Source: Ischnura elegans
Taxonomy: Eukaryota > Arthropoda > Insecta > Odonata > Coenagrionidae
Assembly: GCF_921293095.1 (NCBI RefSeq)
Contig: NC_060257.1
Span: 94,679,818-94,743,817 of the forward strand
Reading direction: 5' to 3'
Length of the DNA stretch: 64,000 bases
The notes under the pieces are model-generated. The model ran no database searches. It was not told where the DNA came from and was given only the letters and a program-made list of their open reading frames with translations. A program made the translations under genes and the position numbers. Positions 1 through 64,000 of the stretch are shown in pieces (position 1 is the stretch's first letter; the number at the start of each line of letters is the position of its first letter).

Positions 1-898
1 ACTCGTAAAGTTTTTTGGCTTTAGGGTCCATCGATGCGTATAAATGTCTTCCGAGGCAGGATCGTTATACAACCTTCCACCATTTTCGTCTGTAGAAACA
101 AATGCAATATGTTATTTCACTTAACCGCCGCTTCACGTATAGGAACAATAAACATACGCAAATGGAAGCATTTGAGGTATTAAATAACCGCTATACAGTT
201 TTATCAGTTATTTTTTGAATTTTCAGTGGAAAATACCAAAATAATAGAATGTACTCCTAAATGCACTTACTAAGTACATAGAAAAATGGCATATCAGTTG
301 TGATTGTTAATACAATGCTTTGCGTGATTTTTATTCAGTACGGCACTTATAAATTGTTTCAATAGTAAGTTGTTGTTGTTCTTGTAAGAAAATTTAGTGA
401 TGTAAAAAAAATCGCCTCTCTTCTGGATTTATGCTTACGTTTATCGGATAGAAACTTCTTTGTCGCCGCAACATTCCTGTTCCTGTATAACTGTTTGCAA
501 TAAGAATATTGGCTATTGTTTGCTTCTCCTCCATTAAAGCGACAACTCGCTATAGTGAGTATTTATTTGTCCACTGTGGGGTCTCGTTTTATCGAGGTTG
601 CACTGTAGTTGTTTTGAGGATGAAAAAACTGTACAAATTATATTATGGAAGGAATGAACTTAAATGTGGCTTATTTAATCTATCTTTTGAAAAATCGAAA
701 AATGTGCTGAAATGTGATTAAATACATACTTGTTAAAGTATTTTTTTATGCTAAACATGAAGAATGTAAATATTATAATGATTCTCATGCTTAAAGATTT
801 TTAAGTTTATATCTGTAAAACTTTGTGATGTTTTTGTGATATTATGTACAAAATTTGGGAGTTTGATTTGAGAGAGAAAAACTCTAACTATAGTACAT
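1..898. other. Non-coding, AT-rich flank (probable intron)
   Basis: I see no supportable coding region here. At 540-606 the sequence ends in a pogo-like terminus, with a run reading gaggttgcactg followed by TA at 607-608. This resembles the right end of a Tigger-type MITE, but no matching left end was found. The rest is ordinary AT-rich DNA leading into the splice acceptor at 927-928. Confidence 0.5.
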
Positions 899-928
899 TT
901 GTTTATTTCTTTTCATTTCCATTGTCAG

Positions 929-1018
929 TACACTCGGCGGAAGTCATCTAAGTCTTTGAAAACTGATGGCAAGGAAGTTGCCTCCAATGGCAATGCGGGA
1001 CATGCATGTGGTGAGTTG
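929..1018 (+). CDS. Candidate exon of the zinc-finger host gene (exon A)
   Basis: This is a 30-codon open stretch rich in Lys, Ser and Gly, beginning YTRRKSSK. It is preceded by a good polypyrimidine acceptor (tttccattgtcag) and ends at a strong donor, gtaagtg, at 1019. Both boundaries are phase 0, which matches the next exon at 3304. The open frame continues past the donor to 1144, so a longer exon is possible, and gtgagt at 1011 is an alternative donor in a different phase. I infer membership in the same gene as 3304-3492, 38906-40833 and 42246-42485 from strand, phase and composition. No domain is recognisable in this piece alone. Confidence 0.5.
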
Positions 1019-1450
1019 GTAAGTGATAATAGTAAGGATCCATCCCACGTACCACCTAACGTTTGGGGAAATAATTACGTGGAAAGTAGTACCACACCAT
1101 CAAGAAAAATGTTTGTGCATGTCAAATTTTCCTACAATTTTAGTTAGAGCTGTGAGAGCTTGTATTTTTTTTATTTGAGTGAGATTTTACTGCATATTTG
1201 AATTTTTTTCTTCTGGAGTTTGGGTCACTTCTGTGTGTCTATAAATATATTTTATCCATGCCAAAATTTTGCCATTTATCAGCCTTGGCCAGGACACGAA
1301 CGAGCTCTTGAAGGAAATGGTAGAAATGGAAAATTTGAGAGTAAGCGCCCTCATTCGAAATTGGTGATTCACCGGTTGTCTACTTGTGGTGCCCACTCTC
1401 ATTCTCAGTAGCCCAAGCTCCGAACACGCTTTCAAAACATCAGCTTAACT

Positions 1451-1659
1451 GGCGATAGTATTCCGGGTTCATTCCGCGTTGATTCTTGTTTTGTGGACGA
1501 CAGTCTCGGGCGTGTTCCAGCTCCCGTCTTCGGGTCCAAAAAATCCGAAGACGGGAGCTGGAACGCGCCCGAAACTGTCGTCCACAAAATAAGAATCAAG
1601 GCGGAATGAACCCGGAAAACTATCCTACCAATCAACTCACCGCGGAAGCCTCCATAATA
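1451..1659. repeat. Hairpin retroposon-like insertion with 12-bp target duplication
   Basis: A near-perfect inverted repeat of about 78 bp per arm (roughly 1454-1624) folds around a short loop near 1540. A ~35-bp tail, 1625-1659, follows it. The whole unit is bracketed by the direct repeat atcagcttaact at 1439-1450 and 1660-1671. One arm contains ccgaaga, a GC hairpin and then cgaaac followed by gtc, which resembles a decayed hammerhead ribozyme core. The layout of palindrome, tail and 12-bp duplication is the same as at 25454-25660. I infer a non-autonomous Penelope-like insertion; a simple foldback element is the alternative. Confidence 0.6.
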
Positions 1660-1780
1660 ATCAGCTTAACTCAAAACATTGTGTGCAGATCTTTTATTTT
1701 TCCTCGATTATGTCTTGAAAGCTGTTTCATGAATTACTGGATGAATTATGAATTACTTGAGGAATGTATTTTTGTAAATA

Positions 1781-3086
1781 CAGTGGAACTTGTTTAGTAT
1801 GTTTCTGAAGGGACCACAAAAAATGAACGTACTAACCAGGAAAACGTGCTAACGAGGAAAGTAAATAATAGCAGTCGGGGTAATTGCAATCTGAGGAAAA
1901 GTCGTCATAATTACATCTACTATCGGTAGTTGTCGTAGAGAACTGAACTGAACTCTTTTCACCTTTAAAATGAGCGCTACATTGAAAAACAATACCATGT
2001 GAATAAAAATCACAATGTTTCATAGATTTCCCGTAGACAATTACATGAAAACGGCGTCTATCTCCCGTGATTTATCCTATATATATTTATAGAAAGAGGA
2101 CAAGTAAAGCTAAGTCATGTCTTCTTTCTCACAGCATACTCGGAGGATATAACAACAACCCTGAGTATGTCAACTGATTGTTTTTAAATATCATAACAAT
2201 TGGACAAAATTATATTAACCTTTAATTACGGCGACAGCCGTGCACATTCGCTTCTGGAATGAAACCATATCGGTTAAGATATCGATCGATATATCGATTA
2301 ATAACACGCAAGATTATTAGATTACGACGTAATTACAAGAAGATTTTATATTATACAGTTGAAATTTACTTTAAAAAAATTGTCTTAATGTCGTCTCCTT
2401 TCGTGCCGAAATCAAGTATGCTAAGCTTCGCGTGGAGATCCAGAGCATCGTCTGCTCCCACAGCAGTATTCAAGTAAATACACACGTACTCCAGAGCCTA
2501 AACCGCCTAGACGTCGAGTTTATGCAGTACTGCTTTAGATGAAGTGGGATTTGGATAAGACTCATTTCTTCATCATGATAACTCGTGCAATAGCAACACT
2601 TGCCCACTCGCGACATTTGTGCGCAGTGGGGCAGTGGGCACTGCAGAGGCAATAGAAGGTAAGGAGCTCGGGGTGGGGAAAATCAAGGCTTCTCATTGGC
2701 TGCAGTTTAGTTAGTCAGACATTCCTGATAACTGGCTGCATTTTATTATTCATCACATCATACGAATTGAAAAATGCGTTTGGATAAATCACAGTCGAAG
2801 AAAGAGATGTGGAATGAATGCAAGAATGTCAATGGCTAATAATAATAAATTAAATCATGAATTCGGAGGTTTAGGACCCTTAAGAAGATAATAGAGAACG
2901 AATTGTGGGTTGCGTCACGGCAAGCAATTGAGCGTACTAACCAGGAAAGCGCAATTTTTTCAAACGTACTAACCAAATACTTTACCTGTATTTTGTTCGG
3001 ATGGTACCGGGACCGGGAGAAATCGCCGTACTAAGGAGGAAAACGTACTAAGGAGGAACGTACTAACCAAGTTATATGTGTAACTG
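1781..3086. mobile_element. pogo/Tigger-like MITE
   Basis: The left end reads cagtggaacttgtttagtat after a TA at 1779-1780. The right end carries gtactaaccaagtt and closes with actg before TA at 3087-3088. The motif cgtactaacca or cgtactaagga recurs near both ends (about 1828-1855 and 2933-3070) in the manner of subterminal repeats. The right terminus has a short insertion relative to the left, so the inverted repeat is imperfect. No transposase frame survives inside, so this is a non-autonomous or gutted copy. Confidence 0.5.
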
Positions 3087-3303
3087 TATATGTAATAATA
3101 ATTATATTTTATTGTATGTAACATGAAAAGTCACCTAAAATTGATGCTTGCCCTTTTGTAATGTAAGGAAACTCATGACTGGTATAAAGAACAGAAGAAG
3201 GGGTTTTTTTGTTGGGGATGTTGAATGCTGGAATCTTGTAACAATCCTGTTGGAAAAATATACGATTCCATTGCTAATGTGAGCCCTTCTTTTCTTGCAT
3301 TAG

Positions 3304-3492
3304 AAGCAGCATCAGGTTCCTCAGCCTGCACCATCCAGTCTCCTGCAAAACCTGACTTCTGTTGCCTCTTCATCTACTAGGAGGCTTGTTACCTTTGGCA
3401 ACAATACTGGGAGTCCAGAAAAGGCAGCCCAGATTCCTACGAGCAATGCTACCACCCCGATGGTCGTTGGAGGAACATTCCAATCAAATCAG
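3304..3492 (+). CDS. Candidate exon of the zinc-finger host gene (exon B)
   Basis: This is a 63-codon open segment rich in Gln, Ser, Thr and Pro, starting KQHQVPQPAPSSLLQ and ending GGTFQSNQ. It begins just after a strong acceptor (cttttcttgcattag) and ends at cag before gttcag. It is phase 0 at both ends, so it joins in frame to exon A and to the long exon at 38906. The other two forward frames are closed by stops. The low-complexity composition resembles the long exon. I have no family-level match for this segment; the evidence is splice signals, phase and codon openness. Confidence 0.55.
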
Positions 3493-4222
3493 GTTCAGTA
3501 TGATTTCATCTGACTTTGTATTTTAAAATAAATATTTGAATCATTAATCATTTATTGTGGTAAATATGCGAGAGTTGATGTAAAAAAATCACCAATAAAT
3601 TATCTGCTGGGAGCACTATGTGCGAGATTCTAGTATTGATGCATCGTGGCAGTAATCAAAGGAAAAATTAGCCTGAAACTCAGTGAAGTCAATGGAAAAT
3701 TTGTTGTAGTGTTTGGTTGATTTTGAATGAAACGGATATTTAGTAATTTTGGAACGCATATTGTCATTGTCATACTTGTAAGTGTTTAATGTACTTTTGA
3801 AAGTATAATACCAATTGCCGAAATTCATTGTTCGACACCTTTTGGGGGATTCATAGGCTGAAAAAATTCAGTGGGCGAGAATCGGAGAGGCGTGAAACAC
3901 GATTATATTGCTCTCGTGTAACTTGATATTTTTTCGAAGCTAATTGTAAGGTCTTTGTAGTACGATCCCTGCATGAGCTGGGACCTTTTTTTTTGTTTCG
4001 GAGTGGAGGAAAGCTTCTGAGGGGGGGAGGCGAGTGCTGAATGGGGGGGGAAGCGGATCTTGGGAAATGCGCTAATGTAACTATCCCATGGCTTCTCCAT
4101 CTCTCTTCTTCTATCTCTCAGCTTCTCCATATAGTATTTCAATCTCCTGGGGAAGATTCAAACTGTGTCTTTCATTATTAGCCACAAATAACACGTTGTA
4201 AACACTTTGTCTCATTTTCGTC

Positions 4223-4385
4223 AAACGATGGATGCAGGAAAATTATACTACGGAAGCGGAATCTTCAAAGGATCAATGCGGGAAAACGATACTTCGGGGA
4301 ACGATGGATGCGGGAAAAAATTACATTGTCGTTATGGAACTTATTTTGGGACCAGGAGCGGCGAACGATGAATGCGGGAAAATGA
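4223..4385. repeat. Short spaced repeats of an 'atgcgggaaaa' motif
   Basis: Four spaced copies of a motif close to gatggatgcgggaaaa occur near 4226, 4270, 4303 and 4367, all in one orientation. Such arrays are common near the ends of DNA transposons, but I could not find a matching opposite end, so the parent element is unidentified. Confidence 0.4.
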
Positions 4386-4852
4386 TAGATCTGTATTACG
4401 TTTGAAGGGGGTGCACTCTGCGGAGGGAGATTTCACTCAATGCAATGCAATTGGTGGTTCTGTATCGATTTATGTCAGAGTTAATGGTAATTTATGGAGC
4501 ATTTACTGTGTACCTTAGGGTGTTGCTTATTTTTTATTTTTTTTCTCACACTTTTCATCTACGTCTACATCTACATAATACCCTATAAGCCGCCTAAAAG
4601 GTGTGTGGCAGGGGGTGTTAGGACACCAACCGTTAACAAATAAAAAGGAAGTGCTCTATTATGTTCAATATCAAAGATTTCCCCCGATTTCACTAAATAC
4701 TGTACCTTTAACTTATTTTTTTTTTTAACCCTTACTAACCCAGAGCTGCTTCTGGGAGAAATTAAATGTCAAGCCTTATAATTTTGATAAAGTGAAAATT
4801 CAGTACTGAATCATAATTGTGGCAGCTACATATACCGCCATTAAACTTTACA

Positions 4853-5162
4853 CGTGTAAGTAATGAGGAAGTGCTCAGAAGAGCGGGAGGAAAGAAAAGG
4901 CTTCTAAAAACCTCAAGCAGAAGACGGGACAACTTAGTTGGCCTCATTATGAGGCACGATGGCCTGATGAAGATTATTGTAGAAGGACAGGTGGAAGGGA
5001 AGAAGGGCAAGGGATGGCCCCGAATGAGTTGCAAAGGACAGGTTATAAAGGGTGTAAAAGAGAAGAGATACGTCGGTATGAAAAGGAAAGCGGATAAGAG
5101 AGAGGAATGGAGAGCTGCGACAATACACCAATCTTAGGATTGTTGAGTAATGATGATGATGG
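4853..5162 (+). mobile_element. 5'-truncated RTE-like non-LTR retrotransposon (3' end)
   Basis: The translation matches the C-terminal end of the reverse transcriptase polyprotein also present at 23886-24176. Both share VSNEEVLRR, the RRRxNL..I.RHDGL segment and a terminal EWRAA block. Both copies end with a short GATGAT-type tail, here at 5147-5162. The piece keeps only about the last 100 residues and has lost the catalytic domain, as expected for a 5'-truncated retroposon copy. Assignment to the RTE-like group rests on this C-terminal signature and is my recollection of the family, not a search result. Confidence 0.65.
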
Positions 5163-5164
5163 TA

Positions 5165-6490
5165 AATGTTTACTGCACAAAAGATCATGTAGTTTAAATC
5201 TTTCCTGAATAGAGATCAAAATTTGTGCATTTTGAGATAATGCTTGAAAGCAACATAAGGTTGTAATGTGTTAAATCTTATGTGTTAATGATCTGAAGGG
5301 CATGTTCCTCATTAAGTTCCAAACATTTTCACAGTCGAGTGCATGGACTCGTCGTTGCGCTGGGAAAATATGTGCTGAGTCACCTCGATTTGGGCCCAAA
5401 ACCCACACCATCACTTTGCTGCATTTTGAGCTCTTCCCTTAAGTGGGTTGGTGTCCTCTCGCGAAGAACTTCCGAAAAATTTTGCACTCAAAAGATTTCC
5501 CTGTGTTGACGTCTTTATCTCAATCCCTCAACTTGATATCTATATTTTTTTGCATCGCTCAGTGTTGGTTTGTTAATCTCCTAGCGTCGGCAGCTGTTAA
5601 GCCAAGACGGTGGTCTTAGGAATTTGTTGGTAATCCCAGCTTCTATAAAACTTCATGGCCCGAGGGATTTTATTCTAAGCGAGTGCTATTCACGGAGTGG
5701 ATTTTTAAATGCAGTTCCCTCACCGCGAGGAAAGTTGTACATGGTAACATTCGCAGAAATATCTCTTATCTTCGTAAAGTATGGAGAGGGAAGAACGTAT
5801 AAACAATGGAAATGTTTATGAGGGATAAACATGTGCGGCATTACTAAAAATAAATTTTATATGATAAAATATTGAAATTGATTAATTTCTTACGTGTAGA
5901 ACCACAATGTATTTTGCAATAATCTGAAGTCTTTTGATAGGTTAACACTTTCAATGCTGACCATGTAAAACTCAAAATCGTCCCCCGGTACAGCTGTCGT
6001 TTTTTCATGCAAAATGCATGCATGGATGCCAAAAGAGCTGGCAAAAATAATTAAACAATTTTCTTGGCTCTAATTTGTTAGCTATGAACTTTTTTATTTA
6101 TGACATGATATCACGTCACCCGCACAGCGGGATATAAACGTGATGCGGGTTGCATACGGTCGGCTTTTTCCCAGCGCCACCGTTTTCTTTCAATTTTTTT
6201 TTCTGCGCTATGTATCCAAAAAAATAAGAGCAAAATGAATTTGTAATGTGCTACTGGTATCGCCATTGGTATTTTGCCACTGCCATAGGGAAATTTTTGG
6301 TTTAGATGGATGTAATGCAAGTTATAAGTACAAGGAATTGCTGTGAACAGCTGTTTGATTGGGATGGTAACTCTGAGCAAGATATTTTGGCATATTCCTT
6401 GTACTAATAATCTAAAGTGTTGGGGTAGGGTTCTTTAATATTGAATAATTTCTACATTTTCTTCTCAAGCTACCTTTCTCGTCACAAATT
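5165..6490. other. Non-coding stretch without recognised features
   Basis: I find no convincing gene, tandem array or terminal repeat here. Short open frames are present, but none has splice context or a family signature. Confidence 0.5.
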
Positions 6491-6496
6491 CCATAA

Positions 6497-6990
6497 CTCG
6501 GGGCACGCAGAGCCCAAGTGAAATAAGCCAATATGGCCGATATACTACTTCATTCATTCACACAGCGCCTTAAGCGCAAACATCTATCAAACACTATCGT
6601 TCAAAACGCATGTTCCTGTCTCTTTCCTACTATCGTGTGAGTGTGTACCTTTCCTTTCATCCTTGTGTCCTCGTCCATTCCTTCCCTTGGTGAGTGGTGA
6701 GCTGCCCCAGTGCCATCTATTGGTTACTCTCGTGGGCCACAGCAAAGGGAGTTTTCTGTGTGTAAACCCCCCCCGAAATCATGGTAAATCTAAGCGTCCT
6801 GGTAGCGCAACTGGTAGAGCACCTGGCCGGCAACCAGGAGGTTCTGGGTTCGAGTCCCAGTCAGGCCGCATTTTTACCCTCTGATTTCTGGCTATTTTCC
6901 ATCTACCACAGCACACTTGTCCTCGTCCTTTTTCCATTATATGTTCCTATCCCTTTCTTTCCTTACCTCTGAATTTATATGTATATAATA
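6497..6990 (+). repeat. tRNA-derived SINE-like repeat, copy 1
   Basis: The segment is repeated almost exactly at 9005-9440. It contains a tRNA-like core with Pol III box A (tagcgcaactgg) and box B (gggttcgagtccc), flanked by family-specific sequence ending in an AT-rich tail and an ATATGT microsatellite. Because the non-tRNA flanks are also duplicated, a dispersed SINE-like unit is more likely than a tRNA gene. The two copies bracket the Penelope-like element, so they may instead be part of its terminal repeats. Confidence 0.6.
6795..6868 (+). tRNA. tRNA-like sequence, probably a SINE head (not a working tRNA)
   Basis: A nearly complete cloverleaf can be drawn: acceptor stem 6 of 7 pairs, a D arm of 3 of 4 pairs, anticodon stem cctgg/ccagg and a perfect 5-bp T stem (ctggg/cccag). 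The loop ccggcaa would place GGC at the anticodon, but it has C rather than the universal U at position 33. An identical copy in repeated flanks is at 9201-9274. Confidence 0.35.
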
Positions 6991-7020
6991 TATGTATATA
7001 ATATATGTATATATATATAA
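6975..7020. repeat. TATATG/TA microsatellite
   Basis: An alternating TA tract with TATATG interruptions sits at the junction between the SINE-like repeat and the Penelope-like 3' region. Confidence 0.8.
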
Positions 7021-7120
7021 AGTCTTGAGGAAAGCGCACTACGCGATAGTATAAATATGTAACGGACAAAATAAACACTAATAAAAACATAGGAACACAT
7101 AGAAAAGGACACTCACAAAA

Positions 7121-7161
7121 AAACGTTCAAACGTTTCAGCGGGTTGACCCGCTATCGTCAG
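7121..7161 (-). ncRNA. Hammerhead ribozyme-like core in the Penelope-like 3' region
   Basis: Read on the minus strand, the sequence has ctgacga, then a hairpin agcggg/cccgct, then gaaac, then a short stem (acgtt/aacgt), then a uridine-uridine step. That is the order of hammerhead core elements CUGANGA, stem II, GAAA, stem III and NUH. Penelope-like elements are known to carry minimal hammerhead motifs in their terminal repeats, and this lies about 120 bp past the reverse transcriptase stop. I could not find a convincing stem I in the flanks, so activity is doubtful for this copy. Confidence 0.5.
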
Positions 7162-7278
7162 TGCTGAAGGTGAACTGCTGCAGGCGGATCCTCCAGAAGC
7201 TCTCCTTGGTGAAGTAGTGGGGGTGGAAGAAGGGGAAGGGGAGAGGGGGGGAAGGGAGGGTAGGGTTTCCTTTGACTA

Positions 7279-8856
7279 TTAGTGGGCAATGTTTAGCCCG
7301 GGCGTTTCAAACGCCTTTTCAACCCAAATATGTGCCATTTCCCTCGTTCTCACCTCGATGATGGTTGCCTTTTCTGGCAGAATTTCAATGATGGTTAGGG
7401 AAAAACATTTATCGAAAGAACTATTGTGTGAGGCAGTGTGAATGGGGATGGGTTCATGAAAGGGGGGGGTTTTGCAGGAGTGCCTGTGGTTGTTCATTCG
7501 GATGGATATGGGTGTGGTGCATTCTCCTATGTAGTACGAGGGGCAAAAATTACAAAGCAGCTTGTAGACAACGTTGAAGGAAGTACAAGACGGTATGGAG
7601 GAGGATCTATTGATGACAGGTGAAGTGGTGGGGCGTAGCAGAGGGCAGCACTTGCAACGAGGGCGGTTGCATGGAGTAAGGGAGGAGAGTGGGGGGAGTG
7701 TGTGCCAGAGGAGGGGGCGGGTGGATTTTAAAATATTACCTAAGTTAGGTGCTCTTCTGTAGGCAATGGAGGGGCAGGATGGAAGAAGAGCAGCTGTGGT
7801 TTTGTTATTGCTGATGATGAGGTACAGATCTTTTAATATTTTTTTAATTTTTTGAGTGCCAGGGAAGAATGTGGTGGTGAGATTGAGTTTACTGGTTTGT
7901 ACTTTTTTGGTGCGTGGGGTATATTGTTCGGAGGGAGAGAGTATTTTCTTTTTAAGTAGGGATTCTGGATACTCTCGTTTGAGGAGAGCATGGTGGAGGT
8001 TCTGTGTGGCTCTTTGAAGAGATGGTGAATTGTTGCAGATGCGATGGGCGCGGACTGAGAGGGAGTAGGGGATTGCGTGTTTGGTGTGAGGTGGATGGCA
8101 ACTGGTGTAGTGCAGGTATAGTTCATGGTTGGTGGGTTTTTTGTGGATGGAGGTGCTGAAGATATTGTTTTCAAGGTGGATGTTTATGTCAAGGAAGGTA
8201 AGGGAGGAAGCAGAAATTGATGAAGTGAAAGAAACGGATGAGGTGGAGTTGAGGGATGCAATGAAAGTGTCAAGCGAATCACGCCCATGGGCCCATAGTA
8301 AAAAAATGTCGTCGATGAATCGGACCCACAGGAGAGGCTTGAGGGTTTGGGAATTTAGAAAGGAGCTTTCCAGGTGGCCCATGTAGAGGTTTGCATAGGC
8401 TGGGGCCATTCTGGTTCTCATCGGGACTCCTCACTTTGGCAGGTAGATGGTGTCGTTGAAATTGAAGGCGTTTTTGTTAAGAATTAGTTCAGTTAATTGG
8501 ATGATGAAGTTGGTGGAGGGAGAGTGAGGCTGAGGGCGTTGGGCAAGAAAATAGTTGAGGGCATTGAGGCCTTCGTGGTGGGGAATAGAAGTATAGAGTG
8601 AAACGACGTCAATTGTCGCCATTAGGAGATTGGTACCAGTAGGGATAGGGGTTGAGTTAAGTATGCTTAGGAAATGATAGGAGTATTTTATGAAAGATGG
8701 AAGGGTGGTGACAAGAGGTTGCAAGTAGTGATCTAGAAGGGCTGATATTCTTTCGGTTGGGGAATTGCGAAGGAAAAGTACACACTCACACGATAGCAGG
8801 AAAGAGACAGGAACATGCGTTTCGGCTCTGATTTCTGGCTTTTTTCCATCTACCAC
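7279..8856 (-). pseudogene. Penelope-like reverse transcriptase with GIY-YIG endonuclease (broken)
   Basis: The frame encodes the RT of a Penelope-like element. It has a YTSIPH block, a TRMAPAYANLYMG block, the catalytic FIDDIFLLW box, and a C-terminal GIY-YIG endonuclease domain (VVYKLLC, YYIGECT). One in-frame TGA at 8431-8433 splits the gene just before the GVPM motif; the reading frame is otherwise continuous. The N-terminus is cut near 8770, where the sequence switches to an inverted piece of the adjacent SINE-like repeat, so about the first third of a normal Penelope protein is missing. This is a dead copy. The RT plus GIY-YIG pairing makes the family call firm. Confidence 0.85.
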
Positions 8857-9004
8857 AGCACCGTTGTCCTCGTCCTTTTTCTATTCCATGTTCCTATCCC
8901 TTTCTTTCCTTACCTGTGAATTTATTTGTATGTTTGCGCTTAAGGCGCCGTGTGAATGAATGAAGTAGTGTATCGGCCATATTGGCTTATTTCACTTGGG
9001 CTCT

Positions 9005-9440
9005 GCGTGCCCCGAAACGCATGTTCCTGTCTCTTTCCTGCTATCGTGTGAGTGTGTACTTTTCCTTTCATCCTTGTGTCCTCGTCCATTCCTTCCGTTG
9101 GTGAGTGGTGCCCCAGTGCCATCTATTGGTTACTCTGGTGGGCCATAGCAAAGGGAGTTTTCTGTGTATAAACCCCCGCCGAAATCATGGTAAATCTAAG
9201 CGTCCTGGTAGCGCAACTGGTAGAGCACCTGGCCGGCAACCAGGAGGTTCTGGGTTCGAGTCCCAGTCAGGCCGCATTTTTACCCTCTGATTTCTGGCTT
9301 TTTTCCATCTACCACAGCACCGTTGTCCTCGTCCTTTTTCTATTCTCTATTCCATGTTCCTATCCCTTTCTTTCCTTACCTGTGAATTTATTTGTATGTT
9401 TGCGCTTAAGGCGCCGTGTGAATGAATGAAGTAGTATATA
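9005..9440 (+). repeat. tRNA-derived SINE-like repeat, copy 2 (with inverted fragment at 8770-9004)
   Basis: This copy matches 6600-6990, including the same tRNA-like core. The preceding segment, 8770-9004, holds an inverted piece of the same family: gcgcttaaggcgc, and the reverse complement of the region around 6500-6590. The repeats therefore form a complex palindromic arrangement around the Penelope-like element, typical of Penelope insertions with inverted terminal pieces. Confidence 0.55.
9201..9274 (+). tRNA. tRNA-like sequence, probably a SINE head (second copy)
   Basis: It is identical to 6795-6868, with the same stems and the same C33 in the anticodon loop. It lies in repeated flanks and is best read as the Pol III promoter part of a SINE-like unit. 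Confidence 0.35.
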
Positions 9441-9455
9441 TATATTTATATATAT

Positions 9456-9704
9456 ATATCATAAAAAACCCTAGGATGGGCAGTATCAGAACACACAATA
9501 AAGAATAGAAACTCACACTCACTAGATAACTAAATTTTCGGTGGCATTACCACCTTCCTCGGAGTTAGGAAAAGACTGTCACAGTCTTTTCCTAACTCCG
9601 AGGAAGGTGGTAATGCCACCGAAAATTTAGTTATCTAGTGAGTGAGAGTTTCTATTCTTTATTGTGCGTTCTGATACTGCCCATCCTAGGGTTTTTTATG
9701 ATAT
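9456..9704. repeat. 249-bp near-perfect palindrome (Penelope-like hairpin)
   Basis: The two arms mirror each other around position 9580 with only scattered mismatches. One arm includes ccgagga, the hairpin ggtgg/ccacc and then cgaaaa, again resembling a decayed hammerhead core. An AT microsatellite borders the left side. The structure matches the hairpins at 1451-1659 and 25454-25660, although a clear target duplication was not found here. Confidence 0.6.
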
Positions 9705-9714
9705 TTACCTCGCC

Positions 9715-9894
9715 GAGGAACATTTCGAAGTGTTATATATGTATTTATATTTCCACGTAATTTAATCGCATTTATAATAAATATACTGTTTCTTCGGCAA
9801 TTCTGAAAAGAAACGTTCATACGAACTTCGTTATTACGAAACCCCGGTTTTTCGGTCCCGTGAACTTCGTAATAACGAGAGTCTACTGTATTTT
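9715..9894. mobile_element. pogo/Tigger-like end fragment
   Basis: The end reads aacttcgtaataacgagagtctactg followed by TA, with a second inverted copy of the acttcgttattacgaa motif at about 9823-9840. This is a typical pogo-type terminal inverted repeat with subterminal copy. The opposite end was not found; the fragment adjoins the hairpin repeat. Confidence 0.45.
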
Positions 9895-10394
9895 CTGACG
9901 GTGTATTTGGATGTATCATGATGTGCACCACTCCTGCTGGCTGTTCTAAGGTTGGAGGGGGTACGGAGATGAAGCGAGGGGTGATAGTAAGATTTAGTCG
10001 GTCCGCTTGTAAGAACTAGGAATAGCTTTTTTGGGAGTGTCATCGGCACATCAAAAAGATGAGGAAAGATTTTGCTGATACGTGTCATTGGGGTATAGAC
10101 TCCTTTGCCGAAATAAAAATGGATGAGGAAACAGAAAGAATCAACCCATAACTTCCTCATTAATATCTTCTGAACTCAAGCCAATAACATATTTTTGCAA
10201 TAATATGTGACCGAGTTAAAAAGTAATACATAAAAACTGGAACTAGGTAATATTATTTGCAAGCAAACATCTCACAAGTAATCTTCATTTAGGCCATGTA
10301 TCGCAGTTCTTACTACGACTATTGTGAGAAAATCTGAAAATGATGTAAATTTTTACTGCAATAATATTTTTTCATTTGGTGCATAATAATAATA

Positions 10395-12139
10395 CACCCA
10401 TGTCTCGTATAGCGCAATTTCGATTAGCGCAATTTCGATATAGCGCAAATACGTTCCTCGGGGAAACATTGCAACGCAGTGTAGCCTAATCAAAACTCTT
10501 GAACGCTCTCGTGATAAAACGTGAACTTGCGCGAAGTACAAACGAAATTTCTATCATTTTACGCATATTAATGTTATTGCTTGCCTCAAAGCTTCTTTTT
10601 TGTTTATATATTAATCGAAATCTATTGCTGTGCAATGGCCAAAAGTATTACTCGTCATTGGGTCCAGATAGCCGGCTTACCGAAGTAATTTATCTCGTCT
10701 CTTTAACAGAATGATAATAAATAATTTAGATCGTTAATTAAGCGTGAGGCTAGTGGAAATGATTTTTTTTCAGCAATACGGTTTGAGACGTATTTTTGCC
10801 GTCATAGGTTATCGGGCGATTGACTTCCAGGTAGAGTGTCTACGCCGTCTACGCTGAAGCCTTCAAGGTCATCGGTATTCACGGGGGAGAAATGGAGCGG
10901 TGGCCGAGTTGCGCATGAATAGCATCAACACATATAAGGGTCCGCTATAGAGTCTCAAACACAATGGCTTCGTTCCCTCCCCGCAGTCTTAGGCCTTCTG
11001 CGTCTCAGGAATACAGTTCAGCAGTGGAAGGTGATTTAGATAGAGCCATACAGAGTAAAAACCAAGAGAATATGGCAAAAAATAGGAATGCGTGTAGAAA
11101 AATCAAGAATTTATCAATAAAAACTATAAACCTAGAAGAGGAATTGAAAGAGGTCAATTGCTTTGAAAATGGAGAGCGTCAAAGCGATATTGCGTGGAAG
11201 TTTAAACGTACGATGCCTTATTCAGAATAAAGACGAAGTTAAAACATCAGTGACCTCAGCCGCACCAACTTCAACCAAGCGGTCTACACATACGGAAAGT
11301 TCATAGAGAATCAGTACAAAAAGACGGGAGTGGTAATCGCTCAGAGACATTTAGTGAAAGCTCCGGTTGGTTCCAGCATTTAAACGGCAAGCAGGTATTT
11401 TCAGTGCGGCGATATCAGGTGAATATGCAAGTGTTGATAGCGCAGTCACCGCAACATTTTCTGATGAACTCCAAGCTGTGATTGAAAGTGGCTCCTTTCC
11501 CCCTCAACTAGTTTTTAGTGTTGACGAGACGATATTGTTTTGGAAAAGAATGCAATCTCGTTCATTCATTTTCAGGGAAGGAAAACCTGGGTCAGGTTTC
11601 AAGGCATTTAAAGACTGTTTCACGTAGCTGCTAATGACTCGGAGGACTTCAAATTAAAATTATTTATCATTCATAAACTCCGCTAGCTATGAAATGGCAT
11701 TCAAAGTAGCATTTTCCTGTCATTTCGATGAGCGACAAAAGGGCCTGGGTGACACAATAGTTGTTTTTAGACTAGTTTGAAAAATCGTCAACTGCCGGCA
11801 ACGCATTACGATCCCCTGAGATAGCAGATGTTAGCCCACCCGCACGACAGGAGGGAATTTCAAAAGCACGTAAGAATTTTTTTTAACGTGAATAAAAGTC
11901 TTTGAATGCGTGCATACTATCTTTAAAGATGTTTTAAACTATAAAAGTTTATATAAATAATGTTTTCTAAGGCTTTTTATGGGAATATAGATGTTTTAGA
12001 GGAAATTCAATACCCAAGACCTATCCTACCAGGAACGCATCCCTATCTTCCCAATGATAAAACGCTCTCGTATAACGCAAATTCGTATAGCGCAAAGACC
12101 CCGAGGAACGCATCCCTTGCGCTATACGAGACATGGGTG
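10395..12139. mobile_element. Tigger-type DNA transposon with perfect terminal inverted repeats
   Basis: The ends are perfect inverted repeats: 21 bp, or 23 bp when the TA duplications are counted. They start cacccatgtctcgtatagcg on the left and finish cgctatacgagacatgggtg on the right. TA dinucleotides at 10393-10394 and 12140-12141 mark the target duplication. Subterminal copies of the tagcgcaa motif lie inside each end. The interior holds a broken Tigger transposase. At 1.75 kb the element is shorter than a full Tigger and has internal deletions. Confidence 0.85.
10964..11640 (+). pseudogene. Tigger (pogo family) transposase remnant
   Basis: The N-terminal piece, 10964-11230, carries the pogo/CENP-B-like helix-turn-helix region: LEEELKEVNCFENGERQSDIA is recognisable. 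A downstream piece, 11367-11627, carries the start of the DDE domain with FSVDETILFWKRM and a FKAFKDCFT block. Between and after them frame breaks and deletions are evident, and the second and third catalytic acidic residues are absent. The first catalytic Asp (VDET) is present. This is a dead transposase. Confidence 0.75.
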
Positions 12140-12229
12140 TAAGTTGAGTCCTCGTTTAACGGCACTTACCGTTCCTGAAAAATGTGACGATAAACAAAAT
12201 GATGTTAATCGAAGCATAATATGTATCCC

Positions 12230-14747
12230 ATAATCATAATCATAATTTATTCAACATTAAACATAATACAATGTAATAGTCTTCGTCAAAGAAAAACTAA
12301 AGCTAGAATATACAATTTAGAGTATTGCTCTCCAGAAATTCATTGAGTGAATAGAAAGCTTGTGTCACTATCCACGAGTGAAGAACACCTTTAAACTTTC
12401 TTAAAGTACAATTTCTTGCCTCTTGAGGTAAGTGGTTGAACATGCAAAGTTTAACATGGTCAAAAGAATTTTTTGTAGTTGACAGCCTACAGTGGGGCTG
12501 TAACAGATTATTTTTGAGCCTTGTGTTGTAATGGTGGACATCAGCACCAGTTTTATGGCTGTCAAAGTTCACTTTTACATTATTTCTACAAAACATTGAA
12601 TATTAAACATTTAAATATATATATAGACCGTACAATGTCATAATCCCTTGCTGCCTGAATAGTGGTTTGCAGTGTTTCCTTACGTTAGAATTGGTAATAA
12701 TCCTACTGGCTCTTTTCTGTAAAATGAATAACTCTTTAGAGGAGGAAGAATGGCCCCAAACCTCAATGCCATAGGAGAGGTGGCAGTGAAAAATGGCAAA
12801 GTAAACTGCTCGAAGATGTTCGGCAGGAATGATTGTTTTCAGTTTTCTAAGGAGGAATATGGCTTTTGATAACTTAGCAGTTGTAGAGGATGTATGACAA
12901 TCCCATATTAGTCTGCAGTCAAGGTCAAAGCCCAGTAGCTTTAAATTTCTAGTGTGGTACAGAGTAGGGCTTAAGGAGAACACCATTTGTCGGGTTTTAT
13001 TTGCGTTGAAGGCAAGCCTGTTCGCTGAGAACCATTCTTCGGCCACTGAAAGGATAACATCCGAAGGATAGGTGGGGTCATTTAGGTCATGTATCAGAGT
13101 AGTGTCGTCAGCATATAATACTGACGTGCAAGGAAGATGGTGTGGGAGATCATTTATCAAAATTAAAAATAAAAGAGGACCGAGGACTGATCCTTGTGGT
13201 ATACCATGTGTTACGTTAACAGGGGCAGACAGTGAATTATTCACTTGAACACATTGTGAGCGGATTGTTAAGTAGGACTCCATGAGTTTTAATTCAGTAT
13301 TGTTGATACCATAATATTGTAATTTTCTAAGGAGTAGTGGATGGGAAACACAATCAAAAGCTTTAGAAAGGTCACAAGCTGTTAGAGAGGATCTATTTTC
13401 AAAAGCCTCCAGTAAGTTGTCGACCACATATTTGATGGCAGAAGATGTAGAACGACCTGACGAAAGCCATATTGAGAGGGTGTAAATAGATTATTATCGT
13501 GAAAATGATTGTAGAGCTGAAATTTAATGACTTTTTCAATTATCTTACCAAAAACAGGAATGATAGAAATTGGGCGGTAATTTGCTGGTGAGGTTCTATC
13601 ACCTTTTTTATGAATAGGGACTATTTTCGATATCTTGAGTTTTTTTGGGAATGAGCCTGACTGAAAGCAAGTATTGCAGATTATTGCAAGGGGTTCACTG
13701 AGTACATCTGCTAATTGTATGATAAGGTTGGCAGATAATCCATAAATGTCGGTGCAGTTTGATTTTCTGAAGCTTTTGATAGTTTTAAAAATGTCAGTGG
13801 GAGTAACCCACTGCCATTTGAATGCAGGTGCGGTTACAGGGAGTTCTCTAAGAAGGTCAGTGGCATCAGCAGATGGGCTCTTTAAAGAGGAGATGATGAG
13901 ATTGATTGAGTCAATGAAATGCTTGTTCAGGCTTTCAGAACAGAAAGGGAGTTCTGAATTGAGATGTTTAGAGCCAGTTTCAGAATTAATAACTTTCCAG
14001 GCTGCCTTTACTTTATTGTCAGCCTTATTAATTAGAGTACCATTTGCCATAATTTTTGACTGATTTATTTTATTTATGTACTCCTTCTTATGAAGAAGCC
14101 AGGCCTTCTTGTCCTCAATATTGCGAGAGTGACTATATTTGGAGTGAAGTTGGATTACTACAGATCGTAAATGAGATAATTCCTTAGTAAACCACTTATT
14201 ACTGGGCTTTTTACCTTTAGTTTTGAACATAAGTCTTTTGGGGGAACAGTTTTCAAAGAGCAATATGAAATTCTCAAAAAAACAAGTGAAGTTATCATTG
14301 CCATTTTGATATTGAAGGAGCGAAAACCAGGTGACATTGGACAATAGAGATTTTTAAATTTTCACCACCAATCGGAGAAATATGCCGAGTAAATGTAGGA
14401 AGATGGGTCTTACATACGGGTTCAGAAACTCTTCTTTCAGTGGTAAATCTGAAGTCCAAGGCTAGGTGATCTGACAACCCTAAGTCAGTCACGTTGACAT
14501 TATTAGAAGAGGCAGGTAAGCTTGTGATTATATTGTCAAGGCAAGAGCTGGCTCTTGTGGGCTCTCTGTTTGCACAGTGCAAATTGAAGGACATGAGCAG
14601 AGCAATGAGGGAGTTTGTCTCTCTTGTGTCAAATCGAATATCGACATTTAGGTCACCACATACAATTATAACCTTACCAAACTTATAGAGAGTAACTATA
14701 TGCATAAGAAACAATGTAAAAAGTGAATATCGGCTCCTAGACCTCAC
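12230..14747 (-). pseudogene. Non-LTR retrotransposon (Jockey/CR1-like), broken endonuclease-RT polyprotein
   Basis: Reading leftward, 14747-14295 holds the C-terminal half of an APE-type endonuclease (CGDLNVD, then GLSDHLAL). 14344-13382 holds the RT start (NYRPISIIPVFGKIIEKV). 13427-12603 holds the RT core (DLSKAFDCVSHP, GIPQGSVLGPLLF, and the catalytic LYADDTTL). 12596-12303 holds the C-terminus. At least three frame breaks separate these pieces. The 3' end is a short ATTATG repeat near 12231-12250, and the 5' end is truncated within the endonuclease. The catalytic YADD is kept. The clade call is by motif style only. Confidence 0.8.
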
Positions 14748-16693
14748 AATTCCTATGCGAAAAAATTTTAGCGTTTAATATCTGGGCATTTTTTACAATG
14801 GGAATGCCAAGCTATGGCATAAATACGAGTTCCTGTCTTCATCGACGACAATAGCAGCGCTGACGTAAATCGTTCTCCATTGTTGTATCTTCCCTCATTT
14901 GCTTTTCGGCTTCGCTATGGTGGTCGCCTGGGCGAGAGTTGCCTGGGCATCATCATCGCTTAAACATCGTCGCAGTTACAGGAACCAAAATTATTGTGAA
15001 CACGGCAAAAAAAGTGACGACAAAAACTCCGAGTTCTACACGGAAAAATTCCTTGAAATCACTTTTTAGGTTCCTGAAAACCATTATGTCAAGTAAAACC
15101 TTAGCACCTACCTAAGAATTCATTTAGCAGGAAATTTGCTAATACCGTAATCGCAATTAACAATAAACACACCGTTTTACACTTCGTTTAGGGCGCCTTC
15201 ACACTACGCTGCTGAGCAGCGCCAAAAAATGTAGTAGCTCGGCAGTGCGTTTGCTGCGGGACTGCTCAGCAGCGTAGTACCGCCGCAGAGCAGCGCCGCA
15301 GCAAATTATTCTAGGTTGGACTTCAGTGTTTGTCCAGTGTCGTAATGGACGTTGACCAAGATGTGTTGCTCCTTGCACTGCTGATAACCACCGACGAAAG
15401 AGAACGAAAAAACAGAAGACGCGAAGATGGTGGGTTCGTGATATCCTCTCGTCGCGAGTGGAAAAGGGGCTTCACCATACCTTGCACAAGGACCTAGAAG
15501 AAGACGAAGAAATTTTTTTCGCGTTTTTCCAGTTGAGGAGAACAACTTTCCAGGAACTCTTGGAGCGCGTTGGGCCAAATCTGAAAAAAGAAGACACCAC
15601 ATTCCGAATCTCCATTACTCCAGAGGAAAGACTCGCCGTGACTTTGAGGTAATAAAAACAAAATTTTATTCAATTTTTTAATTTTTGGAATTACAATTTT
15701 TTGAGGTATACAAAAATTACTAAGAGGGATCCCAAAACCTGAGGTATAAAAATGCTCAAAGAATTCGTTATACTTAAAAAGTAAAGGTATTGCCTTCGAG
15801 AATCAGAATTACAGTAGAATATCTGGTAGCTCTGCTCTTATTGGGTAATATTTTAACACGTATACATGTAAAGAATACAAATTATTTATGCATAGTCCGT
15901 GCATTTAGCTGAAATCGTTGTCAGATATCACACTTTCCGGTGAATTAGCTGTAGAATTATTTGACATCTGTAGAGGACTTTGTGCTTGCGACACTGTTTT
16001 GCAATCTATGGGTACAGGGACGGCAACGGTGACATTTCTATCAACGTTGTTCATGATTGACTGCGTTGAACAGGGCTGCTGTTGACTACTGTTGTTGTGA
16101 GAGTGGGAAGTAGTCTGATGTCCACTGTATTGAGAGTAGGCATTAGATGGATACGGTGTAGATATGTTTGATGGTGGAAGGTGTTCGAATGTTGTGGATG
16201 GAGCTCTCGCAGTCTTGCATTTGAAATAATGGACATAAATATTGATTTTACTTCCAGCTTTACATGCTCTGGCAGTTTTTTCAATTCTGGGACTAGAGAC
16301 AAGATGAACAGACGATCCTTGTCATTGAGATCCTGCTGTTTCTGCATGGATTGGTTTTTTAATGTGTGAAGAAGTAGATCATCTGAATCTGATATTTTGT
16401 TTGGTGGATTGTTTTTGCGCCTTTGAATTGGAGCTTCAACTTCACGTGTATGTGGGGTGCATGATTGGTCCTGCGATGAATCGCTAACTTCGTTGTCGAG
16501 GCTGCTGTCCGTAATTTTTATGGTGGTTTGCAGAAACTTAAGCTGTTCAAAATAGATGTATGATTTACATCCCACGGCTCCACTTCCCGAACGCGTCTCT
16601 TGTTTTCTTTTCGCGACTTCCCTGGAGAAAGAGTCTCGCAGGTGCTTCCATTTTCGTTGGAGCGCTGAAGCTGAAAAATAAACAGTCGATTAA

Positions 16694-19600
16694 CACGTTC
16701 AGGGTGGCATGACCCACCGGTGGGTCATGGCTGGCCTATCCCCGTGGGCGGCATGACCTACCGGTGGGTCATGCGTTTCTAAGCTCTATGGGCGGCATGA
16801 CCCACCGGTGGTCACGTTTCCCATGCGAATTAAAGGAGCTTCTGGCCACGTACGCCCATGAGGACGGACTTATTACGTTCTTCATCGCCCATCAAGGTGT
16901 TTTTAGTAAACTTTTTACTGATGCCAAACCGAACTTTTTGCCTAGAGAAAGATAGCAAGTAAAATGACGGGCAATGATGTAAAGATTCAGTATTTGATGT
17001 TGTATTTGCATTTGTGCGTGAAATATTTTCAATATTTGTTTAACTAATCGGAAAGATATTCAAATGAACTCGATCATCGGTAATCAACTTCCATAATTTT
17101 ATGAAATACGTAATTCTTGCATTGCGGGTTGCCTATCTGTCGATTATAGGGTTTTTAAAAAATTCTAGTTGTGTTGCGTACGAAGTCCTCATTCATATCA
17201 ATTCCATAGGCAGTTTTATGAAGTTTATTCAGTAATAAAAAAAATAAAGAATATTGCAGTCATATTGAAGGTAGACGAGAGCTACATATAGTTGATTCGT
17301 TATTGAGCCATTATTTTCTATGACACGGCAATCTCTAGACGTAAATTTTATGTTTTGCATCGTCTATATCGAAATATAAATCAAGTGGGTTTGGCTTTAT
17401 TTACATTTTACGACGAAGATAGGTTAACTAAAATATTCCTACTATTTACGTGGCATTATGCATCGCTAGAAATGCTTTTTCCGTTTTCAATAAGACTGTA
17501 AGATGGCCCTACATGGACGATTACCTTCCTTGATTACACGTTGAAATACTACTACACTCACCGTTTCAATTACATGGGTTTCACATATCGTAGATGTTCC
17601 ACTTCCGTAGGTATTTAGAGGGTAGCACACACCGGAAAATTATTTAGATCGAAAACAAAAATGGAGAAAACATTTCAAAACTATAATAAATGTCATTTTC
17701 AGTTTGGATATCCTAATTGGGTCAATGGAAACAATTTTCTAAATGGGGAATACAAATGAGCACAACGAAAATTTGCCGAATCTCAAATATAATTTCAAAC
17801 TATTTTCAATATAATCATTTATTTACATTATTTTCGACATATTCACTTATTTTCTTTGACAATGTCAATGGTGAATTTTGTTGAAACAATCCAAGCACAT
17901 TGTAGGGTGTCCATCACATTCCCCACAAAATGTGTTCACTTTTTTTTTGCCCTCTTGCTTGCCTCTTTCGTTCCCTTTTCTTTACGTATTCTCTCGTAAC
18001 AATTGAGGCTTCTCTTCCTACTTATCCTTGCAGTACCTTCATATTTACTTAGGTTGTGTAAGGACTTCCACTTCTTCGAAGCTGGAACATCTCCCCCAGC
18101 CACATCGCTAAAGACGACATCTTCTTTCAATAATCCATCAATAACTTTCTCTCGAAAATTCAGCATTTCTATTTTTTTTATTTTGGCCATAATTATTATA
18201 TAAAACCCATGAATTCACCATGCATGTCCCAAGAAGCACATCTAATGCCAGTTTCTTATACCACTTGAGAGATCGTCTGATGCAACTATAATAAGCAGAC
18301 ATTTGGTCGGAAATGTCTACCCCCTTTTTTGCGCTATTGTAGACTATGATGGCTTTTGGTTTCATTATTTCCCCTCGCTTAGATTTCGACGTGGTTGGTT
18401 GCAAAATCTCACCAAGGTCAGGATTAGAGGATATCATCATAAGTGGTCTTTTGTCCTGTCATTTCATCATTCTAACACCTTTTCCATTTTGCCTTGCAAT
18501 AATTTCCCCCTTTTTCAACTTTTTTTGACGAACCTCTGGTGGATTACCTTTCCGATTCGCCCGCATTGTGCCGCAAACATAGGTCTCCCTACCGAAAAGG
18601 TCTTCAGCTAGACCCATACTTGTTTAAAAATTATCAATGTACAATGTCCGCTCAGTATCAAAAAGTCCCTCCATCAGTTGCAGTACAACTTTGTGTCAAT
18701 GTCCAACCTTCTCCTTCGTGTTTGGCACTTCACTTTCCCCAGAGTACACTTGCAAACTATGCGTGAATGAGTCAGGGCTACACAGTTTGAAGCATTTTAT
18801 TCCATATTTATGAGACTTTCCACGCAGGTACTGCCTAAAATGTAATCGACCTCTCCAAGGTACCATCTGTACCATTGGTGCAGTGTCCCCATTCATCGGA
18901 GCGTGATAACGCGACATGCTCTTCCTCATCAGGTGAATCTTCTCCAATTTCGTCCTCTGAATATGAAGATTCAATGTCTTCTTCGAAATCGGATGGAATG
19001 CATGAATCATCGGAGTCAGAACTAAATTGAGATGCATCTGAGTCAGCCATCTCCTCTAATTTTTCTTTGCCACTAATAACACAAAAATCACTGCTCCACA
19101 AAGACAAGGAAATTAGACTCGTATATCTAGTGGCACTCGTTTATTAGCCAATACTGAAAGTTCTTCTCTCACTGCAAGAAAAATTTTGTCGCCATTGTAC
19201 ATGTAAGGCCCTTCGCTCGGCTCGACTAATTTGAAACTCGACGTGTGGATTGCGTTGTTGCGACAAGGCCACTATGTGAGAAGCAATACCGCACAAGATT
19301 AGTCAAAAACGAAACTGTCGGGGGATTAGCCTCCTAAGGGTTACTTGCAACACCCAATTGTGGGTAAGCTTGCGATAATAACTGCACCCACGAGTGGGTC
19401 TGCCTGCAATAAAACTGTAAGCAAAGCTTCACCTATGCCAATAATAATTTGGTTTCTTATCCGCAGACTATGGAAATAATAGATTCAAAGGTTCCACCCC
19501 AACCACCACCCATCTCTTAGGAGGCGTGAGGTTGGGTGCGAAATATCGTCAGCCCTAGCCTTTTCTAAGCGCCGGATAAGTGCGGTTAGGCCCGTCTTGA

Positions 19601-20432
19601 GTCTAAGAAATCTCATGGAACGTCCACCCTGAAAGGCGATAGAAGGAGAAAGCCATTTTTTCGTATCGTGTGCTACGGACTGAGCGGTCGGTCGCCAGCG
19701 TCACAAAGGTAGAGGTTTTCCCGGTTGTTTTGTGGATAATCATTTTCGCGACTTTCTGAAAGCATAGAACCTCTAACAATGACAGCAGAAACGAGATGTC
19801 TGATTTCCTCCCTCTGCAATTTGCTCTCAAAGCAATAAATAGAAAGAGTCTAATGAAGGCTCAGAAGATAAATTCGAAACAGTTGCAAAAAAACTATGAA
19901 ACACTGAATTTTTTCCGATACTTATTATTGAATGCTTTCATTCTGGGCTTATAAGAAGAGTAAATAAATTATTTCATCGTTTTCATATCTAAAAGCACGT
20001 CTTATTTGTTCATTTTGAAGGTATTTACATGACAGTAAATAAATATCGAAGAAAAAAAAACGTGTAATACGTTGTTGCATATGCAAAAGGGGATTAATTA
20101 ATAGCCAGATATTGCATTCTGGACTTATAGTAATAGTAAGTGTATAAATTATTTCATTGTTTCCATTTTGTACATTTTGAAGGTATTTTTAGGTGACAAT
20201 AAATAATTACAAAAGAAAATATAACGAGTAATGCGTGGTTGCATATGCAAAAGGGGATTAATTAATTACTAAATATCGGTGCATAGGTTTTCCAAAATTT
20301 ATTGCAATTCATCATTTTCAACTATACCAAAGAAGTGTGCATTAATTTTAATATGATTGGATCAATTTAATGTTTACGAAAATTGACGCCCACGGGGAAG
20401 AAACGGCAAATTTCACGATAGCCGCGAATGTG
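16694..20432 (-). mobile_element. piggyBac-like transposon with TTAA duplication and palindromic subterminal repeats
   Basis: TTAA at 16690-16693 and 20433-20436 bracket the element. The left end starts cacgttcagggtggc; the right end, reversed, starts cacattcgcggc. Both also share ccccgtgggcg 40-45 bp inside. The left end has three copies of the palindrome gacccaccggtgggtc or close variants (16712-16811). A decayed transposase lies on the minus strand between 19050 and about 17880. At 19340-19410 there are further palindromes, acccaattgtgggt and acccacgagtgggt. The termini are diverged, so the right boundary is less certain than the left. Confidence 0.65.
17880..19050 (-). pseudogene. piggyBac transposase, broken
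   Basis: The acidic N-terminus (MADSDASQFSSDSDD) begins near 19050. It is followed by RGRLHFRQYLRGKSHKYGIK and FKLCSPDSFTHSLQVYSGE around 18850-18700. Then comes KPKAIIVYNSAKKGVDISDQM, containing the last catalytic Asp, around 18370-18300, and a C-terminal region with a partial Cys-rich finger (CGEC) near 17920. A large part of the middle of the DDE domain is missing, and the remaining blocks are in different frames. The gene is dead. Confidence 0.75.
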
Positions 20433-23239
20433 TTAATTACTTTTAATTCTTTTAATCCCCTGGTTCTCATACAAAAAAAAGATGTCGATTAGACGTAAAA
20501 ATTTTTATTTTCCCCAAATCGGTTATATTTTAAGAAAATGTGCACAGAATTCACTTAAACATAGCGTAGATATTATGGCGAATTGGCTTCACTTGACCAA
20601 TCTTTAAAATAAGTAAAATGCCCTGGAGACGAAAACCGACTCGCTTTTCGAAACGTCGGCATCAGTGGGGACGTAGCTGTTCTTAAAGTGAGATTTTTTT
20701 ACTATTTTCAGGTACCTAGGAACAGGTTGCTCGACGGCCGATCTTCACCTCACCTATCGCATTGGCTACTCAACAATATCTAATAGTATTCGCGAGGTGT
20801 GTAAAGTACTGTGGACAGTTATGAAGGACGCCTGTTTTCCTCAATTAACTGAAGACATCCTTTTACAAGTGGCCCAGGGATTTAAGAATTGAGCCAATCT
20901 TCCAAATTGTGTGGGAGCTATAGATGGAAAGCAGGTCCGAATCATAAAGCCCGAGAACAGTGGATCGCTTCACTATAACTACAAACATTTCTTTTCTATT
21001 GTGCTGCTAGCTGTGTGCAATTCAAGCTACAAATTTATGTTCATCGACGTGGGTGCATACGGAAATCTTCGGATTCTTCAGTTTTTAAGAACTCTATTCT
21101 GTTTAAGAAATTGTGAAATAATGAAATCAAAATTCCCGAAAGTCACCCATTGCCAGGGCAAACAGATTCAAGCCCGTACGTTATGGTTGGAGACGAAGCA
21201 TTTGGATTATCAAGATTCATACTCCGCCCCTACGCTGGACACTTTTTGCCACCAAAGAAACGAGTGTTTAACTATCACCTATCGCGAGCTAGGCGATACA
21301 TTGAATGCTCCTTCGGAATATTATCTAACAAATGGCGAATATTGCATGGACCTCTGGATGTTGGAGAAGACCTATCCACTGATATTGTTAAGGCTTGCTG
21401 CCTCCTACACAATTTTGTATGTGAAAAGGACGGATATCGGTTTGCGGATTCTTTGACTGTGCAGGGATTTGGTGAAATGGCAGAGAATGCAACACAGGTT
21501 GGAGGAAACATCAACAGTATCAGAGACAGATTTGCCGATTATTTTATGAGCGAAGTGCCTTGGCAATTTCAGAAAATTTAAACCAAATATGTTGAAAAGA
21601 AAAACCCCTCATGTTGAGTACCTATGGTCTAAATGAAAGCAAAAATTTAAGCCAACCATAAAAAAATATAAGAAACATGTTTCTAATATAAAGAAGCAGA
21701 TATATATACTGAAGCACAAGGATAGTTGTCTAATCTGTAAAGGGTATCTATTGTCTATATGTAGTTTACAATATCCAATAAAATATTTTGGTTTGCTTAC
21801 CTATGTCTTTTTTTCTGTCAGCGTTTTGCAGTCGAAGTTCACGGTGATTTCCTTCATCACGGTCTCCCTAGCGTTCCTTTTGGCCACTCTGTCACTGTAG
21901 GAAGCATGGAAAGAATTCCAAAGCGCTGGTTGATTTTCAATACTTGTTATGAAGCGTTCAGCATCAATGCTTTCTACACCTGTTTCCATTTTAATTAAAA
22001 CGCGAGGCAGCGACAACTTCTCCCAGAACACTCACTGGTGCATCAACTGGCGACCGACCGTACGACCTGGATTTGTCGACCAGACTGGTAAAATTTTTGC
22101 CTGACCTGGGTTTCTAAGTTATCTTGTCTAAAAACTTTTACAAAAGTGTTTATGCTACAAATTAGTTTCAATTTTTACTTATACATTTCTTGTGTTGTAT
22201 TTTTCAAAAGAAAGAATTTGAAATGAAAGCATTTTCCAATTGTATACACTATACCCCCCAAAGTAACGTATCCTTGTTGCCCAACTTGACACCCTGACTG
22301 CCCCCCTCTGGCCAATAATCCTGGCTACGGCCCTGCATGCTGCGGTGCTGCTGTGGTGGCATAGTGTGAAGGGCAACAGAGCCACTAGCGGTCGCCGCTG
22401 GTGGCTACTAGTAGCCGCTAGCAGCAGGTCGCGGTATAGTGTGAAGGCTCACATTGCTCTCAATGTATTTCCATCTGCAGCGCCGCTTAGCGGCGCTGCT
22501 CAGAGGCGTAGTGTGAAGGCGGCCTTAGACTGACTGTATTACCGCCCACAAAACGAACAACCTGCAACGCCTGCCGCTTCGCGTTTTTTTCTCGTGCGAA
22601 ATTTAACAGCCTTGACGTTATCGCGAAGCGAAGGTGCGATAAATGAATGACGGTCTCGAAATTTTCGTGAAGTTATCACGAAATGACGTTAAACAGGGTG
22701 ACGTACAACGAGAACTCACTGTAATATATTTATTACACCGTTGGCATATACATGCATGGTTTCGTCAAAAGCATACAGATGGGACAAAGACATAAGTTAC
22801 AATGTTTCAGGTACATATACAACAATATACCACATAATTCCTTAATTATTTAGTTTGAATTTCAATTTTAAAAGCAATACACAAAGATACACCATAATTA
22901 TTTAACAAAAGTATAATCATTTGAAAAGTCTTTTATATCATAATAGCATTTATTAATTAGTAACTCTTTGACTCTCCTTTTCAACGCATCAGGAGAGTTA
23001 ATAGCTAGAATGCTGTTAGGTAGTTCATTGTTAAGTTTTGAGGCGGAGTAGTGAGCTCGTTTTGCAAGTAGGGAATATGAATGCTGACTAGTGTGTATGT
23101 CATTTTTGGAGCGGGTGGAGTGTTCATGGAATACGGAGTTAAGTGGAAATTTATCAGGATTTTCTTTGACAAAACAAACACGGGATAGGATATAGATACA
23201 GGGCAGAGTCAGTATACAGGCTTTGGTAAATAGCGGTTT

Positions 23240-24190
23240 TCCTGGGGTACGGATAAAATCAGGGCCCAGCTGTGAAGAAGCAAGAATTAAGAAAGGAGTG
23301 CGACAAGGCTGTACATTGTCACCCGTAATTTTCAACGTTTACATTGAGAAAGCCATCAATGAAATCAAAGAAAAGGAATTGGGAGTGAAATCCATGGAGA
23401 AAAAATTAGCATGCTAAGATTTGCCGATGACATAGCCGTTATAGCAGAAACAGAGAAGGATTTGAAAAATATTCTGGCTAATATGGGTAGGGTAATGAGC
23501 AGATATCAACTGAAAATAAGCACGAAGAAAACCAAGATCTTAGTATGCAGCAGAAGAGAAGAAGTCAAGACCAACATTAAAAAAGGGGAGGCAAAAACTG
23601 ATAGAGGTGGATGAATTCTGTTATTTGGGAAGCAAGATAACTAGTGACGGGAGAAGCAAGAAAGACATTATCAGCAGAATAGCCCAGGCGAAGAGAGCAT
23701 TCCACCAAAAGAGAGACCTGCTTACAGCGGGAAACTTAAATATGGAAGTAAAGAAACAATTCATAAGAACCTACATCTGGAGTATGCTCCTATACGGAAG
23801 TTAGGCATGGACAATGACCGCAGCAGAGAAAGCAAGGATAGAGGCCTTTGAAATGTGGTGCTACAGAAGAATGATGAAAATCAAATGGATTGACCGAGTT
23901 AGTAACGAGGAAGTCCTAAGAAGGGTAGGAGAGAAGAGAAGCCTCATGAAAACTTTAATAAGAAGACGGAACAACCTTATAGGCCACATCTTGAGACATG
24001 ATGGCCTGATGAAGACAATCTTCGAAGGGCAAGTGGAAAGCAAGAATGGAAAAGGAAGACCTCGGACAAAATATATGGAACAAGTAAAGAGAGATGTGAA
24101 TGAGAAGAATTACGTAGGTGTGAAAAGATTAGCTGATAGGAGAACTGAGTGGAGAGCTGCGTCAAACCAATCCTAGGATTGTTGACCAGT
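23240..24190 (+). pseudogene. RTE-like non-LTR retrotransposon fragment inserted in the minus-strand element
   Basis: Translation gives EEARIKKGVRQGCTLSPVIF, then LRFADDIAVIAET with the catalytic FADD box intact, then WMDEFCYLGSKITSDG. The C-terminus has WIDRVSNEEVLRRVGEKR and the final EWRAASNQS. Frame breaks occur near 23415, 23605 and 23805 (the last a stop, TAG). The 5' half, including endonuclease and the RT N-terminus, is absent. The 3' end has a GATGATGA tail. It is the same family as the copy at 4853-5162. The sequences on both sides belong to one minus-strand element, which proves insertion. Confidence 0.8.
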
Positions 24191-25453
24191 GATGATGACG
24201 GATTGGGACATGGAACATGGCTTTAACAGCTTGTTTCTGGGCAGAGAATGCTTTGCTGGCTATACTTGAATTTCCCCAGAACATAATGCCATACGAAATA
24301 TATGATTGCACTTTCTCATAGTATATCATTTTTAGTATGTCAATGGACACAACAGGAGCTAGCTTTCGAACCATGAAGAAACCAACGTATATTTTTTTCA
24401 CAATTTCAAGAACATGGGGAGACCAGTCCAGGTTTTCTGTTATATGGAGGCCCAAGAACTTAATGGCGGTTGCCTTGTTTAAACGAGAGACATTGTTGCC
24501 TGTTAAAAGATTACTTTTTTTTGTAGTTTTTACTTATAAATTGTATGAGCTGTTTTTTTTCTTTGTTTACTACAAGATTGCTACTTTTGCACCATTGGTG
24601 CATTTAATGTATGGTGGTGTTGGTGTATACAATTAATTTATTTAGGGAATCAGCTGAGACAATGGCAGATGTATCAGCTGCATAAAGGGTGGTTTTGCAG
24701 TGTGATAGGTGATTTGGGAGGTCATTTATAAAGAGGAGGAACAATAGAGGTCCTAATATGGATCCTTGGGGGACACCGGAGTTTTTGATTAGAGGATAAG
24801 ATTCAGTAGTTTGTGTCCTGTAGGAGTCCCTGTAAGAGTAATTCACAATTTGTTTTTTGTCACTTAGATATGATATAATCCACTCAAGTGCTATTCCAGA
24901 AATTCCTACATTTTGAAGTTTGTATTTTAAAATGTTATGATCTATGAGATCAAAAGCTTTGCTCAAATAAAAAAATATGCCTGCAGTGAGAAGTTTACTA
25001 TTTAAGCTATGGAGAGCATTGTTTAAGAGCTCGTAGGTCGCAGAGCTGGTTGATTTTCCTATTTGGAAGCCATGGTGATTTTCAGTTATGATTTTATGCA
25101 ATTTCAAGTAGTTGAATACCCAAATATGAAACAATTTCTCAATTATTTCGGAGAATACAGATATGACAGCTATTGGTCTATAGTTATCTGTATTTTCACG
25201 TGTCCCTTTTTTTAGGAACAGGAGTCACAAGAGTGTATTTGAGGATTGATGGTAACTGTCCACTTAAAAAAGAGGAATTTACCACGTCAGCCAAAGGTAA
25301 AGCAATAGTGTGAGAGACAGCTTTAACAACATGCATTGGGATGCCATCAATCCCTGAGGAGAATTTGTTTTGAAAGGAATTGATTATCTTTACAATTTCA
25401 GCAGGGTAAGTTGGGTATAGAAACATTGCGTGAGGTGAAAGAACTTGGTTTAT

Positions 25454-25660
25454 AATGAAACACTTACTTGCAATTTTCCACAAAAATAAAATTTTTTTAC
25501 GACTCGAGTTTCGATGATACTACATCATTTTCAAGTAACAACTTGATGTAGTATCATCGAAACTCGAGTCGTAGTAAAATTTTATTTTTGTGGAAAATTG
25601 CAAGTAAGTGTTTCATTATGAATCAATTCCACTCCATCTCGCTTGATTCCTCGAATTTTA
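25454..25660. repeat. Hairpin retroposon-like insertion with 12-bp target duplication
   Basis: The bracketing direct repeat aacttggtttat lies at 25442-25453 and 25661-25672. Inside, 25454-25617 is a near-perfect palindrome with arms of about 80 bp, followed by a ~40-bp tail. One arm has ttgaaaa, the hairpin tgatg/catc, gaaac and a self-complementary ctcgag followed by tcg, again similar to a minimal hammerhead. The duplication is 12 bp, as at 1451-1659. The site lies inside the RT region of the older minus-strand non-LTR element. Confidence 0.7.
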
Positions 25661-26355
25661 AACTTGGTTTATGTTTGATGGGGCATTAGCTGGATTGGGA
25701 TTGGAGGAAATTGAGCAGAAATGGTGATTAAACATATTTGCTATTTCTTCATAGTCGGACTCAGTGATTCCATTGAAGGTTATAGTGGTTGAGTCATGAG
25801 TTAAGTCATTAGTTGTATCAGAGGCTTTTGTAAAGTGATTGATGACGTTCCAAGTAGATTTGACAATATTACCTGAGCTACTAATGTAGTTCTCAGCTAT
25901 AGCCTTTTTGTTGTTGAATAAGAGGGCTCTGAATTCTTTACGATCCTTCAAATAAGTCTGGTGAGAAATTGCATCACCAAATTTACTTTGAAAATGAAGC
26001 TCACGAACCTTCTTAGACAGAGCAGTAAGTTCTGGGGAGTTTATCTTGAATTTGTCCCCTGGTTTTTATAACTTTATCCTTTTCATGGGGAAAGCAGCAT
26101 TAAATGGCATCTGAAATATATTTAAAAAGGCACTAAACTTTTTATCACTATCTTCGGCTTGAAACACTGCACTCCAAGTTTCTTGCATTATCATTGTGGA
26201 AAACTACATAATATATTCACTGGAGAACATTCTCCTATAAGTATACTTATATATATATATATATACTGGATTGTGATTCATTAAGGATAGCTTGAAATTA
26301 ATGGCCACATGAAGTTCACAATGGTCAGATAAGCCTGTTTTAAAAGGTTTACACT

Positions 26356-26641
26356 TGTGGCGCATCGTCCGCCACAATGTAGAGTTGGACCAGTGGATAA
26401 GTGTCCGCCTACTAATCGGACGGCGCGCGTTCGAGTCCTGGCGCCGGCCGGTATTTTTTCCTATATCTTTTCAGGAATTCTAGAAGGTTCGAGGAAGATT
26501 CGGCGCGGCGTTCCAGAATATTCGCCGCATGTATATAAGCTAGCCATCTGGGCTACCCAGTTCAGTTCTGTATTGTCAAGTCACAATAAACGCCTCTCCG
26601 CAGATAACCGAAGTGTGTTATTTAGCGTAGCCATCGCTACA
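26356..26641 (+). repeat. 5' LTR of the Gypsy element
   Basis: It starts TGTGGCG and forms a 7-bp terminal stem-loop with cgccaca (26356-26376). It carries a TATATAA box at about 26532 and AATAAA near 26585. It also contains tRNA-like box A (26386-26396) and box B (26429-26438) motifs. I count two mismatches against the 3' LTR, near 26491 and 26635. Confidence 0.95.
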
Positions 26642-26666
26642 GTGGTGACCCCGACAACACGCGACC

Positions 26667-27638
26667 ATGGCAGATGTAGATCAACTCGCCAAACTGCAGG
26701 CTCAAATCGCGGGACTCCAGCAGCAACTCGCCGAACACCAAACGAACCACAGCCAACAGCTAGCGCTCCTTCAAGAACAGCACCAGCAGGCTCTGCAGCA
26801 ACAACAGCAGCAAACAACGCTGTCATCGCAGCAAGCCTCACCGTCTCCATCATCCTACGGCGTCGACACTGCTGCCGTCTACCGCGTCACTCCGAAACTG
26901 CCTCCTTTCTGGCCAGCTCAGCCTGAAATATGGTTCGCCCAAGTCGAAGCACAATTTTCTTTGGCCAACATCACCTCGGACAAGACTAAATACGATTACG
27001 TCGTGGGAAACCTAGACCATCGTTTTGCCAGTGAAATAAGCGATCTTATCGTGAATCCTCCGGCCGAGAATCGTTACCTAACGCTGAAAAACCTATTGAT
27101 ACAGCGCGTCTCTCCCTCCGAGGATCAACGGGTGCGGCAACTCCTCACAGCAGAAGAGCTCGGTGATACCAAGCCTTCGCAACTATTACGACGCATGCGG
27201 TCTCTCATCAGCACCACCCTTGTGGAGGATTCTTTCCTCCGCACATTATGGTTGCAACGTCTTCCGGCCAACGCTCAAGCCATCCTGCAAACGCAAGTTA
27301 CTTCAATGCCTCTTGATGAACTTGCAAATATGGCCGACCGCATCGTCGCCGTGGCTCCGCCTCCAACTGCACCCGCCATCCATGCAGTACGCCATACCAA
27401 CGATGTTTCGTCATTGGCCCAACGGGTTGAGAAACTCTCAAAGCAGCTCGAAGATATACAAGCTCATCTGAAAAAACCTCCGTACTCACGGACTTGGAGC
27501 AGATCTCTACCCGCGCCGCGCCCCGCTCAGCCTGAGATGTGTTACTACCATCGCAAATTTGGAGCCGAAGCCAGACGTTGCATCCAGCCATGCACCGCAA
27601 ATGCAGTGAATCCGGTAAACTCCAACAGCGACTCGTAA
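26667..27638 (+). CDS. gag: Gypsy Gag polyprotein
   Basis: This 323-residue frame is the structural protein of the Gypsy element and forms the virus-like particle around its RNA. The first 55 residues are a Gln-rich coiled-coil-like stretch. A capsid-type region follows (PPFWPAQPEIWFAQVEAQF, then QLLTAEELGDTKPSQLLRRM), the hallmark of CsRn1/arthropod Gypsy Gag. Near the C-terminus CYYHRKFGAEARRC resembles a single degenerate zinc knuckle. The start ATG lies 12 bp after the primer binding site. The stop overlaps pol by 100 nt. The frame is open and shows no damage. Confidence 0.9.
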   Translation: MADVDQLAKLQAQIAGLQQQLAEHQTNHSQQLALLQEQHQQALQQQQQQTTLSSQQASPSPSSYGVDTAAVYRVTPKLPPFWPAQPEIWFAQVEAQFSLANITSDKTKYDYVVGNLDHRFASEISDLIVNPPAENRYLTLKNLLIQRVSPSEDQRVRQLLTAEELGDTKPSQLLRRMRSLISTTLVEDSFLRTLWLQRLPANAQAILQTQVTSMPLDELANMADRIVAVAPPPTAPAIHAVRHTNDVSSLAQRVEKLSKQLEDIQAHLKKPPYSRTWSRSLPAPRPAQPEMCYYHRKFGAEARRCIQPCTANAVNPVNSNSDS

Positions 27639-30600
27639 CGGCGGCTATGAGTCGTTCTATTACAGGCTGCCGCCTCTTCGTCACCGACCGCCTCTCCCAG
27701 CGGCGTTTCCTCGTAGACACAGGATCGGATCTCTCAATCTACCCTGTAAAATTATGCACCGAACAACGAACCTGCACTGACTACGAGCTCTCCGCAGCCA
27801 ATGACAGTAGGATCCGTACTTATGGTACTTTACTTCTACGCCTTCAGTTCGGCCTCCCGCGTGACTTCCTTTGGAGATTCATCGTTGCCGACGTTACCGA
27901 GCCAATCATCGGAGCAGACTTCTTAACCCACTTTCAACTCATTCCTAACATGGCCACTGCTCAGCTCATCGACGCAATCACTGGCCATTCTACATCGGGT
28001 CATCGAGGTCGAACTTACCAGGACAGCGTGCGCGCTCTGTCGGGCTCTTCATCCTACCACGACCTCCTGGCCGAATTTCCTGATATCACGCGGCCATCAG
28101 GGACTCCTCGGGAGATCCACCATCATACCAAGCACCACATACGCCTACAACCTGGACCGCCGATCTACCACCGTGCCCGCCGTCTAGCCCCGGATCGACT
28201 CCGAGATGCACAGGCAGAATTCGAGCTACTAGTACGCGAAGGCACTGCTCGTCGTTCACACAGCCCTTACGCCTCACCACTACACATGGTTCGCAAGAAG
28301 GATAGTAGCTGGCGACCTTGTGGTGACTACAGGGCTCTCAACGCACGTACGATACCGGACCGCTACCCCGTCCGCCATCTGAAGGATTTCTCCCACGCTC
28401 TTCAGGGGTGCAACATCTTCAGTGTTATCGACTGTGCCAAGGCCTTCACTCAAATTCCAATGGCTCCCGAAGACATAGAGAAGACAGCCATAATTACACC
28501 CTTCAGCCTTTTTGAATTCCTATTTATGCCATTTGGACTTCGAAATGCCGCCCAAACATGGCAGCGCTTCATCGACGAAGCTCTCGAAGGCCTAAATTTT
28601 TGCTTTCCTTACATAGATGACATCTTAGTATTTTCCCGTTCACAGGAAGAGCATCATCAACACCTGCGGATATTATTTCAGCGCCTTTCTGACTACGGTG
28701 TCATCGTCAACTCAGCTAAGTGTGTCCTAGGATCTTCCAAGGTCACATTTCTGGGCTTTCACGTGAGCGCTGACGGATGCTCGCCGTTACCTGACAAGGT
28801 AGCTGCTATCAACAACTTCCCTCCACCGAAGACCATAAAGGACCTTCGGAGATTCCTCGGTATGCTGAATTTTTATCGACAGCACATACCACACGCCGCA
28901 TCCACACAGGCCCCTCTCAATGCTCTACTTCAAGGTCCTGATATCAGGAGCTCCACTCCAATTATCTGGACACCAGAACTTCAGCAGAGTTTCGATGCCT
29001 CTAAAGGCGGACTAGCCAAGGCGGCAACCCTGTCGCATCCAATCGACTCAGCACCTCTGGCTCTTGTCGTCGATGCTAGCCGAACCGCAATCGGCGCTGT
29101 CCTACAGCAAAATTTTGGGAACTCTTGGCAGTCACTCGGTTTCTTCTCTCGCAAGCTGACTCCTTCCCAGCAGAAGTGGAGCACTTACGACCGCGAACTC
29201 TACGCCGCCTACCAAGCAGTGAGGCACTTTCGGCCGATGGTTGAAGCCCGCGATTTCGCCATCTTCACCGATCACAAACCACTCTCTTATGCCTTTGGCC
29301 CCAGCAAGAAGAGTAGCGACACCTGCTCACCACGACAATTTAATCACCTGGAATTCATCTCACAATTCACCACGGACGTGAGACACATCTCCGGACTTGA
29401 CAACATCGTCGCGGACTGTCTCTCCAGGGTAGAATCCATATCCACACCGTCTCCGATTGACTTCGCCGCTCTCTCTCGCTCCCAAGATGAAGACGAAGAG
29501 CTCCAAAGACTACGCCACAGCGGTACGGCTCTTCAACTTCACCGTAGGCCTGTACCCGGAACGAACATTTCACTATGGTGCGACACCTCCATGCCAACCC
29601 CACGCCCCTACGTTACTCCCTCATATCGCCGACAAATCTTTGACAACATCCACTCCCTTAGTCATCCTGGTGCAAACTCCACCATTAAACTCGTCTCCCG
29701 TCGATATGTTTGGCCATCCATGCGAAAGGACTGTCGCGCATGGGCTCGCAGCTGCCTCTCCTGCCAACGTTGCAAGGTGTCTCGTCACATCACAACGCCA
29801 CTTGGAGACTTCGTTCCGCCAACCAGGCGTTTCGAACACATACATATGGACATCGTGGGTCCTCTCCCGTCTTGCTCCGGCTACCGGTACCTCCTCACAA
29901 TTATCGACCGATTCTCCCGCTGGCCAGTCGCAGAACCCCTAGCAGACATCACCGCAGACAGCGTCTCCCGCGCCTTTCTCCTGGGATGGGTTGCTCACTA
30001 CGGCTGTCCTCAACACATCACCTGCGACCATGGACGACAGTTTGTGTCATCTCTTTTCCAGAGACTTTGCACCACTCTGGGAACAACGCTACATCACACC
30101 ACGAGCTACCATCCCCAGGCAAACGGACTCGTCGAACGACTACATCGCGTTCTTAAGGCGGCCCTCATGTGCTCTTCTTCCAACTCATGGATGGACGCAC
30201 TACCCACAGTTCTTCTCGGCCTCCGCACAACTTGGAGAGCCGACCTGCAGACAACACCTGCCGAACTCCTCTTCGGGGAGCAACTGCGTCTTCCCGGGGA
30301 CTTCTTCGTCGACCCTGCCCAGCATCTGGACTCCCAGGATCTTGTTTCTCAGCTGCGTAACCACATAAGCCAGCTGCGTCCGACCCCTGCGTCACGCCAC
30401 ATCTCATCGCAGCGTGTCTTCATCCACAAGGACTTGGCCACATCCTCCCAGGTCTTTGTCCGCCAAGACGCTTTGCGGCCAGCCCTGCAACCACCTTACG
30501 CGGGACCATATCCTGTCCTCAGCCGCGGTGAGAAGACGTATACCCTGTACATCAATGGCAAACCAGCCACTATATCAATCGACCGTCTCAAGCCAGCCCA

Positions 30601-30724
30601 TCTTCTTGAGGAGGACCCTCCGCCTACTCCGTCACCAGATACCACCACTCGCTCCGGCCGCGCCGTCCGTCCTCCAGAACGTTTTGTTGCCAACACTCTG
30701 TCTCTCCTCCAAGGGGGGGAGTAG
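27539..30724 (+). CDS. pol: Gypsy Pol polyprotein (protease, RT, RNase H, integrase)
   Basis: The frame is -1 relative to gag and overlaps it, so Pol is probably made by -1 frameshifting; the first residues before the protease may not be translated as drawn. Domains in order: aspartic protease with LVDTGSDLSIYP (DTG at 60-62); RT with YIDD at 358-361; RNase H (VVDASRTAIGAVLQQ, DHKPLSYAF); integrase zinc-binding region (HSLSHPGANSTIK, CLSCQRC); and the DDE core (MDIVGPLP, CDHGRQF, NGLVERLHR). It ends at a stop directly abutting the 3' LTR. All catalytic motifs are present over 1,061 residues, so the element may be active. Confidence 0.95.
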   Translation: MLLPSQIWSRSQTLHPAMHRKCSESGKLQQRLVTAAMSRSITGCRLFVTDRLSQRRFLVDTGSDLSIYPVKLCTEQRTCTDYELSAANDSRIRTYGTLLLRLQFGLPRDFLWRFIVADVTEPIIGADFLTHFQLIPNMATAQLIDAITGHSTSGHRGRTYQDSVRALSGSSSYHDLLAEFPDITRPSGTPREIHHHTKHHIRLQPGPPIYHRARRLAPDRLRDAQAEFELLVREGTARRSHSPYASPLHMVRKKDSSWRPCGDYRALNARTIPDRYPVRHLKDFSHALQGCNIFSVIDCAKAFTQIPMAPEDIEKTAIITPFSLFEFLFMPFGLRNAAQTWQRFIDEALEGLNFCFPYIDDILVFSRSQEEHHQHLRILFQRLSDYGVIVNSAKCVLGSSKVTFLGFHVSADGCSPLPDKVAAINNFPPPKTIKDLRRFLGMLNFYRQHIPHAASTQAPLNALLQGPDIRSSTPIIWTPELQQSFDASKGGLAKAATLSHPIDSAPLALVVDASRTAIGAVLQQNFGNSWQSLGFFSRKLTPSQQKWSTYDRELYAAYQAVRHFRPMVEARDFAIFTDHKPLSYAFGPSKKSSDTCSPRQFNHLEFISQFTTDVRHISGLDNIVADCLSRVESISTPSPIDFAALSRSQDEDEELQRLRHSGTALQLHRRPVPGTNISLWCDTSMPTPRPYVTPSYRRQIFDNIHSLSHPGANSTIKLVSRRYVWPSMRKDCRAWARSCLSCQRCKVSRHITTPLGDFVPPTRRFEHIHMDIVGPLPSCSGYRYLLTIIDRFSRWPVAEPLADITADSVSRAFLLGWVAHYGCPQHITCDHGRQFVSSLFQRLCTTLGTTLHHTTSYHPQANGLVERLHRVLKAALMCSSSNSWMDALPTVLLGLRTTWRADLQTTPAELLFGEQLRLPGDFFVDPAQHLDSQDLVSQLRNHISQLRPTPASRHISSQRVFIHKDLATSSQVFVRQDALRPALQPPYAGPYPVLSRGEKTYTLYINGKPATISIDRLKPAHLLEEDPPPTPSPDTTTRSGRAVRPPERFVANTLSLLQGGE

Positions 30725-31010
30725 TGTGGCGCATCGTCCGCCACAATGTAGAGTTGGACCAGTGGATAAGTGTCCGCCTACTAATCGGACGGCGCGCGTT
30801 CGAGTCCTGGCGCCGGCCGGTATTTTTTCCTATATCTTTTCAGGAATTCTAGACGGTTCGAGGAAGATTCGGCGCGGCGTTCCAGAATATTCGCCGCATG
30901 TATATAAGCTAGCCATCTGGGCTACCCAGTTCAGTTCTGTATTGTCAAGTCACAATAAACGCCTCTCCGCAGATAACCGAAGTGTGTTATTTAGCGTAGC
31001 CATTGCTACA
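30725..31010 (+). repeat. 3' LTR of the Gypsy element
   Basis: It is 286 bp and nearly identical to the 5' LTR. The polypurine tract lies immediately before it and overlaps the pol stop codon. It ends ...gctaca before the cact duplication. Confidence 0.95.
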
Positions 31011-31422
31011 CACTCAAAATCCATTTTTTAGATATTTGAAATAACATAGTCTATGAGTAGAGGTCCGTGAAAGTGGTTTTATTTTTTGCTAAAATTCGTT
31101 TTAAAACCATATGATTTCGGTGTTATAGTAAATCTTGGCAGTGTTATTATAATGCTACAATTTTCCCTCGTTTATAGGCGTTTTATTATTTTATGGTACA
31201 CATTTCATGAATACTTATACTTTTATTAAGCGTTTTACATAACATTTTTAGCACAATTTTGATTGTACAAAATTTCTGATAAAACTAAATGAAAGAAATG
31301 GTTCAAGGTATATGAATGGTTCAAGTTTGTAGTTTTGGTGAATACGAAAGGCAAACGGCAAATCCCCACTGCCTTATATGTGTGTACTTAAAGAGCCATT
31401 CCAGAATTTTTGGAATGTCAAG

Positions 31423-31844
31423 TTACTCTACACTAAATAAAGCCTTTAAAAATCCTTCAGTTGTAGGAACTACAAGCTCCTCCTTCGTTTTCTTTGACTG
31501 AGTGACTGTTTGTTCAAATGATAGCTGTCGTTTTTTGGATCCCCTTTCATTCACATGTGTAAGTGTATCGCTACTGATGTGCTTTAACAAAGAGTCACAT
31601 CTTTCAAATTCAATTCTTTTATCACAAACTTTGTACAGTAATACTCTGTCTTTCACATAAAATCCTTCTTAGCTGAATTTACTTGCCTTGGTATGAACAG
31701 TATCACTAGCTTTTGGCATTTTAAAATTCCTATCCTTGGTTCGATATTTAAAGGTATGGAACTATGATAAAAAACAGTCCAACCGCAAAACACAACCACT
31801 TGCGATGGTGTTTTCAAACTGAGTGCTGAGTAGCTGCGGTACAT
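31423..31844 (-). pseudogene. hAT-like zinc-finger (BED/CGGBP1-type) remnant
   Basis: The minus-strand piece at 31656-31423 reads VLLYKVCDKRIEF, then a His-containing segment, then RGSKKRQLSFEQTVTQSKK. This resembles the N-terminal DNA-binding part of hAT transposases and the derived CGGBP1-type proteins. The second Cys of the finger and the downstream domain are lost, and the upstream piece 31844-31653 is not convincing. No hAT dimerisation region is seen. This is a small fragment, so the family call is tentative. Confidence 0.45.
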
Positions 31845-31859
31845 ATAACCTTAGTACTG

Positions 31860-34400
31860 TATAACTTACAAATTGGCCGAAATGTTTCATGTCGTGGGTT
31901 CCCTTTCGGTACCCCTAACACAGGTGTTGAGGGAAGGTAGGATAGCAGCTAGATACAACAAAATCGCTTAGTTTTGATTACAGCTATTGCCAATTGGTCA
32001 GGAAAGACAGTGAAAGAAGCACACATAACTAAACATAATAGGATTCAAAGAAACATGAAAAATTATTTCCCATTTATCGATCCTGAAAAATCCAAAATGA
32101 GACGCTTTCTCACCTGAAGAATTAGATATTAGATTTGGCCAATGTCGAAATGATTTTTTTGCAATGAAGCTCAGCAGAGAGCCGAATATCCGACGATCCA
32201 TCCGCTGATAAGGAGAATGCCCCTCCTCCTATCCTTTCTGTTCTTCCTTTCCTTCCCCCTACTGCTAGAGCTTCGTGCTTTCAAATAACCATACGTTTCT
32301 ATGGATGTCTTTAAACGAATCGAATCCGTGGGCCGTGCCGTGAAGGAGTTCAATAGAGACTTCAAGAGGTCCCTTGTTGAGGGCTATGAAGTGGAATGCT
32401 GTAATCACGTATTAGAAGTTGTCATGGTTGAAGCACTGGAGTATTTGGTTCTTGTAATGGGCTTTTTCATACAAACAAGCGTTAGTAATGGCATGTAACA
32501 CGAGGTACATGCTTTTCAGAAGAAAACTGGCGCTTCTTTTTCCATTTTCGTGTGTAATGTTTGACAATTTTATCAACCATCTATTACAATAGATATCATT
32601 ATTAAAATCATCAAACAATATAATAGGCATCTCCTCACATAAGCCATCCATCCTCAATAATCTATTCTTCTTAAGGGAATTCGACGTCGGTGTGGTCGTG
32701 AGTGGAATTCCCCTTGCATTGGCATTTTGACTGCTATGTGGAGTCACTGGACTCTCACCGGCTAGCGAAGATCGATAGGGAAGTGGCGAGTCGGGTCGCG
32801 CGAGGGTCTCTGTGCCTCGGCCCTGGTTGGAAAAATCGAATTTTGGCCATTTGGGCAAAGTGACTCGAGAAATCCTTTAACCGAACAAAGCACGCAGGCC
32901 TTAGGAACGTCGAGGATTCGCCCCGCATCGTTTTCGGAAGAGTAGGGTCTAGGTATTGAATGAGAAAGAGACAGATGTTTTAAGGACCCACCCGGTTTTG
33001 ATGGGCCCCCAGGTGAAAGATGTCGGGGCGATCGTGGGGGGATCACGTGGAAAAAAGTTTGTGCGAGTTTGGGAGAAATTACATGTCTCAAGCAGACTAA
33101 GGTAGTCGCCTGGGAATATTCATACAATTATCAGTTGTCGCGATTCGAATTATTTCCCCAACCTTAACTTTCCTGGCTTATTGTATAGCTGAAAATTCAT
33201 TGATAGTTATTGCAAGTTTGTTCAACCTTCTTTCCGTCTGCATCTCCTCCTCTGACACCTCCATTCTTACGCGAACAATTTTTAAGTAGGCATTAAGTAA
33301 TACATTGACGTTTTCATGCCTTCATACGTTTCTCTATGACCCATTCTAATTTTTTACTTAAATAAACTGGCTAACTTTTGCCCATTCTCATGACGTGCTC
33401 CCACTTCTTCCTCAAATTAGGGGTATTGTGGAATCTATGTAAAGAGATAGCTTTTGTCTCAAACTGGTTGGTGCATTTATAAACGCTGCACATTTTGTTG
33501 CTCATGAACTTCTCCTTCTATGTTTTTCATCATGATGCCATTGATATTTGGCTAAACAGTATAGTGCTGGCTGGCTATCGTTTCACACGAACAAACGTAC
33601 TAATGCAACCGATCACTTCTATTTGGTCGTGACACCTAATTTAGTGCTGCCACCTGGATTCCCTTCCAGATACGAATACCCGGCGAATGAGATGCGAATA
33701 TTTGCAACAGTAGATTCAATCTACTGTTGCAAATATTTCATGGGGAAATTCTTCTTTAGTGCGTAAACATTATTGAGAGGGGATATTTTTCCGAGCTCTT
33801 AATCTATTGTTGTCCATGTCCATGAAAAAGAGCCTTGAATGACCATGAATGAGTATTTTTTTTACTAAAAGGAACGTCAGACTCAAGATTTTTTTTCATC
33901 AGGATCTTTGCTCATACATTAATGATTACTTTAAACTGTATTCGCATGGCCTTTCCCTGTGGATGCTGACAATGAAAAATGGTACAAGCGAGATTTTTTT
34001 GTAAACTTTATTTTTTTGCTGCTGAATTCTTCATGCAGTGAATATTTAATGATAATCGTGGGATCATTATGGATCACTTATCTTTAGAAAAAAAATCATG
34101 CCTTTACATCCGACAAGAATGAGTTATGGATGAAAATAAAAGTCACCATGTGTTGCACGTTGCGGCACTTTAGAGGTCACGCCCAAATTTCAATTGCTCA
34201 TATTTCATCAACAATTGCAAATTGGGGGCTAAAATTGTACACAATTTCTAATTATACCAGGATGTATGATCATGGCAAGTTCCACGAAAATCCGAGTCGG
34301 TGGGTGTCATGGCCTGGTTGATTTGAAATGGAATGACCCGTTTATCAGAATGCTATGATTTTAGGATATAATCCAGCGGGATCACAAAACAAAAAGGTGT
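31860..34400. other. Intronic stretch with no recognised gene
   Basis: Several short minus-strand open frames lie at 32412-33127, but none matches a family I know. GC-richer sequence at 32680-33110 differs from the AT-rich surroundings and may be an unrecognised repeat. Only a small hairpin at 33698-33736 stands out. Confidence 0.5.
33698..33736. repeat. Perfect 39-nt palindrome
   Basis: Two 19-nt arms (atatttgcaacagtagatt and its reverse complement) flank a single C. It is perfect and isolated. No run of T follows, and it is probably a transposon relic. Confidence 0.75.
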
Positions 34401-34455
34401 TTACACAACAGGGAGACAGAGTACGTAATCAAGGTCTCTGCTACTACTGCGATAT

Positions 34456-37022
34456 GTGTTTAATTTTGCAAGACATTTAAAAAGAAATCATCCATTAGAA
34501 TTAGAAGTTCAAAAGGTTTTTTCAATGCCTGCTAAAAGTAGGGAACGGAGGCAATTTTTATGTTCTCTTCGTAAAAAAGGAAACTATTTACAAAATTCTA
34601 CAGAATGTGTTAGGCCAATGAAAAAGTCTAGTCAAGTTAGGGATTCGGACTATTACTTACCCTGTACAGATTGCTTGGGTTTTTATGCACGTAGACAACT
34701 TTGGAGACATAGAAAACATTGTGTGGAGAATCCAAGTAATGGCAGCATTAGATCAACTACTCAAATTAATACTCAAAATTATTTGATGAAAAACTTGAGA
34801 GTAGACCCTAAATTACATGAGGAAGTTTTTCCACATATGAGACCCGACAAAGTATCACTAGTGGCCAATAAAGATGCTCTGATTTGTGCCTTTGGGGCTC
34901 AATATTTGAAAATACATAGAGAAAAACATTTTGTTAATGTTACCTCAAGTAAAATGCGTGAGCTCGCAAAGTTACTGATTGAGATCAGGAAAATTGAACC
35001 CATCGTGAAAAATTTAATTCAAGCACTTCAGCCACGATACTGTCGTGTCCTCCCGTGGACAGCTCGACTAGGGGCGGCTCAGAATTGGGATCTTGGACTG
35101 ACGCTGAGGGATTCCGAGCAGCGAAGGTGGTCCTCTAGGAGGGACGGTATCGGGTAGAAATGAAAGACCCCGGGTTTGCCACAAGAAGTGTATTTGGTTC
35201 CATTGACTCTTGTGCGAGAGTGATCTCCTCCTTCGACTTCCCCGGGTCGACCGTTGAACTTCCCTTCCACGGCCCTGTGGGCCCCCGCTACGCGGGTCCC
35301 GACTCTTGACGAAATGATGACTCACGAATGACGGATGACGAATTGACTAAACAATGACCTCGTGTCTATGATGCATGCTGTTTTTAAGGCATCCCCACAT
35401 CCGACCACCCCTCCCCCTCCGTGAGTTCGAGAACCTTCCAACGGTACGCCATTCCTTGCTGAAAAGTGCAGACGCATCTGCAAACAAAAATGCGGTTCCC
35501 ACTCTCAGCAGAATCAGCGCAGTGCGGACATCGAGGCTTTCCTTCTATGAGAGTGCACACGCACCGTCTATCCGAAAATGCATTCCTTGCCGTCAGCACA
35601 ATCCGCACCGCGTAGGCATAAAGGAAAGTTCAAGAGACCCACGCAGGAAAGGTGAATAGACGATGATGAGGACGCATAGGCCGACCAAAAGAATATGCAC
35701 GCATCAACAAAAAGAGTGTGAGGACTTAGTCGAAGGCAAAATGAAGTCGGGATGCAATAGTTGAGACAACAAAAATGTAGCTAGATATGATAGTAATAAG
35801 GATTGTTTTGAATCTCCTACCTATGCAATGAATATGGGAACTTCCCTGAAACAATGCTGTGATATTGCTATTATGTTTGCTTTAAAGAAAAAGGGCTGGT
35901 ATGCAAATGTTCAGTTAGCAGAGGCAGAAGCAGATTTAAAAACTATGATTCAACTTTTGACAGCAAATTGGAAGTATGACTTATCTAACCATGCAGCAGA
36001 TGATTTATGCATAAAAAGATGGAACAAAGTTAAATTGATTCCACTTGCAAGTGACCTAAAGTTGTTAAAAAATCGTTTAACCATAAGAGCAAATAATGCT
36101 GCATCAAATCTCATGTTAGACAAAACAGATGAAACTGCTTTCTGTGAATTACTGGAAACAATATATTGTAGAGTTCTGTTGCTAAATAGGAAGCGTGCAG
36201 GCGAACTTCAGAGAATATTACCTCATGTGTATGAATTGTCAGAAAGTGTTTGCCAAAACTATGAGGAATTCGATTCGGCAATATCACTGACAGAGAAGGT
36301 TTTGATGAAACGGTTCAAGCGTATCATAATTAGAGGTAAAAGGAATAGGGGAGTGCCCGTATTGTTTAGTTTGGATGCTCAAGAACACATTAAACTTTTG
36401 CTCAGCATAAGGTCAAATTTTGTTGGCGATGAAAACCCGTTTTTATTTGGAAAGCCCCACCTTAAAACACCTCTATGTGGTTACAAAACACTTGAGAAGT
36501 ATGCAAAAGCATGTAGAGCAGCAAATCCAAAGGCTATTACATCTACCAGACTTAGGAAACATCTATGTAGCAACTATTTCACAGATTTTCAATATGACTG
36601 ATAATGATATTGAACAACTTGCAACTTTCATGGGCCACACAGCGGGCATACATAAACAGTCCTACAGACTGCCGGATGATGTCTATCAAGCAGCAAAAAT
36701 TTCCAAGATTTTACTTTTAATGGAAAAAGGGGAGGCTGCAGACTTCAAGGGAAAGAATTTGGATGAAATAGATATTAATTTAGAGGAGAAATTGCCTCTA
36801 CAGGGCAACAGTAATGAAAATGCTGATGATGATTTTTCAGCTGATTTTGATGAGACAGAGGAGAGTTTCAATCATGGTGAAAGCACAGTGGGTGCACTTA
36901 ATATACTTGAGCCAAAACCACTTTCCTCTTCATTAACTTTTGTGGGAGGAAAGAGGAAAAGAATTCTTGTTCCGTGGACACAAGAGCAAAAAGATATGGA
37001 TGCCAAAAAATGCGGAATGTGA
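34456..37022 (+). pseudogene. Tyrosine-recombinase-like gene (Crypton-like or domesticated), interrupted
   Basis: The first part, 34456-35035, has FARHLKRNHPLE, LRKKGNYLQNS, and a Cys/His cluster YLPCTDCLGFYARRQLWRH (zinc-finger-like). Coding resumes at about 35770 with NVARYDSNKDCFESP, after a ~735-bp insert. The C-terminal part has RLRKHL, then FMGHTAGIHKQSYRLPDDV. This fits the R..HxxR...GH...Y order of tyrosine recombinase catalytic domains, with Tyr in SYRLP as nucleophile candidate. A frame shift occurs near 36575, and another upstream of 34456 cuts the first zinc finger. I infer the recombinase relation from motif order. It is now a pseudogene. Confidence 0.55.
35036..35770. mobile_element. 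~735-bp insertion splitting the recombinase-like gene (possible solo LTR)
   Basis: The insert begins near tgtcgtgtcctcccg and ends near gagacaaca, the TG...CA polarity of an LTR, and carries no clear coding sequence. The recombinase reading resumes in frame after it. I did not find a clean target duplication, so solo LTR is only one possibility. Internal composition is GC-rich relative to flanks. Confidence 0.45.
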
Positions 37023-37242
37023 AAGGAAACATACTAAGGATGTCAAAATACTCCAAATGTGAAAGGAGTCCTAAATGTGTATCGAGTGTAAAGAAAATTA
37101 ATGAAAATTAATATTGATATTATGAACATTTTCGAAAAACAATTACGCTCACAGTATTAAGAGCCATATAAGCATATGCAAAGACCACTGGACCTAAAAA
37201 TCATGGACCACTATGCTGGATGCCAAAAAACCGCTCTTTGAA

Positions 37243-37713
37243 TTAAAGGATGTGAAATAGATAGCGGGATGTATATATAAATATATATATATCCTTTTGG
37301 CAAAACATCTCTCTTAATTTATTGCTTCTATTGGACCTGGAAATATAGTGTGGCTCTAATATTATGTTTTCCGTTTTGCTCTTAAAGATATCCATTCTCA
37401 ATTTTTCAAGCAATCTAAGCCTAGCGCGCAGCCTCCGAGTCTCCAGCGGTTCCCAGCCTAATTCGCTTAACATCTGGGTTATGCTGTCTGTACGACCATA
37501 ACAGTTTTTGGCGAACAGCGCAGCCTTCCTTTGTATTTTATTCAGTTCACGGATTAAGTCTTTCTGCACCGGACCAGAATGCAATGCATATCTGAATGCA
37601 AAGTACCAGTTGGGTAGTGACACAGGGTGCATTCCTAAATCTGCCCTGTTCTCTTTCTCCTGGGTGGAGAAGATCTGCCACCTAGCCAATGTTAACCAGA
37701 CTGGTACCACCAT
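37243..37713 (-). pseudogene. Non-LTR retrotransposon RT C-terminal fragment
   Basis: The translation has the thumb/C-terminal signature of Jockey/CR1-type RTs: RELNKIQRKAALFAKNCYGR and MLSELGWEPLETRRLRARL. The catalytic domain is missing, so this is a 3' fragment of a dead copy. A TATATA tract lies at its downstream end near 37270. Confidence 0.7.
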
Positions 37714-37719
37714 GCAGAG

Positions 37720-38880
37720 AATAGGGTGGTTTCGTATTATTTTTTTATTGCCTAAATCGAAAGATTGTTACTCCTGGAGTATGTATTTCATGCCTGTAGA
37801 TTTTTAATGACGATATCTATTTTTCACGATTACATGAAAAGTGAAAATTTTCAAGTGTGTGAAAACGCGACGGCTAAGTATGAATGCTGGGAAAACCCTG
37901 TGTGACTTCATTCTGGTTCCCGCTGCCGCCGTGTGAGGTGACCTTGGGGCGAGGCTTTGAGCGCTGATACGATGCAGGCTGCTAGCAGGTAGCGCTTGGC
38001 TTAAATAAGGATTATTAATACCCTATCAAACGAAGGAAACTTTCCGACCATAGGCAGTTTTAATATGTAGTTGATTATTAAGACATGTTTCCCTGAGCTC
38101 TGTGCCTCATGCATGCATTGGTAATCTCAGACGATGTAAAACTCCTATCTACTTGTATAGAAAGTAGGTCCATGTGACATCACGTGGAGTGGCATCGCAT
38201 GGGCACCAATCTGGACTTTTTCAAATGTGGTTAAAATTGTCCATTGCCATTCGTCTAAACTGAGATTTCTTAAACCAAATAATTTGTATATTATGAATAC
38301 ACTAATGGTGGGTAACGAATTGCAAGCAATGCCTTTTGTTTTCTTTGACGAAGGATACTACCCTATTAAAATATATGCTTCTCACGAATTGTGAACCCTG
38401 TATGTGGTGCTCGTACAGTTTCATTCAATGATAGTAATTTACTGCTATATATTACTCACTTGGTATCCTAGCTGCCCAGAGTATATGAGATGAGGAGGCA
38501 GCTCCTACAACTTAGGCTAACCTGGCAGCGTTTATTACTCTCCCACTGGAGTGATACATCACCTTGAAGACAGTGGCTGATTTTTATGGGTAGTGTGTTT
38601 TTAGTTGTTATTCCCATGTTCTGCCACTTTGAAAAATCAGAAAAAATTCAGTGTTAGGAGATGCATTGGCACACACATGGTGATCTGAAAAATTTTGATA
38701 CCTATAAAATTTAAGGAATGGTGATTACTCAAAAGCTTTCAAAAAATTTAATAATGAACATAGAATCATAATCATAACATAAAGTTATCCTGTTAAGTCA
38801 TTTGGAATCACAGTGTGCTCAAATCTTTTATTTGCATGATAGTTCAGAAACGCAGGTGAATGTAGCAGGACTACAAATAA
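37720..38880. other. Intron sequence upstream of the long exon
   Basis: I see no gene or recognisable repeat here. The last 25 bp form the pyrimidine-rich acceptor of the exon at 38906. Confidence 0.5.
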
Positions 38881-38905
38881 AAAAAAACTTATTCTCATTG
38901 ACCAG

Positions 38906-40833
38906 GTGGATTTGCTGAGTATTCCATCCATGTCTGGTGTATCTCCTTCCAATGACTTCAGACTTGCTCCATCGAGTGTCTTGAAGGCTGACAGCTCCAT
39001 TGCCTGTCCTATGACCTCTGTGAGATCAATGGTACCATTCCCAAATGGTTCTACCCCACAGGCTCTAAGCTCAGGAGAAAGTCTATTGGTTTGGAATGTG
39101 AATGGTCCGAGGAAAACCAACAGAGGAAATGATATTATTGGATCTCCGAAAAGAAGAGGTGTACAGAAGTCTAAAAAGGGCAATACAACATCAAGCAACC
39201 CTCTAGCATGTGAAAAGGTGAACCCTAAAGTGGCCATACCACGGTTGAAGGCTCCATGCTCGCAACTTGTGGGTAAGGCTATTTTGAAACAGTCTGAAAA
39301 AGTCGTGAAACCTATGCCAAACATTCTACAGACTCTTCCGGCTAGCATTAACTCTCCGATTACAGTTCTGAACGGAACCCAATTGGTTTCAACCACCCCA
39401 GCAGTTGGTTTCCTGGATGAGGATAATATTAGATTGGTTCAGGCAGCAGCTTCAGCCAAGATTGGTGTTCCGATTACAGTTTTGCAACCACCTCTGACTG
39501 CACCAACCTTGTCTTTGGTTGGTTCCGTTATGCAGGGGATAGGGAATGGCCATTTGGTCCCAGCTCATCTACCGGTGGGTGCAGTATGGCCTGGTGGACT
39601 ATTCTTCTACCCTTCCTGTTCTCAGTTAGTCAGTCATGTGGTCCATGTGAATCAAATGCAGAACACTGTGTTGTCAGCTGTTTCACCTGTCAAAGTTAAA
39701 CAAACTGAAAGTGTTGGACATAAAAATTCTCGTCAAACCAAAGGTAATATTGATGTAAAACAAAATGTGATGTCTTGTGCCATATCTCCTCGCAAAGGTG
39801 GACCTTCTGGAAATGTTAAACAGAGCATTTTCATGCCGTCTAACATAACATCACCCCAGTCTTCAAATTTGAGTGGATTATCCTCAGCACTTAAATCAAT
39901 TCTCAAACCAGACAGTGGAGACATCAAATTGACAGGTCTGAAAGAAAGTGGTGACGTGAAGGAAACTCCAAAGAATACTGTGAGCTTTGACATTTCCCTT
40001 CCTGAAAGTGCACTTAATAAAACTGCGGAACAGAAAGATTTGGGACAAGGGGGTATGGTATCACTTATGCCTTCAAACTTGAGAGTAGACTCAGCCCAAG
40101 TTGGAGAATCTACAAATGTACAACTGAAGGATTTGTTACTAGATGGTAAGGATTCCCATTTGTCTTTAAATTCGAGAGTAGATGCTGCCAAAGTAGGACA
40201 GTCTGGAAGTGCACTACAGAAAGATTTGCAACTAACCAATAATGTGTCTTCAATTTCCGAAGGGGATGCTGCCAAAATTGGAGAATCTACGAATGTACAG
40301 CAGAAAAGTTTACTGCTAGCAGATAAGGTATCCTTTGTGTCTTTAAATTCAAGAAAAGATGCTGCCGAAGTTGAAGAACTTAGAATTTTGTCGCAGAAAG
40401 ATTCTCTTAAAGCCAATGAGATACCCCCCTCATCTTCACCCATGAATGTGGACCCAGAAATCAAATCACTCGTGGAATACCTTGTGAGCACAAATGGTCC
40501 AGGCGTCAAGGTGACGGATCAAAAAGGACAGCAATTATCGTCTAGTGCCTCATTGTCATCATCACCAGTTAAGGTAGTGATTAATCCCCCCCTGACAATG
40601 GCGGAAGCCAAGACACTCATATCCATGGGAGGTGGTGCGACAAGTCCGTTGCCCAGTTTGGTAATATACAAGGTGCCAATGGGTGGGAAGGTGGTGGGGT
40701 GTGAGCAGGGGTCGAATGGGCGGCACCCGGTTGGTTACCTCATCGGAGGAAGTGCCTTGAAAGTTGAGTCGATGGTTTGCAGTGAGGAAGCGAGCATTAG
40801 GGTGAGGAAGAGGAAAAATACTGCTGTGGGAAG
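38906..40833 (+). CDS. Long exon of the zinc-finger host gene (exon C)
   Basis: A 643-codon open stretch begins right after the acceptor attctcattgaccag, with first codon GTG (Val) in phase 0, and ends at aag before gtgagc at 40834, in phase 2. It is Ser, Val, Pro and Lys rich, with no enzyme domain. Residues about 390-505 contain four imperfect copies of a ~32-residue repeat with cores such as RVDSAQVGESTNVQ, RVDAAKVGQSGSAL and GDAAKIGESTNVQ. The last codon is completed by the first base of the exon at 42246 (AG|G, Arg), giving a continuous frame into zinc fingers. Undamaged length and splice context argue for a real nuclear protein, perhaps a transcription regulator. I do not recognise the gene. 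Confidence 0.75.
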
Positions 40834-42245
40834 GTGAGCACGTCTACTCGAGAGTCCATTGTTTGAGCAAAAATCATTTGCGCAAACATTCTTGCTCTCA
40901 CCCATTTTATTTTTTCCTTTCGGTCATATTAAACTCAAATATGAAATTTTATCTCAAACACTGGTCGCTAACCTGTCCTGAACTGAATAGCAATTTAAAA
41001 TGGTTTTTTTTTTTAACCTTTAATCAGGGTAAACGTCAGAAATTAACAACATCTAGCATAGTTTAAATGAAATAAACTGACCTTGTTCATAGTAAAGATG
41101 ATGTGTGAGGCAGATACATTATTAATCAATTTTTCCATTTTGTGAAATTGTTGCTTTTCCTTGACTCTGACAATGTCACCATGGAATCTGATTTTGTACC
41201 TTGTTTTGGTGTCCTTCGGTGGGTTGCCTTTGTACTGCAGTTTCGGTCTATCGTGCGTTAATCTTGGCAGTTAGCTATTACAGTAAAACCTCTATGCAGT
41301 AAACCTCTTTACACCATAAACCTCCATACTTCATACCACACCTATGGTGCCATCAGATTTACCTCTTTGTAGTGAACCTCTTTATCTCATAAAACCTCCA
41401 TACTTCATACCAAGGATACACCCCCAAGACGGCCTAACTACCTCTGCGTATTGTACCGGGACAACTAGAGACCATTAATGCAGCCACAATTACGTACTTG
41501 GAATGGCATTTTCAGCGATAAATGTTTCACGCTTATTATTTTTTTATACACGTTTAATATGCTGTAATATTCACGTTAACCATTAGTTTAGGCCATTTTG
41601 TTCCATATGAGAGCATACCTAACAGTAAATAAGAAAAAAGTTATCCAACTGTCCTAATCATTTAAAGTGACTGTTGAATTAAGAGAGATCACATCGTTTT
41701 CTCTCGAATTATGGCAAAAATCATGCGATAGCGCTCTCCTTCTGTTATCATTAAATAATAAATATGTATATGTTCTCTAAAGCATGCATGTTTATTTAAA
41801 TTCATAAATATAATGGCATAAAAGAGAGTAGTGCCTTTCATTTCCAAAGGATATGAAAAAATGGTGCCTATCACTAAAACCTCTCTACAGTGAACCTCCA
41901 TATATCAAATTGCCTGAATTTTGGTCCCCTCCGTTACGATGTAAAGAGGTTTTACTGTAGTTTTTATTGATTTTATCTCATAAATTAAGGCCAAATGGAT
42001 GCTTGAGCAAACATGGGTCTTCCTATCTCTCAACATTTCATTTCATATCACATTGTGTATAGTTTGAACACTTTGTGGTCGTGACACCTTCCCTTGTCAG
42101 CTCAGTTGAGTTTTTTCGCATTCCCTACCCATATACATACCTTTGATGCTTACTTTGTGCCAGAAGATCAACCACCAATATGTATACATAAGTCAATGTT
42201 GTTTACTCGGAATGTTAGAAATGTATTGCACTGTTATCGCTGCAG
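40834..42245 (+). other. Intron between the long exon and the zinc-finger exon
   Basis: The interval runs from donor gtgagc to acceptor tgttatcgctgcag. It contains the pogo-like MITE at 41281-41957 and otherwise plain AT-rich sequence. Confidence 0.65.
41281..41957. mobile_element. pogo/Tigger-like MITE, 677 bp
   Basis: The left end is cagtaaaacctctatg and the right end is taaagaggttttactg, with TA at 41279-41280 and 41958-41959. Subterminal copies of aacctctttac and aacctccata recur inside both ends. No transposase is present. Confidence 0.8.
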
Positions 42246-42485
42246 GAAGTGGAAGGGCACTGAGGAGTCGTTGAGAGGCAAACGCCTTCGCTGTGGCGTT
42301 TGCAGCCTCGTCTTCTTCAACATGGATGCAATGGATGAGCATTTGTTGCAGCACGCCCGAATCTCGTGGCACTGGTGCACCCATTGCTGGGAGCGCTTCA
42401 AGCACAAGAATGAGCTCAAGTACCACATCCACGGACACATCGGAGCGCCACCTCCCAGGTCCTTGCTCACCATGCAATGTGAACT
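42246..42485 (+). CDS. C2H2 zinc-finger exon of the host gene (exon D)
   Basis: The exon lies between a good acceptor (tgttatcgctgcag) and a strong donor (gtgagtac at 42486). It encodes two classical C2H2 fingers: LRCGVCSLVFFNMDAMDEHLLQH and the finger with WCTHC...ERFKHKNELKYHIHGH. Its first base completes the Arg codon of the preceding exon. It leaves in phase 2, so at least one further exon must exist; I could not identify it in the window. C2H2 fingers usually bind DNA in the nucleus, so the product is probably a DNA-binding regulator. Confidence 0.75.
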
Positions 42486-43535
42486 GTGAGTACATAGTAC
42501 ATGTTGGATTTCTCTGTGTGTGTGTGTGGAGGCGGGCGGCAATATGCCAAGGGATACGTACCAATCAGTCTTTGCATATTGGAAGCCTAGGCACTCAAGA
42601 TATGCTGAAGTAACTTACGTGGGAGTGAAGAATGCTATGTATTTGTTTCCTTATTTTACATTATTCTGAGGGGTTATTCTATATTTATGAGTAGAAATAA
42701 CTTAATTCAGAGAACTATTAGATCTTCAAATCAACCGTTCAATGAGCCATTAATTTCTCTAGGTAACGACATTGACTCGATGGAAATGAACTGTTCCCTT
42801 GGAAGTGAGTCTTTAATCAGTCACTTATTGAACTTCCAAACAATGCCTGTATTTGGATAAATCTATGACATCATCCAAATTTGAGACCAGAGTCGAAAAT
42901 ATAAAAAACTCTGGGGTTTTAAGCATTGATATTTTGACTTTCTTTTCCCATAAATAAAACAAAAGTGAGTCCTCTTCAATTGTTCAACCCTATCTGCTAT
43001 GGCAGCTAGATTGCAAGTTAGCAAAATAAAAATTGCTACCAATTTTCCACGGATACTTCCACTTCACGACTGGTTTCAATACAATATGTTAGGTATTCAG
43101 GTGACATCTCCTCGAAAAATTTGTTTTAATACCCTCGATTAAGATTTCTATGAAATATATGTGTAACTTAGATTTTATCGGACTTTAATGGTTTTTCCCA
43201 TACTTTACGGCACATGTGGTGACGTCTTCTAGCCTAAATGAGTACAGCGTACATTCGGATTTTAAGGGTTGTGTATTCCTTTGTTGAGATTGTTGTTTCT
43301 CAAACACAAAATAGGTTGCCAAGGTTGATTAAACGAAGTGAGAAATATAGAATGGTTCATTTTGGTGTGCAAAGCTAAAGCTAAGTTAGTCTATTGTTTA
43401 TTTCCTTCATCCGCTTAAATTCCATGAAGATTTAACATCATTGATAATATTTTTAAAAATCTAAAGGAGGAGAAAGTGGGGTAAGTGACTGATGGGAAGG
43501 AGGGATGGTGAGAGAAGGTGTTTACGTTGGCTAAT
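42486..43535. other. Non-coding stretch after the zinc-finger exon
   Basis: This begins as intron sequence. I see no gene, repeat array or terminal structure here. Confidence 0.5.
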
Positions 43536-43539
43536 ATCT

Positions 43540-43956
43540 GAAGGATCTGAAAAATTGATTTTTTTCAAATCCTTGTGGCCCAATGAAAAAAAGTTGTGGG
43601 ACTGATCAAAAATAAGGCCTGAAAAATTTCAGACCTTTACAACCTTGACGCTTGCTCAGATGCAATTTAGGGGGGGGGAGGGTTAAAATTCGATAAATTT
43701 AATATTTTATGGTCATTTCTTATGGATTTTGCCATGTTAATGCACTGTTTTGGGCAAATATTTAGTGCATTTTGACGTATCTGCCAACGTTTAGCCACAA
43801 AATCCCAAATTTGATTGCACGTCCACAATAAAAATATTCCAACGCCCATGTATCGTTGCGGATACAAGAGCGGCAGGCTGCTCCCGTCCCCCCCCCCCCC
43901 CACTCGCTTCCTCCCCTCCCACGCCACAGCAAAATTCATTCTGCGTGTGCTGCTAG
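43540..43956 (+). repeat. Left arm of a ~420-bp imperfect inverted repeat pair
   Basis: The segment matches the reverse complement of 48571-48995 along its length. Shared blocks include aaggcctgaaaaattt, ggcaaatatttagtgcattttg, and the terminal gtgctgctaggagg. The Tigger element begins six bases beyond it. Confidence 0.75.
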
Positions 43957-44649
43957 GAGGTACAGTAAACTCTTGATTTTACGAAGCAGGATTTTACGAA
44001 GTTTTCGATTATACGAAGTGATATTGCGGTCCTGGTGAAAAGCCTATGCTAAATACATGGCGCTATTCGATTAAACGAAGTTTCGATTATACGAAATTTT
44101 TTGAATTTACGAACCTCGGCTCGGTCCCTAGGAGCAAATGGCATTCGTTTATACGAACTACGGCGAAAAATTTGTCAACAAAACTAGTTACGCCGGCGTA
44201 AGTAGCTAAAAAATCAGCGCTTCCAACTGTGGTCCATCAAAAGTGCGAAATCGTAAATGATAATGCAACTTTGGAGAGAAATGGGTCGCCAAAAATCTCA
44301 CTGTGGGAATTTAGGGGGAGTAGGAGTTCAGTTAAAATATCGTGGCTGACATTATGCCCCTATTTACGTGCCTGTTCGTAAACATAGCATCGACAATAAT
44401 TCGTAGTTTAACATGTCAGGAAGGTCGCGCGGAGTATTTCGTACACCCCTAATTAACCCTTTGCACTGCTGTGAACGTACTTCGAAGACTACTTGACTAC
44501 TTTTCGCCGAAGCACTTCGAAGGGTCCCTAATCCGGGACCCTTTCCTCGACGAGCTCACCCTCGCTGGCCCCTGAAACTGGGCTATTTTTTAATGCATTA
44601 CCTGACGCAACCCTGGGTTTCAAAGGGCAAAGGTGCCATGGGGGGAAAA

Positions 44650-45066
44650 AGAGTAAAGTGCGTGTTACTGTGGGGCTGTGCGTCAACCAAACGGGCACGG
44701 ACAAAATAAGCCCGTTGTCATTGGGAAATTTGAAAGGCCAAGGTGCTTAAAACATGTAAAATTGGAAGCCCTCTCCGTTTTTTACCATGCAAATAAATAA
44801 TAACAGCTGGATGACCCGAGAAATTTTCCAGCAAACGGTTATATGTCTACAGAGAAAAATTGCTGGAGAGAACAGCAAAATTGTTTCAATAATGGATAAT
44901 GCCACCGTTCATAAATACGTGGAAGATCTAAAATTGGCTAATGTTCGAGTCCTCTTTTTACCCCCGAACTCGACTAGCAAGTCCCAGCCCTTGGACCAAG
45001 GCATTATCCAGGATTTTAAAGTCCTGTACCGGAAGAAGCTTGAGCGGTATTACTTGCGATGGATCG
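44650..45066 (+). pseudogene. Tigger transposase DDE-domain remnant
   Basis: Blocks seen are KVRVTVGLCVNQTGTDK (44655 on), then NSWMTREIFQQTVI, then IVSIMDNATVHKY with the second catalytic Asp, and FLPPNSTSKSQPLDQGIIQDFK with the third acidic position. These are the standard order for a pogo/Tigger DDE-1 domain. The N-terminal DNA-binding part and the first Asp are missing, and the frame changes near 44760. The reading ends at a possible donor, gtatgt, at 45067. Confidence 0.8.
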
Positions 45067-45672
45067 GTATGTATACATTCATCTATTTTGCTCATGTGCG
45101 TTTGGATATCGATTTAGATATTTTTATTCATGATTATCATTCTTTCAAATCTATTTGCTACTTTTATAAATGGGAACAGAAATTAATAACATCCCGAAAT
45201 GGACGTTGATACATGCAATCTGCGCCATAATATCTTTTCGTGTATATATTGGCCTTTGTGAATGAACAACTTAAATATCTTAAGTACTGGGCTCTATTTA
45301 CCGCCAATTTATATTTCAGGCTTCTCGTAATGAAGACGCACTTCCAAGTCTAACCATGAACTTTCTTCTCACGCGCTTCCCCGTTCTCCCATGCTGGGGT
45401 TCTGTCTTTCCAAAGCCGTCACTTCCCTCCTGCCACCTTTGGCTGATCTTGCTGACACATCCCAAACCCCTCCTTCCCCAGCATTTCCCATTCACTCCAT
45501 CCCTAAGGAGACTGTGTGCGTCGCATAAAAATACAGCCCCCAAAAGTAGACTGAGGCAGAGCTGAAGGCCATTTCCCCACCCTTCTTTGTTCTGCCCCCT
45601 TCACCAGTCCTTGTGCTGACCACACTTCTTCCCTCAGGCAATCCCCATCCCACTCTTATTCACCCCACCCAT

Positions 45673-47049
45673 GCCCCGTTTACACCACGATCGTACCGAC
45701 GTTGATCGCGACTACTGTACGTTTACACGTCTAAAAGTTACCATCGTAACTCAGTGCTGCCCTCGTTGTGGAATTGTGTCAGATAACAACTGACGACGAC
45801 GCTGCGTGAGAAAATTGAAATCCTGGAAATTAAGAAGCAAAAGAGTATTAATGTTCTCATGTGCTAAAACTGAAGCTAGACCGAACTGTCGGTAAAACGT
45901 TAAAGAATGTAGGTTTCTTTATGGGAATCTGTCAAAAGTTTAGCAATATTCATGCGGTAAAGACAGTAGATATGTCTCCTTGCTACGTTCCAATTTGGAA
46001 TATTTTGCTAACTGGTCACTTTATTATAATATCGAATCAATACGGATTGGACGTGTCCAAAATAAATTTTTCAAATTAAATAATGGCGATTTATTAATCT
46101 CTTTGTCTGATTACAACACTTCATATATTATTTCCCTAGTTAATTTGAAAACTCTTGCACGACCAAGGATCCTCCAACAAAGGCATATTCCTCTACAAAA
46201 TTATCAATTAATATTTAGATTGTTCCTATCTCCTTTATTAGTAACTTTTAATGGATCCCGTCATAGCAATATAAATCCTCACCTGCTTGTTTTTAATTAC
46301 CATAGAGCAAGTTATGTCTTCAACTCCCACCTATGATGAGATAAAACTAAAACTAGTCACAACAGTCCGTGAAGTCTTTAAGAAACTAGATTCTTCGAGA
46401 GAATATGTCAAAACATTCAAGAATATTCACGCATTAAAGACAGTACATATTGCTGTTATAATTTAACTAGAAAAGGCTTAGATTTCGGCTTGATTCGGCA
46501 CAAGTATTGATATCTCCATGTCCTCATTTAAATGTTATGGTTATTTCTGGCGAATTTCATTGTGAAATCCTGTATACAATGATTTATTTGGTTAACATTT
46601 TGTGCATGTTTGTTATTTTCCATCATCTGTGAAGTATAATGTAAGGATACATGGTTATGGGTTAACCTGTAAATAAAGAAATGCATAAAACTGGTATAGT
46701 ACAGAATATCCGATATCATTTGGTAAATAGAACATCAGAAAAAACTTTCCCCTAACGTCCTTCCATTACCTGCTGAATAATGTCTTCAATCGTTGCCATA
46801 TATCTTTGATATATTAGAGTTATTTATGAAATATCAGTTATTGTATCAAGATTGCAACGGCGCGAAAGAATCGTATATGCATCGATCTTCATTTCCTAAG
46901 TCTTTTTTCTTGGCACAGTAGCGCTAACCATCGTAAGTTCGGCAGTGTTAAGTACTAAGGCCTACGATGGTAACTCTGCGCGTCTACACGACGTTTTGAG
47001 GTTACGATCGTACGGATCAACGTCGCGACGATCGTGGTGTAAACGGGGC
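45673..47049. mobile_element. Nested element with ~21-bp perfect inverted ends
   Basis: The left end is gccccgtttacaccacgatc and the right end is gatcgtggtgtaaacggggc. Further inverted similarity (cgacgttgatc) extends inward, and cgtctaaaag/ggttacgatcg blocks recur near both ends. I could not define the target duplication. The interior, at 45861-46336, holds a plus-strand RT C-terminal fragment (RSNLEYFANWSLYYNIES), which must be a separate retroposon piece captured or inserted. The superfamily is unassigned. Confidence 0.65.
45861..46336 (+). pseudogene. Non-LTR retrotransposon RT fragment in the nested element
   Basis: Blocks such as GKTLKNVGFFMGICQKFSN and RSNLEYFANWSLYYNIESIR match the thumb region of Jockey-type RTs. 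They are split over two frames. A second, poorer partial copy of the first block occurs near 46355-46450 in the same direction, so the sequence was partly duplicated. Confidence 0.55.
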
Positions 47050-48300
47050 ACCACTGGGAAGGTTCCCCGATTGTGGAGAAGGGCATGGTTCATCTTTACC
47101 TGCAACGGGGGAAAGTTATTAACCGGAGAGAGGTGGAAGAAGTATCTTCCACTATCGGGAAAATGGTGCCGTGCTTAAAATTGTCTCTTTTCTTCTCAGC
47201 TGACTTTTCAATTGAAATTAATTTCTTTGCTCTTTCCACACTATATTTATTTACGATTATGGCGCGACTATTTTTTAGTGCTAAAACTAAGAAAATCTTT
47301 TCTCTATGTCAATGATCCTTTGCCTAACTTTCAATACGGCGGAGAAAGGAACACGAAAACTAAATGAGGTGACGGTACAGGTTTTTGCTTGTCATTTTTT
47401 GGGAATTCACGCTAGCGAACCAATACTTAACCACGTTGAGAAATGATAAAACGTCTCTTGTAGGAAAACAATCAATGTGGATAATAACGTTTCTATCTAT
47501 ATTTCTCCGATACTGTAAGATGTTTCTCCTGTCGTTTTCCGGTTGGAACCTTGCTCCTGTCGGCATAAAAGGAGAGAAACATACTATATGAACAGGTCAC
47601 CTCACACCCGGTATGAAGAATACAGTCCTGATGAAGAATTAAGTCTTTTATGGCAACGTCTGCGAAGATGATGGAACACAGTAGTCGGACGGAGAACTCA
47701 AACAGAATTTACTTCAAATATTCGCCAGAAGATAATCACATCCTACGTTATTTATGATCGTAATTGAATCTCAGTGAAAATAGAACACATTCTGCTGAAA
47801 ATACGAAGTAACTCGAAATATTAACTTACGATAGGTTATTTTGGAAACGGACTAAGACCCTTGTTTTTCTTTTTTTTCTCGTCACTGAGCGATAGAGGGC
47901 GACATAAATGGCGGTTAGGCCGGCTGCCGCTAAAATTCCGTGGGTGTCAGAAACAAATATCTATCTTTTGCATACTTAATAGTAGCTATTGGCTCCTAAC
48001 CACAAATTTATTACTGTTAATTCTTATAATAAACATTGCAATTCATTATTTGATTACGTTTTCTAAACTGGTCGGGAATTTCTTCAGCGATCGTTGATGT
48101 TGAAGTATGAACAAGAAATGGGAATTTTATGGTGGTATAATTATTTAACGATTTTTCACATCATAAATCGATAGCAAAAAGCCTTTTCTATGAATTATAC
48201 CGAGAATAACCACCGAAAACATTTAAATAAGACCACTAAAGACAAAAAACGGCGGAAGAAACAAAAGCGAACATTTTTTTCGTGACTTATGAAAAAGGTT
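47050..48300. other. Remaining interior of the Tigger element
   Basis: I find no readable coding sequence here. It is AT-rich and extends to the subterminal repeats of the right end. Confidence 0.5.
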
Positions 48301-48570
48301 TGAATTTACGAAACTCGATTTTACGAAGTGACAATTTTCCAGTCCCACTGACTTCGTAAAATCAAGAGTTTACTGTATATGCATCTAAATCTAAATACCG
48401 ATAAATAAGGATAATTATGGATCTAAAAATATTTATCGCTTTTCTCAAAGTTGGTCACATCGATTTGTTTGATACCGACCAGGTGCCTAATAAGAGACAA
48501 GTCATCTCACTACGCATTCTTTTTTACCTTCTACCATCTTCCGATTTATATTATCAAAGATTAATGTCCT

Positions 48571-48995
48571 CCTAGCAGTGCACGCGGGATGAATTTTTCT
48601 GCATTCGAGGCGTGGGAGGGGGAGAAGCAAGCAAGCTGGGAGGGCCCGGGATCGGCCCGCCGCTCTTGTATCAGCAATGCTGCATGTGTATTGGAATATT
48701 TTCTTAGTGGACACGGACTCGAATTTGGGATTTTGTGGCTAAACATTGGCAAATATGTCAAAATGCACTAAATATTTGCCCAAAACAGAGCAGTAACTTG
48801 GCAAAATCTATAGGAAATGATCACAAAATATTCTAGGTATTTTTTGAATTTTGACCCTTCTCCCCTCAAATTGCTTTTGAGCGAGGGTCAAGGGTTCACT
48901 TGGAGGTCTCTATTTTTTCAGGCCTTATCTTTGATCAGTCCCGTAATTTTTTTTCCCTGAGCCTTTGAAAAAAATCGATTATTCCGATCTGCCCT
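48571..48995 (-). repeat. Right arm of the ~420-bp imperfect inverted repeat pair
   Basis: It mirrors 43540-43956, starting cctcctagcagtgcacgcggg next to the Tigger flank. Divergence is moderate, so the two arms are not a recent duplication. Whether they form one large foldback or two independent copies in opposite orientation cannot be decided here. Confidence 0.75.
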
Positions 48996-49780
48996 ATTGG
49001 ATAGTCATTGCTGAGGCCAGTGAATCCATGCTCCTTTGTATTCCCTCTCTCACACTTGGTAGTTGGTGTTAGGATTGGGCAGCAAAGAAAAGCAAAGCTT
49101 GTTGATGCTGGGGTGAATCAGCAGTTTCTAATGTGGTCGTGATGCTGTTGGATTTCTTTTGGTGCATCCCTTTGGGTACTTATGCAGTGCGATTATGTAT
49201 TTGGTATTCATTATTACAATTTTTGAAAGTTGAATACATATGTATGTATTTGGAAAACACCTTTACTGAAGTCTTCCACTTGGCTAAGCAAATCTGTTCT
49301 ATACCATCTGCAGCTGCCATCATGGTGATCTTTTTTCTGTGCTCATAGGAATATGTACTATGGGGGGAAAAAAGTATCCCAATAGAATTTGTGCCGCCAC
49401 CATCGCTTCGCAGGAGAATTTATTCCCTTTCTAATGGTATATAATCCTTGGAATGAGACGAGGTATATTCAAATACGGTTTTATGTAGCCACCAAGGCCG
49501 TGACGGTGAATTTGCCTACCTCAAACCGAGGCTCGAACATATTTTGAACTCCTCTCTAGAATGTTGGCGCATTCGATATCCTTAGGAATTGTGCCTTCCG
49601 TTTACCCGCTATTTCCTTCTAACCCTCCTTTCCGTTCCTTCCTCGCACCTACTCTGGAACTCGTAATGAAATTATAGCCCATCTCCACTTCCTCATTTTC
49701 TCCTGAAAATTTACGGGATAAATATTCGCTGGACGTAATCTGCATGGCAGCAATGGCAAGGAGCGATTTGAGCATCAGGA
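48996..49780. other. Non-coding stretch
   Basis: No gene or repeat recognised. Sequence becomes the possible terminus aatacactggtcaac near 49789. Confidence 0.5.
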
Positions 49781-50054
49781 ATTACGCTAAATACACTGGT
49801 CAACAAAAAAAATTTTTTTCTGACCTAGAGATGTTGTTGGGTTATCCTATGGGTACTTTTTGTCCTGATTCCAAATCTGGGCTCAGATGTTTTTTTATTA
49901 CTTCTAGTTTATTCAGGATTACCGAATTAAATAAGGGTTCAAGCATATTTGAGTAAATAATTCCTGATTAAAAAATGTGAAAAAATAGGTACTTTCATAG
50001 GATTTTCTCGTATATTTAGCATCTGGTCCCTATTCAGTGTCGATCAGTAATCTA

Positions 50055-51048
50055 CTAACATGTTGCTGAAATTTCCTTGGTGCTATTTTTCCAAATGTAA
50101 AATATCTTGGTCGAAACACTCACTGCGTTCATCTCTAACAGCGCTGAGGTTTGGTGGAAAAAGGCAAGGTGTGAGTCGAGAAAATGATTTTTGAAATTCA
50201 TATTGCAGCCCATTTTTTGGTAAGATTTAATTAGATAAGCCACCAGATCGTGATAACTTTCAGCCATGATATTTCCTAAAAAATGTTCAGATACATTTCT
50301 GAATGCGTTCCATGTGCTTTTTTCCGTCGACCTTAATGGCTGTTGAAATTCCGAATCCGTCAGCGCTTCCCTAATCTGTGGCCCAAAACAAATTCCTTCT
50401 TTGATCTCTGCCTCACTTAATTGAAGGACTTTTTGTTTCAAATAAGTAAAACCAGCATCATTTTTGTCCATGGCTTTCACAAAATTAAAAAAAAAAGTCC
50501 TTATTTAATATGCAGAGGTGGAAAAAGAATATTTTTTTATTCGACCAAAAACTAGCAAAGGACATTTTTGGATTCAGGAACGAGTTCTTTACATTCCGGA
50601 CAATTTTTTTTTTGGAGTAAGTAATAATTTTTTATGTTTCTGATATTCCACTCGCAGATGAAGCAACAACATCTCGTACAGCCAAACTGTAAGCCTAGTA
50701 AAATTGCAATTACTTTTAAGTGGCCACAAATTCTCCATTTATATTCATATTGGTAGTGATTTTTTTCTAAAAGTAACTGCATATTCTCGTGAGAATCTTT
50801 CATTTCAGTTTCATGAGTTAACAGTATTAATGGGAGCTCATTGCCATTATGTAAGAGATTAGCCTTTAAAATAACCTTGGAGGAATAAATGAACAAACGC
50901 TAATCATCTGTGTTGAATTCAAAATTAAGAGTATCGATAAGATAGAGAACATCATTGCAAAAATAAAATTGTTGTCTGGAGAAACAATCAAATGAAATTT
51001 GTCATGGCAAGATTCTTCTTCGTACGAGCGTGAGAGCACGAAACACAC
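50055..51048 (-). pseudogene. Remnant of a multicopy arthropod gene of unknown function, probably transposon-borne
   Basis: In leftward order, 50896-50552 has HLKVIAILLGLQFGCTRCCCF and CEWNIRNIKNYYL, and 50480-50055 has VKAMDKNDAGFTYLKQKV, IKEGICFGPQIREAL and MGCNMNFKNHFLDSHLAFF. I recall this block order from many unnamed proteins scattered in arthropod and cnidarian genomes, which suggests a mobile element product. I cannot assign an enzyme class from the sequence. A frame break separates the two parts near 50500, and the N- and C-termini are missing. Confidence 0.5.
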
Positions 51049-51138
51049 ACTTTTGGGCGCACCGCATTACAGCTTTAAGCAGCTTCACGAGGGGAAATAG
51101 GGGAATTGGGCCGTAGTTTGCTTACGCTTCCTTTCCAG

Positions 51139-51287
51139 CGAGGATCAGTTGTAGAAGATACTTTGGCCAACAGACGGCGGATTGCGTCTGCAGAAACGTG
51201 GCCTCCAGAATCTCGATCCCCTTCAATGCCCAGGAACATGCGTAGCAGAGTCCACAAGGGCCCTCCTCTGACTTTCCTCCTCTCCAG
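51139..51287 (+). CDS. Candidate exon, low confidence
   Basis: The open stretch RGSVVEDTLANRRRIASAE continues to about 50 residues, between a good acceptor (cgcttcctttccag) and a strong donor (gtaagg at 51288). Its entry phase does not fit a direct join to the exon ending at 42485, so it would need an intervening exon or belong to another gene. The opposite strand is also open across 51075-51338, so the strand is uncertain. I recognise no domain. Confidence 0.3.
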
Positions 51288-51289
51288 GT

Positions 51290-51976
51290 AAGGTCCCGAC
51301 GTGGTGCGTTTTCTTTCTCTCCTGCGCTGCTTGCTCATGCGTCACCCTCTTTCTCTCTTTTCTGTCCGTTCAGTCTGTTCTCTTTGTTCTGTCTCTCGCT
51401 CTCGCTCTGCTATTTACTGTATAAGTGCGTGTAAGAGGCGCACCTTTTCTCCCAGAAAATGCAGCCGAAAATGAGGGTGCGCCTCGTACACAAACTTCTT
51501 ATCTTTCCCCCCTCCCCTTCACCAGTCGCAAGTCTAAGGGGAACTGAGTGGCCTTGGTTTCCAGTGAGAGTCAGTCATCTGAAATCCTAGGTCAATAACA
51601 AGTGGCAGGCAGGGGAGTTTCTCCCTTAGTGACGTATTTTTAAAATGCTCCTGTTTGCTTTTCTTGTTAGCATCGCGGCGTCACGTCGGTACCCCAGAGG
51701 TGAACATGGAAGATCGCGCAGGGTTTTTCGCTCCGGAGGGCGCGCTAAATTTACTGCCAAGAGGGGGTATCCTGCGGCATTTATATTGCATGTAGTAATC
51801 GCTTATCAAACGTAGAGAAATGCGTAGTTTTGAAGGACATACCTGGTTAATAGTCAATATCTGTCTTGCCGAGTAATTCCCATTACGCTGAGGACCTGAT
51901 TTTCCAAAAATCATCTTCAGACGCTAATATGAGGATTATTGCAACTGAAAATTATATTAGTATCAAAACCTGCACT
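51290..51976. other. Non-coding stretch
   Basis: A CT-rich tract lies at 51345-51420. I see no gene or clear element here. Confidence 0.5.
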
Positions 51977-51980
51977 TTAA

Positions 51981-53162
51981 CCCATTCAGTGCGGATGACA
52001 GCCCAGGGCTGTCATCCGCTCCCAGCCACTGGCGCGGATGACAGCCGAGGGCTGTCACGGCCTTGGGTCTCAGATGAATGGGCGTAACGGGACTACGCGC
52101 CTCTCTTCTGACTTGCTTCCTTTTCTCCGCTCTGCAGTTGGTTTCTAGCCGTCGTGTAGTGCGCTCCGTTTCCGTCGAAAACTGATTTTTTTGCGAGTTT
52201 TGGAAAATCGGTGTTTTTTTTTCAAGATTTTCCAAGTGATAATCACCTTGGGTCGTTGTTAGACAGTTGTTCTTGTGCTATTTGGACCCCTGAAATATCG
52301 GATTATATTTAAAAATATTATATAGTGTTTGTGCTCGCCAAAATTTTTCTGTGACATTTCCGGATATTTTTATAGTGCTTATATTGCTGTCACCTGAACT
52401 TCCGAAGACAACTTTTTTCTCAACGGATTCACCTTTGTATCTCAAGAGGTAAGCGAAAGTATCTTTTATTAGCACGTTTTTCCATTGTTATAAAAAAATA
52501 TTCATACATTTTATTTTTGTGTTGCAATGATTTTATGAGGTATCAAATTTAGTTTTCTTATTGGTTATAAAATGATTGACCTCGAAAGGTCATTTTCTTC
52601 TGAAATTAAAATTTCAAATATCCATAATACTTAGTTATACACTGCCTAATATTATTAGTTTTTTTGCTTTCATTTCTTCCCGTTCCATCTTACTTGTATT
52701 GGGAACTAACTGAGGCTTTTATTAAATTTTTCTTCAGTGCATTTACCTCCTCACTGAAGATAAAGAGAAGAGTCTTGTAGGGTACGAGGCGAAGAGAAAA
52801 TAACCCTACGATGAACCCAGTTGACGATGAAACACCCGGTCCCTCTGGTCTTCCTGGTAAATGGCTGCATTTATATACACTTGCAAATTAATATAGAGTG
52901 AGTTATTCGCAGGATAAAAAAATGATTAAAATGTTTTTCTTTTTATTTAATAGCCTCGAAGAAAAAACAACCGAGGAAAACGCTAAGGGAGGATGAAATT
53001 CGTGCTCTCGCCATGGACTCTTCGGATGACAATTTTTCTAGCGGATAACAATTCTTCATTTGTTATCGACTCTGACGGTTCTGACTCAGGAGAAAGTGAC
53101 TCAGAAAGTGGCGGTGAATCTTGTACGACCGAGGCGGCAAGGGGTACCGAAACGGCTAGGGG
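51981..53162 (+). mobile_element. piggyBac-like 5' end, cut by a Copia element
   Basis: TTAA at 51977-51980 is followed by cccattcagtgcggatgaca. Two copies of a palindrome follow, gacagcccagggctgtc (51998-52014) and gacagccgagggctgtc. This subterminal palindrome layout is the same as in the element at 16694, with a different sequence. The transposase start lies at 52811. The Copia LTR at 53163 interrupts the element, and the other terminus was not found. Confidence 0.6.
52811..53160 (+). pseudogene. piggyBac-like transposase N-terminus, two exons
   Basis: Exon 1, 52811-52856, encodes MNPVDDETPGPSGLP and ends at gtaaat. Exon 2 starts at 52954 after atttaatag and gives ASKKKQPRKTLREDEIRAL then an acidic stretch MDSSDDNFSS. 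An in-frame TAA follows at about 53046, and an acidic SDGSDSGESDSESGGES run continues in another frame. Acidic, Ser-rich N-termini with a small first exon are typical of piggyBac transposases. The catalytic domain is absent. Confidence 0.55.
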
Positions 53163-53347
53163 TGTCAAAAAACGAAAAAAGTCTTCTTTACGTCTTAAAC
53201 TATTTTATTCGTCTTCTATATCCCAAGGCCGCACAACCATCACCTTTTTATATTGGCAACGTAAATAATAAACAAAACAAACATTCATCATCACCTTGAA
53301 CGTAAAAATGCAAAACCCTACAAAATATTAATTTTCACATTACAACA
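53163..53347 (-). repeat. Probable Copia 3' LTR
   Basis: The interval starts TG and ends CA on the plus strand. Read on the minus strand it begins tgttgtaatg, directly after a purine tract (gaggggagg) at 53348-53357, as expected for a 3' LTR. The 5' LTR is missing because the element is cut at 54840. Confidence 0.6.
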
Positions 53348-53424
53348 CCTCCCCTCGTTCGAGGATGATGGAAAGGAACACAAAAAACATCATACATAAC
53401 TTCGTAACTTTAGTTGTGAGTTTC

Positions 53425-54837
53425 TTACTCCAACTTAATTATGCCCATTTCTTTGGCAAACAATAATGTCTTAGGTCCAGACAAACTCTTTGTCAAACAG
53501 TCTGCAATGTTACTATCAGATTTCACATATTTCAATGAAATCTCTCCCTCCTTCACCTGAATTAAGGATGCAATTTCATTTTTGAACACACCTACTTCTT
53601 CCTTCTCACCTATAAACAAGAAATCATCAACATATGTTCCAACAATTACATTGCTCCTTAAGTACACACAAGGGTCACTGATACATTTCACAAACCCTAA
53701 CTCCACCAAAATCTTACTGAGAAACTCATACCAATTTCTCCCTGACTGTTTTAAACCATAAAGGCTCTTCTTCAACCTACAAACAAAATAATCTCTGTTT
53801 ACGTCCATCCCTTCAGGAACAGACATATATATGGTCTCATCCAGCTTGCTATTTAAATAAGCCCCCACCACGTCTAGGTGATCTATTTCCCAATTATTTT
53901 CCACAGCAATATAGGCTAACAGACGAACTGATTTCCTTTCAACAACTGGACTGGAAGTGTCATGATAATTCACACCGTATGTTTGAGTAAAACCCTGAGC
54001 CACAAGTCTTGCCTTAAATCTTACAATGTTACCTTCGTTATTCCTTTTAAGAGCAAAAACCCATTTACAGCCCACTACTTTCATATCCGGTAGTCTTCTC
54101 ACGATGTCCCAGGTCTCTTGGCCTTCGATGTTCCGTAATTCTTCTTCAATGGCTAACCTCCAGTTGTCGGCTTGAGATCCTTCTATGGCTTGGCGGTAAC
54201 TGGTTGGGACATCATCTTTTCCAAGGACAGAACGGGTGACGTTGCAGCATTCACACGGTCCTTTGGGCACCCGCTGCCGATTTGACCTCCTCAGGACTTG
54301 AGGATTTTCCTGTTCTTGTTCCTCATTCTGGACCTGGGCCTCTATTTCTGCATTTTCCTCTCCTGGCCTCTAGGCTATGGCTTGTAGCATATGTGTCGGG
54401 AGGGCTGCATCAACTTCTTCTTCTTCACTCGATGTGTCTTCTGTCTGGTCGCCTTTCCCACTGTTTACCTTTCTATGGAATGGGAACACAGTCTCATTGA
54501 ATATGACATCTCGACTAATAATGACTTTCCTTGTATTGAGGTCCCACAATCTGTAGCCTTTGGTGCCCTCTGGGTACCCCAGCATCACTGCTTCCTTTGC
54601 TCTGGCATCTAGCTTGTCACCATGGACTACTTGATACCAAGCCTGACAACCAAACACCCTTAGGTACTGAAAATCCTTCTCTTCAAGTTCTCTTCCAAGC
54701 CACCTCTTTAGTGGAATTTCAGAATCTATTGCTGTTGATGGACAATGATTTCTTAAATGACATGCGGTTTTTAGGGCCTCAGCCCAAAAATGTTTTGGCA
54801 AGTAGGGTGAAAAAAAGCGCCCTGGAGCACCTGCCAT
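53425..54837 (-). pseudogene. Copia Pol remnant (integrase end, RT, truncated RNase H)
   Basis: The upstream frame (54837-54370) holds the integrase C-terminal half, with LPKHFWAEALKTACHLRNHC and a LRVFGCQAW block. The downstream frame (54270-53425) holds RT with GCKWVFALKRN, ARLVAQGFTQ and the catalytic YVDDFLFIG. Then the sequence skips nearly all of RNase H to ISLKYVKSDSNIADCLTK. A frame break lies near 54300-54370. Protease, Gag and the 5' LTR are gone, replaced at 54840 by the virus-like block. The copy is dead. Confidence 0.85.
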
Positions 54838-54929
54838 TTTTAATTACCTCCCCCTTACACTTAATTACGCTCCGCCATCTTTAATTACGCTATCACGTGA
54901 CTTTTTAATCGACCGTCACTTGTTTTATT

Positions 54930-55600
54930 GATCGTCATTTGTTTCCCTTTCATCTTCTTTATCGTTATTCACCTATTTCTATTTTCTCTGACATAATTTA
55001 CTTTTACGCTTCTCATTTTGTTTTCTCTCGTCGTTTGTTTTACCAATAGCAAATGATTTTCGATCGTCATTTGTTTCCCTTTCATCTTCTTTATCGTTAT
55101 TCACCTATTTCTATTTTCTCTGACGTAATTTACCTTTACGCTTCTCATTTTGTTTTCTCTCGTCGTTTGTTTTACCAATAGCAAATGATTTTCGATCGTC
55201 ATTTGTTTCCCTTTCATCTTCTTTATCGATATTCACCTATTTCTATTTTCTCTGACGTAATTTACCTTTACGCTTCTCATTTGTTTTCTCTCGTCGTTTG
55301 TTTTACCAATAGCAAATGATTTTCGATCGTCATTTGTTTCCCTTTCATCTTCTTTATCGATATTCACCTATTTCTATTTTCTCTGACGTAATTTACTTTT
55401 TACGCTTCTCATTTTGTTTTCTCTCGTCGTTTGTTTTACCAATAGCAAATGATTTTCGATCGTCATTTGTTTCCCTTTCGTTTTCTTTATCGTTATTCAC
55501 CTATTTCTATTTTCTCTGACGTAATTTACTTTTTACGCTTCTCATTTGTTTTCTCTCGTCGTTTGTTTTTCCTAATATAAGATTTTCGATCGTCATCTTC
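54930..55600. repeat. Tandem repeat, five units of about 132 bp
   Basis: Unit starts at gatcgtcattt occur at 54930, 55062, 55194, 55325 and 55458, with a partial sixth at 55588. Units are T-rich and differ by a few bases and 1-3-bp indels. A degraded start occurs at about 54911. They lie at the left edge of the virus-like block. Confidence 0.9.
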
Positions 55601-55767
55601 TTTTCCCAAGCTGCTTCCCACACTCCAACCCCGCCAACCTCTCCCTCCCCCTTAACCGCTGGATGTTCTGGGTTCGATAGGAAATAATTCGACAAATGAA
55701 AGGCAAAGAGGTGGTAGATATTTTTTTTTTATTGTATGTATGCATGTTTACAAACATTTTATAAATT

Positions 55768-57381
55768 TCAATTATCGATAATATTATCCATTCGGGAAAC
55801 TATAGTTTTCAAGTCATTTGCTATGCTCGATAAATCTGAAGGGTAATTCTTGGGACATGGGATACCAAAGAGATTGAGATCATTTCTTCCAGCCCTCACC
55901 ATAGTGTTATTAAATTCACTGTATTCGTAAACATCTTTCTCTCTAAAAAAGTAGAGGATCCCATTGGTATGTCTAAATGCAGATTGTATACCTGTAGGTA
56001 TCTGTGGCATTAATTTTATGTGACGAGCTTGACTCTTCGGTCTAAAAGTGCACTCATCCATTTCAACAATGAATTCCCCACTATGAAATATTAGTGTGCG
56101 GGCAGAGTATGTATTAACAATTGCTTGAATTCTAGCGTTTCTAGGAAGGCCGGCGGATATAATATTCATAGGACGACCTTCAACTAGCTCCATTGTTGGA
56201 TAATTAACCATGTATATCAGGCCCTTGATAAATATTACAATTTCTCCACTAGGCCTGCGATAAAGAGCATCAAAACCATTGAAATCTTGCTCAGGTAAAA
56301 ATGGTAACCAATCTGTGATAAGCTGAGGGCCAACGATGTCTATTCTTTCAGTCACTTCCATATCCACATACCAAAACCATTTTTCATGAAATAAATACAG
56401 CAAATTATTGATTATGAGTAACTGGCGTACATTATCAAGTTCACACAAAGTCGGACGGTGAGTATTATTTTTTGCAACATTCGGTTCTGCTCTGAATCTA
56501 TCCTCCGGATATTCAGGTGCTCCCTCAGCATCATCATCGTTCCCCTGAACTGGATCATCTTCCTTCTGAGGTTCCAAGGGTGGTCCATAGAGAAATTGAG
56601 CTGCTAGTATATCATCTTCATGTAGTGTCAGACGGTAATTATAATGGTTATAATACGCAAACATCAGAGAATTCTCATAATTCGAATGTGTAATTCCTAG
56701 AGTGTGACCAATTTCATGGAGAAGAACGGCGAGCAAACTGACTTGAAATTCAGGAAGTTCAGGATGATCCATTCCTAAGTACCACATTTCATCTTGATCG
56801 ATGTGAATTTCAAGTGGAATATCTCGACTTGATGGTAATTGCGCATGAGCTAATTTTCCACCAATCCCATCCAAAGGCGTAGAACAAAAATGTCTATTTA
56901 AATATTGTTTATGATTGTACCGTGTATTCATTATGAAGATATCCGGATGTTTAGGATCATGCTCGAACTTTAAATTAGCTGCCTGACTCCATATTTCAAA
57001 CGCTTTCCGAGCTAATTCCATGTACGTCGAGTTCACAAATCCATAGTGCCATTTTATTATATCTTTATTCCATTTGTAATGGTATACAGAAAACGCAGGA
57101 TCATCAACAACTCCGCAGCGTGGTCTATTGGTTAAATTCAGAGTCATTTCATTCAATTCCCCATCTTTTGTAATGTTATAGTATTCTTGAAAAATTTCCA
57201 AAGCCTCTTTCAATTCCGTATGGTCAATGCTAGTAATTTCATTTTCGGTCACGTTCAAATATCCATACTGTCGAAGATATTCTGCTACGCAATACGTTTT
57301 ATTGGTGTGGGTATTTTCACTGGATAACACCTTTTGTACAGCAAGCTCAGTTAAGAGCAAAAAGATATAGACTGCTCTCAT
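55768..57381 (-). CDS. Secreted matrix metalloproteinase with hemopexin domain
   Basis: The 537-residue product begins with a signal peptide (VYIFLLLTELA, residues 4-14). A prodomain follows, with the cysteine switch PRCGVVDDP (Cys89, canonical PRCGVPD). The zinc catalytic motif HEIGHTLGITH is at 222-232 with the Met-turn SLMFAYY (Met240). A linker rich in Asp/Glu/Pro follows, then a hemopexin-like domain from about 330 to 515. All catalytic residues are present. It would degrade extracellular matrix proteins outside the cell. The gene is a single uninterrupted frame, whereas insect host MMP genes have introns, and it lies 74 bp after the polymerase in the same direction. A TATA-like site (tataaat) lies about 50 bp upstream. 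Baculoviruses and ascoviruses are known to carry MMPs; capture from a host is my inference. Confidence 0.9.
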   Translation of the reverse strand: MRAVYIFLLLTELAVQKVLSSENTHTNKTYCVAEYLRQYGYLNVTENEITSIDHTELKEALEIFQEYYNITKDGELNEMTLNLTNRPRCGVVDDPAFSVYHYKWNKDIIKWHYGFVNSTYMELARKAFEIWSQAANLKFEHDPKHPDIFIMNTRYNHKQYLNRHFCSTPLDGIGGKLAHAQLPSSRDIPLEIHIDQDEMWYLGMDHPELPEFQVSLLAVLLHEIGHTLGITHSNYENSLMFAYYNHYNYRLTLHEDDILAAQFLYGPPLEPQKEDDPVQGNDDDAEGAPEYPEDRFRAEPNVAKNNTHRPTLCELDNVRQLLIINNLLYLFHEKWFWYVDMEVTERIDIVGPQLITDWLPFLPEQDFNGFDALYRRPSGEIVIFIKGLIYMVNYPTMELVEGRPMNIISAGLPRNARIQAIVNTYSARTLIFHSGEFIVEMDECTFRPKSQARHIKLMPQIPTGIQSAFRHTNGILYFFREKDVYEYSEFNNTMVRAGRNDLNLFGIPCPKNYPSDLSSIANDLKTIVSRMDNIIDN

Positions 57382-57455
57382 TTCAGTGTGAAGCGTAGCA
57401 CGTGAGGGAATGAAATGAGATTCACAATTTAATACGAACTGAATTTATACACTTT

Positions 57456-60400
57456 TCAACGATGAGGGAGGGGGAAGGCCTCATCATAAGTCCGTTTACG
57501 TGATTCTTCTCTTATCCTATAATCACCCCAGGCTAATGTCGTGATACCATCTCTACATATATAGCGTTTATCATCGTTTGCACTCAAGGCTACTTTATTT
57601 ATTTTTAGAGTGTACATTTCATGTTTATTAGATCGTAAAATGTACATCTGTCGATACTCTACGGAATTATCGAGTAAACACTTTTCGTAATGTTCGAAAT
57701 TAATAGATTTTCGAATGACGGGCTTGGCAATACCTTTAGCCTTCTTCACTTCTTTAGCATTTTCCATACGATAGGAGTAAAGTTTGCTTCTCAAGCCGAC
57801 AAAATTCGTCATAATGTCACCATTACATTCATCCTTCATCTTACCAACCACTTTTTTATTAAAATTTGAGAAACACTTGTGATCACAGGGATATGCAGAT
57901 GTATCGTACAGTTCTAAGTTTTCTTTCATGTCTTCGTATATGTCATTAGTCTCAACATCAATAATCATACCATCTGTATCCATTTGATTGAGCGATATCT
58001 TATTCCCATACTTCACTTTAAGGTGACCGTAAAAAAAATCGTACATTAGGGTTTTGCTTAGATCCAAAACTGCTTGTCCTGCATAAATTGGCTTCACCAT
58101 TTTAATCGTTGACATTCTACTGTGAACAGCCACCAAATTTTCAGAAAATATAGTTCTATCTAAAAATCTCGAACTGGAGATCAATTTATTCAGTCTTTTT
58201 TCGTTACACACCAATTCAAGGTCAATTCTTCTCCTTAAATTCTCCATCAGCTTACCAAATACACTATTTACCATAAGTTTGAAGAAATCCCTGTCAAAAT
58301 CATTTTTTGCCAACTTCCGTTTTTCGGTATTAATGTTTATGTAAGGATCTAACCATCTCGATTGATCAAACTCGATCACTCGTCGAATTCTATTCAGCTT
58401 CAGACCATATCTAAGGGCTTGTTTTAAATTAACATAATGAATTACATATTTTTCTTTTGGCTCAAGTGTTGTCAATAATTTTCTGAATTTACCAGTAGGA
58501 GGTATTTTATTTTCTGGACAAAATGGAAGATCCGAGTGAGTTTCATGTATATTATCGGGATAATCTAAATCAACCTCGAGAAAATATCCTTTAGGATTGT
58601 CATCTGAAATATTCAAATTAAACTCTCGAATTTCCTCTTCACTAAGCCATTTAAAACTACCACGAGGAAGAGGTTGAGACATTGCCCACCCATAGAGATT
58701 GTTAGCATCCAAATACAAAAGGTATCTATTAGGAATTGACGCATCATATTCCCTCATATATTTATTATTTGCCTTACTGTACCTCTTACAGCATTGACTA
58801 ATACCTCCTCGTATTCCATTTTCTGTCATCAGCAGCATATCGTAATCAGTCATCAACTCGAGAGTCACCCCTGTATGCTTTAACATAGCATCAAACGCTA
58901 ACCCCGGTGATGTATAATACCATGCAGGGTCAAGCTTATACGTTTCCATGCAAACATCCCGAAAATTTTCAAAAATATCGGATAAAATCGTAACATCTGT
59001 TTTCAGGTATAAGTCGGAGTATTCACCGAGAGTCTGGCAATTGAATTCAAACCAAATTTTTTGAGCAAATTCATAATCGTCATCGCTTACTGTTTCTCCA
59101 TTAATATGACTATAAAATTTCTCCTTCGGTGGTAAACATTTTTCCTCTAACTTTTCCCAACTGTCAACATATTCGTATGGAAAAATTCCTTTCCTCGTAA
59201 CAAGGTTCAACTTATCTCCATAAACTCGTTTTGTATGAATAAATTTCTCTCGGGGGAGATTGTCAGCTAATTTTGATAGGGTCGAAGCCATAAATCGAAA
59301 TGTATCCACAAATCTAATGCTGAAATTGTTACCGATACTTTTGCTAAAAGATATATACTTTTCCTCAGAATTCGCTATGCAATTAATTTCTTTATTATCG
59401 TAACCTAAATTTGGTACAATAAAATGAGCATCATATCCGCTTAGGTTATGAAAAAATACAGGGAGAAATTTGGGCATTTTAAACTTTAAATTACATTGTG
59501 AATGTAAAGCTGCTCTAAACTTTCCAGTCAAGTGACAATGATCTTGAACGCGATCAGCACCCAATTCTTCTCCACAAAGATGACAATACTTAGCGGATTC
59601 AAATGCCTGTTTTTCTTCTTGTGTTAACGCAATCATCTGTACCGTATTTTGATACATATTTTGTACTAGTTCGGCTACCTCTTTGATCCAATTCATAAAA
59701 ACTTTCGCAGCATCTCTCCCTCGATAAGAAATTGGTTCAAATTTTAGATTATTTGTACAAATAAGTAAAAAACAAAAAGACATTATTTCATGTTTTTCTA
59801 TTGCACACGTATAAGAATGCTCATCATTCGAGCAACAATGTTGAACCTTCGGAAGTATTGACTCAAAATCGGCTACAACTATGGCAGGGACACGCATTGC
59901 ACGACCAACATTTTTAAATTTCAACAATTTTTCATCATCTCCCGGCATAATTATTTTAGAAGGAGCATTTTTCATACAATCTAAACGATGTATTTCGAGT
60001 TTTTCATGCGTATGAAAATGACAGAAGCAGCGTTTGCAAACGTATATAGAATTATGATTTTTCGTAATTTGTGAATGAAGCAATTTATTAAACGATTTAA
60101 TCCAACAATAATGTGATTTATTTTCTTTAACTAGATAAAGTAAATCTCTATGATCAGATAGTTCTTCATCCACAACTTTTAAAGGATACACGTTATTTTT
60201 CTCATCTATACCGAAAACATTAATAGAAATATTATTTTTTATTTCAAATTTACTAATATCTCTCAAAATAACCGGATATTTAATGCAATTCCAATCATAC
60301 TTTGTTTCAAAATTTTTATCCTTAATATATTTTATAACTCTAGAGCATAAATATCTAGGTGCTGTTTCTGCCATGTATTTGGAATAAATCGCATATTTAA

Positions 60401-61316
60401 AGCAGTATATATCATTATTCTTAACATTTATTACTGATTTGGTATCATAAATTCTCTTTGGGAGTTCGATGAAAGTGGATCCGCCCAGAGGACGATATTT
60501 ATTTATTCGTAATTCTAAACCTGAAATTTCACGTAAAGTCCACCCTGATCCCTTTGCTTGATGTTCGGATTTTTCTTTTAGTAATTTAGCAAACAGATGC
60601 TCTACAATTTCATCTACATTGTCAGTCTCAAATATTCTAACATTTTCCGTTTTAAACCATCTTTCATCCGTAAGTTCCTCTTTAGAAAAATTACACTTGA
60701 CCAAAACATTGATTTTTACCGGAGAAGATTCCAATACATATTTAATTTTCTCAATGACCAGTAACCTGATATTATTCAGAAATGTGATTAAATCACTTCC
60801 CTCATCCAACCCACTAACCCAGTAAGTCTTTAATCTATTTTTCGCTGCCGATTGAACTTCAACCATTCCCTTTACATTTCCTGCTCCAACTTGTCGTAAA
60901 ACATGTCTTCTATGAACCTCACTACTCTCATGAGAGACTTTGTTACGAAAATATGTGTAACAAATTTCACATAGTTTATCTTCTATTGTATTAGCTCCAA
61001 CACTAACATGTCTTTGGTGTACTTCACTAGCTTCATGTGTAAGTCTATCTCTAAAATAAGTGTAACAAACTTCACAAAGTTTATCTTCTATCGCATTAGT
61101 TCCAACACTACCTTGTAAAACATGTCTTTGGTGTACCTCACTAGCTTCATGTGCAAGTCTATCTCTAAAATAAGTGTAACAAATTTCACAAAGTTTATAT
61201 TCTTCCGGATTAACTCCAACACTATTCTGTAAAACATGTCTTTGATGAACGTCACTAGCTTCATGAGCAAGTCTATCTCTAAAATAAGTGAAACAAATGT
61301 CACAAAAAGTGTCCAT
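57456..61316 (-). CDS. Protein-primed family B DNA polymerase with N-terminal zinc fingers
   Basis: The long open frame starts with GTG at 61373, but the first ATG is at 61316, giving about 1,286 residues; residue numbers here count from 61373. Four finger-like repeats at 22-47, 60-85, 98-123 and 133-160 share C..C and H...H.RH spacing, with a CKRC finger near 446. Exonuclease motifs: DFE (502-504), NLSGYD (643-648), YLKTD (789-793). A CHLCGE...DHCHLTG zinc cluster is at 597-616. Polymerase motifs: A at LDANNLYG (D889), B at KLMVNSVFGK (1032-1041), C at MDTDG (1131-1135). All catalytic residues are intact. Such enzymes copy linear DNA from a terminal protein in Polintons, adintoviruses and bidnaviruses. 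TATA at about 61399-61405. Confidence 0.92.
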   Translation of the reverse strand: MDTFCDICFTYFRDRLAHEASDVHQRHVLQNSVGVNPEEYKLCEICYTYFRDRLAHEASEVHQRHVLQGSVGTNAIEDKLCEVCYTYFRDRLTHEASEVHQRHVSVGANTIEDKLCEICYTYFRNKVSHESSEVHRRHVLRQVGAGNVKGMVEVQSAAKNRLKTYWVSGLDEGSDLITFLNNIRLLVIEKIKYVLESSPVKINVLVKCNFSKEELTDERWFKTENVRIFETDNVDEIVEHLFAKLLKEKSEHQAKGSGWTLREISGLELRINKYRPLGGSTFIELPKRIYDTKSVINVKNNDIYCFKYAIYSKYMAETAPRYLCSRVIKYIKDKNFETKYDWNCIKYPVILRDISKFEIKNNISINVFGIDEKNNVYPLKVVDEELSDHRDLLYLVKENKSHYCWIKSFNKLLHSQITKNHNSIYVCKRCFCHFHTHEKLEIHRLDCMKNAPSKIIMPGDDEKLLKFKNVGRAMRVPAIVVADFESILPKVQHCCSNDEHSYTCAIEKHEIMSFCFLLICTNNLKFEPISYRGRDAAKVFMNWIKEVAELVQNMYQNTVQMIALTQEEKQAFESAKYCHLCGEELGADRVQDHCHLTGKFRAALHSQCNLKFKMPKFLPVFFHNLSGYDAHFIVPNLGYDNKEINCIANSEEKYISFSKSIGNNFSIRFVDTFRFMASTLSKLADNLPREKFIHTKRVYGDKLNLVTRKGIFPYEYVDSWEKLEEKCLPPKEKFYSHINGETVSDDDYEFAQKIWFEFNCQTLGEYSDLYLKTDVTILSDIFENFRDVCMETYKLDPAWYYTSPGLAFDAMLKHTGVTLELMTDYDMLLMTENGIRGGISQCCKRYSKANNKYMREYDASIPNRYLLYLDANNLYGWAMSQPLPRGSFKWLSEEEIREFNLNISDDNPKGYFLEVDLDYPDNIHETHSDLPFCPENKIPPTGKFRKLLTTLEPKEKYVIHYVNLKQALRYGLKLNRIRRVIEFDQSRWLDPYININTEKRKLAKNDFDRDFFKLMVNSVFGKLMENLRRRIDLELVCNEKRLNKLISSSRFLDRTIFSENLVAVHSRMSTIKMVKPIYAGQAVLDLSKTLMYDFFYGHLKVKYGNKISLNQMDTDGMIIDVETNDIYEDMKENLELYDTSAYPCDHKCFSNFNKKVVGKMKDECNGDIMTNFVGLRSKLYSYRMENAKEVKKAKGIAKPVIRKSINFEHYEKCLLDNSVEYRQMYILRSNKHEMYTLKINKVALSANDDKRYICRDGITTLAWGDYRIREESRKRTYDEAFPLPHR

Positions 61317-61398
61317 GTTCTCAATGAATGTTATGTACACTGATGCTTCACAATACCTAATCTTCTTATTCACTGCTAGATAATAAGCTACTTACCGT

Positions 61399-61405
61399 TA
61401 TATAT
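61399..61405 (-). promoter_or_regulatory. TATA box for the polymerase gene
   Basis: On the minus strand, tatataa stands about 28 bp before a cagtg initiator-like site near 61375, and about 85 bp before the ATG at 61316. The spacing suits Pol II. Confidence 0.4.
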
Positions 61406-61656
61406 AAACCAGAGCTCCGACCAGCAGGACGTAACAAGCAGGAAACCGGGGAAAGTGTTTTCTATTTCTAATATTCTCTCAAGAAAAACTTATTCCTTCT
61501 CCAAATTATTTCTTTTATTTTAAAAAGGTTTTTTTTACAACACAGTGATGTGAATAATCTGTAATTAAAGAAAGATCAAAATTTAAGTAAATATAATTAA
61601 ACACAAAAACCTAATTTAAAAAACAAAATTAAATAATATTAAATCATAGATACCTT

Positions 61657-61953
61657 TTAATCTTCCAAGGACAAACGCTCTCCGTCCCAGGTGAGCGTGA
61701 GAGGCTCCCCCTCCCCCCGGTTCACAGCATCCACCGCTTCCCTGTTGAAAACCTTTAAGTATCTTTTAGGGAGGAAGAGCCTCCCTCGCTGACCAGCACC
61801 CTCAATCATTGCCGAAACCCCATCCCCATACCTAGTTTCAACCACCCATAGATATGTTATGGTATATCTAAAACCTACAACAAGGTTTTCTTTTTTTAGG
61901 AAGGGAGGGAGTTCCTTGTTCACCTTCTGAATTTTCCTTCTCAAGTTCTCCAT
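61657..61953 (-). CDS. Small conserved-looking protein, possible single-strand DNA binding (98 aa)
   Basis: The protein begins MENLRRKIQKVNKELPP and has the block RYGDGVSAMIEG followed by GRLFLPKRYLKVF. I have seen this T/R-YG...LP.RY layout in small proteins that accompany protein-primed polymerases in invertebrate elements. An OB-like ssDNA-binding role is inference from that memory. The ATG follows tttctttctag, a strong splice acceptor, and a donor gtaagt lies at 62044-62039 on the minus strand. The first exon would be a 5' leader, spliced by a 91-bp intron, from a TATA box near 62128. It precedes the polymerase in the same direction. Confidence 0.6.
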   Translation of the reverse strand: MENLRRKIQKVNKELPPFLKKENLVVGFRYTITYLWVVETRYGDGVSAMIEGAGQRGRLFLPKRYLKVFNREAVDAVNRGEGEPLTLTWDGERLSLED

Positions 61954-62044
61954 CTAGAAAGAAAATACATGTTAAGTATTAGGGAAATAATCGTATATAA
62001 CGTTAAATATATACATGTGAGGAAGAAAACTAAGCCCCACTTAC
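61954..62044 (-). other. Probable 91-bp leader intron
   Basis: On the minus strand the interval begins gtaagtgggg and ends tttctttctag, placed directly before the ATG of the 98-residue gene. Upstream of it is a short leader exon with a TATA box. Both splice sites are close to consensus. Confidence 0.55.
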
Positions 62045-62124
62045 TGCGTTCGGTTTTGGATCGCCTCTGGTGTACTCTACCGCCGATCGAATTGAAGTGG
62101 TGAATTTGGAGGAAGATGCGAGCT

Positions 62125-62132
62125 CTTATATA
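62125..62132 (-). promoter_or_regulatory. TATA box for the 98-residue gene
   Basis: On the minus strand tatataag lies about 85 bp upstream of the leader intron donor. The predicted start is near 62100. Confidence 0.5.
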
Positions 62133-62159
62133 CCTAAAAGAGGGGTAATACTTTCGAAT

Positions 62160-62387
62160 CACTTAGGGGGAAATAACTGGGAGTAGGTCGTAATCATCCA
62201 AGGAGAACTGCACTAAGTGAGAGGATGACCTTCCAGTACCGAAGCATGAAGCAAGAGGTCTGAAAATGTCCTTGAGAGCTGCACGTGGTATTTATCCTTT
62301 CATCATCACTGCGGTGAACCACTGAGGCGGATATGGTAATCACAAGATGAAACAGCATCAATCCAGAGTGTTGGAAATTCTCTCAAG
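62160..62387. other. Divergent intergenic region, left part
   Basis: There is no supportable gene here. The region lies between leftward and rightward gene sets and includes a cacgtg at 62282-62287. Confidence 0.5.
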
Positions 62388-62627
62388 GATTCCGCGTGAG
62401 AGGCCGACCTCGGCACGTGCGTGTCGATCAGCGGCTAAGTGGGTGGGGCAGCGCAGATTCCGCGTGAGAGGCCGACCTCGGCACGTGCATGTCGATCAGC
62501 GGCTAAGTGGGTGGGGCAGCGCAGATTCCGCGTGAGAGGCCGACCTCGGCACGTGCATGTCGATCAGCGGGGAAGTGGGTGGAGCAGCGCAGATTCCGCG
62601 TGAGAGGCCGACCTCGGCACGTGTGCG
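62388..62627. repeat. 68-bp GC-rich tandem repeat, 3.5 units
   Basis: Units begin at 62388, 62456, 62524 and 62592 with gattccgcgtgag and are nearly identical. Each includes cacgtg (62414, 62482, 62550, 62618) and the segment gtcgatcagcgg in the full units. The array sits between the divergent gene sets, the usual place for a shared promoter, enhancer or replication origin. Its GC content contrasts sharply with the AT-rich genes around it. Confidence 0.9.
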
Positions 62628-62790
62628 CTTAATAGCGGAGGAATTAGGGGATGATGTAATACCACTTGATATTCCAGAATTCCTATTCCCTATTTCCGGT
62701 ACCAACAGGTTCACTGGGGAAAACCTAAAATGGCGCCCTCGATGGTCTTTGAACCCCTTTACCCACCCTACTTGCGACACTATCCATATA

Positions 62791-62798
62791 TATATAAA
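62791..62798 (+). promoter_or_regulatory. TATA box for the rightward small gene
   Basis: A tatataaa box, preceded by further TA repeats, lies 27 bp before the ATG at 62825. The leader would be very short or start near the ATG. Confidence 0.5.
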
Positions 62799-62824
62799 TC
62801 GGGCGAAAATTCATTACAAAAATC

Positions 62825-63133
62825 ATGAACAGCCTTTTAGCACAGCCGGTGGGTTCTCTAACCCTTTGGAAAGAGATAGAGGAATTCATATTCAAATTAA
62901 AAGAAAAAGCAGACGAAGAATTTAAAAAAATCCTCCAAGAGGCGGAAATAAGTCCGGATCCGAGTGCTTTGCACAATGTCTGTGATCAATATGAAGCATT
63001 TTATGAGAGAGAAGTCTTTCAAAAATTAACTGAAGATTCGTTAAAGTCAACTATAATAGAAAGGCTGCGTTATTTAAACAAAGATAATTATAATTATTAC
63101 ATGAGAATTTACAACTGGTGTGATTATTACTAA
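62825..63133 (+). CDS. Small helical protein of unknown function (102 aa)
   Basis: The protein begins MNSLLAQPVGSLTLWKEIEE and is rich in Glu and Lys with hydrophobic spacing that suggests helices (FIFKLKEKADEEFKKIL). I do not recognise a family. It is open, follows a TATA box and precedes the dUTPase by about 200 bp in the same direction, so I list it as a probable gene of the virus-like element. A role in replication or packaging cannot be inferred. Confidence 0.5.
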   Translation: MNSLLAQPVGSLTLWKEIEEFIFKLKEKADEEFKKILQEAEISPDPSALHNVCDQYEAFYEREVFQKLTEDSLKSTIIERLRYLNKDNYNYYMRIYNWCDYY

Positions 63134-63330
63134 GCGATTAGTCACCATTATACACTCATATAGCGTCTCCCTGTTCACTCGCAGCACAAACGGCTTTGAT
63201 AGATTAAAAGACGCATTCCCTATCCTAACTCACACGCCGAAATCCAGTATCCGCCGCTATATACCTTGTTGGATATCTCAGGCAGGAGACCGAGCACAAC
63301 AAACGGCTGTTTAATTACCTATTAAGAAAT

Positions 63331-63774
63331 ATGAGTCAGCAAAGGAATTACAAACTTAAATATAAGAAACTTACAGAAAACGCGCGTGATTTATACAAGG
63401 GATCTACTAATGCTGCTGGTTTTGACCTTCGAAGCGCATATGACTACACCATTTCACCAGGAAGTCGTCTGTTAGTAAAAACAGATCTCCAAATTGAGCT
63501 GCCATGGGGGTGCTATGGGAGGATTGCCCCGAGATCTGGTCTGGCCTTAAAATATGGAATAGATATTTCAGGGGGAGTACTGGATTTCGATTTTCGCGGA
63601 AATGTGTCAATTATAATTTGTAATAATAGTAGCGTCGTCTTTAAAATAAATGCTGGTGACAGAATCGCACAATTAATTTGTGAACAAATATTAAATCCTG
63701 ATTTGGAAGAAGTGGATTATATGAATGAAACTGAGAGAGGATGTAAGGGATTCGGTTCGAGTGGAGAGAATTGA
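63331..63774 (+). CDS. dUTPase (trimeric type)
   Basis: The 147-residue product has all five motifs of trimeric dUTPase: motif 1 AAGFDLRSA (28-36), motif 2 PRSGLA (67-72), motif 3 GVLDFDFRGN (82-91), motif 4 GDRIAQLI (109-116) and motif 5 GCKGFGSSG (137-145). The enzyme hydrolyses dUTP to dUMP and pyrophosphate, keeping uracil out of DNA. Length is normal. Motif 3 has Phe where Tyr is usual (DYRG), a mild change. Large DNA viruses and some Polinton-like elements carry this gene, which fits the polymerase nearby. The start is preceded by AT-rich sequence; no damage is seen. Confidence 0.95.
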   Translation: MSQQRNYKLKYKKLTENARDLYKGSTNAAGFDLRSAYDYTISPGSRLLVKTDLQIELPWGCYGRIAPRSGLALKYGIDISGGVLDFDFRGNVSIIICNNSSVVFKINAGDRIAQLICEQILNPDLEEVDYMNETERGCKGFGSSGEN

Positions 63775-64000
63775 AAGAGTAACCTCTAATTGTATGAAAT
63801 TAAATTATTTGAATAATAATGTATAATATGATGTTTTTTAAAAATTAAAAAAATTATTTAAAAAAAATTTATCTCTACTTTTTTTTACCTAAAAAAAATC
63901 TTTCAACCATAGAGAATACTAATTAAGAGAAATATTAAAGAAATTGAGAAATATCTAGAATTTCCCCGTCTTCATTGAAAATGAACACTGTCCCGAACCC
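63775..64000. other. AT-rich tail after the dUTPase
   Basis: There is no coding sequence. A-rich runs and a poly-T tract near 63880 occur, and the window ends within the element. Confidence 0.5.

What the first reader, a model, noticed from the sequence alone, without database searches (positions are those of the whole stretch)
54841..64000. Undamaged virus-like gene block with protein-primed DNA polymerase, dUTPase and a matrix metalloproteinase
All five frames are open and catalytic motifs are complete, whereas the mobile elements beside it are broken. A protein-primed PolB plus dUTPase is viral in type, and an MMP next to them is a combination I do not know from described Polintons, adintoviruses or bidnaviruses. 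It may be an endogenous virus, or an assembly that joins a viral scaffold to host DNA.
Basis: partly seen in the sequence, partly recalled or inferred. Interest (0 to 1): 0.9.

Follow-up and report, generated by a model that had tools for sequence, protein, structure and literature searches.

The report
Virus-like jumping element carrying tissue-dissolving protease
The block is one end of a 20-kilobase virus-like mobile element (a Polinton/Maverick) that has recently spread through this genome, and every related lineage examined there also carries a matrix metalloproteinase gene beside its DNA polymerase, which hints that these elements may spread between cells or tissues as viruses do.

Summary
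The block is real and not an assembly join. It is the left 9.2 kb of a Polinton/Maverick-type endogenous virus; the contig ends at base 64000. The true left end is 54801, not 54841. Three other copies, read in separate pieces, are 20.0-20.2 kb and carry rve integrase with chromodomain, A32-like packaging ATPase, and proteins in the positions of capsid, core and protease. Nine of nine copies seen at both ends have perfect 6-bp target-site duplications. The metalloproteinase (MMP) is full length and open in 28 copies at 98-100% identity. It is no chance neighbour: 20 of 20 MMP loci at 69% identity or less have the polymerase directly upstream. Shared variants and one diverged copy show purifying selection (dN/dS about 0.2-0.4). 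MMP is thus a long-held gene of a Polinton clade; most likely it is secreted and opens basement membrane for spread, as proposed for betabaculovirus MMPs (inferred). A satellite-like family of about 13-15 kb uses the same ends. Not settled: polymerase, protease and capsid folds (no library match), MMP ancestry, host, expression, occurrence in other species.

The parts
53425..54800 (-). broken copia-type element (pol fragments) into which the element is inserted
   Evidence: ORFs; copia assignment by reading the sequence (recalled motifs), not by a library
54795..54800 (.). presumed left target-site duplication (TTGGCA); right partner lies beyond the contig end
   Evidence: 9 of 9 other copies seen at both ends have perfect 6-bp duplications in this position
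54801..55600 (.). left terminal repeat: 5'-AGTAGGGT terminus followed by about five 132-bp tandem units
55768..57381 (-). matrix metalloproteinase: signal-like N terminus (by eye), propeptide with PRCGV switch, catalytic domain HEIGHTLGITH, hemopexin-like C terminus; 537 aa, single exon
57456..61316 (-). [quoted passage not shown]
   Evidence: endonuclease VII; polymerase assigned from invariant motifs in alignment A2, names recalled; not recognised by Pfam or PDB
60900..61346 (-). four tandem repeats (spacing 105-114 nt) encoding an array of C/H zinc-finger-like units at the polymerase N terminus
   Evidence: family D2; weak zf-DBF match
61657..61953 (-). 98-aa protein, possible OB-fold single-strand DNA-binding protein (weak lead)
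   Evidence: model pLDDT 55.6; no hit at E<=0.001
62388..62623 (.). G+C-rich tandem repeat with 68-bp period between the two divergent gene blocks
   Evidence: family D3
62798..63133 (+). protein of unknown function (111 aa from stop to stop, 102 aa from ATG at 62825), conserved in related elements
   Evidence: 63-90% identical in L064-L067, in one or two segments
63331..63774 (+). dUTPase, 147 aa
   Evidence: (PF00692 E=1.2e-40)
63935..64000 (-). 3' end of a 173-aa ORF whose remainder lies beyond the contig end (seen in other copies)
   Evidence: position read from the sequence

Best explanation
This is the left part of one copy of a recently active Polinton/Maverick (eupolintovirid-like) endogenous virus of about 20 kb that carries its own matrix metalloproteinase. 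Shown: inverted termini, perfect 6-bp target-site duplications in other copies, integrase with chromodomain, A32-like ATPase, dUTPase, full-length MMP, many near-identical copies, and the same polymerase-MMP pair in several diverged lineages. Inferred from motifs and gene position: protein-primed PolB, major and minor capsid proteins, core protein, maturation protease. Inferred function: the polymerase copies the linear genome from its protein-capped ends, the integrase inserts it with a 6-bp duplication, capsids can form, and the MMP is secreted as a zymogen and cut active to loosen basement membrane so that particles or infected cells reach other tissues, possibly the germ line.
For: Termini and 6-bp duplications in 9 of 9 copies seen at both ends (in a tenth pair, C9:21.79M, only one end was found). 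Three copies of 20,119, 20,033 and 20,170 bp (coordinates); rve (45.0 bits, cut-off 32.6), Chromo (34.0, cut-off 25.1) and Pox_A32 (25.3, cut-off 22.8) in L013; eight proteins full length without stops in L012 and L014 relative to L013, and three in L016 and L018 relative to L017. 21 near-full copies (97-100%, window included) of the dUTPase end, 33 of 33 candidates scored. MMP full length and stop-free in 28 of 28 copies at 98-100% and in 8 of 10 at 84-91% (81 of 231 candidates scored, so lower bounds). 26 of 26 full-length MMP genes among 40 loci read are open. Selection: variants shared by two or more copies 8.5 synonymous to 6.5 nonsynonymous, against 6.5 to 17.5 for single-copy variants (p about 0.001-0.005 and 0.61 on rounded counts); the diverged copy L060 has dS 0.161, dN 0.059, p=1.8e-6. 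PolB directly upstream of MMP in 20 of 20 loci at 69% MMP identity or less; PolB 55-63% and MMP 34-46% identical to the window's in the three read with both genes. MMP present in every betabaculovirus sequenced at the time and thought to help spread: passages of PMC4192325.
Against: No library or solved structure recognises the polymerase, the capsid candidates, the core-like protein or the protease (as far as each was searched there); their identities rest on recalled resemblance, motifs and gene position. The OTU-like domain of adintovirus PolB could not be tested (model pLDDT 36). No particle, transcript or enzyme activity is shown. The copy that gave L060 has only the C-terminal 212 residues of its polymerase in the piece read, so it is itself a deletion derivative. 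The MMP and PolB best trees differ, although PolB does not reject the MMP tree (AU p=0.35; four taxa only). The origin of the MMP (host or another virus) was not testable. Only one genome was examined.
Confidence: 0.82

Rival explanations
1. A passive gene-capturing transposon: the element moves only inside the genome and the MMP is hitch-hiking host cargo with no role for the element.
For: Copies are clearly genomic insertions and shorter derivatives have lost viral genes. Single-copy MMP variants look neutral.
Against: The PolB-MMP pair persists in lineages whose MMPs are only 37-46% alike; 16 of the 20 loci at 69% or less have a near-full-length stop-free MMP, one has a stop and three are partial or split. 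Shared variants and a diverged copy show purifying selection. Useless cargo should decay over that divergence.
Confidence: 0.12
2. The MMP serves the virion itself or host defence rather than tissue spread, for instance by trimming capsid or fusion proteins or blunting immunity and melanisation.
For: A BmNPV expressing the XecnGV MMP gives a distinct melanisation pattern in larvae (passage of PMC4192325). The element already has a candidate maturation protease, so a second protease could have a new target.
Against: The MMP keeps a signal-like N terminus, the propeptide switch and a hemopexin domain, as extracellular MMPs do, which fits an extracellular substrate better than an intracellular virion one.
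Confidence: 0.2
3. Assembly artefact joining a viral contig to host DNA.
For: The contig ends inside the element.
Against: The same left terminus joins different flanks in other copies, with 6-bp duplications in 9 of 9 copies seen at both ends.
Confidence: 0.01
4. Bidnavirus or other polymerase-carrying parvovirus relative.
For: Bidnaviruses carry a related PolB (passages of PMC11071296 and PMC11071308).
Against: The element is 20 kb of integrating DNA with rve integrase and A32-like ATPase; no parvovirus NS1 or VP family matched among the ORFs scanned.
Confidence: 0.01

Closest known systems
Polintons/Mavericks (class Polintoviricetes)
   Same: About 20 kb, inverted termini, 6-bp duplications, rve integrase with chromodomain, packaging ATPase, and polymerase, protease and capsid candidates in a fitting arrangement
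   Different: An MMP gene beside the polymerase in every MMP-bearing lineage examined here; zinc-finger-like array at the polymerase N terminus; no library recognises the polymerase or capsid candidates
Adintoviridae, renamed Eupolintoviridae in 2025 (PMC12451622, passages)
   Same: Midsize linear DNA virus of animals with integrase carrying a C-terminal chromodomain (definition: PMC11071296, passages); basic core-like protein (likeness recalled)
   Different: OTU-like PolB domain and hexon similarity could not be tested; no paper listed or 140 shows adintovirus together with MMP, metalloproteinase or hemopexin (15 of 35 and 15 of 16 listed)
Betabaculovirus (granulovirus) MMP
   Same: A DNA virus carrying its own MMP, thought to help spread; passages of PMC4192325
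   Different: A large baculovirus, not an integrating Polinton; kinship of the present gene to granulovirus MMP is untested
Bidnaviruses
   Same: Carry a Polinton-derived PolB (PMC11071308, passage)
   Different: Parvovirus NS1 and capsid, single-stranded genome; none matched here

Membership tests
Polinton/Maverick | terminal inverted repeats and 6-bp target-site duplications (the 6-bp length as a hallmark is recalled) | tested here: met
   9 of 9 copies seen at both ends (three full-length, six shorter); a tenth pair and the window copy seen at one end only. Repeats of full-length copies are short: 178-195 bp at 95-97% plus 210 bp at 81%
Polinton/Maverick | length about 15-25 kb | tested here: met
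   20,119, 20,033 and 20,170 bp from coordinates; range from PMC6431247 section 10
Polinton/Maverick | retrovirus-like (rve) integrase | tested here: met
   PF00665 45.0 bits (cut-off 32.6), PF00385 chromodomain 34.0 (cut-off 25.1)
Polinton/Maverick | genome-packaging ATPase | tested here: met
   PF04665 Pox_A32 25.3 bits (cut-off 22.8)
[quoted passage not shown]
   invariant DANNLYG, K...N.V.GK and MDTD motifs (meaning recalled), but no polymerase model or structure matched
Polinton/Maverick | adenovirus-like cysteine protease | tested here: inconclusive
   189-aa ORF after the capsid candidate with adenain-like residues by eye; no Pfam match up to E=0.01, Peptidase_C48 only at E=0.15 for a fragment
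Polinton/Maverick | double jelly-roll major capsid and single jelly-roll minor capsid proteins | tested here: inconclusive
Adintoviridae/Eupolintoviridae | PolB with N-terminal OTU-like domain | tested here: inconclusive
   single-sequence model of polymerase residues 150-445, pLDDT 36.3
Adintoviridae/Eupolintoviridae | hexon and PolB recognisable by BLASTp against reference members | not testable with these tools
   The search for homologous proteins switched off; viral-contig scans found no relative of PolB or the capsid candidate
Adintoviridae/Eupolintoviridae | integrase with C-terminal chromodomain | tested here: met
   definition from PMC11071296 passages
Bidnaviridae | parvovirus NS1 helicase and capsid protein | tested here: not met
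   no such match among the ORFs scanned with Pfam
Matrix metalloproteinase (M10A) | propeptide cysteine switch, HExxHxxGxxH zinc site, hemopexin domain | tested here: met
   Peptidase_M10 and Hemopexin above cut-off in the window MMP and in L072-L074; PRCG and HEIGHxLGxxH invariant in the four aligned

The most novel reading that the evidence does not exclude
A whole clade of Polintons has kept a secreted matrix metalloproteinase as a standing viral gene, meaning that these 'transposons' are, or very recently were, infectious viruses that cross tissue barriers in their animal host, and that they support a satellite family which borrows their ends.
Probability: 0.45. Interest if true: 0.87.

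Novelty: new variant of a known kind. Interest (0 to 1): 0.74.

Why it matters
Whether Polintons make infectious particles is an open question: the abstract of PMC7805220 (2021; [quoted passage not shown] A matrix protease of secreted type kept by selection in several Polinton lineages makes most sense if something happens outside the cell, so it turns that question into tests on one genome: is the MMP expressed and secreted together with the capsid genes, and is the 20-kb DNA found in particles? It would also be a second case, beside granuloviruses, of an animal DNA virus group keeping its own MMP.

Tried and rejected
Assembly artefact: rejected. Bidnavirus relative: rejected (no NS1 or VP match). 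MMP as a one-off neighbour or a recent single capture: rejected. MMP in the terminal repeat of all copies: my first reading of the inverted pairs; not so for the three full-length copies, true for the shorter derivatives. Viral-contig scans with single PolB, capsid candidate and MMP, and with alignments of MMP (A1) and PolB (A2), found no relative. Structure prediction of the 98-aa protein (pLDDT 55.6) and of a polymerase N-terminal piece (pLDDT 36.3) was too weak; fold searches of the former gave nothing at E<=0.001, though baculovirus LEF-3, PrgE and phage ssDNA-binding proteins appear in the lists. PolB and MMP trees of four sequences: PolB does not resolve the tree, MMP prefers one of the other two arrangements. 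A genome-wide polymerase search and a Peptidase_M10 family search (to find the host's own MMPs) could not be run because the tool stayed busy. Host identity was not established.
Full report
What was checked. The window is C12:94679818-94743817 of a 1.72-Gb assembly of 110 contigs, and contig C12 ends exactly at window base 64000, so the copy in the window is cut by the assembly. Pfam names the first and last beyond doubt: Peptidase_M10 1.8e-28, Hemopexin 2.1e-10, PG_binding_1 4.5e-6, dUTPase 1.2e-40; the MMP also matches MMPs of the PDB (best E 7.3e-26).

The polymerase caveat. No library calls the 1286-aa protein a polymerase. It matches only endonuclease VII above cut-off (Pfam 24.3 bits, cut-off 23.6; PHROGs E 1.1e-7). 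PDB searches with the whole protein or with a four-lineage profile give nothing, and Pfam up to E=10 names no polymerase for the C-terminal 681 aa of the window protein or the three related pieces. I read it as a protein-primed family B polymerase because the invariant columns of alignment A2 include DANNLYG, K...N.V.GK and MDTD in the usual order; the meaning of these motifs, and the likeness of the whole protein to arthropod Polinton polymerases, are recalled. Its N terminus carries four repeats, spaced 105-114 nt, encoding zinc-finger-like units.

True boundary. Aligning seven other loci (L002-L008) to the window shows that homology stops at 54797-54801 in all of them, with unrelated flanks. 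All 22 termini found (window copy included) begin AGTAGGGT.

It inserts like a Polinton. In nine of nine copies for which both ends were read, the six bases outside the left end repeat exactly outside the right end: GGTACC, CATAAT, AAGGAC, TACCTA, GTTGGT, AATGGT, AATGGC, AAAGGG, GTATAT. In a tenth fetched pair (C9:21.79M) only one terminus was found. The window copy is preceded by TTGGCA; its other end is not in the assembly. That Polintons make 6-bp duplications and have AG termini is recalled.

The rest of the element, seen in pieces of other copies. Three copies measure 20,119, 20,033 and 20,170 bp (from coordinates). Beyond the window they encode a 173-aa ORF (-), then on the other strand proteins of 174, 253, 212, 112, 355, 494 and 233 aa and a basic protein, then 447, 189 and 324 aa and a further overlapping 263-aa frame. 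The 494-aa protein has rve and Chromo domains and the 212-aa protein is Pox_A32-like, all above Pfam cut-offs. The 447-aa protein (major capsid), 233-aa protein (minor capsid, one gene upstream of it as PMC4028283 describes for Polintons, passages), the basic protein (core) and the 189-aa protein (adenain-like protease) are assigned by position and recalled resemblance only; Pfam gives nothing for them, and the PDB, searched for the two capsid candidates, only chance-level hits. Eight proteins are full length and stop-free in L012 and L014 (relative to L013) and three in L016 and L018 (relative to L017); the shorter C3 copy has a broken protease and only 82-89% identity in the 355-aa protein, integrase and 324-aa protein. 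The polymerase of these three full-length copies was not fetched. Right ends of the three share 178-195 bp at 95-97% plus a 210-bp stretch at 81% with their left ends.

Copy number and age. The dUTPase end occurs in 21 near-full copies at 97-100% (window included) and in more distant ones at 72-83%; all 33 candidates were scored. The MMP protein search scored 81 of 231 candidates, so counts are lower bounds: 28 full-length copies at 98-100%, 28 of 28 without stops, and 10 at 84-91%, 8 of 10 without stops. I read 40 loci (L001-L008 and 32 more); 26 hold a full-length MMP, 26 of 26 are open, and several are identical. The family is young and probably still active or very recently so.

The MMP is a kept gene. 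Among 25 equal-length MMP genes, variants in two or more copies are 8.5 synonymous to 6.5 nonsynonymous (dN/dS about 0.2 by arithmetic from the site counts), while single-copy variants are 6.5 to 17.5, as expected without selection (p about 0.001-0.005 and 0.61 on rounded counts). A diverged copy (L060, 92% identical DNA) has dS 0.161 and dN 0.059 (p=1.8e-6). These are simple counts without correction for mutation bias, and the copy that holds L060 shows only polymerase residues 1075-1286 in the piece read, so it is a deletion derivative. The switch and zinc site are kept in L060.

The pairing is old. One search also showed single-exon MMPs at 69%, 46% (11 copies), 48% and 38-39% identity, and three partial or split ones at 46-51%. 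I read three of these loci with their upstream DNA (L072-L074): each has a polymerase 63, 58 or 55% identical to the window's, followed on the same strand by an MMP 44, 46 or 34% identical, with Peptidase_M10 and Hemopexin above cut-off. I then fetched 1.0-1.6 kb upstream of the other 17 loci at 69% or less: 17 of 17 hold the polymerase C terminus. So 20 of 20 are polymerase-linked; 16 of the 20 have a near-full-length stop-free MMP, one has a stop, three are partial or split. The 84-91% copies were checked only in part: the polymerase lies beside the MMP in L068, and by coordinates in L064, L066 and L067. One lineage has a 245-aa ORF between the two genes, and in L074 the polymerase is interrupted by a stop. 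The PolB data do not reject the MMP tree (AU p=0.35), but the best trees differ; with four sequences this neither proves nor excludes exchange. Gene order from polymerase to ATPase is kept in L066 and, as far as read, in L065 and L067; in L073 the ATPase start follows the MMP directly, so order changes in deeper lineages.

How it most likely works. Shown: an integrating element with the terminal signature of a Polinton and a selected, complete MMP. Inferred: protein-primed replication from the ends, encapsidation, and secretion of the MMP, which after propeptide cleavage would open basement membrane. The parallel is the betabaculovirus MMP, present in every betabaculovirus sequenced when PMC4192325 was written and thought to help spread (passages); PMC11865517 (abstract start, passages) describes the basal lamina as a barrier that insect viruses must cross. 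A purely intracellular transposon would seem to gain nothing from a secreted matrix protease, so selection on it argues for an extracellular stage; that is inference, not a demonstration. Rivals are a role in immunity or virion processing, and useless cargo.

A satellite-like family. Elements of 14,638, 14,642, 15,432 and 12,816 bp (C4:74.71M, C2:8.04M, C2:107.28M, C19:19.05M; coordinates) share the termini and 6-bp duplications, have at both ends the last 709 nt of the MMP gene inside a terminal repeat of about 1.7 kb, show no match to the 16 element proteins other than the MMP in the interior pieces read and are 99.6-99.98% identical to each other there. They look like non-autonomous passengers of the full element. 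Their interiors were read only in part.

Known or new. By termini, duplications, length, integrase and ATPase it belongs with Polintons; the polymerase, protease and capsid criteria are inconclusive with the tools here. Adintoviridae was renamed Eupolintoviridae in 2025 (passages of PMC12451622); membership there could not be settled. Literature, open-licence PMC papers only, seen as listings: adintovirus/endonuclease VII/metalloproteinase, at least two terms, 35 papers, 15 listed, none of the 15 with 'adintovirus'; polinton + matrix metalloproteinase, 0; polinton + metalloprotease, 4, none on an MMP in Polintons to judge by titles; Maverick + matrix metalloproteinase + transposon, 1, an oyster genome paper not opened; adintovir + metallo, 2, one of them due to a parvovirus genus name, the other, PMC9554406, not opened; Polinton/adintovirus terms with MMP or hemopexin, 16 papers, 15 listed, none of the 15 with MMP or hemopexin. 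The main adintovirus paper and the 2024 Polinton review are not held. So I found no report of an MMP in such an element, within these limits; hence 'new variant of a known kind'.

Limits.

Noticed in passing
L010, L069, L070, L071; C4:74707836-74722473, C2:8038158-8052799, C2:107276433-107291864, C19:19048023-19060838: Non-autonomous, satellite-like derivatives of about 13-15 kb with terminal repeats of about 1.7 kb holding an MMP gene fragment, perfect 6-bp duplications and a shared interior in which no element protein other than the MMP matched; L070 has an internal inversion relative to the others.
   Followed up: partly
window 26649-30724: Gypsy-like retroelement (named by eye) with open gag-like (329 aa) and pol-like (1062 aa) frames.
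   Followed up: no
window 38843-40837: 664-aa open frame with internal repeats, possibly a large host exon (assignment not tested).
   Followed up: no
L072:2132-2869 and relatives (L075-L084, L088, L090): A 245-aa ORF of unknown function lies between polymerase and MMP in one Polinton lineage (98-100% in most copies, 73% in L090, 49% in L083).
   Followed up: partly
window 61657-61953: 98-aa protein with predicted beta-rich, OB-like secondary structure; weak fold matches to baculovirus LEF-3 and other ssDNA-binding proteins.
   Followed up: partly
window 57969-57983 (reverse strand, polymerase motif C): The window polymerase reads MDTDG where L072, L073 and L074 read MDTDS; effect unknown.
   Followed up: no
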